This document shows positions 1 to 64,000 of a DNA stretch of 64,000 bases, piece by piece. Source of the stretch: Phlebiopsis flavidoalba (lineage: Eukaryota; Basidiomycota; Agaricomycetes; Polyporales; Phanerochaetaceae). Location: NCBI GenBank assembly GCA_035772785.1, contig JAOCPU010000010.1:310001-374000 (forward strand), read 5' to 3'. The notes beneath the pieces were generated by a model that saw only the letters and a list, made by a program, of their open reading frames with translations, was not told the DNA's origin and did not search any database. The stretch's first letter is position 1. Every line of letters starts with the position of its first letter. The position numbers and the translations under genes are program-made.

Positions 1-566
1 GCACAAGTCTGGGCTATCGAGGTGCAGCGGCAAGTGCCACCGCCGTGATGTGTAAAGCCCGTCCTTAATTGCAGCAAGGAATGTGCCAAAAGGAAGGACG
101 AGGCGTTCGCCTCATAATGTTACGTCAAATCTCATGTTGACGCCAAATAGGACTGGCCAAGACACAAAGCCTTTTGTAATCCCGACGGGTCTCTCGACGA
201 TTAGGTCGCTGATCCACGCATCATCCGGTTTTTCGAGGGCAACCTCCTAGTCTCAGTCAAAACCCCGAGGCTGAGTCCACAAACGTTCACGAGTCGATCA
301 AAGTGGCCTACCAACTGTGCCTCGCTCTGCCGAAGATGTTGCAATCCTGATTGGCCCACCAGGCGGCGCGTCAACATGACTCTCCCAGACGGCAGAAGCG
401 TGGCTTTGGCGTCGAGCACCCTGTCGCCAGAGCTGATGAGGGAGGTCCAGCAGCTAATCCAAGGAATTAGTATATGATCCCAACTGTACAGCAGAGCAAG
501 GCTGAGAAAATAAGAGGATTCACCTTCGTTGGGGCCGATGTGTATTCTAACTTAAGGGGCCCTTCA
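1..566. other. no supported gene
   Basis: Only short open frames are present. A minus-strand frame at 201-419 has plausible amino-acid composition but no motif I recognise. It could be a relic or an exon of a gene that starts to the left of the window. I see no RNA gene or repeat here. Confidence 0.3.
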
Positions 567-3500
567 TTACAACGAATCATAGAATACACTAGCCGTTCGG
601 GTCATTACTGTACACATACATCCACAGAGAACGACAAACAAGAGAGGATCAACTACTAGATACAATTCATACATTCGCCCTCGCCCCCGACAGAATCTAG
701 TGCTTAACCCAAAAGAACGCACGAACATCACCACCAGCATACACCCCAGCATACACCCCGCCCTACCCACCTGCTGCCCGACCGCAAACATCCCAGCGAC
801 GCCATTCGCATGGGCCCCGCCCGCAGCGCCATGCTGCTGTGCTGTTGCTGCTTGGCGCACCATCTGGTCCATAATCGCGAGCTCCTCCGCGCTGAACTCG
901 AGCACCTGGCCGTGCGCCTGCGGATCAAAGCCGTAGCCGACGCCGAGCTCGGGGACGCCAAAGCCCGCCATGTCCGCGTTCGGCGCGCCGTGCGGCACGG
1001 GGCGCGGCCGCGCGCGCGACGCGGCGCCGCGGGTAGGTCCGAGATCATCAGTTCATGTTCATCCCGAATGTGTACCCGACGTCGATTGGTCCATGCTCGG
1101 CGCGTTACGACTCGAGCGTCGGGCTCGGCATCGTCGAGTGCGCGTAGAACTCGGCGCACTCTGGCGGCCCCGTTGCTTGCCGCCGCCGCGGGCCACCCGA
1201 ACGCGCTCACGCTCGGGCTCCGCGGGAAGTACGTCCCCGCCCGCGGGCGACATGGGTGATGCCGGGCCCCGAACGGCGACGCGGACGATGGTGGGCGTCG
1301 ACGCGGCGTCCTCCTCTGTCTTCTGGCGCACGGGGCTCGTCGCGCTCGAGTTGGCGCGCGCGCGTGCGCGCTTGTCCACGTCCTGCAGCTCGAACTTGAG
1401 GCTCGCGTCGCCGCCCCGCAGCAGGAGGCGAGGCTTCAGCGTCTCGTCAAAGAAGTTGAGCAGGATCTCGCGTGCGATCTCGGCCGTCTCCCAGGAGCGC
1501 CCGATGACGGCAAAGATTTTTTACTCGAGGCACGTTTCGACGTGCGAGAGCGACGACGCGAGGGTGACGCGCCCAGGCGGGGCCCTGAAATGGCCTGAAT
1601 CGCGCTGAGCACGAATACGGTGCCCGCGGAGAACGTGATCTGGACATGCGTCGTCGAGGTATAGCGCAAGTTGTAATTGTTGTGCCATATCCCAAGAAGG
1701 AGCATCATATTCTCCGCGGCACGATTGCAGAGCTAATAGAAACGATAAGGAGAAGCAGAGAAGCAGGCGGAACGGGTTCGTTAGTCAGACTCTGACGTAG
1801 CTCAGGCAAAACTCTCACCTTGACGTGATCGATATCGACGTTTCCCGGTTGGTTCGTCTGTAGAACGGACGGTGCAGAAGGATAAAGAGCCACCAGAACA
1901 TCAAGTGGACGGTCAGGCGGTGCGGCAGCGCAGACGGTCGCGTCGCGGCCGTGAGGTCCACCTCGGGCTGTCAACGAGTCTTTCCATGCGTTCAGCTCAA
2001 TGCTGCGAAACCCACGGCGGTCAGAAGAGGGAAACCAGGCGACCAAAGGAGCGGATGCGTACTCAAGCTCGCTCACGACCTGCAGATTTGGATGCTTGAA
2101 GTCCGTGCCAGGCCGTTCCTGGAATCAGAGCGGCGAACAATGAGCGCATGCGCCCCGCGCAGAGATCCGGGGCAAGGGAAAGGCTCACACAAAGTCCATC
2201 ACGCGCCGCCCGATCCGTAGGAGCTCGCACGTCGCCGCGAATACGCTCGCGATGTTGCTCTTTTGCGGCGGGAGGCCCGACGGCCTCCCACACCCACGGC
2301 TCGTGGTCGAACTCCGAGTCGACGAATGGCACAGGCACGACCTTGCCCTCATTGGGCGGCGCCATCGCGCAAGTCGCGCCCGATGTATAGAGACCAGCAT
2401 ACGTCCTGCGAAGCAAGGTTTGGCGATCGAATGAATACAGGCGGGAGAAGCGCACCTGGCAGAATGTCGCCCAGTACGCCCAATTCCGGTTCAGCATGTC
2501 GGATTCTTTTATTCGTCCGGACTTGGACGAGCGACGAGCAGTCGATCTGCAGGCCCGACTGTATGCGCGCGTGACCAGATATTCAATAACGCGTTTCTGC
2601 CTGCAACACATTGCACACTCACGAGCTTGCGTCATTCTACCCGCCATTCCTATCTCAGGCATTCAATACGCTTATTCTTGCCAAAACAAAAGAGTAGGGG
2701 AGAATGGGCTCACCGGCGTATAGATACCCCAGACTCTGCTCGCCTCTCGACGAGTAGAAACGTCGAGAGTAGACCAAGCGCACTCACGAACCCGACGCTG
2801 GGAGTGAGACAGTCCTTTTCGAGGTAGCTCTTCGCCTTGCGCGCAAACATGCGGCGGAACTCGATATCGTGCACCCGCGGGTCGTCCGAGTACGCCGTCG
2901 CGAGCGCGAGCAGCGCATTGTGCAGCATCGGGGTGTAGTGCGAGAGGCGCGGCACCGGCGCGGACGGCGGGAGCACCAGCGCGCGCGCGCATGTCCCGCA
3001 GGAAAGAGGCTCGGGACCACGCGGAAGCACCAGGAGGTGCAGAAACGGAAGAGGAGCGTCGAGGAGTCTGTGTATGCGCGCGCGTGAGCATGTCAAATGC
3101 GTATATGCTGCGGTCTATTACCTGTCGTGTTCGGCGCGGCTGAGCGGCGCTTCTTGGGGGTATCGGTGTGGCGAGACCAGTCGAAGACGGGAGACGGATT
3201 CGTGACTACCGTTTCCGGGGGGGACATGGCTGGAGCCTTCAATGGGCGTCGTCCCATCCGTTTTCGATTCGGGGGCGAGGCGGTATGCAGATGTCGGTCC
3301 ATACACTTCGACTTCGCCGTTTGTCAGCTATGCACTCTTGACAATTAGCACAAAGAGGTCTGGAGGCAGAAATGTGGCAATGTGAGACTGCGTACCACGA
3401 GATGTCGGGTGGCGCGATGAGCTGTTCGATTTCAGACTCGTCGTCCGAGTTACTTGGAGACTCGCCGTCTTCGTCGCCGTTGGGGTATAATGTCGTCGTC

Positions 3501-4014
3501 AATCTCAAACTTGGTGACAGGTGATGGGTGTGGTGAGAGAGACGACGAGCCCGCTGATCTTGCTGCGTCGGAGACGGAACCTGAACGCCTCGCCAGAGTA
3601 CGCGGGGCGGCGAGCTCACCTTCGAGCTCCCTGACGCGTTGCCTCGAGACTCTTGATGTGGTTGACAAGGGACTCAAAGTGTTGCTGGGCGGTGGGGCCT
3701 TCTTAGGCTGTTTCGCGTCCCCAGGTGCACTGCGGGGAGGCATGAGAACGGACTCGGTCAGCGGTCGCATGGGCCAAGGGACGACGGACCTCCTCTGCCC
3801 GCCCTGAAATCACGACATGGACCGCAGACAGGCTGCTGGCCGTCGCACTTGCTCTTTCTGTGGAAAGCGTACAAGATGAGCATATGGATTGATGGTCCGA
3901 CAGAGCGGGGTGCCAAAGCGGGCGGACTGACCGTCGCCTGCAGTGGTTGCAGGCCTGGCGGGCGTATGTGCCGCGCCCAGAGCCTGTCTTGGTCGTCCGC
4001 CGTTCTTCCTTCAT
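567..4014 (-). CDS. Zn2Cys6 binuclear-cluster transcription factor
   Basis: A fungal-type nuclear regulator that would bind DNA through a Zn(II)2Cys6 cluster. The first exon starts at the ATG complement of 4012-4014 and reads RGTYARQACNHCRRR. A short intron (about 3866-3925) then joins it to KSKCDGQQPVCGPC, giving the classic spacing of cysteines. The sixth cysteine lies in the next segment, before WGRETA, and is followed by a QQHFESLVNHIKSLE stretch typical of the dimerising linker in basidiomycete members. Around 2820-2960 the minus strand encodes HYTPMLHNALLALATAYSDD and FRRMFARKAKSYLEKDCL, the opening of the fungal-specific regulatory (middle homology) domain. A C-terminal tail with SAEELAIMDQMVRQ is at 830-920. 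Several exons and frame breaks intervene, and the 3' end is the first stop in the tail frame. Target genes are unknown; the divergently placed amino-acid permease is a natural candidate, but only by position. Confidence 0.8.
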
Positions 4015-5037
4015 CGCCGGGCGTGGGTGGTGGTGGTCTGCGAGAGAGCTTGGGCGCAGACCGACGGCCTGTACGAGCGAGCAGTAGCGAGGGGAGAAAA
4101 GTCTGTGGTTAGGGTTAGGTACCTCCAGATCGAACAACAGCTGACTCCCGAAATGACAAATGATCACACCCACGGAGTCCCGCACAGCTCTCTTTGCCAC
4201 ACGACGACGCATCTCTCCACCGCAGCGACGGCGCGGGAACGCACGGCTTGCCCAAGGATGAGGCAGCCACGGCGGGGGCGACAGCGTCGGGGCACGCCAT
4301 ATATGGCCAGACCGACGCGGACGTCGAGCGCAACCAATGAAACAGACTGCTAACCCGGGTAATGACATAGCCAGCTCGACTCGCAAACACAGCCTTTGCA
4401 GTTGGTCGGCCGAAGGCTCTCGACCGCCCACGAGCGCCGACTCGCCCGAGACGTAAGGGCAACACATATGGTGCCAATGTCGCTTGTCCGACTGTTCGGG
4501 AAGGCGAGCTGCCCGATCAGGCCCACTATCGCGCAAAACACACGTAGAATTCGCGTCGATGACGTCGAATCACATGGTCTATTTTCCGGCGAGCATCGGG
4601 ACCCAGGCCGGCAAATCAAAGTGCAGTGAGCGTGCGTCAGTCGCTCAGGGTTTGATGCGCTCTTGTTGTCACAACCCTATTCTCCTCGGACATGCATCAA
4701 CACGTGCTTGTCAATGCACTTTGCACTACGCCCGCCACCTCTGTCGCGAGCACGCCGCGCACAACGGCGAGCAGCGCGGCGCGTGCAACGAGGCCGCACC
4801 TGGAGCCCGCCCATGGCCGGTGCGGCTGAACGCTTAGCATCCGTCGCTCTGCCGCCGGCGGCAAAACGCCATCCCCAATTAGAGTGCCTTGCACAATTTC
4901 CCGTCCATTGCAGCTGCAGCTCTAGGTCGTGCGTACCGCGCCCTTGGCCCTTGGCACAGAGGCCATATATTATCCCGCTCTTGCCTCTCCTCTGCCATCT
5001 GCCCCCGCCTCGTCGCCCGATCGCAGTGCCGCTCACC
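4015..5037. promoter_or_regulatory. divergent intergenic region
   Basis: About 1 kb separates the start of the Zn2Cys6 regulator (leftward) from the start of the amino-acid permease (rightward), so it should hold both promoters. A TATA-like stretch (CATATATTATCC) lies at about 4966-4977, some 60 bases before the permease ATG. Open frames across this region have biased, arginine-rich composition and no recognisable domain. Confidence 0.4.
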
Positions 5038-7575
5038 ATGGCCTCCCTCCCGTACAAGCCGTCCCCGAGCGCGTCCTCGCTCGACGAAAAGCAGAGCAGC
5101 GTCGACGTCGAGAAGCGCGGAAGATCCCCTCGTCGGACGAAAAGGATGCGTCGAGGACCACCTGGCAACGCATTGTCGCGGGCGACGCGCAGGAGGGCTA
5201 CCAAACCCAGCGTGCACTCAGTTGCTCGCCACATTACTATGATTGGTGCGTCCCCTGCACTGACGATTCCAAGATAGTTTTTTTGACCATCATGCCAGCC
5301 ATCGGAAGGGACCATTGGCACGGGCATTTTCCTCAGTGCTTGGCTCGGTACGTCCCCGAGACCGTCGCGCCTTGCCGTATAATACTGATTATACCCTGTA
5401 GGCTGTTTCGACTGCAGGCCCTGGTGGCGCACTCGTCTCATACTTTAATTGTCGGCCTTTTCTGCTACAGTGTTTGTCATTGCTCTGTGCGCATTTCCGC
5501 TGTTCTGAATGGTCCCACCCTTGCTGACGCGCTTGCGTAGCGGCGAAATGGCCTCATACATCCACGGTTACTTGGTACATTCTCTCAGTTTTTGCTACTC
5601 GCTCGTTGTGTCCCCGTCGTTAGGCTTTACTCTTGGTGCGTCGGCTCATCATACACTAGCATATATGCCGCTCACCCTCAAACCTCAGGCTGTCGGAACT
5701 ACTGGCTTCAGTGGTCGCTCTCCATCCGTAAGTGACCGCATATTATCCTGATCCACCCATCTGACTGTTCCATACAGCCAGTGAACTCACTGCTGCAGCT
5801 GTCATCCTGCAGGTTCGTAAAACAACGTTTTGCTCGTGATGCTTTGAGCATTAACATCGCACCGATAGTTCTGGACGACAAAAAGCTGCCAAACATGGGA
5901 GTGGGCTCTAGATCATTATCGTCCCGATGTTTGCCATGCAGCTGATCCATGTCCGAGTATACGGTGCGCCTGACCAGCCAACATTTCACTGCACATCAGA
6001 TTTATTCTTTTGCAGGAGAATCCGAGTACTGGTTTGCCCTCATCAAAGTGGTCCTCATCGTACTCTTCATCATCGTGGGCCTCATCTATGACTGGGGAGG
6101 TGTCATCGGGCACCCGAGGACCTGTGAGTTCGACTGCTTTTCATTCTGTTGAAACCGCATGACAACTTCTCTTCCAGGGCCTGTCCAACTTCCACAACGG
6201 CCAAGCGTTCGTTGGAGGCTTCCACGCGTTTGCACGCCACAGTTTTGCCCAGGAAACCTTTGCCTACGCGTTCTTCTTCGTGTTTTCGGTGGTGTCGAAA
6301 TTGTTACTATCACCGCAGGCGAGTCCAGCAAACCTCACATCACCATCCCTCGGGCCGTCAAGGCGACTTTTTTACCGCATTGTCATCTTCTACTTCCTCA
6401 CAATTTTGACAATCGGTCTGTCGGCATCAATACTGGCAGGATGAGAACTCTGCTCAAAATTTTTGGTTGCTGTTTATCCCCCCAAATGCTTAGTTGGTAC
6501 GCCCTATGGTTATCTTCTCATGGCATATGATCACACACAACCTCACAAGTGACATAGACTCCACTTGACGTCGCCGCATCGCCCATCACGCGTCGTGTCT
6601 TCTGTACGCGCCCGGTTTCGGCGCCGCTTGTACACCTCTCCTCGTTAAACGCCGTCCTACTCACCCGCCGTGCTCTCCGCGACCAAACTCGTGCTTCTAC
6701 GCCTCCTCCCCGCATGATGCTCGCGCTCTCGCGCGCCGGGCCACGCGCCCCGCGCATCTTCGGGGGCTGGGTGAACCGCCGCGGCGTGTCCGATCCCCGC
6801 GAACCTGCCTCACGCTCGCCGTCTCGTGCCTCACCTTCCTCACCCACACGATCTGGGGCGACGGCGTCGTCTTCACGTGGTTCATCAACCTCACCGGCAT
6901 CTCGTCGCTCCTCGTCTGGGGCACACCAATCGGCGCCATCTCCCTCCGCTTCCGCGCGGCCGCCTGGCGTGGCACCTCAGGGGGCCGCGACCTCTCCGAC
7001 CTGCCCCTACCGCCACCGCTCTTCCGTCCTCCCCCCGTCCCTGGTCCCCGTCGGATCGTCCGTTCGTCCTCTGCGATTTTCCTCCTCTTCATGGCGCAGG
7101 GCTACGCACCGCCGTCGCGCAGGAGCCCTTCGAAGTCCGCCGTACGCACACCCCCTTCTCTTCTCCTCCTCACTTCATTAGTACTAACACACACCCGCAG
7201 AATATCATCGCGACGTACATCGGCGTCGCGCTCTTAACGTCCTCGCCTACGCACGGCCACACCATCTACCGACACCGCTCCGTCAAGCAGCGAAACCGCG
7301 CCACTTTGTCCGGCCCTCGCACTGAGGTCGACCTCGACACCGACGCCGTGTGGCCGGCGCGCGGCCGGAGGGCAAGGTCGTCCGTGAGCCGCGAGGCGGC
7401 GGAGCGTGCGGACCCCCGTGATGAGGCTGGAGAGGGCAGGAGTACTCGGGCGTCCGCCTTTGGGGCGCAGGGCGAGCAGGGGGCGTTCCAACGCCATTTA
7501 GAGAACGCGTTGGTGTTGGTGGGACGAATACGGACAGGTGTGGTGTCTCCGGCTCGTAGGGTGCTTAGGTTATAA
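5038..7575 (+). CDS. amino-acid permease (APC/AAP family)
   Basis: A plasma-membrane amino-acid/proton symporter of the fungal AAP group. The start ATG at 5038 has a good CACC context. The N-terminal cytosolic tail is serine-rich and is followed by RHITMIG (5228-5248), the conserved entry to TM1. Pieces of the rest are readable across introns and frame breaks: a TIGTGIFLS-like TM1 loop near 5310, ESEYWFALIKVVLIVLFIIV with a further TM at 6019-6090, a FHNGQAFVGGF stretch near 6190, GGVEIVTITAGESSKP near 6285-6335 (conserved in AAPs), ASSRMMLALSRAG near 6705, FTWFINLTGISSLLVWG near 6870, and a last membrane segment NIIATYIGVAL at 7200-7232. The acidic C-terminal tail contains EVDLDTDAVWP. Up to about ten introns and at least four indels break the frame. 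The exact stop is uncertain; 7575 is the end of the last open frame. Substrate range cannot be told from sequence. Confidence 0.85.
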
Positions 7576-7912
7576 CTTTTGTAATGCATTTTTTGGTTGT
7601 TTAAAAAGTAGGTAATGCTTTTCGCGTGTTCAGTTGTACATAGGACGTTGCTTCAACAGCTTTGGATTGGTGGAATTTCAACAAATTCTGACACGGTCAT
7701 TATCAACTTTGTATGAATATTGACAGACGTCGCTGGCATCATGTCTGCTACCACATCCTGCATTCAGCACCCTCCGCGTACCCCTCTGTGCGCCTGCCAC
7801 AATCCAGCTATTCCGCGCCAGAAAATCAGACTCGCCGCAGGCCCACGCACCGCCCCTCGGTCCGCAAACTCGTCTCTAACCTCATAAAAGCGAAACGCCC
7901 GCTTGGGAAACG
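7576..7912. other. convergent intergenic region
   Basis: A short gap between the 3' ends of the permease (+) and the hydrolase (-). It is AT-richer than its flanks and would hold both polyadenylation regions. No gene seen. Confidence 0.4.
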
Positions 7913-10268
7913 TCACGAGGCCGCCCTGTGCGCTCTGAGTTCGGCCGGGTTTGACGACACATCTGCGTGTCCGTCCTGGCAGATCGATCCCCGTGCGGGC
8001 AGCGTGCCGTTTGCGTAGTAGGCCCGCACGGTGAGCGCGGTGCAGGTGGAGAAGCCCGAGAGGGAGGTGTGCTGTGGTGACGATTAGCTTTGCGCTGGGT
8101 GTGTAGGGAGAAAAGGAGAGCGTTACGCCGGTGGAGTTTTGTTGGAGCAGGACAGAGTTTTCGAAGCCTGCAGACATGTTACGTGCGCTGGAGTCATAAT
8201 TGTCAGTATATTGTGTCAGAAGACAGATTAGGCACCATGCCCTATCGATGCTGGGGGTAACAGGGTCTTACGTTGCACGGGGTTAGATTTATCCGACGCG
8301 AAGAAAAACAGAACGCAAGAGCTAGCTTACCGAAGGTGTTGCTGATGAATAGGATAGGCGAGCTTGTATTCGTTGTGAATGATCCTGCATGATTCGTTAA
8401 CACAATGGAGCATCGTCAAATTGCGATCATGCGGTACCGTTGAAACTTGGTCTTTGGCTTTGATTTGCCATGTTCTGGATGATATTGTCCTCAGTGTGAA
8501 GATGCTGCAAAAGGCTAAAATCCACCTACGCGCAAGGCCCCGATCAGGCCAGGATACCACAACGCTCCCGCAAAGCTAGACGTCGCGGCCAGCTCTGCAT
8601 ATGCGGCTCTCGTGACCCATCCACCGTATGCAGCGCCTTGCCTGGCTATCTCCACACACGATCGGCGAGATCGAGTCAACAAAGCCAGCTACGAATGGCA
8701 CCGTGGGATCAAAGTGCGCACGTCGGCGAATGGACGCAAGAGCCTGCCCAAAAACGAGCCCTGGTATAGCGCCTCGCTGTTTTCCCCATGCTCGAGGGCG
8801 ACCACAGTGCTTGCGCCGTGGCGGGCCCATTTGCAAACGGCCAGTTAGAGCAGCTGCTGCGAAAAAGAGCGCGGTCATGACCGTGCTATAGTCCACCACG
8901 TCTGAAGCTGTGATGGCTGTACCATTGGACACGGGACACCGGGGGTCAACGTGAACGGCGTTGACGAGGTTGTCGACACGATCGCGGATTTCTTCCGTGG
9001 TGTTTGCCCATAATGCGCAGAGCTCAGGCCCCGCTTCGCCGACACAGGCCTTCGTAGACGGATGTGAAGTGTGGCGTTGTCGGTTTGAAGTAATGAGCTT
9101 CGGTCTACCCCTAGTGCACGGCATTTCAGATATACGCTTCCGCACGGCCTAGGTCGAGTTCTACCCTCATACCACTCATGTGCATTTCCCACTCCATCAA
9201 TGATAAAATGACCAACACACTCTCCGGGAACATGGCCGCAAACCTGTCACGGCTGGGGTCAATTGTTGGTGGCTGGGTGGGGCAAATCACGTCACTCACG
9301 TAGAGCCAAGAATAGAGCCATACCTGGAGGGAGAAGATGAGGATCGTTCAGAGCACAAATGAATGGCACTTACGAGACGCCCCAATATATTAATTGACCT
9401 TGTCAGACCCGAACGCGCGAGCAATGTTGAGCATGTCTGTCGCAACTGCAGGCGTAGATACAGACTCAATTGCAACGATGGTTGTACTCTCTCTTACGCA
9501 AGGTTGTTGAAAACCGCGTTCAGAGCGTACGCCCGGCCGAATGAAGACACGGATTCGTTGAGGTTATACGGATACGAGCTGAGAAGGTCAAGAGCTTCTA
9601 TTTGGTTTTCGAAAAGGGTCAGTGGTGGGGTCGAGAAAACCAATACCTATGGAACAACATGAGCGAGCATGGAAGATGCTACATACTAAACGGCCTACCA
9701 CGAGGATCGAATCCCACAAGATCATACTCAGGGCCGATAATTGCGCGAAAGTAGTATCCCAGTTCGCGCAGAAAGTGCACACCAGAGTTTTCCGGGACCA
9801 CCTACGCATGAACAGATAAGTAATTAGACATGATATCCCGTGAAGGTCCGTCAGAGGCTGACCGTACCAGGATTGAAGAGGATCGCTCCACGGTACTTGG
9901 GATCCTCAGTGGAATAGTTTGAAGGTGAGATTATCATTGCTATCTGGGCTTCTCCGGCACTGGGATCGGAGTATTGCAGAGGCATCTACGCGAGCATCTT
10001 GATTTTAATATCTTTACACCAATATATGAACATCGAATACGTCACAAACCGTGAGTTTAGCACATTGGTATCGTGTCGTAACATGGTGTTCGCGTGAGGC
10101 TGCCGGAGGAGGGTAGCTAGACCATTGTCAGAATTGACATTCAAGCGTGATTACATTGGAAGCTCACCGCTGTCCAATTGAAGGTAGTGTCACGAGTATC
10201 TAGCCGAGCTGCTTCGGTGAGCACGATTCCTGTCAACGCAAAAGCAAAGGGAGCGGTGAGCAGCATCA
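7913..10268 (-). CDS. secreted alpha/beta hydrolase with TAP-like C-terminal domain
   Basis: A serine hydrolase of the tripeptidyl-aminopeptidase-like fold. The start is the ATG complement of 10266-10268. The first residues MMLLTAPFAFALTG form a signal-peptide-like hydrophobic stretch, and WTA closes the exon. Next come VPLQYSDPSAGEAQIAMII and YRGAILFNPG (9865-9985), the N-terminal beta strands. Then follow GVHFLRELGYYFRAIIGP and EYDLVGFDPRG (9695-9800), which form the oxyanion-hole region of this family. Near 8870-9000 is a helix-rich part with DRVDNLVNAVHVDP. The C-terminal TAP-like domain is clear at 7960-8150: a frame break separates FENSVLLQQNSTG from STCTALTVRAYYANGTLPAR, the conserved end of the family. 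I did not locate the catalytic GxSxG unambiguously because of introns and frame breaks. The true stop may differ by some tens of bases. Confidence 0.75.
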
Positions 10269-10841
10269 TAGGTCGAAGCTCAAAGGCGGGACTGCAACAT
10301 CGAGTCACTCTTTCCACATGTTCTTAAATATCCCTCACGCGCCGGTGGTCAGAATACGCATGACAAACACAGAATGAAGACAACTCTGCGGACGCGTCAG
10401 GTACAGTCTAAAGGCCTGTATGTGTTCAGTAGCCGTACTCAACGGTCTATCCATGTATTTGACAGGGGCGCAGACGTATAATCATCTCACCGTGACAGTT
10501 CCACATGGTTGCACAGTTCCTGAGAGAGAAAATAGGACCCGCAGATCCCGCCGAAATTCGGAATGCACAGGTCGTGTGTCACGGAGCCGTACACGCCTTT
10601 TCGTCTGGCTAGATGCCGCGCCCTGCCCCCTTGCCGTACAAGCAGCTATAGCGCTTTGCAGAGTTTTATTACGCCGCAGTTTTCAACAATTGAGGATATC
10701 TGGCTCCTACGAAAGGGCACACAATCAGAAAAAAAAGCAGCACCGCTGATGTGTAGGGAAGAGACAAGCCGCGCTAGGGCGCCGCGGCCGTTTTACTCCG
10801 AGCACCCTTGATTGGCGTGAGTTGATGGTGTCCAGCGTTTA
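10269..10841. other. upstream region of the hydrolase
   Basis: Intergenic sequence with an AAATATCC TATA-like site near 10325, about 60 bases upstream of the hydrolase start. No convincing coding sequence. Confidence 0.3.
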
Positions 10842-11953
10842 CAGTGCTTTGCATATGAAACTGGAGTCGCGCGATTTTCGAAAAATTATTTGGCTCGCGC
10901 AAATAAAGCCTTATATAGTATCGAAAAACCCGTCACACTATGTCACAAGGGAAATGAAAGGCCACTTTGGCTGTCACGGCAAAGCAGAGAAGACTATTCC
11001 CATGCTCTTACGAAGTGAAGAGCTCGATGAACAATGAAAGAGGCGAATAAGTGTTCTTTTTCCTAGCTTACCGTCCGGGTATTACCTGCCGGCAAGCCTC
11101 AGGAGGTCAAGGGCTTTTGCCTTCACCAGTCTTGAAGCAAATGAATCAGACAGAAAGATAGCGTACCTCAAGCAGTATACATACAGCGCCTCACAGAACC
11201 TCCGCCACACTCCAGTAAGTTCGGGGATACTTACTGCTTCCGCTCGAGTCATACTGGGACCAAGCCTTCAAGCTTCAAGATTGGAGTCATTGGGAGATGG
11301 TCCGCAGTAATAGTGGGATGCCGAGAGGTAATTGTCAATGTCTGATGGCTCTTATGGTATGATAGAAGTCGAATGAGGTAGTAAAACGTCGGGACAGTGG
11401 AGGCCGCACGCTCTCGATGAGCGTCGGGCGCTAGGAATATGTTGGAGCGCCCGTGTCGGACGCTGTCGGCAAAGCGCTTAGGAATATATATCCGCGACCT
11501 CGCTCTCCGACTCCACTACGACACCTGCTAATCAGCTATACAATACGCTAAAACACAGCAAATATATGCACATAGTGAGGAAACACCGTGCACAAGGCCC
11601 AATGGATTGTTTACGAGATGTGGTGGTCGCTCTACCCGGTGACCATTCCTTGCTTTCCGCGTTTGTCCGTATTCCTCAGTGCGGAAGACGAATAGTAACT
11701 CATGCCACTCAAATGGATACCATGTGTAAGTAACACCGACATGATCCTTACGACTATGATTGAGGAGCCTGCAGAGTCAGTGTAGCACAATACTGCATGT
11801 CTTTGCTTGTATTGCCCGTCACCGCTGCTGCTCGCTCAACGGCTGTGACGACGCCCTGTGACGTTCCAGCTACTATATATGGTTTGGTTTGCGCGAGCCA
11901 AATAATTTTCGAAAATCGCGCGACTGCCAGTTTCATATGCAAAGCACCCCCTG
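10842..11953. mobile_element. 1.1-kb TA-flanked TIR element (pogo/Fot1-like MITE candidate)
   Basis: The two ends are long inverted repeats. The left end begins CAGTGCTTTGCATATGAAAC (10842) and continues through CGCGCGATTTTCGAAAA and TTATTTGGCTCGCGCAAA to about 10905. The right end, read on the other strand from 11953, begins CAGGGGGTGCTTTGCATATG and carries the same blocks. Both ends abut TA (10840-10841 and 11954-11955), the target duplication of Tc1/mariner and pogo-type elements. Similar short peptides read from both ends are a by-product of the inverted repeat. I see no DDE transposase in the 1-kb interior, so it is probably non-autonomous. Confidence 0.65.
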
Positions 11954-12191
11954 TACTATACGAGCACTGCAAGGAATCATCCTATGAACGATAGACGTTA
12001 ATAGCTAATATTTTAAAGCGTGAATTACCACAAGAGTCGCCCAGACTACATCAAGAGCCTCCTCTCATCTGCCAGAATTGAACATGGGCTGAAGGGTGAC
12101 GAGGGATAATTTAATTCACTTTCCAAGAGTATTTAGTACATACATTGAACACGTCATGAATATTGCCGGAGTCACAGGGTAGAACCCAAGG

Positions 12192-14065
12192 CTATTCTAG
12201 GATGACTTTGGGGTAATCGTGGAACCACTTCTTGAAGACCATGCCGGGGTCGTATTTCGCCTTGAGCTCACTCAGACGCTCGTAATGGTCACCAAACACG
12301 TCGCGGACGCGCTCGTCACCAAGACCGTAGTTGGAATACTAAACGCAAGCATGGTGAGCAATTAATCTCATGTAAACCTGAGGGCTGCCTTACACCGCGA
12401 GAAGCAGACAAGCCCATCGTCGGGCGCTGGTGCTCCTTCGTACTGGTGCGAAGGACTTCGCCACCGTCGTCGCCCAGGTGCGTATCTGCGAAGCTGATTA
12501 GCAACTGCGGGAGTGGCAAACCTAATCGGACACACCTCAGTATCAAGCGCAGGGTTCTTCCACCGCATTGCCATCGTCACGTTGTAGTATGGCCCGCGGT
12601 TTGCAAACGAAGCCGAATCGGCGGGGAAGCTCATCAGCTTGGCATTGTCCGTGGTACTCAAAGAGAACTGCAGAACTATCAAAACATCATCGTGAGTATA
12701 TGTGCCAGGTAGTGAGTTGTATGACGAACGCCTTAGTTTCCGGGTGCTTCTCAGTAAGCTTTAACGTATTCCTGGAAGACGGATTGGACCAGCTCTCATG
12801 GTCAACCTGTGTGTAGGACGCAGCCTTCAATATCTTCCTGTTCCGTGTGTCGCCATCGGATTCTGGTGCGCATGTGAGATACATTGAATGCTGGTGTACG
12901 ACAGCTTACCTGAAGCGAGTTCATTTCATCATATGGAATCTCCTTGGTCATATCCGCTACCGGACCGACATCATAAAATGCACTGAACCTCTTCTTACCT
13001 TCTTCAGCAGGGCCATTGAAGAAGGGTAGAAGAACAATAGCTGGCTAGATTCGCGATCTAGATCAGTATTTGTGACTATTATTGGGCGAAAATCCTACCT
13101 GGAACGTAGGGTGAGGGCACGATATGATTTCATCATCGCAGATTCGTCCTCGGTGACGTTCTCCAGCCACGAAGCAGCAGCTTTGTTCACTGCTTCGAGT
13201 TGGGGAGGCGTGAAGACGATCTATGTCAGTAATATCAGTGCCGTTAGCGTTGTGCATTGACTACGTTCACTCACCAGTCCTGACCACACAGTATTGGGCT
13301 GTGGGTACCCTTTGAGCACAAAGTGTGTTACGACGCCAAAGTTCGAGCCCGCGCCTGCATCGATTCAAACCTTCATTCCCCAAGAGTACGAGGTCCATAC
13401 GTACCTTTGATACCCCAGAACAAATCAGAATTCTCCGTTGCGTTACAGCCCGTGAGCACATCGCCGTTCGCCGTTACGAGCTCTGCCTGTACAAGGTTGT
13501 CGATGACGAGCCCATACTTAGGGGTAAGCCAGCCGTATCCGCCGCCAAGAGTCAGGCCACCGACACCTGTGATGGAGATCAGCTTCAACTGAGAGCATAC
13601 ATCCTCGTATGGGCTTACCAGTGTGGTTTACTGTTCCTCCTACAGTGGCTAGACCGTACTTGGCTGCCGTCTTATCAACGGCCTCCCAGACTGCACCGCC
13701 GCCAACGGTGATCAGTCGCTTGTCGGTGTCAACTGTAACATCCGCGAGATACTTCATGTCGATAACAAGATCCTCAGACGAGGACGCGCCAGAGCACGAG
13801 TGTCCTCCTCCCTTGATCGCCAGCTCAAGACCATTCTCCACGGCAAACTTGATCTATCGAAACATAGTAAATAGTTGCAGTCTCTAGATGAGAACCTTGA
13901 ACGTACCGCGGTGGAGACGTCCTTGGCTGACCGAGGAAAGACGACATACTTGGCCTGCCTCTGTGCATTGTCCGCCCATCGATGAATCGCTTCCTCGTAT
14001 GCCTTGCCGTCATCGGGAGTGACGACTTGGTCCTTAGGGAACACTGAGAGGATGTTGGATACCAT
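12192..14065 (-). CDS. FAD-linked oxidase, berberine-bridge-like
   Basis: A flavin oxidase with an N-terminal FAD-binding domain (FAD_binding_4) and a C-terminal BBE motif. It starts at the ATG complement of 14063-14065 (MVSNILSVFPKDQVVTPDD). The FAD domain shows GLELAIKGGGHSCSGASSSE at about 13800, where the histidine of GGGHS is the usual 8-alpha flavin attachment site. It is followed by LITVGGGAVWEAVDKTAAKY, TVGGTVNHTG and, after an intron, VGGLTLGGGYGWLTPKYGLV, then LVTANGDVLTG and NSDLFWGIKG. The substrate domain includes IVLLPFFNGPAEEGKKRFS and FYDVGPVADMTKEIPYDEM. The C-terminus has YSNYGLGDERVRDVFGDHY and RLSELKAKYDPGMVFKKWF, ending VILE before the stop at 12192-12194. There are about seven introns. 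There is no obvious secretion signal, unlike many relatives. The substrate is unknown. Confidence 0.85.
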
Positions 14066-14705
14066 GGTTTACAACGATGGCTGGGTAAGAGTTGTGATGC
14101 TAGAGAATGGGTACCAAAAAGCGCGTTGTTATATATCACCAGACGAAGCCGGTCTCAGGGTCTGGAGCCACGAGTGGTGTCGCGTCGTCGGGGCTAGCTA
14201 GCGAACGTGACGAGGCTTAACGGCTTGGGACAGGGCCAACAATGAGATCCCGAAATGAAGACCGTACTCTCGAGATTTCGGGTCGGCAGATGAGAACGGG
14301 GACGCGTGAGAGGCTGAGCCTGCGGGGCCGTATGCCGGTGCCAGAGACATCATCGGTAAGACCGGCACAGAGTGATTTTGTTTCAAAGGGGACAGTGTCA
14401 CTTTTGCCGCCACAATGGGTGTAAGGAAGTTGACGAAGGGGCAGATATGGTGTAAGCTGCTGACGGCATGGTCGCGGGTCGCGTACGCGAACTGTCTGCG
14501 ATCACTCATTGAAGAGACGCGCCGCGCCGAGCAGCCGCGAAATCACTCGCGACTGTCTCTCACGTGTACCGTGACCGTGACGATGTGTCACGCTGTATAG
14601 TCGTACTTCGGCAATTCCCGCCTTCCCGCCACCCAAACTTTCCTGCCCGCTTTTCCCACCGGCGCTAACTAACTTCCCCTACAGCCCTCAGGTAAATCTA
14701 AAAGC
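14066..14705. promoter_or_regulatory. divergent intergenic region, FAD oxidase / RPL10A
   Basis: A 640-base region between two divergent starts. A TATATATC stretch at about 14129-14137 lies close upstream of the oxidase. The stretch before RPL10A (14610-14700) is pyrimidine-rich, as is common for ribosomal-protein promoters. No gene seen. Confidence 0.4.
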
Positions 14706-15605
14706 ATGAGGTGCGTGTCTGCGCGTTGTCGCTGTCGATGTCGACACGTTCTGTATGCCGATTCTCATGATCACACGAACAGCGCAAGCAAGCTCTCAGT
14801 GTCAAGCGTGCGGGGCTCCGTCCGCGAGCTCCTCGCCGACGCGAACGGCGAGAAGAAGCGTACAACTTCGTCGAGACCATTGAGCTCCAGATCGGTCTCA
14901 AGAACTACGATCCCCAGCGTGACAAGCGTTCTCGGGTACCGTCAAGTGCGCACCATTGTGGCTGTAACACAAAGTTCTTTACTCACAGGTCGTCATCAGG
15001 CTGCCCAACGTCCCTCGTCCCCGCATGTCCATCTGCATTCTTGCCGATGCCGCCGACATCGACAGGGCCAAGCAGATTGACCTTGAGTACATGTCGTCGT
15101 CGACGACTTGAAGAAGCTTAACAAGAACAAGAAGCTCGTTAAGAAGCTCGCCAAGAAGTACGACGCTTTTCCTTGCCTCCGAGGCTCTCATCAAGCAGAT
15201 CCCTCGTCTGCTTGGCCCCGGTCTTTCCAAGGGTACGTCACTTATTATAACATGCTACGCAATGTTTGAGCTCATACTGTCTCCCCTTTAGCCGGCAAGT
15301 TCCCCACTCCCGTGTCGCACGCTGAGGACTTGACCAACAAGATCACTGAGGTCCGCTCGACCATCAAGTTCCAGCTCAAGAAGGTTCTCTGCTTGGGTGT
15401 CGCCGTCGGTCACGTCCAGATGACCGAGGACCGGTTCTCGGCAACGTCATGCTGAGTGCGTACTTGCCGTCATCAATCTAACTCTTGCTGACCTCTCCTC
15501 AGGCATCAACTTCCTTCGTCTCTCTCTTGAAGAAGAACTGGGCAGAATGTCAAGTCTCTTCACATCAAGTCCACCATGAGGGGCAAGCCCATCCGCCTCT
15601 TCTAA
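14706..15605 (+). CDS. RPL10A: 60S ribosomal protein L10a (uL1)
   Basis: Large-subunit uL1 protein forming the L1 stalk near the ribosomal E site. The start exon is only ATGAG (14706-14710); a first intron ends just before 14790 and gives [20 protein letters not shown]. Later blocks are [127 protein letters not shown] and a C-terminus ending KPIRLF before TAA (15603-15605). The whole family length is represented. At least five single-base indels are visible: after EKKR near 14862, a missing T near 14932, an extra T near 15169, a missing A near 15434 and an extra G near 15541. Because this gene is essential and normally single copy, I read these as sequence errors. Confidence 0.92.
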
Positions 15606-16152
15606 GCGGGTCTTATTGCTCCTCCACCACGACGCTGTCTTTTCATGACGGCATGCGAGACGACGGCGTTTGGGATGTTTGTTGATCTGTGCTACCTGGG
15701 GCCGTAATGCAACACATGAAGCCCCGCACGCTTGGACCAACGGCTTCAGTAGGGGCTGGGAGCCGATTGGGAGCTGATGCGGCCTTGGGTAGCGCCACAC
15801 TCTCATTCTTTACGCTTTGCACTTGCTTCAGTGGATTACCAGTGCATGTTGTAGCTATATGACATTGTATCTTCATGACTATCATTCAAGATGGAAACGA
15901 GCGTGCGTCTCGGGTTTGAGTTATTGACATTCTCCCCGCTTTCCCCGTTTTTCCACCTCACGAGGCTGAGAGTATGCAACTAGTGCTGAGACGAGCGTGA
16001 GCGGGCAAAGTGAAGCCGACGGCGGCGGCCAATGAGGTCATGCGACTTTCCATTCTAAGCGGCCAGAAATTTGGCGGGCGTCAGCGCGATCGATTATTGA
16101 AAGTAGAGCTTGCACTGGTTTTGCACCACCTCCCCTCCCTCCCTCGACCACC
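15606..16152. other. intergenic region RPL10A / ABCF
   Basis: 3' region of RPL10A followed by the ABCF promoter. The 100 bases before the ATG at 16153 are C/T-rich. No gene or repeat seen. Confidence 0.35.
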
Positions 16153-18388
16153 ATGGCCCCTCAGCATCCAAGCAAAAAACGTCTCGCAGAAAAGGCCGCA
16201 AAGCAGGCCGCGTAAGGGCAAGGGCTCGACCGATGCTGGTACATCGACCAATACGCCTACGGGCTCGGCGAATGGCAGCTCGGTCAACACGCCGTTGACC
16301 AGCATGTCTGCTGCGACGAGCCAGGAGGACCTCACATCAATGGCCAAGCTACAGATCGCGACAGACAGGTTCGTACAGTTTTCCCCCTCCTACTCACGCC
16401 GATTTCTCACCTGTGATGTAGGAGTGCTGCAGGTGTCCTCGTCTCAGACCCCAAGGGACGGGATATCAAGATGGACTCGTACACCCTCTCTTTCCACGGA
16501 CGCCTTCTCATCGAAGGTGCCGAGATCTCGCTCAACTATGGCCAACGCTACGGCCTTTTGGGTGAAAACGGCTCAGGAAAGGTATGTCGTATATCGATAG
16601 CTTTCTTTCATAAAAGTTAATGTGTTTCCGCCGTACAGTCTACACTCCTCCAATCTCTCGCTGAGCGAGACATTGAGATCCCTGAACACATTGATATCTA
16701 CCTTGTTCGTGGTGAGGCTGAGCCGTCCGACGTCAACGCGCTGTCGACTACATCGTCAAGTCCGCCAAGGAGAAGGTCGCTCGCCTCGAGGCCCGTATCG
16801 AGGAACTCTCCGTCGCGGAGGATGTCGACGAAATTGCCTTGGACATGCTCTACGAGGAACTCGAGGAGCTTGACCCTAGCACTTTCGAGGCCAAGGCTGG
16901 CAGCATTCTTCACGGTCTCGGCTTCAGCACCGCGATGATGGCGCGGCCCACCAAAGACATGTCCGGTGGTTGGCGTATGCGTGTCGCGCTCGCTCGTGCA
17001 CTGTTCATCAAACCTCACCTTCTACTCCTCGATGAGCCGACCAACCACTTGGATCTCGAGGCTGTCGTCTGGCTTGAAGCTTACCTCTCCATGTACAACC
17101 ACATCCTCGTCATCACCTCCCACTCGCAAGATTTCATGGACTCGGTCTGCACGAACATCATGGACCTGACGATGAACAAGAAGCTGGTCTACTACGGTGG
17201 TAACTACTCAACCTACGTTCGCACCAAGGCGGAGAACGAGGTCAACCAGATGAAAGCCTACCAAAAGCAGCAAGACGAAATTGCCCACATCAAGAAGTAC
17301 GTCACGCCTCCTCATCATAATTATGGACACACGCTGACATCATGAACAGGTTCATCGCTTCCGCTGGTACGTACGCGAACTTGGTCAAGCAGGCCAAGTC
17401 GAAGCAAAAGATTATCGACAAGATGGAGGCTGCTGGCTTGGTTGAAAAGGTCGAGACTCCGCGCCCGCTTCGCTTCAACTTTGAAGATGTCTCGAAGCTG
17501 CCACCACCAATCCTTGCTTTCAACGACGTCGCGTTTTCGTACTCTGGCAAGCGCGAGGACTACTTGTACAAAAACCTATCTTTCGGTATCGAGTACGTGT
17601 CAAGGTTTTGTGGGAAAAAGAGTGTTACTAATTCTGCGCAGCATGGACTCACGTGTCGCTATCGTCGGTCAGAACGGTACTGGCAAGTCCACGCTCCTTA
17701 ACCTGATCACCGGCGCGCTCCAGCCATGCGAGGGTACCGTTTCACGGCATGCATCGCTGAAGCTCGCCAAGTACTCGCAACACTCTGCCGACCAGCTGCC
17801 TTATGACGCATCTCCCATCGAGCACCTTCAGCGGCTGTACCACGAGAAGTTCCCTGAGAAGGACCTCCAGGCATGGCGAGCGCAGCTCGGTCGCTTCGGT
17901 CTCTCGGGCTCGCACCAGACGTCTGCCATCAAGCAGCTCTCTGATGGTCTCCGGAACCGTGTTGTATTTGCCCAGCTTGCGATGGAGCACCCGCATATTC
18001 TCCTGCTCGACGAGCCGACTAACCACTTGGATATGGCTTCCATTGATGCGCTCGCGAAGGCGATCAAGGAGTATGAGGGTGGTGTCGTCATCGTCTCGCA
18101 CGACTTCCGTGAGTGTCTCATTATCGTATCGCGATTGTACTAGGCTCATTCCGAGATAGGTCTCATCTCGCAAGTAGCGGAGGAGCTGTGGGAGGTCAAG
18201 GACCGCAAGATCAAGAACTTGACCAAGGAGGATGTCACCATTGTGGATTACAAGAAGATGCTCGTCAAGAACAGTGCGTACTATCCCTTTCTTCACATTG
18301 CAGCTGCTAAGGTACTCTCGTCATAGGTCAAGCAGCCTTGGAAAAGGCTAAGCTGTTCAGTAAGACGGCTCAGAAGGCAAAGGTTTAA
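16153..18388 (+). CDS. ARB1: ABCF ATPase, ARB1 type (ribosome biogenesis/export)
   Basis: A soluble twin-ATPase of the ABCF family without membrane segments. The best relative is yeast Arb1, which works in 40S and 60S biogenesis. The start is MAPQHPSKKRLAEKAAKQAA with a lysine-rich N-terminal tail, followed by an S/T-rich linker. Domain 1 has Walker A GENGSGKST (about 16563), signature MSGGWRMRVALARAL and Walker B LLLLDEPTNHLD (about 17020). The linker EAVVWLEAYLSMYNHILVIT and the helical stretch NEVNQMKAYQKQQDEIAHIK are typical. Domain 2 has GQNGTGKST (17668), LSDGLRNRVVFAQLA and ILLLDEPTNHLDMASIDALA, then IKEYEGGVVIVSHDFRLISQ across an intron. The protein ends KTAQKAKV with the stop at 18386-18388. 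Introns are near 16369, 16582, 17296, 17593, 18108 and 18274. A 2-base loss after codon 20 and a lost G near 16742 break the frame, probably by sequence error. Confidence 0.92.
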
Positions 18389-19431
18389 ACTGATCTGTAT
18401 ATCCGTCTGTCATTCCACCGCTTGTATCGATGCACGCCTGTCCGTTAGCATAACAATACTTCGCATCTCACGCATGTACTTTCAATACCTGTATCGACAG
18501 CTACCCCTAGACGACTTGCACTCATAATGACCGCTTTGTTGTAGATCACACATGGCACTCGTAATACAGCATGGCTGGACTACCACGTTTGTTTCCAGCG
18601 ACTGCCAACGCAGCTGCATCAGCCTAGTGCAATGTGACATAAGTAGGACTCGACAAATAGCTAGCTGCCGCGCTGCCCGACAACTATTCGTCCCTGTCAG
18701 AATGTGCATGAGCGGATACCACCAATTCTATCCTGGCCGTAGGTCAGAAGGCTCATTGACCCAGCATGACTCCTGTTGTCGTTCTTTCCAGGAGTCTAAG
18801 CGTCGGTATGACCTTTGACGTTGCTGGGCAACGGGGCATTTTTCTATTCTGTACTAGGCTGGCATAGATTTACCTGCGCAGTGTAGATACTTCTAACAAC
18901 TTTTGCCGTTTGAGTGGCAAAAGGCGATGCCAGAGGCCGCGCGGGTCGCCTCCGTGTCTTGAGAGTGGAAATCGAGGCTTCCTTTCATTTGTCTCGTCGC
19001 AATTTCCATCTTCGGGTACTTTAAAATGTATTCTGTTTCGACCGAAGGGTGTCGAGACACGGCTGTTCATCGATGTCCATCGCTAACGTCTGGTGAAGAC
19101 AGCAAGCAACGATGAATTCTGCAGCGGCTTGAAAGAACGGCTTGGCTTAGTCAGCAATGTGACGGAACGAGAACTTTGGCGCTACTGTCGTTGAGACCGC
19201 AGTCAGACACTTGTCGCGAGCGGTAAACGTTCTTGCTCGACGACTTACTCTCCCGACGAGACTGGAGACACTGGAGGATTGTCTTCGTATCTCTATTATT
19301 CTTCTTTCACCATACTATACTCTATCACCCTTGTTTATCCTCAATATTTACCGCTGATCGGGAAGCGGCAACCTTGAGGTCACAAACCCTGATAGTCGTC
19401 GACGAGCCGCAACCATTGTTCATCGACATCT
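18389..19431. other. intergenic region ABCF / MSS4
   Basis: About 1 kb with only short, unconvincing frames on both strands. Pyrimidine-rich sequence at 19,290-19,360 lies in front of the kinase start. No repeat, RNA gene or domain recognised. Confidence 0.35.
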
Positions 19432-21766
19432 ATGACCACCGTTCTATCCCTTCCTCTTTCGTCATCTCCGGAGAGTATTAACGAAGCAAATAAGCCTGGC
19501 CAGCCATCCTCAATATCCTTTCTTGCCCTGCCCAGCTCGTCAACGGCCCGTTCCCCAGCAGGACCACCGACAGGGGAAGACGTGCAGCTGAAATTACAGG
19601 AAGCAATCGCTGTTGTAAATCACTCCACCCCTCTTAATGCCCATTATGTTCCCGGCAAACGATCATTTTCGCCGTTCTCTCACCTCGCCGAAGGTTCGAT
19701 AGAGTCCAGAGTCGGCCCACCCCCGCCTTCCCCGCCCGCGAGTGTTGGCGACGAACAGGAGCTCGATGACGAGCAAATGCCGGAATCGCCCAGATCCCAC
19801 ATGTACCCTAATGGCGTCACCTTTGAGGACCCCTCGCGACAGCCACCGTCCCCACGCAAGTCCTCCCCCCGCCTCCCCCCGAGTCTTGGCCGCCGGTCGT
19901 CTGCCGATACTGATGTCTCCCAGAGATTCATATCAGCTTCTGTTTCGCCACGACTAGGACGAACAGGCTCCGATGGTCTGTCCCTCACACCATCTGCTGC
20001 AAATCCTGAGGACGGACATCTTCATCCGTCTCACCATGTACCCTCCCGTCGCAACACCACAGGCTCTGCTGCCTTACTCCCGTCTTCATCCCGACATGCA
20101 CCCATTGCGCTTGGTCAACAGTATAGTCACGATACAATGGACATTGGCGATGAATTTGGAGAACTCGCGTCGGATATTCAACAGCAGGCTGAGCAGATAC
20201 GGAAGGAGAGGTTGTCGAAGAGGAAAGCTGCGCAGGAGGCGGAGAAGGGGAAAGGAAAGGCCAAGCCGGCGGTCGAAGGGAGTAGGTTAGCACGGACGAC
20301 ATCGCTCGTGCGCGGCTTCTCGAACCACGCGGACGAAAAGCCTGTGGTTGGCAACCTCATCGGGGAGGGTCATGTCAACTATGTCCTGATGTTCAACATG
20401 TTGACCGGCATTCGTGTCGCCGTCTCTCGAGATGTCAAGCGAAGATCCGTCGCCCGCTTACGAGCGAGGACTACAGTGCCGCTCACAAATACTCTTTTGA
20501 CTTGTACGTCCAACACCACATCCCCCCCTCTCCGCGAATAATAATTCTGGGTTCAGCGCAGGAAATGAGTTGACGCCATCGACCAAGTACGACTTTAAAT
20601 TCAAAGATTACGCACCCTGGGTCTTTCGCGAGCTTCGAGAAGACTACTTTCAGCTCGATCCCGCCGACTATCTTCTCTCCCTCACTGCGAAGTATATCTT
20701 GTCCGAGCTTGGCTCTCCTGGCAAGTCCGGGTCCTTCTTTTATTTCTCCGCGCGACTACCGTTTCATAATCAAGACCATACACCACAATGAACATAAGTT
20801 CCTTCGTCGAATTCTCCGCCAGTACCACGAACATATCAAAGAAAATCCGCATACTCTACTATCCCGATTTTATGGTCTCCATCGCGTAAAACTGCCACGT
20901 GGTCACAAGATACATTTTGTAATCATGAACAACCTATTTCCTCCGCACAAGGATGTTCATGAAACGTACGACCTCAAAGGCAGCACAGTTGGCCGTGAGT
21001 ATCCGGAGGAGAAGGCGGCTCAGAACCCCCGAGCAGTACTGAAGGATCTCAACTGGATCAACCGTGGCAAGTCCCTCGACCTCGGTCCGGAGAAGCGCTC
21101 CCTTCTCACTGAGCAAATACGCCGGGACTCGGAGTTGTTGAAGCAGTTGCACGTCATGGACTACTCGTTGCTCGTTGGCATACACAATATGGTCAGGGGT
21201 AATCGTGATAATGTTCGGCGGAACACTCTCAAGGTTTTCTCGGTACGCACCTCACAACATTCCCGGCGGCTTGATTTTGACTTCTCATAGCCTGACATTC
21301 CGCGGTTGAGACGAAAGCCAACGGTGGGGCAGAGCAAAGGTCCATCCTCACCAGAAGCAATTGCGATGCGCCGCGTCGTGCGCGAGTCTGACCCGCAGGC
21401 GCTGGACACCGAACACGTCGCTCTCGATGCTGGCGAGCGGCAACATTTCCTCTTCTACCAAGATGAAGGTGGTTTGCGAGCGACCGATGAAGCAAACGCG
21501 GGGCTCAACACCATTTACTACCTTGGCATCATCGACATCCTTACTCCTTACAACACAGTCAAGAAGCTTGAGCACATATGGAAAGGCTTCCAGGCCGATC
21601 GAGTGCGTGTTTACTGCGGTTTTTCTTTATCCTTCAATACTTAACGCCCGTGTTTTAGCACAAAATCAGTCCTGTCCCCCCGCAAGAGTATGGTGATCGT
21701 TTCTTCTCATTTATGAAGGCGATCATGCGCGGCGGAGAAGGCGGGGCCCGTTTCAAGTCAGAATAA
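19432..21766 (+). CDS. MSS4: phosphatidylinositol-4-phosphate 5-kinase (MSS4 type)
   Basis: Makes PI(4,5)P2 at the plasma membrane, controlling actin and endocytosis. The start [20 protein letters not shown] leads into about 300 residues of proline/serine-rich regulatory sequence and a basic coiled stretch [20 protein letters not shown]. The kinase domain begins [20 protein letters not shown] and includes [20 protein letters not shown], the glycine-loop [70 protein letters not shown], catalytic [12 protein letters not shown] and [20 protein letters not shown] (the DFG-equivalent IID). The protein ends ARFKSE before the stop at 21764-21766. Introns lie near 20502, 21241 and 21603. A 2-base CT insertion at about 20425-20430 shifts the frame after TGIRVAVS, and another break follows GSFFYFS near 20749. 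Confidence 0.92.
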
Positions 21767-22297
21767 GTCTCCATCTCTTGACCATCGTATTCTTCTCCTT
21801 TCATCCGGGCTGCGCTAGTGGTTGCGCTCATTCCGGTCATCGACACCGTCATTACTGTACATTTGCTTTCGTATACCCTTTCACCATTTGACTCATGCTA
21901 GATAGTCACACTCACGCTCGTTTTGGGATGTAACACCACCACGGACCTTACTGTCTAACATAGCATCTATATCTGCTAATAAACTGTCAACTCGTGCATG
22001 CGTACCCTGCACGTACTCGTCTGCTGCGTTTCGTGGGCACGTGTTCTGCTCCGAGGAGGTGAGCGCGACGGATTGATGCAGGTCCGTACACCAGCGCCCG
22101 CGCGCCTTGTACCTTGTTCTCCTCCCTCGACCCCGGACCGCCTGCTCTGATTGACGATTGCATACTCCCTGGCGCAAAGGGTGACCGCGACTACGTTGTA
22201 ATACCGTTGTATGGGTGGTCCAGGACCGCATGCTGGTATGCAAGACGACTCAAACCTCACGCGCGCCTCGTGGTGCTAATCGCAAGCTGCTACAGAC
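21767..22297. other. intergenic region MSS4 / ENWDDDF-repeat gene
   Basis: Mostly the promoter and probable first exon of the next gene. A short candidate exon with an ATG near 22,230-22,240 could be joined through an intron ending in CTACAG at 22289-22294, but I cannot prove which ATG is used. Confidence 0.3.
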
Positions 22298-25200
22298 TTG
22301 ACCGAGAATTGGGATGACGACTTCGAATTCCAGTCCGTGAACGAAGGACACTCAAGTCAGCTGCGCAGCTCCGTAGCCAAGGAGGACGCAGTGATGAGTC
22401 TCCTGCAAGACAAGAAGAACACGCTCAAGTCGGACTTTAAACCTCTGGGCCGAAGCTGGACCTTCCACTCCTCCAAAGCGTGCCCATCTCGACACGGAGA
22501 ACTGGGACGACGATTTTCAAGACAACACAGACTCTCCGCTACGGCCACAGGAACATAACGTGTCTCCGAGATCTCGACGACGACGACAAAACCACTCAGG
22601 ACGCCGAGAACTGGGGACGATGACTTTGAGGACGATAAACACGCGTCTCCGTCGAAGGGTGCGCGTTGGAGTCGTCTTCAGACGAGGAGTTTGGGTTTGG
22701 AGATCGGGAGGAGGATAAGACGGTGACTTCTCGCACACGACGGTCCGGAACGTTGCTTGTCAATGACTCTCCCCCCTCCACCTGTTCCTCCTCTCCTGCA
22801 CTATTCCATACAGATGCACAACCGTTTTCCCAGATCACCCACCGCCTCTGTTTTTTCTCCGTGCCAGTGTCTGGAAGAGACTCTGTTGCAGGCCACTCGT
22901 ATTCTTCAACCGCACATTTAGCCCTACGTCCTACACAATCCAGCAGTTCTTTCTCACCTCTCCCACCCAGTCCGCCCACACATCATACCCGCGAGAGACG
23001 GAGGCTACGGAAGAAATCGCGACCTGCACGAGTAGATGACAACATATATGAGCTTGAGGATCGGTCAGAGGTGCCAGTACGCCCCGGTGACGCCGGAACG
23101 TTCGATGTCTCCGCCTCGTCCGCACAACCTCGAGGACCCGGTTGTCGATCCAACCCCACCTTCCGCAGGGAGGAGTTCCCTAGTATCCAAGATTGGCTCT
23201 GTCGGTAAAAAGTGGGGCGCTCCACGCAAGAAACGTGCCAGTACGGGCCCAGCAGAAGTGGCCCTGTCAGAACGCAGCAAGGTATCCGGATCTCTGCCTG
23301 CGAGGCCAATGTCCATGGCGATACCTTCTTCCCAATCGTCTCCGAAAGGATGGTTTTTTTTCGCCACGGTGGCGACCCTGGAGCAGGGTCCGGCTCGCCA
23401 CCAAATAACGTGTCAGCCCTGCCTCTGAAACACGAGAAGAGCGTGGACAGACTCTTGTCGTTGGTCGGTTTTGATCAGGATACCCCGTCTAAGCGCAAGC
23501 ACAAGATTCGGCAGGGCCTCCCCCCAGACCTTACTAGCCTAGCCAACAACCGCAGTTCTCTCGTTGTTGAGACTTCGCCCAGGAAGCCCTCCATACAATC
23601 TTCCTCCTCGTCATCTGCTCGTCCCGTGGGGTCGCGAAATGCCAGCTTCGGTGGACGCCAGACGCCCAGTAGCCGGGGGGGTCGTCTGTTCCTCGGTCTG
23701 CATCCGCTAGCGTCGACGACATCACAAGTAAACGGATGAGTGGTGTCCCGCCATGGAACAATCATGAAGGGGATTCTAAAACTCCACGAAAATCGCGTAG
23801 CAGCGCCGACCAAGAGTTGGGGGCCGGGGTATCATGGGTGGGATGCGGAAGATTAGCCTCAGCGGAAAGCACAAGCGTTCGAGGGCTAGTATGGCTGCGT
23901 CTGAAAATGAAGAACAAGTGCGACCAAGCACGTCTACGACAGCCACTGTGGTTCCAATCTACCATGGGACAACAGTGCGGACGTCACACCACGACCTCCG
24001 TCACGGATTATGGCCCGCTTCCCCAACGACGCACCTCTCCTACCTCCTATCGAACTGCAACCGCCATCACCTCCTCGAGCGCGAAATGTACTATCTCAGT
24101 CCTTCGCGGAGCATGGCTCTTCGCCTACGGGCATTGACACAATATTTGAGTCAGCGACGACCTCTTCATTGCCGTCTTCCCATTCCGGTACCGTTACTGC
24201 ATTGCAACGGAGCATCTTAGTACCCTCCACGCCATCGACGATATCACGGCCACCTGCGTCTTCGCCACAGTCTGCTTCGTTGGGTCGCGCCGCGCACCTT
24301 CCCAAGGAAAAGGACGGCGAGGTAGAGGCCGTACCACGCAGAAGCTCTCTTGGGGACTTGAAAATACCTGCAAGGATTAGTCAAGCGCAAATGGGACTTC
24401 GACGAGATTTAGGCATGGTCAGAGAGTTCGCTAATAGCGTCGAACGTGAGATTATGCTATTTCATGTTCTGTGACTTTGGCTCACGGCAGAAACACAGAA
24501 CTGCGCGACTTGCAAAGCAGCCCACTATGGCTTGGCAGTTGACATCCAGACGCTGATCGTGGATACTGCTCCCCCTGAACAGCACTCCTCCCGCGTTACA
24601 TCGCGCCCACCTTGTTCGGACTTCCGCTGCCAGGGTATAGGACGACGCGTTCGAATACCAATCCTCAATCATCGAAGTCTGCGCTGTTGAAACAAATCGC
24701 AGAACATCACGAGCTCTCAACAGCGTACACTGCGATAGAAAGCAAGTACCAGCTCTCTTGGGAATGCGCGGACCTTCTCATCGAACTTGGGGGCGGTGCA
24801 CCCGCACAGCCTCCCTCTGCGATTTCGTCCTCGAATGCTGATCACGCAGCAGCTTCTAACGGTAGGAAGAGTCGCGAACGTGCCATCACGCTAGCAGGAG
24901 ACGAGACAAATCCTCAGATACCAGACGTGATAGGCACCTATGCGCCGGCGGTAAACCCTAGCGTCTCGTCGCAGTGGAGAGCTTCAACCGGAAGACATGA
25001 TCTCAGCCAACGACAGCTTCATCTTCTCCGAGACATGCTCCACAACCCCAGCTCTTCGGAATCGGCAGACGACTATGCACCCGAGGACGTGAATCGAGCG
25101 TGGCATTGGGGGTGATGCGATGGGCAGCACCGTGACACTACCCAGCGAGTACTCTTCACATCACGGCTCGGCATCCGCTGTCAGTCACCAGCCCATTGGT

Positions 25201-26322
25201 CAGAAACGCAAGAGTGGACGATTAGGCATGCGAGCGTTGCGTGACATGCTACGCTCTCTGAAGAGGACACAATCAGCAGGGCAGCCGATGCCGGTGGCAT
25301 CGCAACCCATTCCGGCGTCATCGGCTAGCATGGCTTACAGCACGACTTCCTCCCTCAATCTTGCAAATCTTCCCAAACCGCCAGACCCATCAGTCAGTCG
25401 TCGTTCTCGCGCGAAGACTAGTACCGGTCCCGAGTCCGTCAAAATCCCTTCGAGAACATCCCAACTCTCCGTATGTCACTTCTTCGTCGCTACAACACAA
25501 GCTTTCACCGCGGCGGCCATCCCTTGCTTCGCTTTTCAAGCTTGGTCAGAAGGGCAAATCGGCGACCGTCAAGAGCAGCCCGTCGTCAGATTTCAGACGT
25601 GAGCTGTCTATCGATGACTTGCAAAGTGGATCGTTCAGTTCATGCCATGCAACAAACGATGATGAAGACTGGGATCGGGTTGAGTATGGGCCGGACCTAG
25701 ACGCTATCATTCCCTTGTCCGCCTCGGGCTCAGACACTGTACGGAAGCGTAAAGGCCCGGCGTCTTTACACTGCTCATGACGTTCGAAACCCCGTCGTCA
25801 AGCACTCAGTCGTCTAAAGCAAACCCGAGTTCAAGCCAGGCATCTGTCGTCTCCTTTGACCAGCCCTCCACGCCATCTCGAGCGCGGTCGCAGCTCCCCC
25901 CTTTACCAACAGAGCCCGGCACAGCACGCTCACAAACACGTTCTACAAAATTGTCCGACGTCAGGGAGTATACAGAGCCCGACGGCGAAGTTCCTCGGCG
26001 CGTGCGACGATCGCTTTCCAAACACAAGAGGCAGTCATACGCAGGCCCCAGCACCCGACGCCCTTCGTCTCGAGGGGGGAAGGGAGATCATGCCACAGGC
26101 TCATTGCGCTCGCCTCCACCTCAGTTATGGCCAGGTACCCTTCCGCCCGATCTTAGTCCCGGTCATACATTCAGTGCACTCCCTGAAAACGGATTAATGC
26201 TGGCAATGACGCCCGAGAATATCCGGCCTTTGCTGGAGAACGCGAAGGATGTTTACTCACGTTGCTCTCACTGTATTGAAGAGCTGAAGCAGTTGCTTGC
26301 TATGCACCCTAGATCCTCGTAG
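22298..26322 (+). CDS. large serine-rich protein with ENWDDDF repeats (possible Byr4-like cytokinesis regulator)
   Basis: The first clear exon follows an intron acceptor and reads LTENWDDDFEFQSVNEGH. The same acidic motif recurs twice in other frames of the next 350 bases: TENWDDDFQDN near 22497 and AENWGDDFEDD near 22600. A long low-complexity Ser/Pro-rich middle follows, with basic patches such as RRRLRKKSRP (23000), SVGKKWG (23200) and KHEKSVDRLLSLVGFDQDTP (23430). A conserved-looking helical segment LKIPARISQAQMGLRRDLGM (24355-24415) comes next, and the C-terminus is MLAMTPENIRPLLENAKDVY to a TAG at 26320-26322. There is no catalytic domain. WDDDF-type acidic repeats recall the Byr4/Bfa1 scaffold that restrains the Spg1 GTPase in septation, but this link rests on motif resemblance only. 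At least six frame breaks or introns split it. The start exon is not determined. Confidence 0.5.
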
Positions 26323-27654
26323 GGTCCGACGCTGGCGTCTCTTTTTTTGTTGATCAATAGCTGATTTGCTCTGTGAACTCTGTATTATACCTGCTGATCT
26401 CTGCTGTTTGCTCTCGTACATACTCCTGACTTGCTGCTTTTTGGTCTCTTCGCAATTATTGTGATTTCTCTCATTGATGTACACATGTCTGCACTCTTGT
26501 TGAATTTTTGTTAAACGTATGCAGTGCCCAAGGTGCTGTATTGACTAGTAAAATGTGACTTATTGCAAAAGGCACTAAAACTGTTGTTTTTAAGCCTTTG
26601 TCACACATTACAAATCTCACTGGTACTATGTGACAAGCTGCTTTGGTATTACTTGAAAGCATATTCAGTGTAAAATATGGTATTTGCTGGTATACCGCTA
26701 TTGCTGTCGTTACCATTATACTTGCTAATCTATGTTATGACTGTTACTGCTATATACACTGCCTATATTGTAGCTAACATGCTAGTTTTATCATTACTAT
26801 TGCTATAATTACTGTTATTGCTATTACTTTTACTGCTACTATATTATCAACTCTCTTATAACTTTGTAATTAATATTATCACTGCTACTGCTGCTATAAT
26901 CATACTCACTTAACAGTCATCAGCTGTGTTTATATTGATCTTATATATTGGATTGAATACATTGGATTCCAAAGAACACTCATTGAGAATTCTATTTGAG
27001 CATATAATGTTATTAAAAAGAGTATCTCTTTTATTTGAGATAAAGTCATTAAAAACAGACAACTCTTAATACAAGCAATGTTTGCTTTTAACATCCATCA
27101 CAATAGTGTCAGGCACATATCATCTATTGCAATTATGCTCTAGGGAATATGTAGAGCTATTCTTGGGCTTAAATTTCTATTAAGCAAATTTTGTAAAATA
27201 ATTCTTGTAGCTTAGGTTGTATGCCAAAATATAATTATATTAGAAGTTGTGTTTATTGGATGCCTAACCTTTTTTGGCACAGTTTTAGATTTTCAAGATA
27301 GAAAAATTGATTGGGCACCTATTTTATGTAATATAATATGTGAATATGTCTGATATACCTGTTCTTGTTATTTAGTTGGCAAACAATTGACTTTTAGGTA
27401 GTTCAGTGGTAGACATTGTTTGGAGCAATACCAATAGTCATAGTTGTATTCTAGCACATTTAGAATACTATCACAATATTAATAGTGCTGATTTATTGCT
27501 CAAAAAAGTTGTTTTTTCTAAATGAAACATTTTACAGATGTTACAAAACTACTGGATTTGGCTAGGTACTAATGGCATATAATGCAATTATATAGAAAGG
27601 CCAATTTCCAATAATTTTTACTTTAAATATTATTATACAATTTATTTGGAATTT

Positions 27655-28095
27655 CTTTATAATATTATTATTATAGAAAATAAGATCTTTTGCAAAATAA
27701 TAATTTATTTGTAATTCAGTTAAGAGTTCTATTGTAAGCAATGAAACCTTTTGTGATATATTGAAATAAATTACTTTCTGTTATATCAATATATCAATTT
27801 TTCTCCTTTAAATGCTTTTCAAACAACTCTATTATTGATATCATAATCATAGTCTTAGTTTAAAACATTAGTTTGATTTGTTAAAGATTAATGTAGGCAA
27901 TAATTTAACCAAATCAGGCTGTGTGCTTCAATGAGCTAGCTTTGCTTAAAATAAAATTACTAAAATTGGGTTAAACTACAATTATTCTGCTAGATTTCAA
28001 ATCAAATTGTCATATATGAGCTTTACTTTAATCAGTTAGCTACATCCCAATCTAAATTAGATGGCACTTTTATGACTATGCAGAAATTGCCATTA
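27655..28095 (+). repeat. diverged direct repeat, copy 1
   Basis: This segment aligns by eye with 29,362-29,700. Shared landmarks in order are AATATTATTATTA, an AAGATCTTTTGCAAAAT versus GAGACCTTCTATAAAAT block, ATTAGTTTGA, TTAATG, a GGCTG-C-CTT block, CAAATCAAATTG, GGGTT and AGATTTTG-CTT. Identity is modest, so this is an old duplication or two copies of one element. Confidence 0.5.
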
Positions 28096-28145
28096 GATTT
28101 TGTACTTTAAAATACAATATAAAGGTTCTATTTTATTTTATAATA

Positions 28146-29016
28146 CAGTGACTGACAAAAATGTGTGCACACAGCTTGGATATTGAGCATGTAAAGAATA
28201 TATTGTAAGACATTCATATGTGCAACTACAAGAAAACAATTTTCTTGTAGAATGCTATGGTAATAAATATTATTTTCAGAATTTACATATATACCATATG
28301 TGGCAATTATAATGGTACAATAAACAAATACATTAGAATTGCACTAATAGAAGTTTCTTTTATTACACAGCCAAAGAAAAAAGATATGCATTTTGCGTAC
28401 TAATGATAGAATATCTTGATTCATGAGTGATTGTATAAAAAAGTATGCATAATATGTATTTGATGCCATTATTCAACGAATATTAATTCTTTCTATTACA
28501 GCTATGTGTAAAATACTATTTAGTTTATATTGGCTATAAAAAAGTATGTGATGATTTTTGATTTTTGTCAGCTATAGAAAAAAAACACTGAATATGTGAG
28601 AGAAAAGGCAGCTATACCATTGCAAAGTGTGGCAAGTTACAAAAAAACTCACATTTTTACTTTACTTGCTCTAAATTGTTGTGGCTATAATATATAGCTA
28701 GCTATGGTCAGCTATAATGCATTATATATACAGTATAGGGATAGTGTGAAAATATTTTTCAAGCTTGACATTTAAATACAAAATATTTTTGTTACTGTAC
28801 AACAAAAGAATCTCTGATAGAAGCACATTTAATAAATTTGCTTACTATCCAATGACTATTACTACTTATAGTACATGTGTATACATCAAAAATAGCTCTT
28901 CATGCTATTTTATACAATCTCAATTATATTCATGCAATAGCTTTTCTTATGGATATCTTATTCAAAATTCTTTGAACATTCAATATCTAAATAAGACATA
29001 CTTTCGTCAGTCACTG
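28146..29016. mobile_element. Tc1/mariner-like TIR element, degraded
   Basis: The left end at 28146 reads CAGTGACTGACAAAAATGTG after TA. The right end, read on the other strand from 29016, is CAGTGACTGACGAAAGTATG and is also bordered by TA (29017-29018). The homology extends inward (GATATTGA-C-T--AAAGAAT). Terminal CAGTG with TA duplication is typical of Tc1/mariner. The 871-base interior is too AT-rich and broken to show a transposase. Confidence 0.6.
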
Positions 29017-29220
29017 TATATATAAATTGTCATTATAATTTATTTTTTGCATTTTATATAAAATATCATATATAATATTAAACTGCAATATTAGTGAATT
29101 TAAGTAATAATATTAAGAAGATCTCTTTTATTATTTCGACATTGATATATAATTCATGAATGATTTATTGCAATATGATTAAAATAGTAAAAACTATCTG
29201 TCAATTCCAAAATCAACCTA

Positions 29221-29290
29221 CAGTGACTGACAAAAGTAGGTCACATTTAGATATTGGGCATTCAAAGAATTTTAAATAAAATAGTTCATT
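29221..29290 (+). repeat. orphan terminal repeat of the same TIR family
   Basis: It starts CAGTGACTGACAAAAGTAGG and matches the right terminus of the 28,146-29,016 element over about 60 bases (TAGATATTGGGCATTCAAAG). It is a solo end from a second, decayed copy. Confidence 0.6.
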
Positions 29291-29361
29291 TAATATAATT
29301 AAAATGAACAGGGGCCTGCTTCAATCTGTAAAATGATTAACTAATTCAATTGTTATTTGTT

Positions 29362-29700
29362 TAAATATTATTATTACAGAGAGTGAGACCTTCTATAAAA
29401 TGATTAAACAATTAGATTTATAATTCATTTAAATATTCATTTCTATCTCTTTGAGTGCTCTTCAATAACTCTCTTGCCAGCTGTATAAATATTGTCTTTG
29501 TTTAGAGATATTAGTTTGACCTGTTAATGGTTTATATAGCTAATGTCTTGATTTAATTAGGCTGCACTTTGATTAGTCAGCTGCGCTTCAAATCAAATTG
29601 CCTATATTGGGTTGTGCTTTCATTAGTCAGCTGCGTCTCAAATCAAATTACCCATATTTGGGTCACGCTTTGATAACTAAGCAAAGATTACTATCAGATT
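29362..29700 (+). repeat. diverged direct repeat, copy 2, with internal tandem units
   Basis: Partner of 27,655-28,095. At 29,565-29,680 it contains two to three tandem units of about 50 bases with the core TTAGTCAGCTGCG then TCAAATCAAATT and GGGT. The first copy shows only decayed versions of this unit. Confidence 0.5.
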
Positions 29701-29885
29701 TTGCGCTTCAAAGCGTAGAATGAGGCCTCATTCCGTTCCGTAATATATATAGAAAGAATTGATATAAAACAAACACAGAAAGAAATTTGGACGACTTATC
29801 TGATAAGACAAGCTTTGTATGGAATAAATATCATGAGAAATTTTGGCAACTGCGATTTCATCGTTACCAATGACCACCATGTCTG

Positions 29886-30290
29886 TTGCACATGATCTTG
29901 CCTCCAGATTGCCCTCATGCATGCCTTTTTACGTTGACTTGCGGTAGCACCACCGCGGGAAAGCTAGTTACCAGTATAGAGATGAAAAAGCCTGTCGCAC
30001 TTGTGAAGGCTGTATCTGCACAGAGACAAAGTTTTGCAGCAATAGTTGAGCCACGAACGTTGCCACAAGTCCTCAAGAACCCTAAAGAACTTTTAGAAGA
30101 TGCATTGACGAAACGGATCACCCAAGGAGGTGTAGTAGAAGCAGGCGATGGCACTAAAGCTCTGCACGAGTCTACCCACGGATTGACTTGGATCCGTAAT
30201 ACCCTGAGCTGCGGGTCAGTCAGTGGCATTTCTAAGGGCCTGACTCAGATCCACACGGGTATTTGGGCACAGATCACCTGTGACCCATAA
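29886..30290 (+). CDS. uncertain open frame in repeat region
   Basis: A 134-codon frame with balanced composition (LPQVLKNPKELLEDALTKRI, GGVVEAGDGTKALHEST). I recognise no domain. Its 3' end runs into the hairpin-rich repeats at 30,230-30,320. It may be part of an unrecognised transposon gene or chance. Confidence 0.25.
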   Translation: MHMILPPDCPHACLFTLTCGSTTAGKLVTSIEMKKPVALVKAVSAQRQSFAAIVEPRTLPQVLKNPKELLEDALTKRITQGGVVEAGDGTKALHESTHGLTWIRNTLSCGSVSGISKGLTQIHTGIWAQITCDP

Positions 30291-30319
30291 GTCCGAGTCT
30301 TATGAGTCTGGGTCACAGG
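30279..30319. repeat. hairpin with CCTGTGACCC arms
   Basis: CTGTGACCCATAAG is followed within seven bases by CTTATGAGTCTGGGTCACAG, giving an imperfect hairpin. The arms TGACCC/GGGTCA and CAGATC recur through 30,180-30,560 with two copies of CCCATGGGTTTTC (about 30,469 and 30,545). The region is probably built from small inverted-repeat elements. Confidence 0.5.
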
Positions 30320-30960
30320 TCTACCTGTCAGAAATGCTTTAAAATAAAGGCTGACATGGCTGTAGTGAGGTATGTATGATATATTATATACATATATGAT
30401 ATTGATAATGGCATAGGTGTATCTGAAACATGCATACAAGTATTATATGAGCAAATCTATGAATACTCCCATGGGTTTTCTCAAATTCAAATCCTTGACC
30501 CAGATCTGCCACTGACTCATGGCCACAGGTGACTCAGATCCACGGATCAGTATACCCATGGGTTTTCCCACAGCTCTACCCACAAGTACCTGTGTGGGTG
30601 ACCTAGACTTGTGCAGAGCTTTAGGCAATGCGGTCTATAACCTGCTCTCCGCAGTCTCCGCCTGGTCTAGGTATGACCTAGAGGTAAGTTCTTCTTTCTA
30701 TCAATAACTCTGGTTCTGATTGTTAATGGCAAAACCAGGTGTATACACCCAGTATCCCCAACATTTCCAAGCTGCTACAAAATTCCGAGTTGTCAGAGTG
30801 ATAGAACGAGACATTCAGGGGCTACGGGTAAGTATTTGCATAGTTAAGTTCAAACATTGCCTAATATCACCCTTCAATGTAGCATAAAAATTGGGCCTCA
30901 AGGAGCCTTTCTCTAATTTTCCAGCATCATACATAATAAAATAGGGTATATGCTCAATCG

Positions 30961-31790
30961 GTGGTTTTCACGGCGTATTGGGGAATGCCCTGGATAACTT
31001 TCTTTTGCTCTGGAGATTTGGTGGACAGTTGTTGTGCCAGACAAAGAAAGAGCAAGCACTTCTCATGGCACACCAGACATGATTATCTCCAGCAAGTATG
31101 GGCAAAGGGTATGCATCATGGAAGTTGCATACTTTCAGGACTCCGCCCGAGGCCTTCTAAAAGACCATCACAAGCACGGCCAGAGAGTGCGGCGCACTTG
31201 TGGTTCTGATGACTTCTGTCAGGCGCAACAAGCCTAACACAACGGAGGTCACTTCTGAGGCCAAGTGCTTTGTCCAAATGCTCCTCACTGGCAAAAAGAA
31301 AGACTATTCACGCTCAAGCCTACAAGACCGTGACCTTGTGGAGTATTTGCAGACTGGTGAGCTGGAAAGGTTTTGCAAGGTGAACAATACCGTAACCATC
31401 AGGGCCACAAAAAGAGCAAAGATGGAGAAAAGAGCAAAGATGGAGAAAAGAGCAAAGATGGAGAAAAGAGCAAAGATAGAGAAAAGAGCAAAGATAGAGA
31501 AAAAGAGCAAAGATAGAGCGCCCAAAGGCAATCAAGAGAAAGGAAAAGAAGACAGAGAAAGAGAAAAAGGAGCCGAAGAAGCGTAAAGCCCCAGATCATG
31601 CCCTTTCTGACTTCATCAGCAAGTGCTTTAAGAGCCCACGCAACCTGTACAGCTATAGGGCGTGGGATGGGATTGGCAAATTCTGCGCAATCTACGTCTC
31701 CGCCGGAAAGTGTAGCAATGTCCTCCTTGGCAAAGACATTGTAGTTGATGTGAGCTTTTCTCTGGCATTTGGGATCTATGGTATTTGACT
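30961..31790 (+). CDS. broken hypothetical gene with KRAKME repeats
   Basis: Two overlapping frames join into one protein: PDKERASTSHGTPDMIISSK then VCIMEVAYFQDSARGLLKDH (31040-31190), switching frame near 31190 to VVLMTSVRRNKPNTTEVTSE and the lysine-rich tandem repeat, then KRKAPDHALSDFISKCFKSP. The pair PDMI...IMEVAYxQ, about 14 residues apart, faintly resembles the D...(D/E)xx signature seen in some fungal PD-(D/E)xK nuclease relatives. I could not identify a complete core. The position among repeats suggests a transposon-borne gene. Confidence 0.3.
31409..31516 (+). repeat. 18-bp tandem repeat, six copies
   Basis: The unit AAAAGAGCAAAGATGGAG (later copies GATAGAG) is repeated about six times with one-base length changes at the edges. 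In the plus frame it encodes the hexapeptide KRAKME or KRAKIE. Confidence 0.85.
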
Positions 31791-31893
31791 TCTATCTCCA
31801 GGGATTGTAGTGGTTTAGATCCTTCCTTCTGTTTGTGTAGCAGATAACACATGAGGAGCTGGCAGGCACTTTATCTGTAGTGAAGGACAAAAG

Positions 31894-32026
31894 GTAAACC
31901 CTTGGATATCTCGAACCTAACTCCTACCCCTATCCCTACCTCTGAAAAACCTCTACCTTTGCTCAGGGATAGGGGTTTTTCAAAGGTACACAGGAGGGGT
32001 AAGAGTATTATCCAAGAGTTTGAAGG
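31894..32026. repeat. imperfect inverted repeat
   Basis: CTTGGATA at 31901-31908 with CTCTGAAAAACC at 31940 pairs with GGTTTTTCAAAGG at 31973 and TTATCCAAG at 32009-32017. The arms are about 50 bases around a short loop. It is probably a small foldback element or MITE adjacent to the copia LTR junction. Confidence 0.5.
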
Positions 32027-32053
32027 GTGTAATTCATCTAAAGCTCATATATC

Positions 32054-32548
32054 AGGCGCAGGGTCCGAGACTCTCGTCTGGGACTGGCAGAGCAGCAAAA
32101 GCTAACTCTGTGGCCTGTAGGACGCAGTGGTAACGCGCGGTCTGACGACGTAGTCGTAAGGCCCAATCTAGCACACAACGGAGTAAGTGTCTATGCTCGA
32201 GGGAACGATGAGCGATATATTATATACCTAGCACACAACGGAAGTAAGTGCTAGGGAACGCGTAAGCATACATGCATAACACAAGCGTAAAGTCGGAACT
32301 TACTCTATGCTCGAGGGAACGATGAGCGATAGAGTAAGGGAAGCGAAACTGATCCCTATATACTGGAGCCCTGCGCACAGACCAGGCTTACATAACGTGG
32401 GAAAGTGACTCGCAAACGGGGGTAGAGTCCATGTGAGCAGGCAAGATAAACTACGTACTAAGTCCGCACAAGAGATAAGCGACCATAGGAGACATACAAG
32501 AGACAAAAGAAAACATAGAGTGCCAGGCAACGAGCCACAACTTCAACA
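32054..32548 (-). repeat. copia 3' LTR (outer end truncated)
   Basis: It matches 55,397-55,894 nearly base for base, with roughly a dozen differences, mostly single substitutions or one-base length changes. It ends with TTCAACA (TGTTGAA on the element strand). It lacks the outermost TGAGCG present in the other LTR, so its distal edge is truncated or rearranged. Internal repeats of GCTCGAGGGAACGATGAGCG surround hairpins. Confidence 0.9.
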
Positions 32549-32566
32549 CTCCCCCTAGGCGAGATG
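32549..32566 (-). promoter_or_regulatory. copia polypurine tract
   Basis: On the minus strand CCTAGGGGGAG directly precedes the TGTTGAAG start of the 3' LTR, the expected plus-strand primer site of a copia element. Confidence 0.8.
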
Positions 32567-32573
32567 TCCTAAA

Positions 32574-33963
32574 CGAGTCCGAGAGCCTTGGTATGGCGGA
32601 TGTGAGCTTCAGCCGGTAAGGACTTGGTGAAAATGTCGGCAGGATTGTCGGTTCCGGGGATGCGGACGAGCTTGACGAGACCGGAGTTGAAGTCTTCATG
32701 AACGGATGGAGTGAGCACGGATGCGCGTGTGCTTGGTTCGATGCTTGACGTTTGGAGCTGTTGAAGCATCCACTGCGCTCTTGTTGTCACAGTGCAGAGA
32801 GACCGGGAGTTCGAGTTTGTGTTCGATCTGTTCTGCGAATGCGCGAAGCCAACGGAGTTGAAGGCAGGCTTCGTGAGCGGCGAAGTATTCCGAGTCGAAT
32901 GTTGAACCGGCCACGGATTGTTGCTTGCGCGAACGCCAACAGACTGCGCCACGGCCAAGGAAGAACACCCAGCCAGAGGTGGATAGCGAGTCGTCGATGT
33001 CGCCAGCGAAGTCGGCGTCAGTGAACCCGGCGAGGTTGTTGACAGAGTCGGAGTGGCCGAGACACAAACGCAGACCGGAGGTGCCACGAAGGTAGCGGAG
33101 GATGTGTGGGGTGGCAAGGTTAACATGCCGTTCGGAGGGGTTGGATTGGTATTGACAAAGCTTGCTAACAGCGAAGGCGATGTCGGGGGCGTGTACCGAG
33201 CATGGCGTACATGAGCGAGCCGAGGATACTGCGGTATTGTTTGATGCGAGAGGGTGGGCAGAGAGAGACGTCGTCGGGGTTCTTCTCAATCTTGACATTC
33301 GCCGGCAGCGGTGTAGCGACCGGGTTGCAGTCGTCGAACTGGAACCGCTTGAGGAGCGACTCGATGTAGAGTTCTTGATCGAGGTAGATGGCGCGACTCC
33401 CCCTATCCCGGGTGACCCTAACGTTGAGGTAGTGCTTGAGTTCGCCCAAATCCTTGAGACGGAACTTGTCGCGGAGTGCCTTCTTGGTTTTTCTTCGATG
33501 AGGCTGAGGCGATTGGCCAGCATCGTAAGGTCGTCGACGTAAACAACGAGAATTTCGTGGGCTCCCCCTCGTCGACGTACAAAGATGGAGACGTCCCCTT
33601 CATCGCGGCAGACGAATCCGATTTCCTCGAGACAGGCCTGTAGCGTGAGGAACCATTGGCGTCCTGCTTGCTTAAGGCCGTAGAGAGCTTTGATAAGGCG
33701 GCAAACCTTGCCCTCTTCCGTGACAAAACCTTCTGGTTGCTCCATGTAGATCTCCTCGTCCAAAGTACCGTTCAAATACGCTTGATCAAAGTCGATTTGA
33801 TGTACTTCCCAGTCAAGTTGTGCGGCCAGCGCGATGAGGTATCTCCAACTTTCTAAGCGGGCGACGGGAGCGAAGGTTTCATCGATAAACCGATCGAATT
33901 TCTCCCGTCCGCGTTGTAGCGAACCTCCGCCTTTCGACCTTTGGAAGGTCGAACCAGTTCCCA
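32574..33963 (-). pseudogene. copia pol 3' part: reverse transcriptase and RNase H
   Basis: Reverse transcriptase and ribonuclease H domains of a Ty1/copia polyprotein. From right to left: WELVRPSKGRK, DETFAPVARLESWRYLIALA, LDWEVHQIDFDQAYLNGTLD, EEIYMEQPEGF, CRLIKALYGLKQAGRQW and the catalytic VVYVDDLTML (33,530-33,550). After frame breaks come the copia-type GELKHYLNVRVTRDRG, YRSILGSLMYAMLGTRPRHR, TDADFAGDIDDSLSTSGWVF, SRKQQSVAGSTFDSEYFAAH, LRWLRAFAEQIEHKLELPVS and HCDNKSAVDAS. The end reads EAHIRHTKALGLV with the stop close to the polypurine tract. It is separated from the upstream half by the 2.5-kb DNA element. Confidence 0.9.
33959..33963. repeat. 5-bp target duplication, left copy
   Basis: TCCCA here and at 36,470-36,474. 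Deleting one copy plus the insert restores copia codons that read AQGTWELV on the minus strand, the normal sequence at this point. Confidence 0.85.
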
Positions 33964-36469
33964 CAGCAGGCGTGCATGTAGACGTTTTACAAAAAGGACA
34001 CCCCTGCTGACATCTGTAACTCGCTGTATTGTAAAACAGATGGCCACATCCTAGGAGCATTTTCAAAAAATGGGGTCCCATTTTCAGTGTGTTGCGTAAT
34101 GTAGCCCCATCAAAACAAAACATATTTCAGTTAAGCACTTTTAGCCATATGTTTTGATGGGAAGGAGCTATGTGGCAAAATAGAGTTTCTAACAAAAGCA
34201 ACACCCATGGAATTTGCGGAAAAAAGCGCTCGAAAAAAGCGCCAGGAGCCGGTTCCCATCAAAAAGCTTTTGTGGCACTGATGGTGCCTGCTTCCAGATA
34301 AGATTCTGCTTCCATCAAATTAGATTAGATATTGATGGCTAGGCTCCTGGCATTATATTCCGCTTTTCCTGCCCATTTCTGCTTGCTATTCCTGCCCTCC
34401 CTCTTTCGTTCCCCTCCATTCTTTTGTGTAGGTTACATAGATATACATCTTGTAGTAGCTCAGACCTCAATTTTGTGAGAGGTTCCATGATGTGCAGGGC
34501 CCACAGGAAATAAATACTATTATAATTAATAAAAAAGCGGTCAAATGGCACATGATGGGGTATACCCTGGGGGAATGGGGGCCTATAAATGGGCGGTATG
34601 CTTGCCATTGTATAGGTATACATTGGAGTAATCCCAGAAATGAGGTTTTGAAGCTATCCAAGCACATGGGAACAATAGGGATATATATTATTCTGGGGAA
34701 AAGCGGAAAAAAATAATATTTGGGCAGGTTCCCTTGGGGGTATTATTGGTCTGGGGGTCGTTGTAACTATCTAGGATATTCATATAGCATTGGAATAGTG
34801 TACATACAAACACTGGAACACCAGGGGATTAATACAGCACATGCTACACCCTGATATATACCCCAAAATGGGGGGGGTACCTAGCATAAAAGCGAAAATG
34901 CGCATTTACCCCTGGGCTCTACAGCGGTGGGATACCTTCTGGATGTTGTCTATATACTCTCTGCATGTAGGGGCATGTGTAGAATTAGTTCCGAGGCTTT
35001 AGAACAACTTCCCCAGGTGCTGCAGCCCTTAAACCCAAAAAAAAAGCGTCATTTAGGGTTTAAAAAAGCGAAAACATGTGCACCTATTCACACACACAGG
35101 GCAGTATAATTTATTTCCAGCTGTAGAACACATTCTACATAGTGCCCACACATGCTACAATTTAGTTTACATCAATCCCCCAAGTGGGTTGGAAAGATGT
35201 GCTAGTGTTACAAGAGAATGCATGGGGTTAACATGAATCTCTGTATAATTACACAACTTCCTGTCTGTTTCTATGCTCTGACAGGCTGTACATGTCCCCT
35301 CCTTTCGCAAATTTGGATATAAAGGTTTTCAGGGGTGTAGAATACGATGGAGATATCAGCTAAGCTTCAATTGTACTGGAATACCATGATTTGAGCTTAA
35401 CCCTAAAATCCGAAAATAAGCGCCAGGATAATCGACCAAGATCTGGAGAATCGCACTAGCTACAGGCATCCCATTGCTTCCACAATTTATCTACATGTAC
35501 TAGACACCTATAGAATACTTTTTCACCCGCTCAGAATAGCAGAATATTGATCTGGAGGGTATAGGGGGAGTAGCCATCAATTCCGCAAAAATATATTCTC
35601 AAACATTCATATCATGTTAAAACCTTTGATCTACACAATGAAAATACTTCTAAATAGTGTATCTACATGGGGGAAATGCTCAGAACAATCCCCAATCAAT
35701 AGGAAGCAATGCCCAGACCCCCAGATTTCGAAAAATACCGGAAATTCGAAACAATTCCCAGGATAATGGGAATGTCTCAGATGATGTTTCCTATGTTATG
35801 GGCATACTCAGAGAACATATAGGAGCTTAAACGAGAAGCAGCAAGGCCAGGGGAATGCAGGGGAACCCAGGGTACCCTATTGAAAATCGCGAAAAAAGCG
35901 AAATAAAATCAAATTATATTGGTAGCACCCCTGGCAGGCCAAATATGGGAATTCTGTTCGGTGAGCATGTTCTAAACATACATAGGTACTCAAACTACAA
36001 TACAGCGCCCTAAATAAGCAAGGGGGAAGCTGGGGAGCAACCCCAAATGCAGCCCAAAAGCGGAATTGATGGGAAGCGGATTGCCATCAATTCCCAGCCT
36101 AATTGGGCAAAGGGGCACATTGTGGGTCCACCCACAGGGTCCAGCCGCCTTCTCGCGCCTTTTGGGCGCTTATTTTGCGCGCAAAAGGTCGTGTTAAGAA
36201 AAATTGATGGCATCCTAGCTCATTCATTTCTCCACCAAATTTTGTCATGCTGATATGTTTAGGAAGCCAGAAAGCAGGGCTTCAAAAAAGAAAATTACCA
36301 TTTTTGGAAGTTGTCAGCCTTTTTGTAAAACACCCCCCATTCTAAAAAGGATGTCAGCCCAAGCCTGGGACCCCCTTTTTAAAAGGCTCCTAGGATGGCC
36401 CATCTATTTTTACAATACAGCCAGTTACAGATCTGTGGGTGTTTTGTAAAAGGACTACATGGTCTGGTG
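33964..36469. mobile_element. 2.5-kb non-autonomous TIR transposon inserted in copia pol
   Basis: The left end is CAGCAGGCGTGCATGTAGAC and the right end, read inward, is CACCAGACCATGTAGTCC. Behind the tips, TTTTACAAAA, ATCTGTAACT, GGCTGTATTGTAAAA and CATCCTAGGAGC occur in the same order on both sides, so the imperfect TIR runs about 130 bases. It is flanked by the 5-bp duplication TCCCA. The interior has no meaningful coding capacity and contains about ten AAAAGCG motifs. Both tips are the same as those of the 14.5-kb KDZ element, in the opposite orientation, so it was probably mobilised by that family. Confidence 0.85.
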
Positions 36470-36474
36470 TCCCA

Positions 36475-36952
36475 AGTGCCTTGCGCCCACCAAGCCGTCG
36501 TATTCTTTCTGACATGCTTGGCGCCAACTCGTAGCCTCCTGTGATGACATAGCCTGACGGAACGTCTGCGGCTCGCCGATGATAGCTTCGTGGAACAGCG
36601 GGCGGCGGCAGCGTCATCGTATGGTGGTTGCGTTCCATGCAAAGCCTCCTCGATCTCTTCTTCCGTTGCACCGGATGATACTTGCCCCAGCTCGTGTTAG
36701 GTTTAGGCTGACGATTGGAGCGGCGAAGTAGATGGGTGTGGTTGGGGTTGGTGATCGGCGCAAAGTCTTCGATTGCTGTCTGAGAGGACGGACCTCCGGA
36801 AGGAAGACGCTGCATTGAAGACGCGGTAGGAGACGAGAAGGTGGTAGCACGGCGTGAGGTGGAACGGCCTCGGCCTTTGCCTGACGGCTGGGGCTCTGGC
36901 TTTGGCGTTGTCTTGGGCGTAGGAGTGGGCTTGGGAGGCGCAGGTGTGGGAG
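36475..36952 (-). pseudogene. copia pol fragment between integrase and reverse transcriptase
   Basis: The minus strand encodes the proline-rich linker PTPAPPKPTPTPKTTPKPEP, then LLRRSNRQPKPNTSWGKYHP. In another frame it reads EPQTFRQAMSSQEATSWRQA and QKEYDGLVGA, the standard copia lead-in to GTWELV. It ends exactly at the target duplication of the 2.5-kb element. Its upstream side is cut by the end of the 14.5-kb element at 36,953. Confidence 0.8.
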
Positions 36953-37039
36953 CACCAGACCATGTAGCCGGTATATGATATGGGGCTATGGGCGGAACGC
37001 GCAATAATGCGTTATAGGGCTATCCCTCAGTGAGGGCCC

Positions 37040-37650
37040 CTAGGGTGCTGCCCGTATTCTGTAATACGGGTGCGCGGGGAGAGATGCCTGTACCGCGTCA
37101 TCCCAATATGGCAGGTAATGCTGGCGCCTGCTGCCTGAATGGCTCAATAGCTTCCACATCAATATTCTGGCTCGATATTCGGGCGTATTGACCCTCCTAA
37201 AAGGGTAGGTCGACGCTCTCGTCGGGCCGTTGGCGTCGAGCGGCGGGGGGCGGGTTGCTTGGTGGCGTTTGATGCGCCGCCCCTTTTGGCGCTTGCTCCA
37301 ATTTCGCACCCTCCCCACGCGCTCTTTGCGCCCTCGCCGCCCATTCGCGCGGCGCTCCTCCGCTCGCCGCCTCTCCTCCGCTCGCCGCCCTTGGCGCGCT
37401 CCTGTCCGCTCGCCGCCCCCCGCTCGCGCGCTCCTCCGCTCGCCGCCCCCCCCCGCGCGCTCCCCCCACCGCTCGCCGCCCCCCGCGCACTTCGCCCGCA
37501 CCTTCGCCCTCTTATAGCGCTCGCCCCGCCCGTCGTGCAGCGGGCCGCCCCGTTACCATTCCCCGCTCCTCGCCCGCTTCCACTCGCCGCTGAGCCACGC
37601 CCGCTGGTGTCCAAAGGCATCGGTGCCCAGCCTCATGTAAATCTTCAGCC
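37040..37650. repeat. GC-rich subterminal block, left
   Basis: Dense GCTCGCCGCC repeats at irregular spacing (37,330-37,500), with runs of C. It includes the perfect-arm hairpin CCCGTATT-CTGT-AATACGGG near 37,051. All frames are open by composition only, and I call no protein. It mirrors the GC-rich minisatellite next to the other end of the element. Confidence 0.6.
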
Positions 37651-38091
37651 CCTTCAGTGAGCTTCAAGGGGTGGATGCTTGGGGGCGGCCTTGGATGTAG
37701 CAGACCAGCGCTTCAGCGCGACACCACCCGTTCGTTCGTAGCCTATTCACGCCGTTCGTTTTCTGGTTTCATTCTAATGTAATCACACTACCAGTCGCTG
37801 CCGATGAGGACGCGAGCGGGGGCGTCGGGAACGCGGGGCGCGTGCGGCGCGTGCGGCGCTTGGGCGCGCTTGAGCGCGCTCGGTCGCACGGCGCTCGCCC
37901 CCTTGGAATCCAACCACGGCGCTTTGCTCTTCTCGCTTGCTTGCTCCCACCTTCCTCGACGGCCCCTCTCTCCTCGCCTCTCGCTCCTCTCGCTCTGCTA
38001 GCTCTCTCTCTCTCTCTTTCTCATCACGAACACATTTCGCCGCCGCCGCCGCCGCCGACCCACCGCAGCCGCCGCCGCGTCGCCGCAGGAC

Positions 38092-40640
38092 ATGACGAAG
38101 CCCGGTGGCGAATCCGAAACCGCCCCGGTCCCAAAGGCTGGGCGCGTGGCAAGATCCTCCGGTTCCTCCTATCGCGCAAGAACCTCTGGCTCGAGGCGAC
38201 GACCAACAAGCAGCAGAAGGCGAAAGCTTCGACGCGTTTTTTTACGATGCTCCTGGCCGCCGAATTCATCCAACGCTTCGGCCCCATGGACGACCTCCGC
38301 GTAGACGATGAAGATGACGAGCAAACCCGTTGGACGAGGACGAACCAGACGAAGACAACGAGTTTGGTGAGCCTCCGATTGGGCTTTACTCCGCACCCGG
38401 TGCAGATGGCACGGTCGACGAGCTCGTTGCCGAAAAAACACACGGCGTCGTTCAAGGGAACGCTGTCAGGTTTGTCTTTCACCACCTCAGCTCGCACATT
38501 CAACCGTTTCTCACATGCTCGGCAGAAGCTCGTTTCGTGGTGCAGCCACCACTACAACAAGTACTCGCAAGGCGGTGTCAGACAGGAAGTGCGCCGGCTC
38601 ATCAAATACGTCACGGCCAACGCGCAGGACGTTCACAAGCAGAAGACCCTCAGCTTTTACCAGAAACATCACTACGAGGATCGGCTCAAAGAGAAGGTCA
38701 ACGCCCGATACGAGGAGGCTGTGAAGGCATGGGAACAGGCAGGCTCGGCTGGTAAGAAGCCGCCGTTTCTTCACTACCTGCATGAGGTCGCAGCGGAGAC
38801 ATGGGAGGACGAGACGGACGACTTCAAGAAGTCTGTCATCGAGGCGAACAATGCGGATTACGAAGAACGCCTCAAGGCCGCCGAGGCCGAGGCCCTCGAC
38901 ATCAGCCCGAAGACCGCCCGAAGACTTTGACACAGTGAGTGGCCTGTCGCATTCAGCCGGCTCCATTCACAGCGTGTTCCTAGGAGCCTCAAGAACGCGC
39001 CGGCGATATTCCAAGCATTTTGCGACATCATGGGTGACAGGCTAGGTGCGACAATCTCCGTGCTCATCGCGCTTCCCATCCCCGAGGAAGGGGGCAAGAT
39101 TGGTATGAGAAGGTGAGTGCCCTCCTGATAAGCCCTCTATCATCCTCACACACCACCACAGCTACCACCACGGCAAGACTACGGGATACCGGCAGGAGAA
39201 ATGGCCGAAGACTCAAGAGCACAAGTTTACTGAGATCGAGCAGTCAATGATCCAGTTCGCGTCCCAGGTGTTCTCGAAGGAAGAGTGCGCGCGTGCGTCG
39301 CGCTCTTCCTCAGCCAGCATCGGCAACCGCGCCCACAGCAACACTGCGCCCATCATTGTCCACCCATCCCGCTCTCGCGGGACGCCTACCCCTGCGACGC
39401 CCGCGCCCAGGCCACCTCGTCCTCGCGCCACGCCACCCCACCGCCCAGGCTCAGCATGCCACGTCATCGGCAATGTCTATCACACCTTGTGTCGATACTG
39501 CGCCTAGGGCCCGGCGCGGCACGTTATGCGCTACTACGCCGCGGCGTTAGGTCCTCGGCCTCGTCTACGGCGCGCCCGACACCCCGCGCCAGGATCTGTC
39601 ACGCCCACCGCCCCCCCCTCAGCCGACGCCGAGCGCGGTGGGCTTCCACGCCGTACGCTACCCACCATCACTTTGCCCTCAGCGGTTTCGCCGCGCGCTC
39701 CCCCCCCGACCCTGTCACAATCCACCGTCGATATTGCGCAACGACAAGGCCCCCCCCCGACCAGCCGCGAGCCCTCGCCGCTCCATGTTCGCGGGACGAT
39801 TCCTCGCAAGAACGGCTCCCCTTCGGCGCCCTCGGGACTCCCCAGCGGTCCGACGATCAGTTGCCCTCAAACTGGGCCTGATCCGTCCACTCGTAGGACT
39901 CCCAGGCCTCACGCCACGCCTACGCGTAACACCACCACGACTATCCCTGCTCCCACCCACACTGTCGGTCCCCCGACTATACAAGCATCGACCTCTCCCC
40001 TGCCACGAGGCCTCTCGCCGAAGCGTACCGCATCCTCACTTCTACACTCGGTGAAGGATGGGGTGAGAGCGTGGGAGTCGTTTTGACGTGATCACCTTCC
40101 TTTGCACTACGCAACGATTCGGCCGTCCATAGGCTACCAGGACCCACCCGGCAAACAGCTCAGCGGAGACGGCCGTCCAGCAGCTATCGGCCATCGTGGT
40201 TCAAGGAGAAAGCGCTTACCTCGGGGAGTCACCATCGTCGACATGGGGCATTTTGCCTACCTTCCCAGAGCTGTACGCTTGGTACCGCTTGCTGCAGCCT
40301 GAGGACGCGGACCACTGGGTAAGCAGCGCGTTGCGCTACCTGCAGCCGCATGGATCGACAATTCCGCGATCACAATTGCAGGCCGGGCAAGAACGGCACA
40401 TTTTTTGGTGCTCGTCGCCCCTCAGCTGGGTTTGCCCGTTCAAATTTATAACAACGGCCGTGAGGGCACGAGCTGAAGCCAGAGTGGGACGCCGTCGTTG
40501 ACGACCTGGACTGTGGTACTGAGGGCGAGTTACGATGCGCGCTCTCTACAGACGCCACTGCCGCCGATGTTCCCGCCTCTCCCGCCTCGTTGAAGCGCTC
40601 AGCCGCGCCCTCGGAAGGTCCCCGCAAGCGCCGTAAATAA
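38092..40640 (+). CDS. hypothetical protein, Agaricomycete repeat-associated family
   Basis: Start MTKPGGESETAPVPKAG, then WARGKILRFLLSRKNLWLEA and FYTMLLAAEF-like text (RFFTMLLAAEFIQRFGP), an acidic stretch (DDEDDE), HHYNKYSQGGVRQEVRRLIK, LSFYQKHHYEDRLKEKVNAR and FLHYLHEVAAETWEDETDDF. After an intron come NAPAIFQAFCDIMGDRLGAT, ISVLIALPIPEEGGKIGMRS and KTTGYRQEKWPKTQEHKFTE, then a long P/S/R-rich region and LYAWYRLLQPEDADHWV. The C-terminus is a basic GPRKRRK before the stop at 40,638-40,640. It resembles a multicopy family of unknown function in wood-decay fungi, with an N-terminal FL(L/E)S segment, a (V/L)xFYxKxxY segment and a nuclear-looking tail. Several indels break the frame. It lies inside the KDZ element, so it is probably cargo. 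Confidence 0.6.
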
Positions 40641-40876
40641 TATTTTTTTTGTTTTTTTTTTTGTACATTTAAATACACAATCCGTGCCAATTGGGCCATT
40701 ATTAAGCGTCGGTGCCGCGTGTGACCAGTATTTTACACTCCGATAACCTAGAATTGGGGTCGTCGGCGCTACCTGCGCAGGTCAGGACCAACCACCACCA
40801 TCGCCCTCTTTTCCGCCCCTCTCCTCTTCCCTCTCCCCTTCTCCCTCGCCCCCTCGGTGCATGCCTGCGGTCAGAG

Positions 40877-43415
40877 ATGCCGCTCCGTAACGGCCGCGAT
40901 CAGCGAGCGCGGTGCAAGACGGAATCAGAGTCTGAAGACGAACGTCTTTGTTGACTTTGTTGGTCGGACTCGTCGAACGTCTCCGACGCGTCACCACTCG
41001 GTTTGTCTATTCTACTACTTTTTATTTCGCGCTTTCACTTACACTGCTTGTAGATGCGTCTGCTGGAACCTCGCCGGATCGCTCGACGACGACGAACGTT
41101 GGAATTCATTGGGCGGACACAGGGGTACAGACGGCCTGCGTTGGTGTCCGGTACGGCGTACAAGTGGACTTCCGGGACTACATTCCTTCACGACGTTCCC
41201 TCTCTCACTCCGTCCTGACTCCGCATCTAACGTAATAGTAGTGCAGTCCCGGGACCAGATGCCGCCGTGGACCGCCAGCGCACTCCCGCCCCCTCTATCT
41301 ATCTCCCCATCAACACACTTCCACTGTGCCTCCGTCACCCCCACCGCCCAGCCCGCCACCCTTGTCCTCGCACGTCTTTCGAAAGGCAAGGAGAGGGCCG
41401 ACGGTATATACTTCGATGAAGTCGCATCAATCCTCTCTTCGACTGCGGCCGTCGTCCTCGAAAGCCCCCGCCACGAAGTCCTCGACGAGGCAATCCTCGA
41501 CCCACGCATTCTACAACCCCAGAGCCGTCTTCCTCGCAGCAGTCCAGCAGTCCGCCGCACCATCTGGGTTCCACCGACGGACACTTCCACCTCTTCACGC
41601 TCGACCTCAACTCGTCCGGCACTGCGGCTTCGACCTCGGTTCGGGAGGTCTTCGGAACTGCAGCGTCGTCTACTCGTCGAATCCGCTCAACAGCCCCCCA
41701 GCGATCAGAACTCGCGACGCCAGGTTGTTTCATCCCTCCTGCCCAGCTGACATGGCATGCGATTGCCGACAGGCGCAAAACTCCCAGGCCTTGCCCACCT
41801 GCGCCGTCTCAGACGACAGAATCCTCGTCGCCGCCCAAGCCACGGGATGCACTGCGATAGCAACAACACCCGCCCGGGTGCTTCTTTCATCACACGCGCC
41901 ACGTCATCGGCGCACACAGCCTTTGCAGGACACGAGCGGCGCGCGGCGGCCATCGGTCCCGCCGATAGTCAGGAAGTTAGAGGGTCTGCCCCACCGCCGC
42001 GCCCTCCCCAAACCCGTGCAGGATCTAGTCCATTGTCCAACGGAATCAGATGCGCGGGTGCCAAGGTAAGAGCCGCTGCTGCCCCTATATATATGAGGCC
42101 CACTCATCCTCCAACAACCAGCTCACCTCGCCCGACCGACCGTCGACGATACCTGTCCATTCCCGCGCCCCCTGCTGTGATTTCGACGGCTGCTGCGGGC
42201 GCAGGGTCTCGTCGCCGCCAGGCAACACACCGCCGTTGGGACAGGCCCCTCCGCCACTTGCGTCGCCGCCCTGCGCGCTGTGCAGTGCCGGCTCGCGTGT
42301 CGACCACAAGAACGGAACCACGCCATCAGCTCCTCCGCCGCCGCCAGCCGGTAGCTCCGCCCCGCAGGTCGCCACTGCCGGGTTGCCAGCAAGTCTTGCG
42401 CCAACGCAGGCAGGCCCTGCGCCGTCGCAGGTCGACAACCCTTTGCCCCACACCATCCCCTCCTCCTCTCAGGTAAGGTTATCTTCTCCACAGAAGCATG
42501 TCACTCATCACAAGCACAGCCGCGTCAACCACCACCTCCAATAGAGACTCCTCCGCCACCCTACCCCGGGCCTCTGCCTCCACAAGATTATCCGCCTCCG
42601 CAACCAGGCCCCTCGTCACGACCTGGGCCCGTCGCAAGCCGGCCCGTCGTCGCGACCTGACCCATCGCCGCAACCCAGTTCGTCGTCGCAGCCCAGTTCG
42701 TCGTCGCAGCCCGGTTCGTCGCAACCGCCGCGGGTCATGAACATGACGATACCCTCCAGCCATCCCCGGAGAGCCAATTCGATGGATGGCGTGCTTTTGG
42801 GGGCGTCAGCCAGGTGTGCACGCGATGCCCGAGGCCCTTCTTTTTGTTCGTGGTATCAAGTCGGCATCTTTTGTTGTGTGTCAGCAGCGTGAGGACGCCC
42901 GTCGCTGCGTTTGAATATGTTCGTGGACAGGACAATCTTCGTGTTATCACTGACGGCTCTATGCGGCGCATCATCGAACCTCGTCCGCCGCTCGCAACAA
43001 TACCTTTGACGAGACGGGAGTTTCAATCCCAGGCTCGTCCCTCTCGCGGCGCCGTCGTTATTTATCGCGGCCTTCAAACTGGTTCCTTCAGTAGTTGGTA
43101 AGTGGTACCCCTGCCTTTCTTTATGTACGGTGCTGACTGTTGTAAGGCTCGACGCATTCCAGTATGTCGTAGGCGTGCCGAACGCGTTTTTCCGAGGCTA
43201 TACGAACATTGACACTGCGCGGGCAGCCTACTATAACATTTGGAGAGAGGAACTCACCGCCCCCCCAGAATTATACGACAACTTTTTCTTGCTCCGTAGT
43301 TATTTCGTCGCGTTGCTCTCGATATATGTCTCTGTTGTTCTGTTGCCTCTCTTTTTCTTGGGTTGCAATACACGTGTTTCGTTAATTTTTGTTCGCGCGA
43401 GCTGCCAACCCTAAC
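40877..43415 (+). CDS. protein with ribonuclease-H N-terminal-like (viroplasmin-type) domain
   Basis: The recognisable part is near the 3' end: GAVVIYRGLQTGSFSSW (43,040-43,098), an intron of about 45 bases, then LDAFQYVVGVPNAFFRGYTN and IDTARAAYYNIWREEL (43,148-43,255). This is the compact beta-beta-alpha domain found at the N-terminus of eukaryotic RNase HI and in pararetroviral viroplasmin; it binds RNA-DNA hybrids in RNase HI. The upstream 2 kb is proline/serine-rich with open frames shifting repeatedly, including GKERADGIYFDEVASILSST (41,389-41,450), and a PSQPSS-type tandem at 42,660-42,720. I see no RNase H catalytic domain. Start and exon structure are uncertain, and it may be two genes. 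Confidence 0.5.
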
Positions 43416-45061
43416 CTCAAGCCACCCTTTTTTTTGGAAAGTACATGCACTGAAAAGGTAACAGCCTGGTGCTCGCATTGAGGCAGCGAGGTCGTTATCG
43501 CTGTATGCGCTATGTTTACCGAGTCTAATCACAGGTTATGGATGCCTAGCATTCTGTGTAGCACATTGTGAAAGACAAGTAGCATATAGATACTTCTAAG
43601 GTGGCTCTGGAGGTTGTGCAGTGGTGAGTACTGTGCCGCCACTTGACTATAATCTCTACACAGATTAGAAGTGTGTGCACCCACTTTCTACACTACTCGT
43701 GTTATCTTCTTACTCAACAAATGCCATAGTATCACTGGCAAAGACTCACGCTGTACGCTACGATGTATGCGCTTGCGGTCTGCGAAGCATTACAACACTC
43801 GTACTTGCCGTTCGCATTCAATGTCACGGCACAGCCGACCGTTCGACACGCATACATATCACGCACCACTTGCAATCGCTTTACTCTGCAACAGAAACAC
43901 GTACTGATTAACACAATCGACATGGGAACTCAAGCCTCCAATCTAGCAGACCTTTCGAATGCCGCACGGTACTACAGTTCAGTAATGTAAGCACGAACAA
44001 ATACCGCAAGAAAGCGTTGTAGCTATGGAGCACTAACGCGTTACGATTTTTTCTACATAGGCAGCGTATCGTCTCAGCATTCTTGCCCACCAACATCCAC
44101 TCGAGTGTTTGCGATACCTAGCTTTCGTTACGTGCATTTTGTTTGTCTCGCGCTGGGTTCACTTCGTCAGGCCGTGGCTAATCGTGAATTGCACTAGGTA
44201 TACAGTCCCACACATGTATCGACTGGATACTCGCGTAGTCGTGTGACGACATTGCTATAGTGTGAGTATTGAACGCAGCGCTGCAATACCTTGCACTGAG
44301 TCTGCGATTCAATGCACAAGCGACGCGAACGCGCCTGGACTGCCTTGCGTTCATAACCTACGAACGCGAATCGTAAACACATATATAAAGAGTAAATACT
44401 AGTATTGTATTACCTGTGTAATAGTGTACCGAGCACGGATACGGATACATCTGAGGAGGCCGCAAGACTACGTGCCGACGACCGTACCCAACGCGCGAGC
44501 GCTGGGCGCAGACTTCACCGCGACTTTCACCACGACCACGACCACACAGCTCCGGCCACAACCTCCACAACGCCCCCAGAAGCCCTTCGCTACCCCGAGC
44601 TGCGTGAGTGTCTCTTCTGCCGTACTTTCTTATTCTTTTTCGGGCTGCTTTTTTTTTGCGGGGCATGTTGTCGGTCGCTAGAATGGTGGGCTGCGTTGCG
44701 CTGGACCGAACTACGCGTCCTACGACAAACAGCGTACCATTCGACGCGTAGAAAGCAGATGCCAGGCCTTACTACGCAAACCCACACGCATAAGACTGCG
44801 CTGAATCGAACAGCGTGTTCTACGCTAGTCTTGGCCGCTGGTGCGCCGAACGGGGATGGCAGTTCTGTTTCCTTTCTTGCTTTCGCCATTTCGTTTGCTC
44901 TTTCATGCTGCCACAGACGGCCTGGCTTGGCTACTGAATCGAACAACGTGTTCTATAGCTGAGCTACGCCTGAGCTGGTAGTATGGCTGGCACCTTTAGT
45001 TTTTTTTTCAACGTTTCCCCCGCTTTTGTTTTAGAGCCTTAACTAATCAGCTTCATCCCAT
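43416..45061. other. spacer with a possible first exon of the TET/JBP gene
   Basis: 43,416-44,400 shows only short frames and no motif. At 44,424-44,605 a plus-strand frame with RRPQDYVPTTVPNARALGAD ends at a GTGAGT donor and could be an upstream exon of the dioxygenase gene. This is suggested by position and composition only. Confidence 0.3.
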
Positions 45062-46835
45062 AGACCAACATGCGAAGCGAAGCACGCGCAGTGGCCTGAC
45101 GTTCTCGCCATATGGAATTCGTGCCGAAGCTGCAAGCCAGACAAGAAAGTAGAGGCCCACCCGAACATAGCCGGCCACGTCATCAAGGCCGTAGACGTCG
45201 ACTTCAACCAGCTGCTATCTGACGCGTTGGAGATTGAGCATAGTCGGGACATGGAAGATGCTGATGACGCGGAAGGTCACGATTTAGTCTACACCCCGCC
45301 GGCCCCTCGCCGTTGACTAGCCCGCCGACTTCTCGACCGGGGACGCCCACACTCACACCGTTGACCTCTCGCTGTCACCGTCTCCTGCACCCATTGCCTG
45401 CAAAGAACCAGCAGCAAAAACAAGTAAACAGTGCCCGGCCAGCCGAACCCAAGGGTAAGGCGAGCGATGCACCGTCGAAGCCCAGCCACCCCCCCCAAAG
45501 AAGCCTCCACCACGGATGGAGGACGGAGTCTCACCTGAATCACAAGAAACGCGGAGAGCGTACGCACGGCGAAAGAAGGCTCGCCTGGCAAAAAAGACTC
45601 TGTGACAAAGGACCCGGCAAAGCTCAAGATCCGCTCCTCCATATCCAAGAAGTCCCGCGACGTGAACTGTCTCAAGACGAACTTCAGCACGGCCCAGCCT
45701 GTCGTGGGCGAAGGGCGCATGGATCGGCCTCCGCCAGCCCGTGATTGCGAACATACCAACCCTCGAGGAGGTCACGGAAGAAGGCCTCGAAGAGTATGAT
45801 TGGAACGGATAGGGTGGTGAGTGGCTGCACAACGTGATTGATTGACATGCACTTAACTTTTGCTTAGTGATCCTACCGGTCATCACTACAAAGGACGGTA
45901 GAATAGTTGCGGCACTCCCTGGCCGCCCGTCGGCGATGATTCCTGGGATCAGAACACCGAGGGAGTACTGGCGGCTCTCAAAACGCGCAGAACGGAAGCT
46001 TCGGTTTGGGAAGAAGCGGGACCGCCGCGGTAGGTTCCTCACCATTGCGAGCGGTGCATTTGTCATACGGCGGCGGCCAGACTTGTGCGTCGTTGCCTGC
46101 CCTTTCAATTCGAGCTCATGCTGACGTATCCGGGACAGCGTCCAGGGAACTTGAACGTCAGCGTACATAACAAAAAGGTGCTCGCCGAACTATAGCGGTG
46201 ACCCCTGCGTACGTACCGGCTTATTCGTTGGGGGAATGGTGCGTGTTGACCAGATGCCTCCGTCATGTGTTCACGGCTGACATATGTTCAGCAATGCTTG
46301 CATATTACTTCCCGCTTTTTGTGAACGTGGAGTACGCTGACACGATGTCTAGCCTACAGATCAACAAGCAAACCGTTACCTTTGCCGCAACCACCCCGAG
46401 AGAGTATCTACGCCGCCGCCTCCGTGAACTTTTCGCGACACACGGTCTGCTTCGAGCACAGCGGACTTTGGGGTAACAATGGCGAACGGCATCTGTCCGA
46501 TATGGTGGGGTGCGCGGGTACGTTCGATTGGCGTCGCGGCGGGCACCTCATTCTCCGACAACTTGGCCTCGTTATACGCTTGGCCCCTCCCAGGCTCTCT
46601 GATCTGCATCCCTTCGGCAACCTTAAAGCATGTAACAACCTCAATAGCCCCAGGCCGAGACTCGCTACTCCTTCACTCAGTACTCAGCGGGCGGCATCTC
46701 TTTCGCTGGGTGCATTATGGACACCAGACTTGGAAGGGGGACTTGTCTGTTAAGAACAAAACCAAGGCCAAGGCAGAGGAATGGCAGGGCGTGATACCAA
46801 ATGGAAACAGGCTGCTAAGATGTTTTCTACAGTAG
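45062..46835 (+). CDS. TET/JBP family 2-oxoglutarate/Fe(II) dioxygenase
   Basis: A nucleic-acid base dioxygenase of the TET/JBP family; relatives oxidise 5-methylcytosine or thymine. The N-terminal part reads EAKHAQWPDVLAIWNSCRSC, AHPNIAGHVIKAVDVDFNQL and SDALEIEH, the conserved Agaricomycete lead-in. It is followed by an S/P/K-rich linker (45,290-45,620). The double-stranded beta-helix part includes VTEEGLEEYDWNG, TTKDGRIVAALPGRPS, SYGGGQT (46,064-46,085) and SVNFSRHTVCFEHS (46,415-46,450), followed by the iron-binding aspartate that completes HxD once a single extra G is discounted. Then come GTFDWRRGGHLILRQLGLV, PGSLICIPSATLKH with the distal histidine near 46,627, the 2OG-binding PGRDS arginine and LFRWVHYGHQTWKG. 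The stop is at 46,833-46,835. The frame is broken at least five times, mostly by single bases. Its place beside the KDZ transposase inside shared TIRs marks it as transposon cargo. Confidence 0.8.
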
Positions 46836-47049
46836 AGAGCCTTCATGGTGACGCAATAGGCATATCACAGGATTAGTAGATGAATGAATGACTCAGCCCT
46901 CCTTGCATAAGTCCCAGAAAGAGTGCCCGTGATCTTGTTGAAAACAACAAAGTGTATCAAAACAAACACAAATCTCTCACACTCAGAGAGACGCTGACCC
47001 TCCCTGGTATCCCTAACCTCTCACTTGCCTCGACTAAACCGGCAGCCTC

Positions 47050-50000
47050 ATGGCGAAAGACCAGGAAGAAACGGAAACGCGACCCTCCCGAGCTATACGA
47101 GCCACCAAGCAGCAGTCCGCCAACATGTCATCACGGCAAGCAGCGAGTGCGTGAAGTTTTGACAGACGCAAGATTTGTGCGATTAACCGTACAAGAGCCC
47201 GTTGCGACGCCGCCATTCACCCCCCCTTGGCCTTTCCTCGGGGACCTTATCCATACAGCGATAGCTGCTTCGACAACGCCAGCGACGCCGGATCCCGTCT
47301 CCGGCATCGACACTTCTCAAGATTCTGACGCTGTCGATGGTCTGATTGTTCGCACGACGAACAAGGCCAAACGCTATCTGAACTCTGTAAGCTTCTCTAT
47401 TTCTAATCGAGTCACAAGGAACTTACGGGGATCAAGTTTCCGGTGCGTCGTCTCTGTTCTTTCACGGCGGCTGTGCACTGACGCAGTGTCCAGGATCGTC
47501 GCCAGACGTTCATGTTGATCGTGCGCGAATGGCGACATCTTCAAGCCCTTAAACGTGCAGGACGAGCCTTCGATCCTTCGGGTGTGGCTGGGACATCACA
47601 AGGGGAGCTTGCGGTCGAGTGCAGAGCATGCCCACATCCAGGTATCAACCTGCCTGACGGTTGGGACAAGGTTCCGGAGAGCGAATCGTGAGTACCGTCA
47701 CGACATCTGTTACGAGTGCATGCTAATCTTTGATAGATACATTTATAGACAGGTTATATCAACGGATTGCAACTTCCGGGTCAAGAGCCGCCACCCGGCC
47801 CGACGACTAAGCCGGACGTTTGCTTGTCGCCAGGATGGTCTTACATGGTCGAACACAAAGAATATGCAGAGCACTACGTGAAGTTCGCAGAAGACGACGA
47901 GGTGAGTCAACATCTGGATGGCCTCAACAGCCCATGTGCTCACTGTTTCCTTAGATCTCAACTTGCGTAGACCATCGCGCGCAATAGGCCAAGCCAACCT
48001 CAAGGTCCGCAAGGGGCTGAACGCGACAGGCGTCGTGGCTACATCCTGCGAGCACGAATGTTTTCGCAAGAACGGAGTCGGCGACCTCCAGCGTGGCGAG
48101 AGGTACGTGCTCATGATACAAGGATGCCAATCTCACTAACGCGCTCGCTTTAGATACAGCAACGTCGACTATGTATTCCTCTCGTCTCTCGTCGGCATCT
48201 CGGTATTGTACATCCTCGCAACATACGACATTGCGTGTCAATACTTCACCAATTTCTGGTCGCGCATGCCCGCTCTCTCCCCGAACGTCTCCATCTAAAG
48301 ATTCCGAAGGCTCGAGTGACGGTCAAGGTTCCCAAGGCCCATCTCGAGGTTCACCAGGAGTCCTGTCATGGACGGTTCTCTCCCTCAACTTCACCATAGG
48401 GGGCTGCAGGATTGATGGAGAGGGGGTTGAGCGACTTTGGTCGTGGTTGAACAAAGCCGCGCCCAGCGTGAAGGAGATGGGAATTTCGGCGCGGCGAGAG
48501 GTGATAGATGACTTCTGTGGGTATGCAGCATGGCAGAAAATGCTTTCGCTTGGTGAGTTGATCGCCTGTGGGGATTGCTCAACCATGACTAACCTTTCCC
48601 AGTTCATCAGCTCCTCCGCCTTCTCGTCGAGGCTATGAAAGAAGCCAACGTACACCTCGACGAGTTCATGGCGTTCGATCAACATCTGCGCCAACGATTC
48701 GGGAGCACGCTCGACAACTGGGAGAAGAGCATAGACGACTGGGAGAAGAACCCCTCTCTTCCATGCCCGTACCTACCAAGCATCGAACGTGAGTTGTGTT
48801 TACTCGCCCTCGCCCAACGCCATTAGCTGACTTCAGGATATAGGTATCACTGTCAACCAAGTGAAACAAGCCATGATGGAAGATGAAGAGCGCGATCGTA
48901 CCCGCGGGCATGCTGCTGCTGCAATTGCACAGGAGAAGACCCCGCTAGGGTTCATTGTTTATGGCTTGGAGGTTGAGGCTTCCCAGTAAGTCTTAGTACA
49001 GTGTCATTAGCGTAACATAACTCAACCAATCTCGACAGAATCGCCCTGCGTGAAGATGTCGCAGCCAATCCTGTAGTGGCCGCGCTGAACAGCGTTGCTC
49101 GCATCGAACGGCGGCGAGCAATTCGCAAGAAAATACAAGAGCTTCGTAAGCTTCAGGGCATCCATACGCCGCATGCCCTCGCGCACATCCGCACCTATGC
49201 CAGCAACCACTCGACCGAAGATCACAGCGCAGACGAACCGGAGAATGCCCCCCTCTACCTCCCATCTCACCCTGCCTTCAACAGTTCAAGGCATGTCGTC
49301 ATCCCCAAATCCATCATCGAGATGGAGGTACGGCTCCGCGAGGCGCAAGCCGCCGAAGCTCTCGACGATCTACGCCGACAGCTGCGCACGCGGACCTTCG
49401 CGAACAAGTATAAGATCCAACAAATCACGGGCCAGCGGATGAACACACGCGCACGAGCCAATGGCAGCAGACAATCGACAGGCGTGTCGGGGCTTGCGCC
49501 AGCCGTTATCGCGTCGCGCGAGTGGCTCTCCTCGCTCTCAAGGGCCCCGGCGACTGGGAGAATAGGTTCAAGGTACTCCAGGACGATGACATCCGCGCCA
49601 TCAATGATCGCGCCATGTCCGTGCAAGAGAAGGAAGACCGGCGAGCCCTGCGCATCGCTGCTGGACTCCCCGTTGACGGAGTCTTTGGAGAAGGCATGCA
49701 GGACGGCGTACAGATAGGGGAGGGTCGTCGAACTCTGTCCTGGATATGGCTCGACGACGGAGGCGAGGAGGGCGACGACGAGAGCCCACGTGTACAGGAA
49801 GGTAAGTAAAGGTCTGTCTACCACTACACGGACTGCGTTAACCTTCTCCCCTAGTCCTTCGCATTGAGTGGGCTAAGTCGAGGGCCCGAAAAGACCGGTG
49901 GATAGAGCAAGTCAATCGAGTGTACCACCAAATGGATCACGCCGTGCGGTATTGCCACTGGAGAGCCCGGTGGTGGGAGACGCAGTCTAAACGGCGACCC

Positions 50001-50300
50001 GACACTCCCAGCGACTTACAAGAAGGGCTTCGGGCCTACGCGAGTGAGCATGCCGCGCAGGAGTATGCACTCGCACAACGATGGACACTCGCCTGGGAGC
50101 CTGCAAGAGCCAAGGCTCAAGACTTCCTGCGGATGATTGCGAGCGGCGGCGCCCTGTCCGAAGTACCTCAAGCCGAACCTTCGTCCTCGTCGACGCCCGG
50201 CCCTTCAAACTCTTCGACAAGGCCTCCGGCATTCGTCGACATCACAATCCAGGATGAGGACGAAGAGGATGATGTTGGCCTCGAAGGAGACCTTGAATAG
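47050..50300 (+). CDS. KDZ transposase lacking its CxC2 zinc domain
   Basis: DDE-type transposase of the Kyakuja-Dileera-Zisupton class. The start at 47,050 reads MAKTRKKRKR if one extra A is discounted, then DPPELYEPPSSSPPTCHHGK and VDGLIVRTTNKAKRYLNS. After an intron the protein resumes at FMLIVREWRHLQALKRAGRA, FDPSGVAGTSQGELAVECRA, CPHPGINLPDGWDKVPES, CLSPGWSYMVEHKEYAEHYV, ATSCEHECFRKNGVGDLQRG and then the core: YSNVDYVFLSSLVGISVLYI (first D), ATYDIACQYFTNFWSRMPAL (second D) and DGEGVERLWSWLNKAAPSVK (catalytic E, 48,415-48,470). A helical C-terminal region follows, with IERRRAIRKKIQELRKLQGI, ALKGPGDWENRFKVLQDDDI, GEGRRTLSWIWLDDGG and VRYCHWRARWWETQ. The stop is at 50,298-50,300. About 250 residues expected between KRYLNS and MLIVREW, including the CxC2 zinc module, are absent: only about 100 bases lie between. 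There are about seven introns. Confidence 0.85.
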
Positions 50301-50499
50301 TATGGTGAGATTCTATCTTTATGTACAACCAATGAGCTGACAAGGTCTTCAAGGTCAGCTAACACAACGCGGCCGTAGAGCACAGCGACGAGCCCCCGGA
50401 GCAGACAACCTCAACGACCACGCAGGGCTTGACGGCGGTGGCTGGCCAGGGCACAGCGAAGAGCCCTCAACATGCAGCGTAGGGCGACGAGGTCAAATG

Positions 50500-51170
50500 T
50501 ACGGCGAGAACCATGCAGGGCACGCCGAGCAGAGCCCGGGGCACGACGACGAGCCCGGAACACGCATCAACGACCGCACAGGACGCAACGATGAGCCCCG
50601 AACGCACGACGGCGAGTGCCCAGGGCACGACGAGGGGCCCCGAACGCTCGTCGACGACCGGCTAGGACGCGACGAAGCACGACGGCGAGGGCCCAGGGCA
50701 CGACGAGGAGCCACGAACGTACCCCGTCGACCGGCCAGGACGCAACAACGAGCCCTGAACGCGCGTCGACGACCGGCCAGGATGCGACAAGGAGCCACGA
50801 ACGCACGACGAGCAGAGCCCGGGGCACGACGACGAGCCACGAACACGCGTCGACGACCGGCCAGGACGCGACATGGAGCCCCGAACGCGCGTCGGCGAGG
50901 GCTCAGGGCGCGACGAGCAGACACGAACGCACGACGGCGAGGGCCCAGGACGCGACGAGGAGCCACAAACGCACGACGAGCAGCCACGAATGCGCGTCGA
51001 CGACCGGCCAGGACGCAACGAGAAGCCCCGAACGCGCGTCGACGAGGGCCCAGGGCGCGACGAGGAGCCACGAACGCACGACGACGAGGGCCCAGGGCAC
51101 TACGAGGAGCCCCGAACGCGCGTCGGCGAGGGCTCAGGGCGCGGCCCGCCCCGCCCGCCCCCAGCGCATC
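50500..51170. repeat. 39-bp GC-rich minisatellite
   Basis: About 17 tandem units of roughly 39 bases. Each is built from a CGAACGC(G/A)CG block, a spacer GTCGACGA or ACGGCGA, then either GGGCCCAGGGCGCGACGAGG or CCGGCCAGGACGCGACGAGG, and AGCC. Because the unit is a multiple of three and has no stop codon, both strands and most frames stay open. I do not call a protein. It lies between the KDZ gene and the right TIR. Confidence 0.85.
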
Positions 51171-51276
51171 CGCCGCAGTGCGCTGCGCCCGCCCGCCTCC
51201 CGCTCGTAGACAGTGCCGCCACATGTGTACCTACCCATTATAGATAGAAGAATATAATATATTAATTGTTGATGCC

Positions 51277-51368
51277 TGTAGCATAAGCGTCCCGCATTTT
51301 AGATTGCCGGATAACGCTGCTTTTGCGGTGGGATCCCTTATTCTAAAATGCATGGGACGCCTGCTACA
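51277..51368. repeat. foldback with 27-base arms near right TIR
   Basis: TGTAGCATAAGCGTCCCGCA (then TTTTAGA) at 51,277-51,303 pairs with TCTAAAATGCATGGGACGCC (then TGCTACA) at 51,342-51,368 around a 38-base loop. It sits about 75 bases inside the right end of the KDZ element. Confidence 0.8.
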
Positions 51369-51444
51369 ACGAAGCCCGAAAACGCATTATGGGCCGTTTA
51401 GGCCAAAGGCCTATAATATATATAGGCTACATGCACGCCTGTTG

Positions 51445-51585
51445 AACTTGAGAAAAGAGGCGAGCGTGGAGGTCGAGGCGTAGTTGTTGCGAAGTGTCTC
51501 CCAGATCTGGCGAGCCGACTGCGACTCGTCCTCGAGGAGGTGTAGCAGCGAGGGGTCGATGGTGGAGATGAAGACGAATTTGACC
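51445..51585 (-). pseudogene. copia gag, downstream fragment
   Basis: The minus strand reads VKFVFISTIDPSLLHLLEDE then SQSARQIWETLRNNYASTST and LASFLKF, the gag (UBN2-type) signature of copia elements. It ends where the 14.5-kb element begins at 51,444 and is separated from the gag N-terminus by the 3.4-kb element. Confidence 0.85.
51578..51585. repeat. 8-bp target duplication, left copy
   Basis: ATTTGACC here and at 55,001-55,008. Removing one copy and the insert restores the copia gag reading DNSVKFVFIST on the minus strand. Confidence 0.9.
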
Positions 51586-52492
51586 ACATCTAGGCAACTG
51601 TTTAATGCATTAGACTCCAGCCCCATCTGTAATGTGCAATGCATTAATCTCCAGGTAGTGTTCAATGCATTATTTGCTGCTTTCCACCTGCGAGCTGGGT
51701 TTGAATATGCTGCAGCAGCATCACGGGTACCTCACCCAAAGCGGTAAGATATTGATAACAGCCAGACTGCCACTGTTATCGGGCTGTTATCGGGCGTCTG
51801 ATCTACTGTCCGCCGTCCGCTGCCCGCGGCGCTTTACCGACGGCTGCCTAATATGGTACACCCCCCGCCGCGTCGATTGAATTCGCTTTTTCTCGGGCTT
51901 TTTCGTGATTTTTTAGGTATAAATCATTGATTCATTGACTAAACTACTCTACATGTACATAAAAAACACTATATATATATGTGCTACGGGGGTTTAATCG
52001 GAGCCGGCGGCGGCGGGTACCGGGCGCCGGTGGCGGCGACGACGGCAGCGGCGACGGCGGTGGCGACGGGGCTGGGCGATGGTATGGCGTTGACGTTAGA
52101 GAGGCGGCGCGCGCACACCAGCGCGTGGGCGAGGCGAGGCGGCATGCGTCGTGTGCGTATTGGGGGTGGCCAGCGGCTCGTGCGGTCGTCGTGGGGCGCC
52201 GCCGAGCGCACGCGCGGCGGCGGTCATTGGGCACCAATGGACCCCCGGCTTCCATCCGTTCGGCGCACAAAACGATGTGCGTCTGGAGGACGCGGAGCGG
52301 GAGGGACGGTGGAGACGGGGGGTCGCGCAGGGGCGCGGGGATCCAGCACCCTGCTGGGAGCGCGCACCGTTCGATGGCGCCGTGTTCGCGACGGGTCCTG
52401 CGTCGCTTGTGACGCAGGACAGAGACGGTGGGGACGGCGTGGGGCCAGTGAGGGCCGAGTGCGAGGGGAGTGTGGAGGTCGGATAGGGGGTA

Positions 52493-52523
<31 letters not shown>

Positions 52524-52535
52524 GGGGGGGGGGGG
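52493..52535 (+). repeat. poly-G tract (30 G, T, 12 G)
   Basis: A run of 30 guanines, one T and 12 more guanines. It can form G-quadruplexes and is a likely site of sequencing length error. Confidence 0.95.
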
Positions 52536-52757
52536 CTGGGGGCGCGCCGCCGCACGCTCTGGACATAGGCGTACATGTCTGTACGCTCTACATGGCGATG
52601 CTCGACCATAATGCGTCGCTTCTGACGCAGTATGGTGGCGGCGGCGGTGGTGGTGGGACTGGCAGGACCGGGGGTGGGTGGTCGAGGTGATGTCTGCGCT
52701 GGGGGACGCAGGTGCGGTGAGTACGGGGGGCGGTGTGTGAGTAGCGCACCTTCGTGA

Positions 52758-52787
52758 CGTGGAGGACGATCCGGATCGTCCTCCACG
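52758..52787. repeat. 30-bp perfect palindrome
   Basis: The half-site CGTGGAGGACGATCC is followed directly by its exact complement GGATCGTCCTCCACG, with no loop. As a result the two strands encode the same short peptide here. Confidence 0.95.
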
Positions 52788-55000
52788 CCGTTCCGCGGTG
52801 GGTAATGTGGTCAGCGGCAGGGTCACCAGCCATGGACGGCCACGCACCTTCGTCCCAAGAGCCCGCAGGCATACAAGACGAGCCAGGACGTTGGAGCATG
52901 CACCTAGTGCACTGCTCCAACGCTTTCCGATGGTTTTGGTGGCTGCGGGGTTCGTTGTTCGTGTTGCGAGTGTCGAGGTGGCCGAGCGCGGAGTTGGGCA
53001 GCGCGGATCGATCGACGACCGGGCGATTCGGGGTGGGGTTTAAGCGAGAGGAAGCACTCCAGGGCCCTCCTATGAAGGACCCTGGGCATCGAGGGTAGAG
53101 GATACAGACCGCCGTTCTCGCGAACGACGGTCTTGGGTGGTGGTTTGGGACAAGCAGGACTGAGCGCTTTGACCCCCTGCGGTGAAATCGGGCGACTTCT
53201 GGGTCGCCTCGGGCAGCCTCGGGCGACCACAGACAGTGCTCTCCCGCGCGAACGGTTGCTCGCGTAGCTTTGGCGTGTCTCGGGATGTGTCGAGGGCAAT
53301 ATTAGCTTGTTGCTGGTAAGTGGTTCCCACGCATTTCAGGAAAACATTATTTTGACCCTACCGTTCCCTCAACTTCTCTACCTTTCGACTAGGCATCGAC
53401 CTCCATCCACCACACTGTCAGCTAAATGCAACGGAAGGTATGTGCTACCGTTATTTAGTACGTAGAACCCAATTCTGAACTCCGTTTATTATTTCAGCCG
53501 CTAGACGTACGCGTACAGCGCAACTCGACGCGGCCCATGGGTAATGGGCAGCCCTATTAGAACCGGTACGTACCCCATTCATTGTGTCACGTAGGCTTAC
53601 TCGTTTCCCTTGAAACATTTTCTACATCATCTGTACATACTAACGAATTCATAGCCATGTTTTATGTCCTACTGGCGATCAAAAAACATTCCTGGAGTGT
53701 GGGCACCGTATGTGCTTACCACCAGGTGAGTACCTCACTTATTCTTTACTTCACCGGTTTCTATTGCCATCGGATGGCATGCAAAAGCTCTCTACATATC
53801 TAGAGAGTATGTGCATGCCATCCGATCAGCAACCTGCGGCCGCATTCTGCAATCCGGCTCACCTTCTCCTCGACGTTCGGTTGGGCGCCTATTCCCACGA
53901 ATGTCGTTTTATTGCTCCATGCTCTCTCAGCGATGAGTACATGAATTATACACTCGCTTCTGACTTTAACTAGCCCCTGAATGTATTTGCTGCCCTCAGA
54001 AGTATGATTTCAATGCTTGGCTCATATATTGTAATCATTTCTTTGATCTCTTCCCAGGGCAGTGCTTCCCCCCTTGAAAATCACTCTGTGCACAAGGAAA
54101 GTATATGAGTAGACTGTAGAGCAATCCATGTATCACATTATGGCTGTAGTATGCAATACATTTACTATCAGTACTGCCTGAGTAGCTGTATTACATCTTG
54201 AAGACATTCTGGCATTAAAACACTCATGCCTTGAGTATTTCCATCATCTGGTACCATAATACTGGTCTCTGTATTGCTTTGTATGTATGTAGCTATGTTA
54301 CCGGTGCTGCAGAGCCATTTCCCCGCACTTCTTTCTCGAATATATATCCGAATTTATTAGTAATTTTCGTTTTAATGACTGGAAGCAGGTGAATTGATGC
54401 CATAATGATGAGGATAATATGTGGACACATTGAAAGACTCGTAAACTCATCACATTATGTATCTACAGCCATGGGATTGGACTGCACAAAGCACATGAAT
54501 ATATATATATATATATGTATTTATGCGAGATTTATGGCGAATTTTGGTATAGGCTTATTACAATCACCTATAGCCTTCATAGTAGCCTAATCACAATCGC
54601 ATTTGAGTTCATATATAATGTACATGCTATCTAGTAGAAGGGAGCCCAGAATGGGGCACCCAACCCGGTCCATGCAGGGCGCAGGGCGGGAGCGTGCCCA
54701 ATTTGGAAGTGTGCGGCCGTACAAACAAAGACAAAGAGTGCGCCGCAGTGTGCGCGCAGTGAGCGCCGGCAGGCGGCGCACGCGAGTACACCATCGGATG
54801 TGATGGCGACACATTAGGGTTCACAGATAACAGACCAGAGAGCTTGATCTAATCTGTGCTCCCAGAATGGTGTTGTACATCAACAGCATTCAAACCCAGA
54901 CGCGCCTGCAAAAGCCTCACCGAGCTGGCTGGAGTTTAATGCATTGCACAAGTACAGCCGGCTGGCAGCAGCTAATGCATTAAACACTTGCCTAGGGCTC

Positions 55001-55298
55001 ATTTGACCGAGTTGTCTACCGATAGCCAGTCGTCGTAGTCCGCGTCATTTGGCCCGGGGGGCGTGACTTTGGAGTCAATGATGGCGGCTGACTTGGTGGC
55101 GATGAGGTAGTGACGGATGAGCAGGGCCCAGACCTTGTAGTTTGAAGAGCCTTTCAGCTTGTCGATCTGGTCCAGCTTCATGCTCGGTGCCGAAGACGTC
55201 GTTTTGGCAAAGGCCGAAGTGGAGATGGACGAAGGGTTGGCAGCCGTGGTGCGGCGGCCAGAGACGGAGCCACCAGTGGGGGACGGTGGGCGAGACAT
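55001..55298 (-). pseudogene. copia gag, N-terminal fragment
   Basis: Start at the ATG complement of 55,296-55,298, MSRPPSPTGGSVSGRRTTAA, then KLDQIDKLKGSSNYKVWALL and IRHYLIATKSAAIIDSKVTP to DYDDWLSVDNSV. The K-L-x-G-S-x-N-Y-x-x-W pattern is the hallmark of copia gag. It is interrupted at the 8-bp duplication by the 3.4-kb element. Confidence 0.9.
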
Positions 55299-55366
55299 TG
55301 TGTGTGCGGATGTGCGCGGGGAGCAGGTTTGCGAGTGGGGAACGACGTGTCGGTCAGAGCCACTCG

Positions 55367-55378
55367 GGGCTCATAACC
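55367..55378 (-). promoter_or_regulatory. copia primer-binding site (initiator tRNA-Met half)
   Basis: On the element strand GGTTATGAGCCC lies 12 bases inside the 5' LTR. It is complementary to the anticodon arm of initiator tRNA-Met (GGGCTCATAACC), the half-tRNA primer used by copia-type elements. Confidence 0.7.
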
Positions 55379-55390
55379 TATTTGCGTCAC

Positions 55391-55894
55391 TGAGCGAGGC
55401 GCAGGGTCCGAGACTCTCGTCTGGGACTGGCAGAGCAGCAAAAAACTAACTCTGTGGCCTGTAGGACGCAGTGGTAACGCGCGGTCTGACGACGTAGTCG
55501 TAAGGCCCAATCTAGCACACAACGAAGTAAGTGTCTATGCTCGAGGGGAACGATGAGCGATATATTATATACCTAGCACACAACGAAGTAAGTGCTAGGG
55601 AGCGCGTAAGCATACATGCATAACACAAGCGTAAAGTCGGAACTTACTCTATGCTCGAGGGAACGATGAGCGATAGAGTAAGGGAAGCGAAACTGATCCC
55701 TATATACTGGAGCCCTGCGCACAGACCAGGCTTACATAACGTGGGAAAGTGACTCGCGAACGGGGGTAGAGTCCATGTGAGCAGGCAAGATAAACTACGT
55801 ACTAAGTCCGCACAAGAGATAAGCGACCATAAGAGACATACAAGATGACGAAAGGAAAACATAAGTGCCAGGCAACGAGCCACTAACTTCAACA
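55391..55894 (-). repeat. copia 5' LTR
   Basis: A 504-base LTR with TG...CA ends (TGAGCGAGGC to CTTCAACA on the plus strand). It is nearly identical to the LTR at 32,054-32,548. It interrupts the gypsy reverse transcriptase after the residues KRGLFE. Confidence 0.92.
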
Positions 55895-57041
55895 CTTCAA
55901 ATAAGCCGCGTTTTGTGACGAAAGCCGTTTTCCACTCGTCGCCCTTTCGGATACGGACATTGTTATAGCCCCACCTAAGGTCAATCTTGGTGAATATTGA
56001 TGCTTGACTGAGAGAATCAATCAGATCAGATATGCGTGGAATGGGATAACGGTTCTTGATTGTAACGGCGTTGAGTGCGCGATAATCCATACAAGGTCTT
56101 AATCCTCCATCTTGCTTTTTGACGAAGAAAAAGGGAGCAGCGACCGGACTTTTCGAAGGTCGGATATAACCTTTTCGTAGTTCTTCATCGATCCATAGGT
56201 CAAGAGAATTCCGTTCGTTTGGAGAAAGCGGGTATAGTTTAGCCGGCTTGGGAAGAGAGGCTCCTTCCACAAAGTCGATTGGGTGATCGTAAGCTTTACA
56301 CTCCGGCATACGCTCAGATTTTCGCTTCGAGAAGACGTCCCCGTAGGAATGTAACCATTCGGGTACGTGTGACTTCCAATTCTTGGTGTCCTCGTCGTCT
56401 TCCGGGAAAATTCCTTCCTCGTCGTGCTCAACGACAAGGTTCTCAATAACTACTGCCTGCATTTGGTTATTGGGGTCGTCGGACGACACCCAATTGAGAT
56501 AAGGATTGTCTGGTGATTCTAATCCAAAGTTGTCCAGTGAATCATCCCATGGCAAATCCTGGTCGAGTTGTAGCTCGTGCGACTCAGCTACGTCTACTCT
56601 TGTCCGAGTTTTACGAGCGTTATTGGCACAAGAATCCGGGCATCTGGTGAACTCCCATTCCCCATTGCGCCAGTCGATTTCGGGGTTATGCTTTTCAAGA
56701 TAAGTAAACCCAATCATCATATTCTTATCCCCGAGGTCGGTGACAAGTAAGATGTGCATTGTTTTATGACTGCCGATTTCGACGTAGGCACGGACATAAT
56801 ATTTGATTTGTCCTGCAACATTTAGAGTTCCATCCGCATTTATGACTTTGTACGGATGTTTCAACTTGTTCATTACCAGATGATTTCTATCAACAAACTT
56901 CTTGTCGATGAAATTAGTCGTTGCTCCCGAATCTACTAACGCTTCGGTTTGCACTTTGTGGCCATACACCCAGAGTGTGATAGGTAGTTTAAAACTTAAT
57001 TTCTTGTGGCGCGCTACGTTAAGTACACAAGAATCTACCAC
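55895..57041 (-). pseudogene. Ty3/gypsy pol: protease and truncated reverse transcriptase
   Basis: Retropepsin and the first half of a reverse transcriptase. The protease active site is [17 protein letters not shown] (56,880-56,945). The RT begins [80 protein letters not shown] and [12 protein letters not shown]. It stops there because the copia LTR begins, so the YxDD active site, RNase H and integrase are missing. The missing half does not continue to the left of the far copia LTR. Confidence 0.92.
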
Positions 57042-57097
57042 TACTTCATCGCCGAGGGTGTGACCTTTCTCGGTATGTAGATCGCAAACGTTATCCT

Positions 57098-58778
57098 CTA
57101 CATACCCTCGAGAAAATCCAAGATACGACTCTTACCGGTGCGCTGCGAACCGCTTGCCGCAGGTTCGTTTTCAGACGCTTCCGATGAGACGTCCTCGATG
57201 TACGCGCGACTGACTTTGACTTCGTTGGAGGTATCCGAGTCGCTGTCTTCTTCTTCCATCTCCTTGAGCAATTCCGTGAGTCTAGCACGGAACGGCTTGG
57301 ATTGCTTTCCTTTCCCCTTGTCCTTGCTGGTTGAACCGCTGGCTTGCGGCTTCTGGTTTGTCTTGGACGACGAGTCCTTTGGCTGGGGGCGCTTGTGCTC
57401 ATTGCCGGGCTTGTCGTAACAGTCCTCGGTGTTGTGAGTCTTCGCCTTTGCCTTAAACCCTTTGCCTGAGCAAATCTGACAGAACCGAGTTGTCTTCTCG
57501 GCCTGGTTTGCTTCCTTGGTCTTCGAAGAAGACCCAGACTTGTTGTCCGAAGACGACTTTTCTTCCTTGCCGAAAATCCGTTTGGTCGAGGAATCCCGAT
57601 CAAGCTCCTTGTGGACCTTAAGGAGAAGATCTAGGTACTCCTGCCATTTGGTCGGTACGCCGTGAATAAGACCGAATACAGTGACAGTCTTATGAGTTTC
57701 CGTTGGTGCGACTTCCTTGAGCTTGTCGATGAGAAGCTTGTCCTCGTAGTCGACGAGACTGCCCAGGGTCTTGAACTGCTCAGAGTACTTGATGAAGTCC
57801 TTGTGTGCAAGTGTCTTGTTACTCCAGAGCGCGGAAAACTCCTTCTTGGCGGACTCGAGTTCATCCTTTTGACCGTAAATGTCCGTCAACATCTTAGCGA
57901 ATGTTGCCCATGATCCGAGGTCCTTATCTTGCTCAACCGCATCGAAATAGGAAACGAAGTACTTGGTAGCCGGAGAGCGGAGACGACCCAGGGCGAAGAC
58001 GATTTGTTGACCTTCAGCGATAATACCGGTGTGTTTGTTTAGTGTACAGTTTGATGCTACGAATCCAGTCCCGAATGTCCTGCTTGGACTCCGAGCCAGA
58101 GAACGTGGGTGGATCGGGCATTTTTGACCTGCCCATACCGTGATCTATTCCCCCCCGCTGGGAGAGCATCTAACTGTCGCTGTAACCGTGCTATATCGTC
58201 TTTTCTTGAATTATTCTGGTCTTTTAATCGAGCTGTAAGTTTATTCGCCATGGCTGCTGTGTCGTCCTGCATTTCTCCTAAGGATCCTAGGTACTCCCTT
58301 CGCAAATCCCTTAGATTGTTGCTGAGTCGATTGACCTCCTCCTGTAACGACTCGTCGTGCTGCTGCTTTGTCTCCTGCGCTTCATTCTCCAGGATCTCGA
58401 TTTTATTACGATAACCCTGGTCTACGTCCGCAATATAGGCTCTAAACTGTCCCCAGAGTTAAAGGTAGTCTGGTTCGAAGCTTCTTGGATGAGATATCTA
58501 TAAGCAAGTCTTTCAGCTTCTCCCCATGCAGTTGGCCATTGGGTGTAGTGCTCCAGAATGTGCGTGTCGTAATGCACGGTTGTGTTCGGCAGCGTTGGCC
58601 ACACAAACTCAGGTAAAGTGAATCCTACATCAGGGGTAGGTGCCCTGGTAGGCGCAGCAGATGTCGCCCTGGTGGGTGCAGCGGGTGTCGCAGCCCTGGT
58701 CGAGGCAGCTGGGGTTTGAGCCCTACGCTGACCAGAACCAGAAGGGCGCTGAGTTCCGCGTTGCTGGGGTTCAGACAT
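57098..58778 (-). pseudogene. Ty3/gypsy gag
   Basis: Capsid and nucleocapsid of the same gypsy element. The start (58,776-58,778) is MSEPQQRGTQRPSGSGQRRA with a proline/alanine-rich N-terminus. Capsid text includes QQIVFALGRLRSPATKYFVS, YFDAVEQDKDLGSWATFAKM, LTDIYGQKDELESAKKEFSA and HKDFIKYSEQFKTLGSL. A zinc knuckle of the form CQIC...H...C (CQICSGKGFKAKAKTHNTED and following) lies near 57,440-57,500. It ends [11 protein letters not shown] before the stop at 57,098. The frame shifts at about 57,900-58,400 mean it is not a continuous ORF as given. Confidence 0.85.
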
Positions 58779-58926
58779 TGTTTCTGTGTCGTTGGATTAG
58801 TCTTTAGAATGAACTGTTGTAACGGTATTTTTTTCGAAAATTGAATAATTTGCAGCCTTTGCCATGTGCCAAAAAGAACATTTGACATTTGTATAGATCG
58901 AAAGAATAAGTAAGACTATTTGGGTA

Positions 58927-59423
58927 CTACGAAGTCGGGTATGGTAATCCGCTTCTCTGTAATAACTCCTTGGCTATGTCTACTTTTCTACGATTAAAGT
59001 CTCTAAAATCGACATTTTTGATCGCTTTACAAGCGCCTCGTAAATCTCTCCACGGTTTACTTTTCTTCCACTGGTGCCCGACTACGTCTATGTGTATTTC
59101 TATGTCCTGTAGTCGTTCAAACCAGTCCCATAGTTTCCCATAATCTTCCTCTTCTATACAACCCTTCGCTTCATCAGTGTCTAACCAGACAAAGACCGGG
59201 TGTGAGCCGATCGTTGACTGGCTTGAGTACGTTCTTGAACTCGCTTGCGAATGCGGTCCTGACAAAACTTCTTCTTGAAGTCGAGGGCGGGAAGTGCCGG
59301 GTACTGCTGTGCCATTTCCTCCTCGAACTCCCCAAGCCTTTCGGACAAGGGTCGTGAGTCGGATAGACGGTCGGCGAGGGGTGTTGGGTTGGAGAGTCGC
59401 TCCTGGAGGCGGCGCTGACGCAT
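58927..59423 (-). CDS. small hypothetical ORF upstream of gypsy gag
   Basis: Two overlapping frames joined near 59,230 give LQERLSNPTPLADRLSDSRP, LDFKKKFCQDRIRKRVQERT and, after the switch, HPVFVWLDTDEAKGCIEEED then KLWDWFERLQDIEIHIDVVG, ending SGLPYPTS. The composition is protein-like, with an RLS(N/D)xxPLxxRL repeat at the start. I recognise no domain. It may be an extra ORF of the gypsy element or the 3' end of a host gene. Confidence 0.4.
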
Positions 59424-59599
59424 TACTATTCTGCTGTCGATCGCTTTCTCAATCAGGTGGGTGATGTGCGTTCGAGTGAGTCGGGGTGAGCCGGTTTGGT
59501 GTGTACCACAACCTTCTTCGGCTTCAGAAGTGGACGCCGTTTACAGACGTCTTTGAACTTCTCCTGAGTCTCCTTCGAGATGTCGATGCGCTCAATCAA

Positions 59600-60230
59600 G
59601 CCGACAGGCTCTGGCTTTAGTTAGCCCTTTCTTTTCTTCTTTTCATGACTTTATTAACTAATCTCCTAATCGCCTAATACATTAACGAGGGTCTTATATG
59701 ACTTTAATTAGCCCTTTCCTTTTTCCTCTTTTCGTGAATTTATTTACCAATTATATAGCCTTAGTGGTCCTCTTTTTCCTGTTCACTTTATAGTACTTTA
59801 TCAGATAATTTGTTTTACTTCATTAAATGACTTTCATTGCCTTAATCCGGCAACTTCTTTTCTTCTTTCATATCATCTAAGAACCTACAATTAATACATT
59901 AAATACCTTACCATCTTTATTGGTTGCATTTTCTGCATCTTTTTTTCTGTTTCTTCACAGCTCACACATGTTTTTTTTTACAAATAGTACATATTATTTA
60001 GAAACTGTAACATATCAAATCAAGCTCAAAAGGTGTAGATGTAATGTGTGAGGGTATATAAAAGAGAAAACAGACTAGTCCAACTCGTTAGCCATGAGAC
60101 CATCCAACGTCCATGTACTTGTAATCAGGTTTAGGAAACCTCAATTCCTGCTAACCCTAATACCAGATCTATTCAAACAATCAGCCAGCAGAATTGAATG
60201 ATAAATGTGCACGTAAAGATCTTACCCAGC
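59600..60230. other. pyrimidine-rich, AT-rich spacer
   Basis: No gene. Two imperfect direct copies of a TTAGCCCTTTC-TTT-CTCTTTTC-TGA-TTTATT unit lie at 59,627-59,665 and 59,708-59,750. It may be the remains of the gypsy 5' LTR or a scaffold of small repeats; I could not pair it with a second LTR. Confidence 0.35.
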
Positions 60231-60403
60231 AGTTTTGTACATGTTCACTGAGAAGCGTGACGTAGCCACCGTAGTTATTGTGAGCGAATATGTTCAAAGA
60301 GCACGCGATGTGCGCGACATAAATCTCAGAGTAATCGGAGCTTGTGAACGTCGTCTTCTTGGGATTACCGCCGCGGTCGATGAAGCAGGAAATGTATCTA
60401 ACG

Positions 60404-61361
60404 TCACATCAGGTAAATGAAGCAGGCAGGTGGAACCACGTACCGCAGTGGCAACAAACGCAACAAGGACAGGCGGATAATCTTGTACACATTCTCTCCG
60501 TAGGCCTCCTCGAAATAGGTGGGGAAATGATTAATCAGATTACCGTGACGTGTGAACACAAAAACTCCCGGAATATGATGGTGAAGAGTGGATGCAGGTA
60601 AGCCTTTGTCATGTCGTAGGGCTCCTGAATTGTGCACACAATTAGTTTAAAGCGATCGTGTCAAATAAAAGTTATACTATACCGTGATTTTGCCGGGGAA
60701 GATGTACCGCGAGTCGGTCAACCCACGCCTCCACTGATGCGGGGGGCGTAGTCTGGCCCAAGTTTCGAGGTTATACGCAAGGTCAAGCCTTGCGTTCACC
60801 TCCTTGCGCAAGCGTCCACGAAATACCGACAAACGAGTGCCAACCTAGCAAATGTGATGAGTAAGGTCACGTCTCGACATGCAAACACGTACCAGGGATG
60901 TCATGTCCGAAATGAAGTCGAAGTCGTAGTTGAGAGCTTCCTGAAGCTCGTCGGGGACTTGAAGAAGTATTGCGGCCTCGCGCACTGTGGTTGCAAGAAA
61001 TTCCGCGCGGCGGCTGGGTATATTATCCGGGAACGAGTTCTTGCCAATGAGAGTGCCCTCGACGCAAGGAAGGAATGCGGTCCTGAGAACGGGCAGCCGT
61101 GGCTGGGTGGAGGCGCTTGATCGAAACATTATTGTGGTCAGTAATAGGGAGCTCCAGCATGTGCGTGGCTCTTTGAGGTAAAACGCGGTGGACACGACGA
61201 CGGCGATGGGGAATAACTACCCGCCTACGCCCCTGACGTTGCGGGGCAGGCTCTTCTTCCACGTCGACGTCTGGCTCGTCTTCTTCATTGGGCTCGTTGT
61301 CGGCTTCAGAGTCCTCTGAGGTCGCACTGGATTTCTCGATGTTCAGGGTTAACCAGGGCAC
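60404..61361 (-). CDS. conserved hypothetical protein, Agaricomycete repeat-associated
   Basis: Exons read from right to left: an acidic segment (NEEDEPDVDVEEEPAPQRQG), then in another frame LRTAFLPCVEGTLIGKNSFP, RRAEFLATTVREAAILLQVP, DELQEALNYDFDFISDMTSL, an intron, FRGRLRKEVNARLDLAYNLE, TWARLRPPHQWRRGLTDSRY and IFPGKIT, an intron, EPYDMTKAYLHPLFTIIFRE and SFPTYFEEAYGENVYKIIRL. These blocks are well formed and read like a conserved family, but I cannot name its function. It is probably the C-terminal half of a longer gene that includes 61,377-63,999. Confidence 0.45.
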
Positions 61362-61376
61362 GTTGGACGCTAGCGG

Positions 61377-63999
61377 TTAGTTTAACCGCAGCTTGAGAGC
61401 GGCCTGACGGCGTGATGGACCCGGGACTTGACGATTGTCGGTTTCAGGAATTCGCACCGACGGGGCCTGGTTCATAAATTCAGTGTGCGCGAAGTAAACA
61501 GCACCGGCGGATGTAATAACGACACTCACCTCTGCGAGCCGTGCAAGTGCTCGTACGCCGTGTTTGCTACACATACAGTGGACAAGCTCAACTTGTCTGA
61601 TTGAAAGCAGGGCAGAATTAATGTGCGTACCGCATTCCGAATGTCTTGGCTATGGTAGTCCGCCGTTGCCCGTCCCTTTCCCTTGTCCTGAGTGGGACCT
61701 TACCCTTGCCCTTCGTCACGCCCCTAGCCTTCACCGCCTTGGCCTCCTTCGTGGTCTTTCCTTTGGTGCTGCCTCTCTTCGTCCCCTTGGCCTTCGTCCC
61801 CTTGGCCTTCGTCCCCTTGGTCTTCGTAGCCTTGGCTTTTCGCTTCGTCCGACTTGCACGACGGCGGCGTTTGACAGAGCCGTCACCGTCCTCTTCGGAG
61901 TCGCTGCACTCCTCGACAACATCGGAGTCTTCACTGAGTTTCCATTGAGTCTGTGCCGGACTCGTCGTCGGACTCGTCGGACTCTTCAGCGTGGTCAAGG
62001 GGTCGTCGACGTAGTCGGCATCGTTGGCATTGTCAGCGTAGTCAGCGTCGTCCACAGGCGCCTGGCCTTGGCATCCTCTTTGGCATCCCCGTCGTCGGAT
62101 TCTTCATTTTCGGCTCTGGCCCGAAATCTCCGTCGTGAGCATTTTTCGTCGCGGGCCTCCTCGCTGTTGGCCTCCTCGTCGCGGGCCTCCTCGTCGTCGT
62201 TGGTCTCCTTCTCGACGTTAGCCCCCTTGAGATTACGGACACTACCAGCCGTCCGGCCTCTACTGACCTGACCAGTCTTCTTGCTCGGAGGACGGTCCGC
62301 GCGTTGGGGCCTTCCTGGGCGCATTTCCGGCACCTCCTCTAGCGGCGTTGTCCACTCTTGCAGCGGATTTGCTGCCTGTAGGTTCATCCTCGGGTTCGGG
62401 CTCAGGGGCCCCATCCGTGGCTGCGGCGTCGTTCTCTTTAGCGATAGCGGCGATGTGGCTAGTCCAATATGGCCTTCCGTCAATCCAAGTGTAAAGAGAT
62501 GGGTCCCCGAGTTGGTTACTTGGAGGCTCCTCGTAGTATTCGTCGCATTCGAGCGGGTTGACGCCGTCGGTTTCGGGATCCCCGTTGAACAAGTCGCGTT
62601 CCGACTCGGCGCGTGAAAGCGGTCTGCGAGAGGGTGAAGGAGATTTTATGAAGGAGACGGCGGGAGACGGCGGGGGAGGAGATGGACGCGTTGGCTTTGA
62701 GGTAGGGAAGTGGGCTTGTTGGAGGGCTGAGAATTGGCTTGGGGCTTGACGGAGGCCGTGCGCCGGCTCGTTGTCTGATCCATAGTTTAGACCTAGTGAA
62801 GGCAATATGTAAACGAGACGTCGCAGCAACGAAAATCATTAGAGTACATACCAATTGCCGCAATGGCCTCTTGCATGGTGGCCGGAGTGGTCGAAGCTCG
62901 TTCGGTGGCCTTTCCCTTCCCTTTACTGTGCGAACGTGACCGCCTAGATGGGATTGTGTGAGCACAACAAATGTTATTGTCAAGATCACTCCGCAGACCT
63001 TGCTCGTGGGTCGATGGGTTTTGAGAATGGTATGAACGGATGGTAAAGATGGAGATCGCTGCCTACTTGGTGAGGGCGGCTCAGCACTGTCTGTCATATG
63101 CAAATCATGAACCTGTCTACCCCTTGGTCGCACGGCGTGATTCTGCCGGCGTGGATGTTTCAGCAACGTCGGCAAAGCTCATTGTGTCCTTTTGAGGTCG
63201 ACACGTCGATGGAACGGCACGGGATCCCGCGTCTTGACGACTAGTATCGGCCATGACAGAGCGTTGGCTGGACGCCGCACCCAGACTATTGGGCCGTTTC
63301 GTGACATGAGTGGATATGGAACTTGTGGAAGCCTTGGGTGCCGCGCCAGTCGAGGAATGAGGTCGGGCTTTGTTTGTTGCGCTCTGATTCGACACGGCGA
63401 CCGAGGCTGAGGACTTCTGGGAGACGGGTTCGGGCGGGAACATTACATCCATGGCCGTGACCGCTGAGGCTGCGTTAGACGTGACATGAGTTTCGAAGAT
63501 ACCTAGGTTTTCGATGCCCTTCATCTTGGCCATAGCGCTTGTCGAGGACTCGGGATTATTGGTTCCACGCATGTAGAGTGCGGCCTTGGCAGGGATTGCA
63601 AGAGTTGAGAAGGTGCCCGCCGTTGCTGAGTTGGAAGCGCGCCCAGGCTGTGGGACTCGATCCTCCGCCGTGGTACCTTCCTGGGTGTCGATATTGCGAG
63701 CTGTATCATGTAAGTAAGCATCAAGGTAAGTATTATGACTCATGAAATGTCCCTTACCTTTGCGGGGCTTTTTTTCGATGGCTGCGCTACCCCGCCTTCG
63801 TCATTGGCATCCGCAATATCATCTTCCTTCGCAGCATCTTTTTACCGTTACCTCTACCTTTGCTACCACCACCTTTCGTACCTCTGGCGGTGTGCTTTTA
63901 CCCTTCGTCGCATGTGTAGGGTTCGCCTTGGCCCTCTCGCCCTGTTGTTCCGCCAATGGAACATCATCGTCACCCTCCGCACGGCGCTTTCGCTTTCTG
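61377..63999 (-). CDS. hypothetical low-complexity protein, runs off right edge
   Basis: Minus-strand exons with basic tandem text (KGTKAKGTKAKGTK, encoded by an 18-base repeat at 61,775-61,825), acidic blocks (EDSDVVEECSDSEEDGDG), serine/proline-rich text, and at the right edge KRKRRAEGDDDVPLAEQQGE then a lysine-rich tail. Introns with GT-AG borders are frequent. The composition suggests a disordered nuclear protein, possibly the N-terminal part of the gene at 60,404-61,361. The start is outside the window. Several frame breaks make one continuous protein impossible to prove. Confidence 0.35.
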
Positions 64000-64000
64000 G

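Follow-up and report, generated by a model that had tools for sequence, protein, structure and literature searches.

A defective KDZ transposon in Phlebiopsis flavidoalba and a duplication-bounded relative carrying two genes beside TET/JBP and the transposase

Our question was whether two genes that lie beside a TET/JBP dioxygenase gene and a KDZ transposase gene in Phlebiopsis flavidoalba move with them as one transposon. In 2014 Iyer et al. reportedly linked TET/JBP genes of Agaricomycetes to KDZ transposases and CxC cysteine clusters, and the element studied here shows the same gene association. It lies in a stretch of 64,000 nucleotides that we call the window. The original prediction was that inverted ends with about 60 ungapped bases of similarity enclose four genes and that the two further ones are also cargo. 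We conclude that what lies here is very probably a multi-gene KDZ transposon of the cut-and-paste type in a defective state, with the four genes forming a unit (Table 1).

Table 1. Features of the window element and its surroundings.
Feature	Position	Strand	Basis or remark
Copia retrotransposon, host of nested KDZ elements	32054..55896	-	LTRs about 500 bp, 97.4% identical
Separate 2.5-kb non-autonomous KDZ element	33967..36469	-	C49-like ends, non-coding core, same Copia
Left terminal inverted repeat	36953..37021	+	begins CACCAGACCATGTAGCC; inverted arm, matching end at other loci
Gene 1, protein of unknown family	38090..40640	+	translation, six-locus comparison; outer limits estimated
RNase H1 N-terminal (Cauli_VI)-like region (RNase-H-N)	42753..43282, approximate	+	colinear with C18; copies in C40, C2
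TET/JBP dioxygenase gene	44528..46858, approximate	+	catalytic region about 46288-46858
KDZ transposase gene	46907..50297	+	PF18758 pieces at 47744-48524
G+C-rich low-complexity repeat tract	50341..51240	+	between transposase gene and right end
Right terminal inverted repeat	51373..51441	+	...CTACATGCACGCCTG, last base 51441

The four genes do lie between inverted arms, at 36961-37021 and 51373-51433, which are 61 nt long and 75% complementary and are the longest among the 110 inverted pairs found in a search of 36000-52500. The left terminus at 36953, which reads CACCAGACC, stands as originally placed. The right terminus had been put at 51444 but belongs at 51441, where the sequence reads ...CACGCCTG, because relatives with target duplications stop there and the surrounding Copia restarts exactly at 51442 (100% identity over 144 bp with the copy on contig C19). 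A right end of CAACAGG was ruled out, as its CAA is flank and extends 3 bp too far. The element thus covers 36953-51441, or 14,489 bp. Both end motifs occur more often than expected by chance: the left end pattern, with 0-1 mismatch, has 50 matches compared to 11 for a reversed-pattern control, and some of the one-mismatch matches are surely chance; the right end pattern has 19 compared to 1 for its control. Nothing within the window matched Rfam at gathering score.

The four-gene unit is seen in another copy, C40, a 15,167-bp element that has matching end motifs, is flanked by a perfect 7-bp target duplication and holds all four genes, which supports the claim that the two extra genes are cargo and rules out unrelated genes nested between chance ends. 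A full-length copy with the same four genes and a target duplication, as originally envisaged, therefore exists, except that gene 1 there has the opposite orientation, as it also has in C2. The terminal motifs co-occur with KDZ and TET genes at other loci too. C49 has both ends (the left one base short where the contig stops, the right reading CACGCCTG), with about 20.5 kb between them and all four genes in the order of the window. C18, which matches the window colinearly (DNA identity of 68-72% in the three matches longer than 300 bp), has all four genes and the right terminus, the left not being found, and C2 has all four and the left terminus, the right not being found. Among this genome's copies none was found with all four genes intact, and in C40 gene 1, TET and KDZ each contain stops or frame changes.

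TET and KDZ genes occur together, on one strand and within about 5 kb, at six loci of the genome, and five of these hold both the RNase-H-N gene and gene 1, so that in this genome the extra genes are not found only outside such termini. At the remaining locus, C55, neither extra gene nor matching ends were detected. C52 was left out of these pairs: although its TET and KDZ genes share a strand, about 9 kb separates them and their order is reversed. One could take C55, with TET and KDZ and without the two genes, as a sign that the two left-hand genes are host genes or belong to another element and were caught by nesting between the ends, particularly as the window ends lack a target duplication and could stem from different insertions. 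However, C40 with its perfect duplication and C49 hold the four genes between both ends, and C18 and C2 hold them with one end each. Gene 1 occurs at six loci in the genome, five of them TET and KDZ loci, and no copy away from KDZ/TET was found among the six, although the sixth, C74, sits 1.2 kb from a contig start with its surroundings beyond the reach of the comparison. Nesting is thus highly improbable, and we continue with the four genes as one unit.

Target duplications help to place this unit. Among 14 end pairs selected by their end motifs, nine have perfect 7-bp duplications and one has a 6/7 duplication, and because the duplications adjoin them the motifs are real termini in nine of the 14; the C71 and C121 pairs have no target duplications. 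The termini are of the CA..TG type (CACCAG...CGCCTG, with one CGTCTG). Such ends and 7-bp duplications agree with Kyakuja elements, and the termini, the duplication length and TET together make this the most likely lineage within the KDZ group. TET-bearing Kyakuja DNA transposons are reported from Agaricomycotina, Polyporales among other orders, in Kojima 2025 (PMC12730594), and the window family shares their 7-bp duplications, 5'-CA..TG-3' ends and combination of KDZ with TET/JBP. The pairing of KDZ and TET is thus not new, elements with these features being already described in that text; what may be new is the four-gene unit of C40; gene 1 and the RNase-H-N gene go without mention in the sections used (PMC12730594). 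A further difference is that two L. bicolor Kyakuja families are stated to be without TIRs, whereas the ends here are inverted, if imperfectly; the same excerpt gives this absence as a property of those two families and not as a definition (PMC12730594). Zisupton and Dileera have an 8-bp target duplication as opposed to the 7 bp found here.

Other KDZ systems show partial likeness. KDZ1 of Cryptococcus neoformans, at about 11 kb and inserting as a unit, resembles our family in its KDZ catalytic core, zinc-cluster domain and large size, but it has 241-bp TIRs, 8-bp duplications and CxC1, and the available portion of its description does not mention TET (PMC12810828), compared to 61 nt, 7 bp and TET here. 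KDZ elements of Pleurotus ostreatus share with C49 a CxC2 cluster that precedes the transposase; accessory genes are not described in the pertinent sections (PMC7641404). For the KDZ elements of Marasmius oreades, treated together with Plavaka elements, TIR motifs have been characterised, as they are here for our KDZ element, with accessory genes not mentioned in the portion of the source covering them (PMC8290104).

The transposase can be recognized directly in the window, where two pieces match PF18758 above cut-off (E 1.1e-6 and 1.1e-9); the genome as a whole has 32 matches to this domain, spread over 15 places. The window TET, RNase-H-N and gene 1 were identified via colinear relatives, as their own pieces gave no Pfam match above cut-off and best scores at chance level (DUF7455, E 0.098; TubZ_C_3, E 0.24). 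The RNase-H-N relative in C49 matches PF01693 (E 2.6e-10). For TET, some relatives match PF12851 while the query itself falls below cut-off (E 0.042). The HxD...H...R residues, which include the facial triad H, D, H, are widely kept among 67 relatives (H53 in 66, D55 in 66, H107 in 67, R118 in 64), and the C49 copy has an open frame across the whole domain; a PDB search with this copy gave a single chance-level match (E 0.26). PF20515 was rejected as a TET model, having zero genome matches. The C49 transposase has a zinc cluster of the CxC type (CxC2, PF18803, E 2.8e-16). The C18 piece of this region has no Pfam match, and the stretch aligned with it by eye falls within the roughly 0.45 kb that the window transposase lacks relative to C18, between about 47390 and 47490. 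The gene 1 product has a middle part predicted at low confidence to be helical and a C-terminal tail that by eye is basic and NLS-like; the predicted structure of one piece is likewise helical, with a mean pLDDT of 60 that is too weak for a fold search.

Do all four genes work? Between the window and C18 we find dN/dS values of 0.04 for the KDZ core, 0.04 and 0.06 for TET, 0.20 and 0.12 for RNase-H-N, and 0.15 and 0.24 for gene 1, all in short, well-matching and near-saturated segments of 14-237 codons. These low values (0.04-0.24) in short conserved segments suggest, at the level of sequence, that they do. The extra genes could instead travel with the element as passengers that have no part in its life cycle, as gene 1 is fast-evolving (in alignment A1, four other copies share 24-37% identity with the window row), its orientation varies between subfamilies, and the RNase-H-N comparison of C49 with C40 gives a dN/dS of 0.61. 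Given that both genes are retained at five of the six TET and KDZ loci, and that their segments stay at 0.12-0.24 between the window and C18, we consider this unlikely and favor four working genes. Gene 1 relatives beyond this genome were not found at E <= 0.001, either among 1653 candidates, with a query that by eye crosses a frame change, or among 4359 candidates, and fast evolution limits the sensitivity of both searches; the same database yielded the 67 TET relatives, some of them from named Agaricomycetes.

In its assembled form the window element is dead. Its TET is frameshifted between the H and D of HxD, its transposase has three frame changes in the core, its gene 1 reading frames are by eye interrupted, and its flanks agree at only 2/7 bases, leaving no target duplication. 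The absence of a duplication is explained by the loss, relative to the C19 copy, of about 2,068 bp of Copia between the flanks, with the termini intact. Most likely, two copies had inserted in the one Copia and this loss arose when they recombined. Both termini look exact although the flanking Copia is partly lost, which could also point to aberrant transposition, with the transposase making an adjacent deletion of a kind that occurs in other DNA transposons. That origin for the loss and the absent duplication is quite possible, if short of probable, whereas recombination between two copies in the same orientation accounts for the facts without special chemistry and is the explanation we prefer.

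The smaller KDZ element in this Copia has the target duplication TCCCA(C)AG / TCCCAAG, and contig C19 carries its empty site. An inversion between the two window KDZ elements, considered on account of TGTGGGA shared near two of the ends, was dropped in view of that empty site. The non-coding core, of about 2 kb, has 40 scored matches and occurs with at least two KDZ end types.

The presumed role of TET/JBP genes on fungal transposons is to counter silencing. As C40 shows, the transposition unit comprises gene 1 together with the genes for the RNase-H-N-type protein, the TET/JBP dioxygenase and the KDZ transposase. The transposase, which has a CxC2 zinc cluster, would bind the ends and move the element, and TET would oxidise 5mC on it and so allow an escape from silencing. 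Binding or expression would be aided by the gene 1 product, whose basic tail suggests that it is perhaps nuclear, and by the RNase-H-N protein, which by family binds hybrids or duplex RNA. A more speculative extension, which we hold to be improbable as a whole, is a coordinated four-protein system for anti-silencing and transposition, in which the RNase-H-N protein binds RNA:DNA hybrids or small-RNA duplexes on the element and gene 1 the ends or subterminal repeats, so bringing TET to the element. In this picture the non-coding 2-kb module parasitises two or more such systems, exchanging its terminal modules among KDZ subfamilies.

The exact ends and the duplication-bounded four-gene unit are shown here, the unit in C40. 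A unit of this kind that keeps two genes beside TET and the transposase makes those genes candidates for aiming TET at the element, and makes that question testable. The exact ends also permit counts of autonomous and non-autonomous copies. With their help a non-coding passenger has come to light that is present in many copies and makes use of ends from two or more subfamilies.

That the four genes of the large window element, namely gene 1 (a protein of unknown family), RNase-H-N (an RNase H1 N-terminal-like gene), a TET/JBP dioxygenase (TET) and a KDZ transposase, form one unit was the original prediction, and it is borne out by the copy on contig C40, which has all four inside a perfect 7-bp duplication (see table). 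On C49 they all lie on one strand in the window's order. This contig stops one base inside a left terminus, and the element is about 20.5 kb long if its right terminus is placed at 275411, the one of four CACGCCTG words in the stretch whose context, by eye, mirrors the left end. The relatives of the C49 TET (67 matches) are mostly without name, and the named ones are Agaricomycetes, the best being from Phlebiopsis gigantea (68%). Colinearity of the C18 copy with the window begins in the left subterminal region and extends to the right end, with 68-72% DNA identity in three matches >300 bp; a left terminus of its own was not found. At C2 a left terminus lies at 1289. This copy is colinear with C40, including all four genes (67-71% identity in five matches >400 bp), and its right end was not found within the stretches examined.

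Coordinates and content of the elements and neighboring features (C10 coordinates are window positions; the window is C10:310001-374000)
Feature	Contig	Coordinates	Strand	Details
Large KDZ element	C10	36953-51441		14,489 bp
Its inverted arms	C10	36961-37021 / 51373-51433		
Small KDZ element	C10	33967-36469	minus	2.5 kb, non-autonomous
Copia element	C10	32054-55896	minus	LTRs 97.4% identical
Another insertion in the Copia	C10	51586-55000		8-bp flanking repeat ATTTGACC; inverted ends 68 nt, 84%
ABC transporter ATPase domain	C10	17346-18143		PF00005 E 5e-22; probably part of a host gene
End of gene 1	C10	40590-40640		
Four-gene copy	C40	294257-309423		15,167 bp; GCGTCGT at both sides
C40 gene 1	C40		minus	
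C40 RNase-H-N-like, two stretches	C40			E 3e-4 and 1e-4
C40 TET domain	C40			E 4e-24
C40 KDZ domain	C40			PF18758 E 1.4e-19
C49 gene 1	C49		same as other three	
C49 RNase-H-N	C49			PF01693 E 2.6e-10
C49 TET	C49			between RNase-H-N and KDZ, window order
C49 KDZ with CxC2	C49			CxC2 E 2.8e-16
Two small KDZ elements, head to head	C21	515007-521648		left ends ~66 bp apart; perfect 7-bp duplications AAACCGG and GTTCGAG
Second Cauli_VI (RNase H1 N-terminal) match in the genome	C9	640087-640164		E 5.3e-6; may be a host RNase H1 gene

Genome-wide, 17 TET matches fall at 14 places and 32 KDZ matches at 15, these gene counts being lower bounds because the searches were six-frame and exon by exon. At six loci (C10, C18, C49, C40, C2 and C55) the two share a strand and lie no more than about 5 kb apart, and both extra genes are present in five of them; this count covers these six of the 14 TET places. 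At C55 gene 1, RNase-H-N and element ends were all undetected. Gene 1 itself has six loci (C10, C18, C49, C74, C2 and C40), five inside four-gene elements, while the C74 locus, 1.2 kb from a contig start, is too near it to be assigned.

The predicted inverted ends of the window element are present as arms of 61 nt with 75% complementarity, the longest among 110 inverted pairs within 36000-52500. BLAST found the left end three more times and the right end six, and with at most one mismatch the left pattern had 50 matches in the 36.3 Mb searched (11 for the reversed control) and the right pattern 19 (1 for its control). We compared 14 left/right end pairs, chosen by end motifs, and the terminus common to them, CACCAG...CGCCTG (variant CGTCTG in C21b), sets the element's limits. 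The predicted left end at 36953 stands, but the right end, predicted at 51444, is at 51441 and the last three bases are flank. This agrees with an independent comparison, as the invaded Copia has a copy on C19 that matches the right flank without a difference (100% over 144 bp), beginning exactly at 51442. Identical 7-bp flanks were seen at nine pairs (C21a, C21b, C22, C85, C87, C112, C102, C1 and C40) and a 6/7 match at the nested C2 element; the remaining four are unmatched (C71 3/7, C121 2/7, small window element 4/7, large window element 2/7). The small window element has a duplication with a one-base insertion, and its empty site lies in C19.

The C19 copy holds 2,068 bp of Copia sequence (by eye zinc knuckle, protease and integrase) between the two flank matches, and these are absent from the window. 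If two copies inserted in the same Copia had recombined, exact ends without a duplication would result; a deletion adjacent to the element would explain the same ends. The near-identity of the Copia LTRs indicates that the KDZ element entered later than the Copia, whose own insertion was fairly recent. This Copia has been the landing site for at least three DNA elements.

For each of the 12 small end pairs (2.4-4.1 kb) there is overlap with matches to 601 bases taken from a single A+T-rich non-coding core of about 2 kb. Of 49 candidate matches to this piece 40 were scored, among them the window's own and several partial ones; apart from the window's own, 37 of 39 are 84-96% identical. Four aligned copies (43-44% G+C) are 86-98% identical in the interior, except for one C102 stretch at 76-78%, and differ in the terminal 80-300 bp, thus one core is carried by at least two clearly distinct KDZ end types. 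The ends of C121, C102 and C1 match window-type ends to varying degree, and the small window element matches the C49 right end. An exchange of terminal modules seems to have taken place.

The window copy is damaged. Its KDZ core has three frame changes relative to C18 (near 47978, 48275 and 48381), TET is frame-shifted between the H and D of the HxD motif, gene 1 shows frame changes by eye, and the transposase gene lacks about 0.45 kb that C18 has. The single-base shifts may be assembly errors, though a nearby frame of 476 aa with Copia RT is open. The dN/dS values (NG86 counts) for window against C18 are 0.04 in the KDZ core (237 codons, dS 1.7; two of five blocks saturated when taken alone), 0.11 in the KDZ C-terminal block (120 codons), 0.15 and 0.24 in gene 1 (54 and 62 codons), 0.20 and 0.12 in RNase-H-N (33 and 22) and 0.04 and 0.06 in TET (14 and 21). 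TET of C49 against C18 gives 0.14 and 0.07 (90 and 70 codons), and RNase-H-N of C49 against C40 gives 0.61 (38 codons), higher than the other comparisons. We take these as indications of constraint that are imprecise and biased to conserved parts, since the segments are short and selected for good alignment and saturated dS was set to 3.0 in the gene 1, RNase-H-N and TET comparisons.

Published Kyakuja elements that bear TET have 7-bp duplications and CA..TG termini (PMC12730594), and the present elements are alike in all three respects. The main text of that paper does not contain the word RNase, and the parts of it consulted describe no accessory genes for Kyakuja. Gene 1 and RNase-H-N beside the known TET + KDZ pair may therefore be new, with an earlier mention possible in Iyer et al. 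(2014). Among the titles and abstracts listed by our literature searches, none joins KDZ with such genes.

By eye, gene 1 of both subfamilies (window and C40) ends in a short basic stretch that looks like a nuclear localisation signal. The TET family acts against silencing and the RNase-H-N family binds hybrids or duplexes. Carried over from the family level, these would be the roles of TET and RNase-H-N within the present element.
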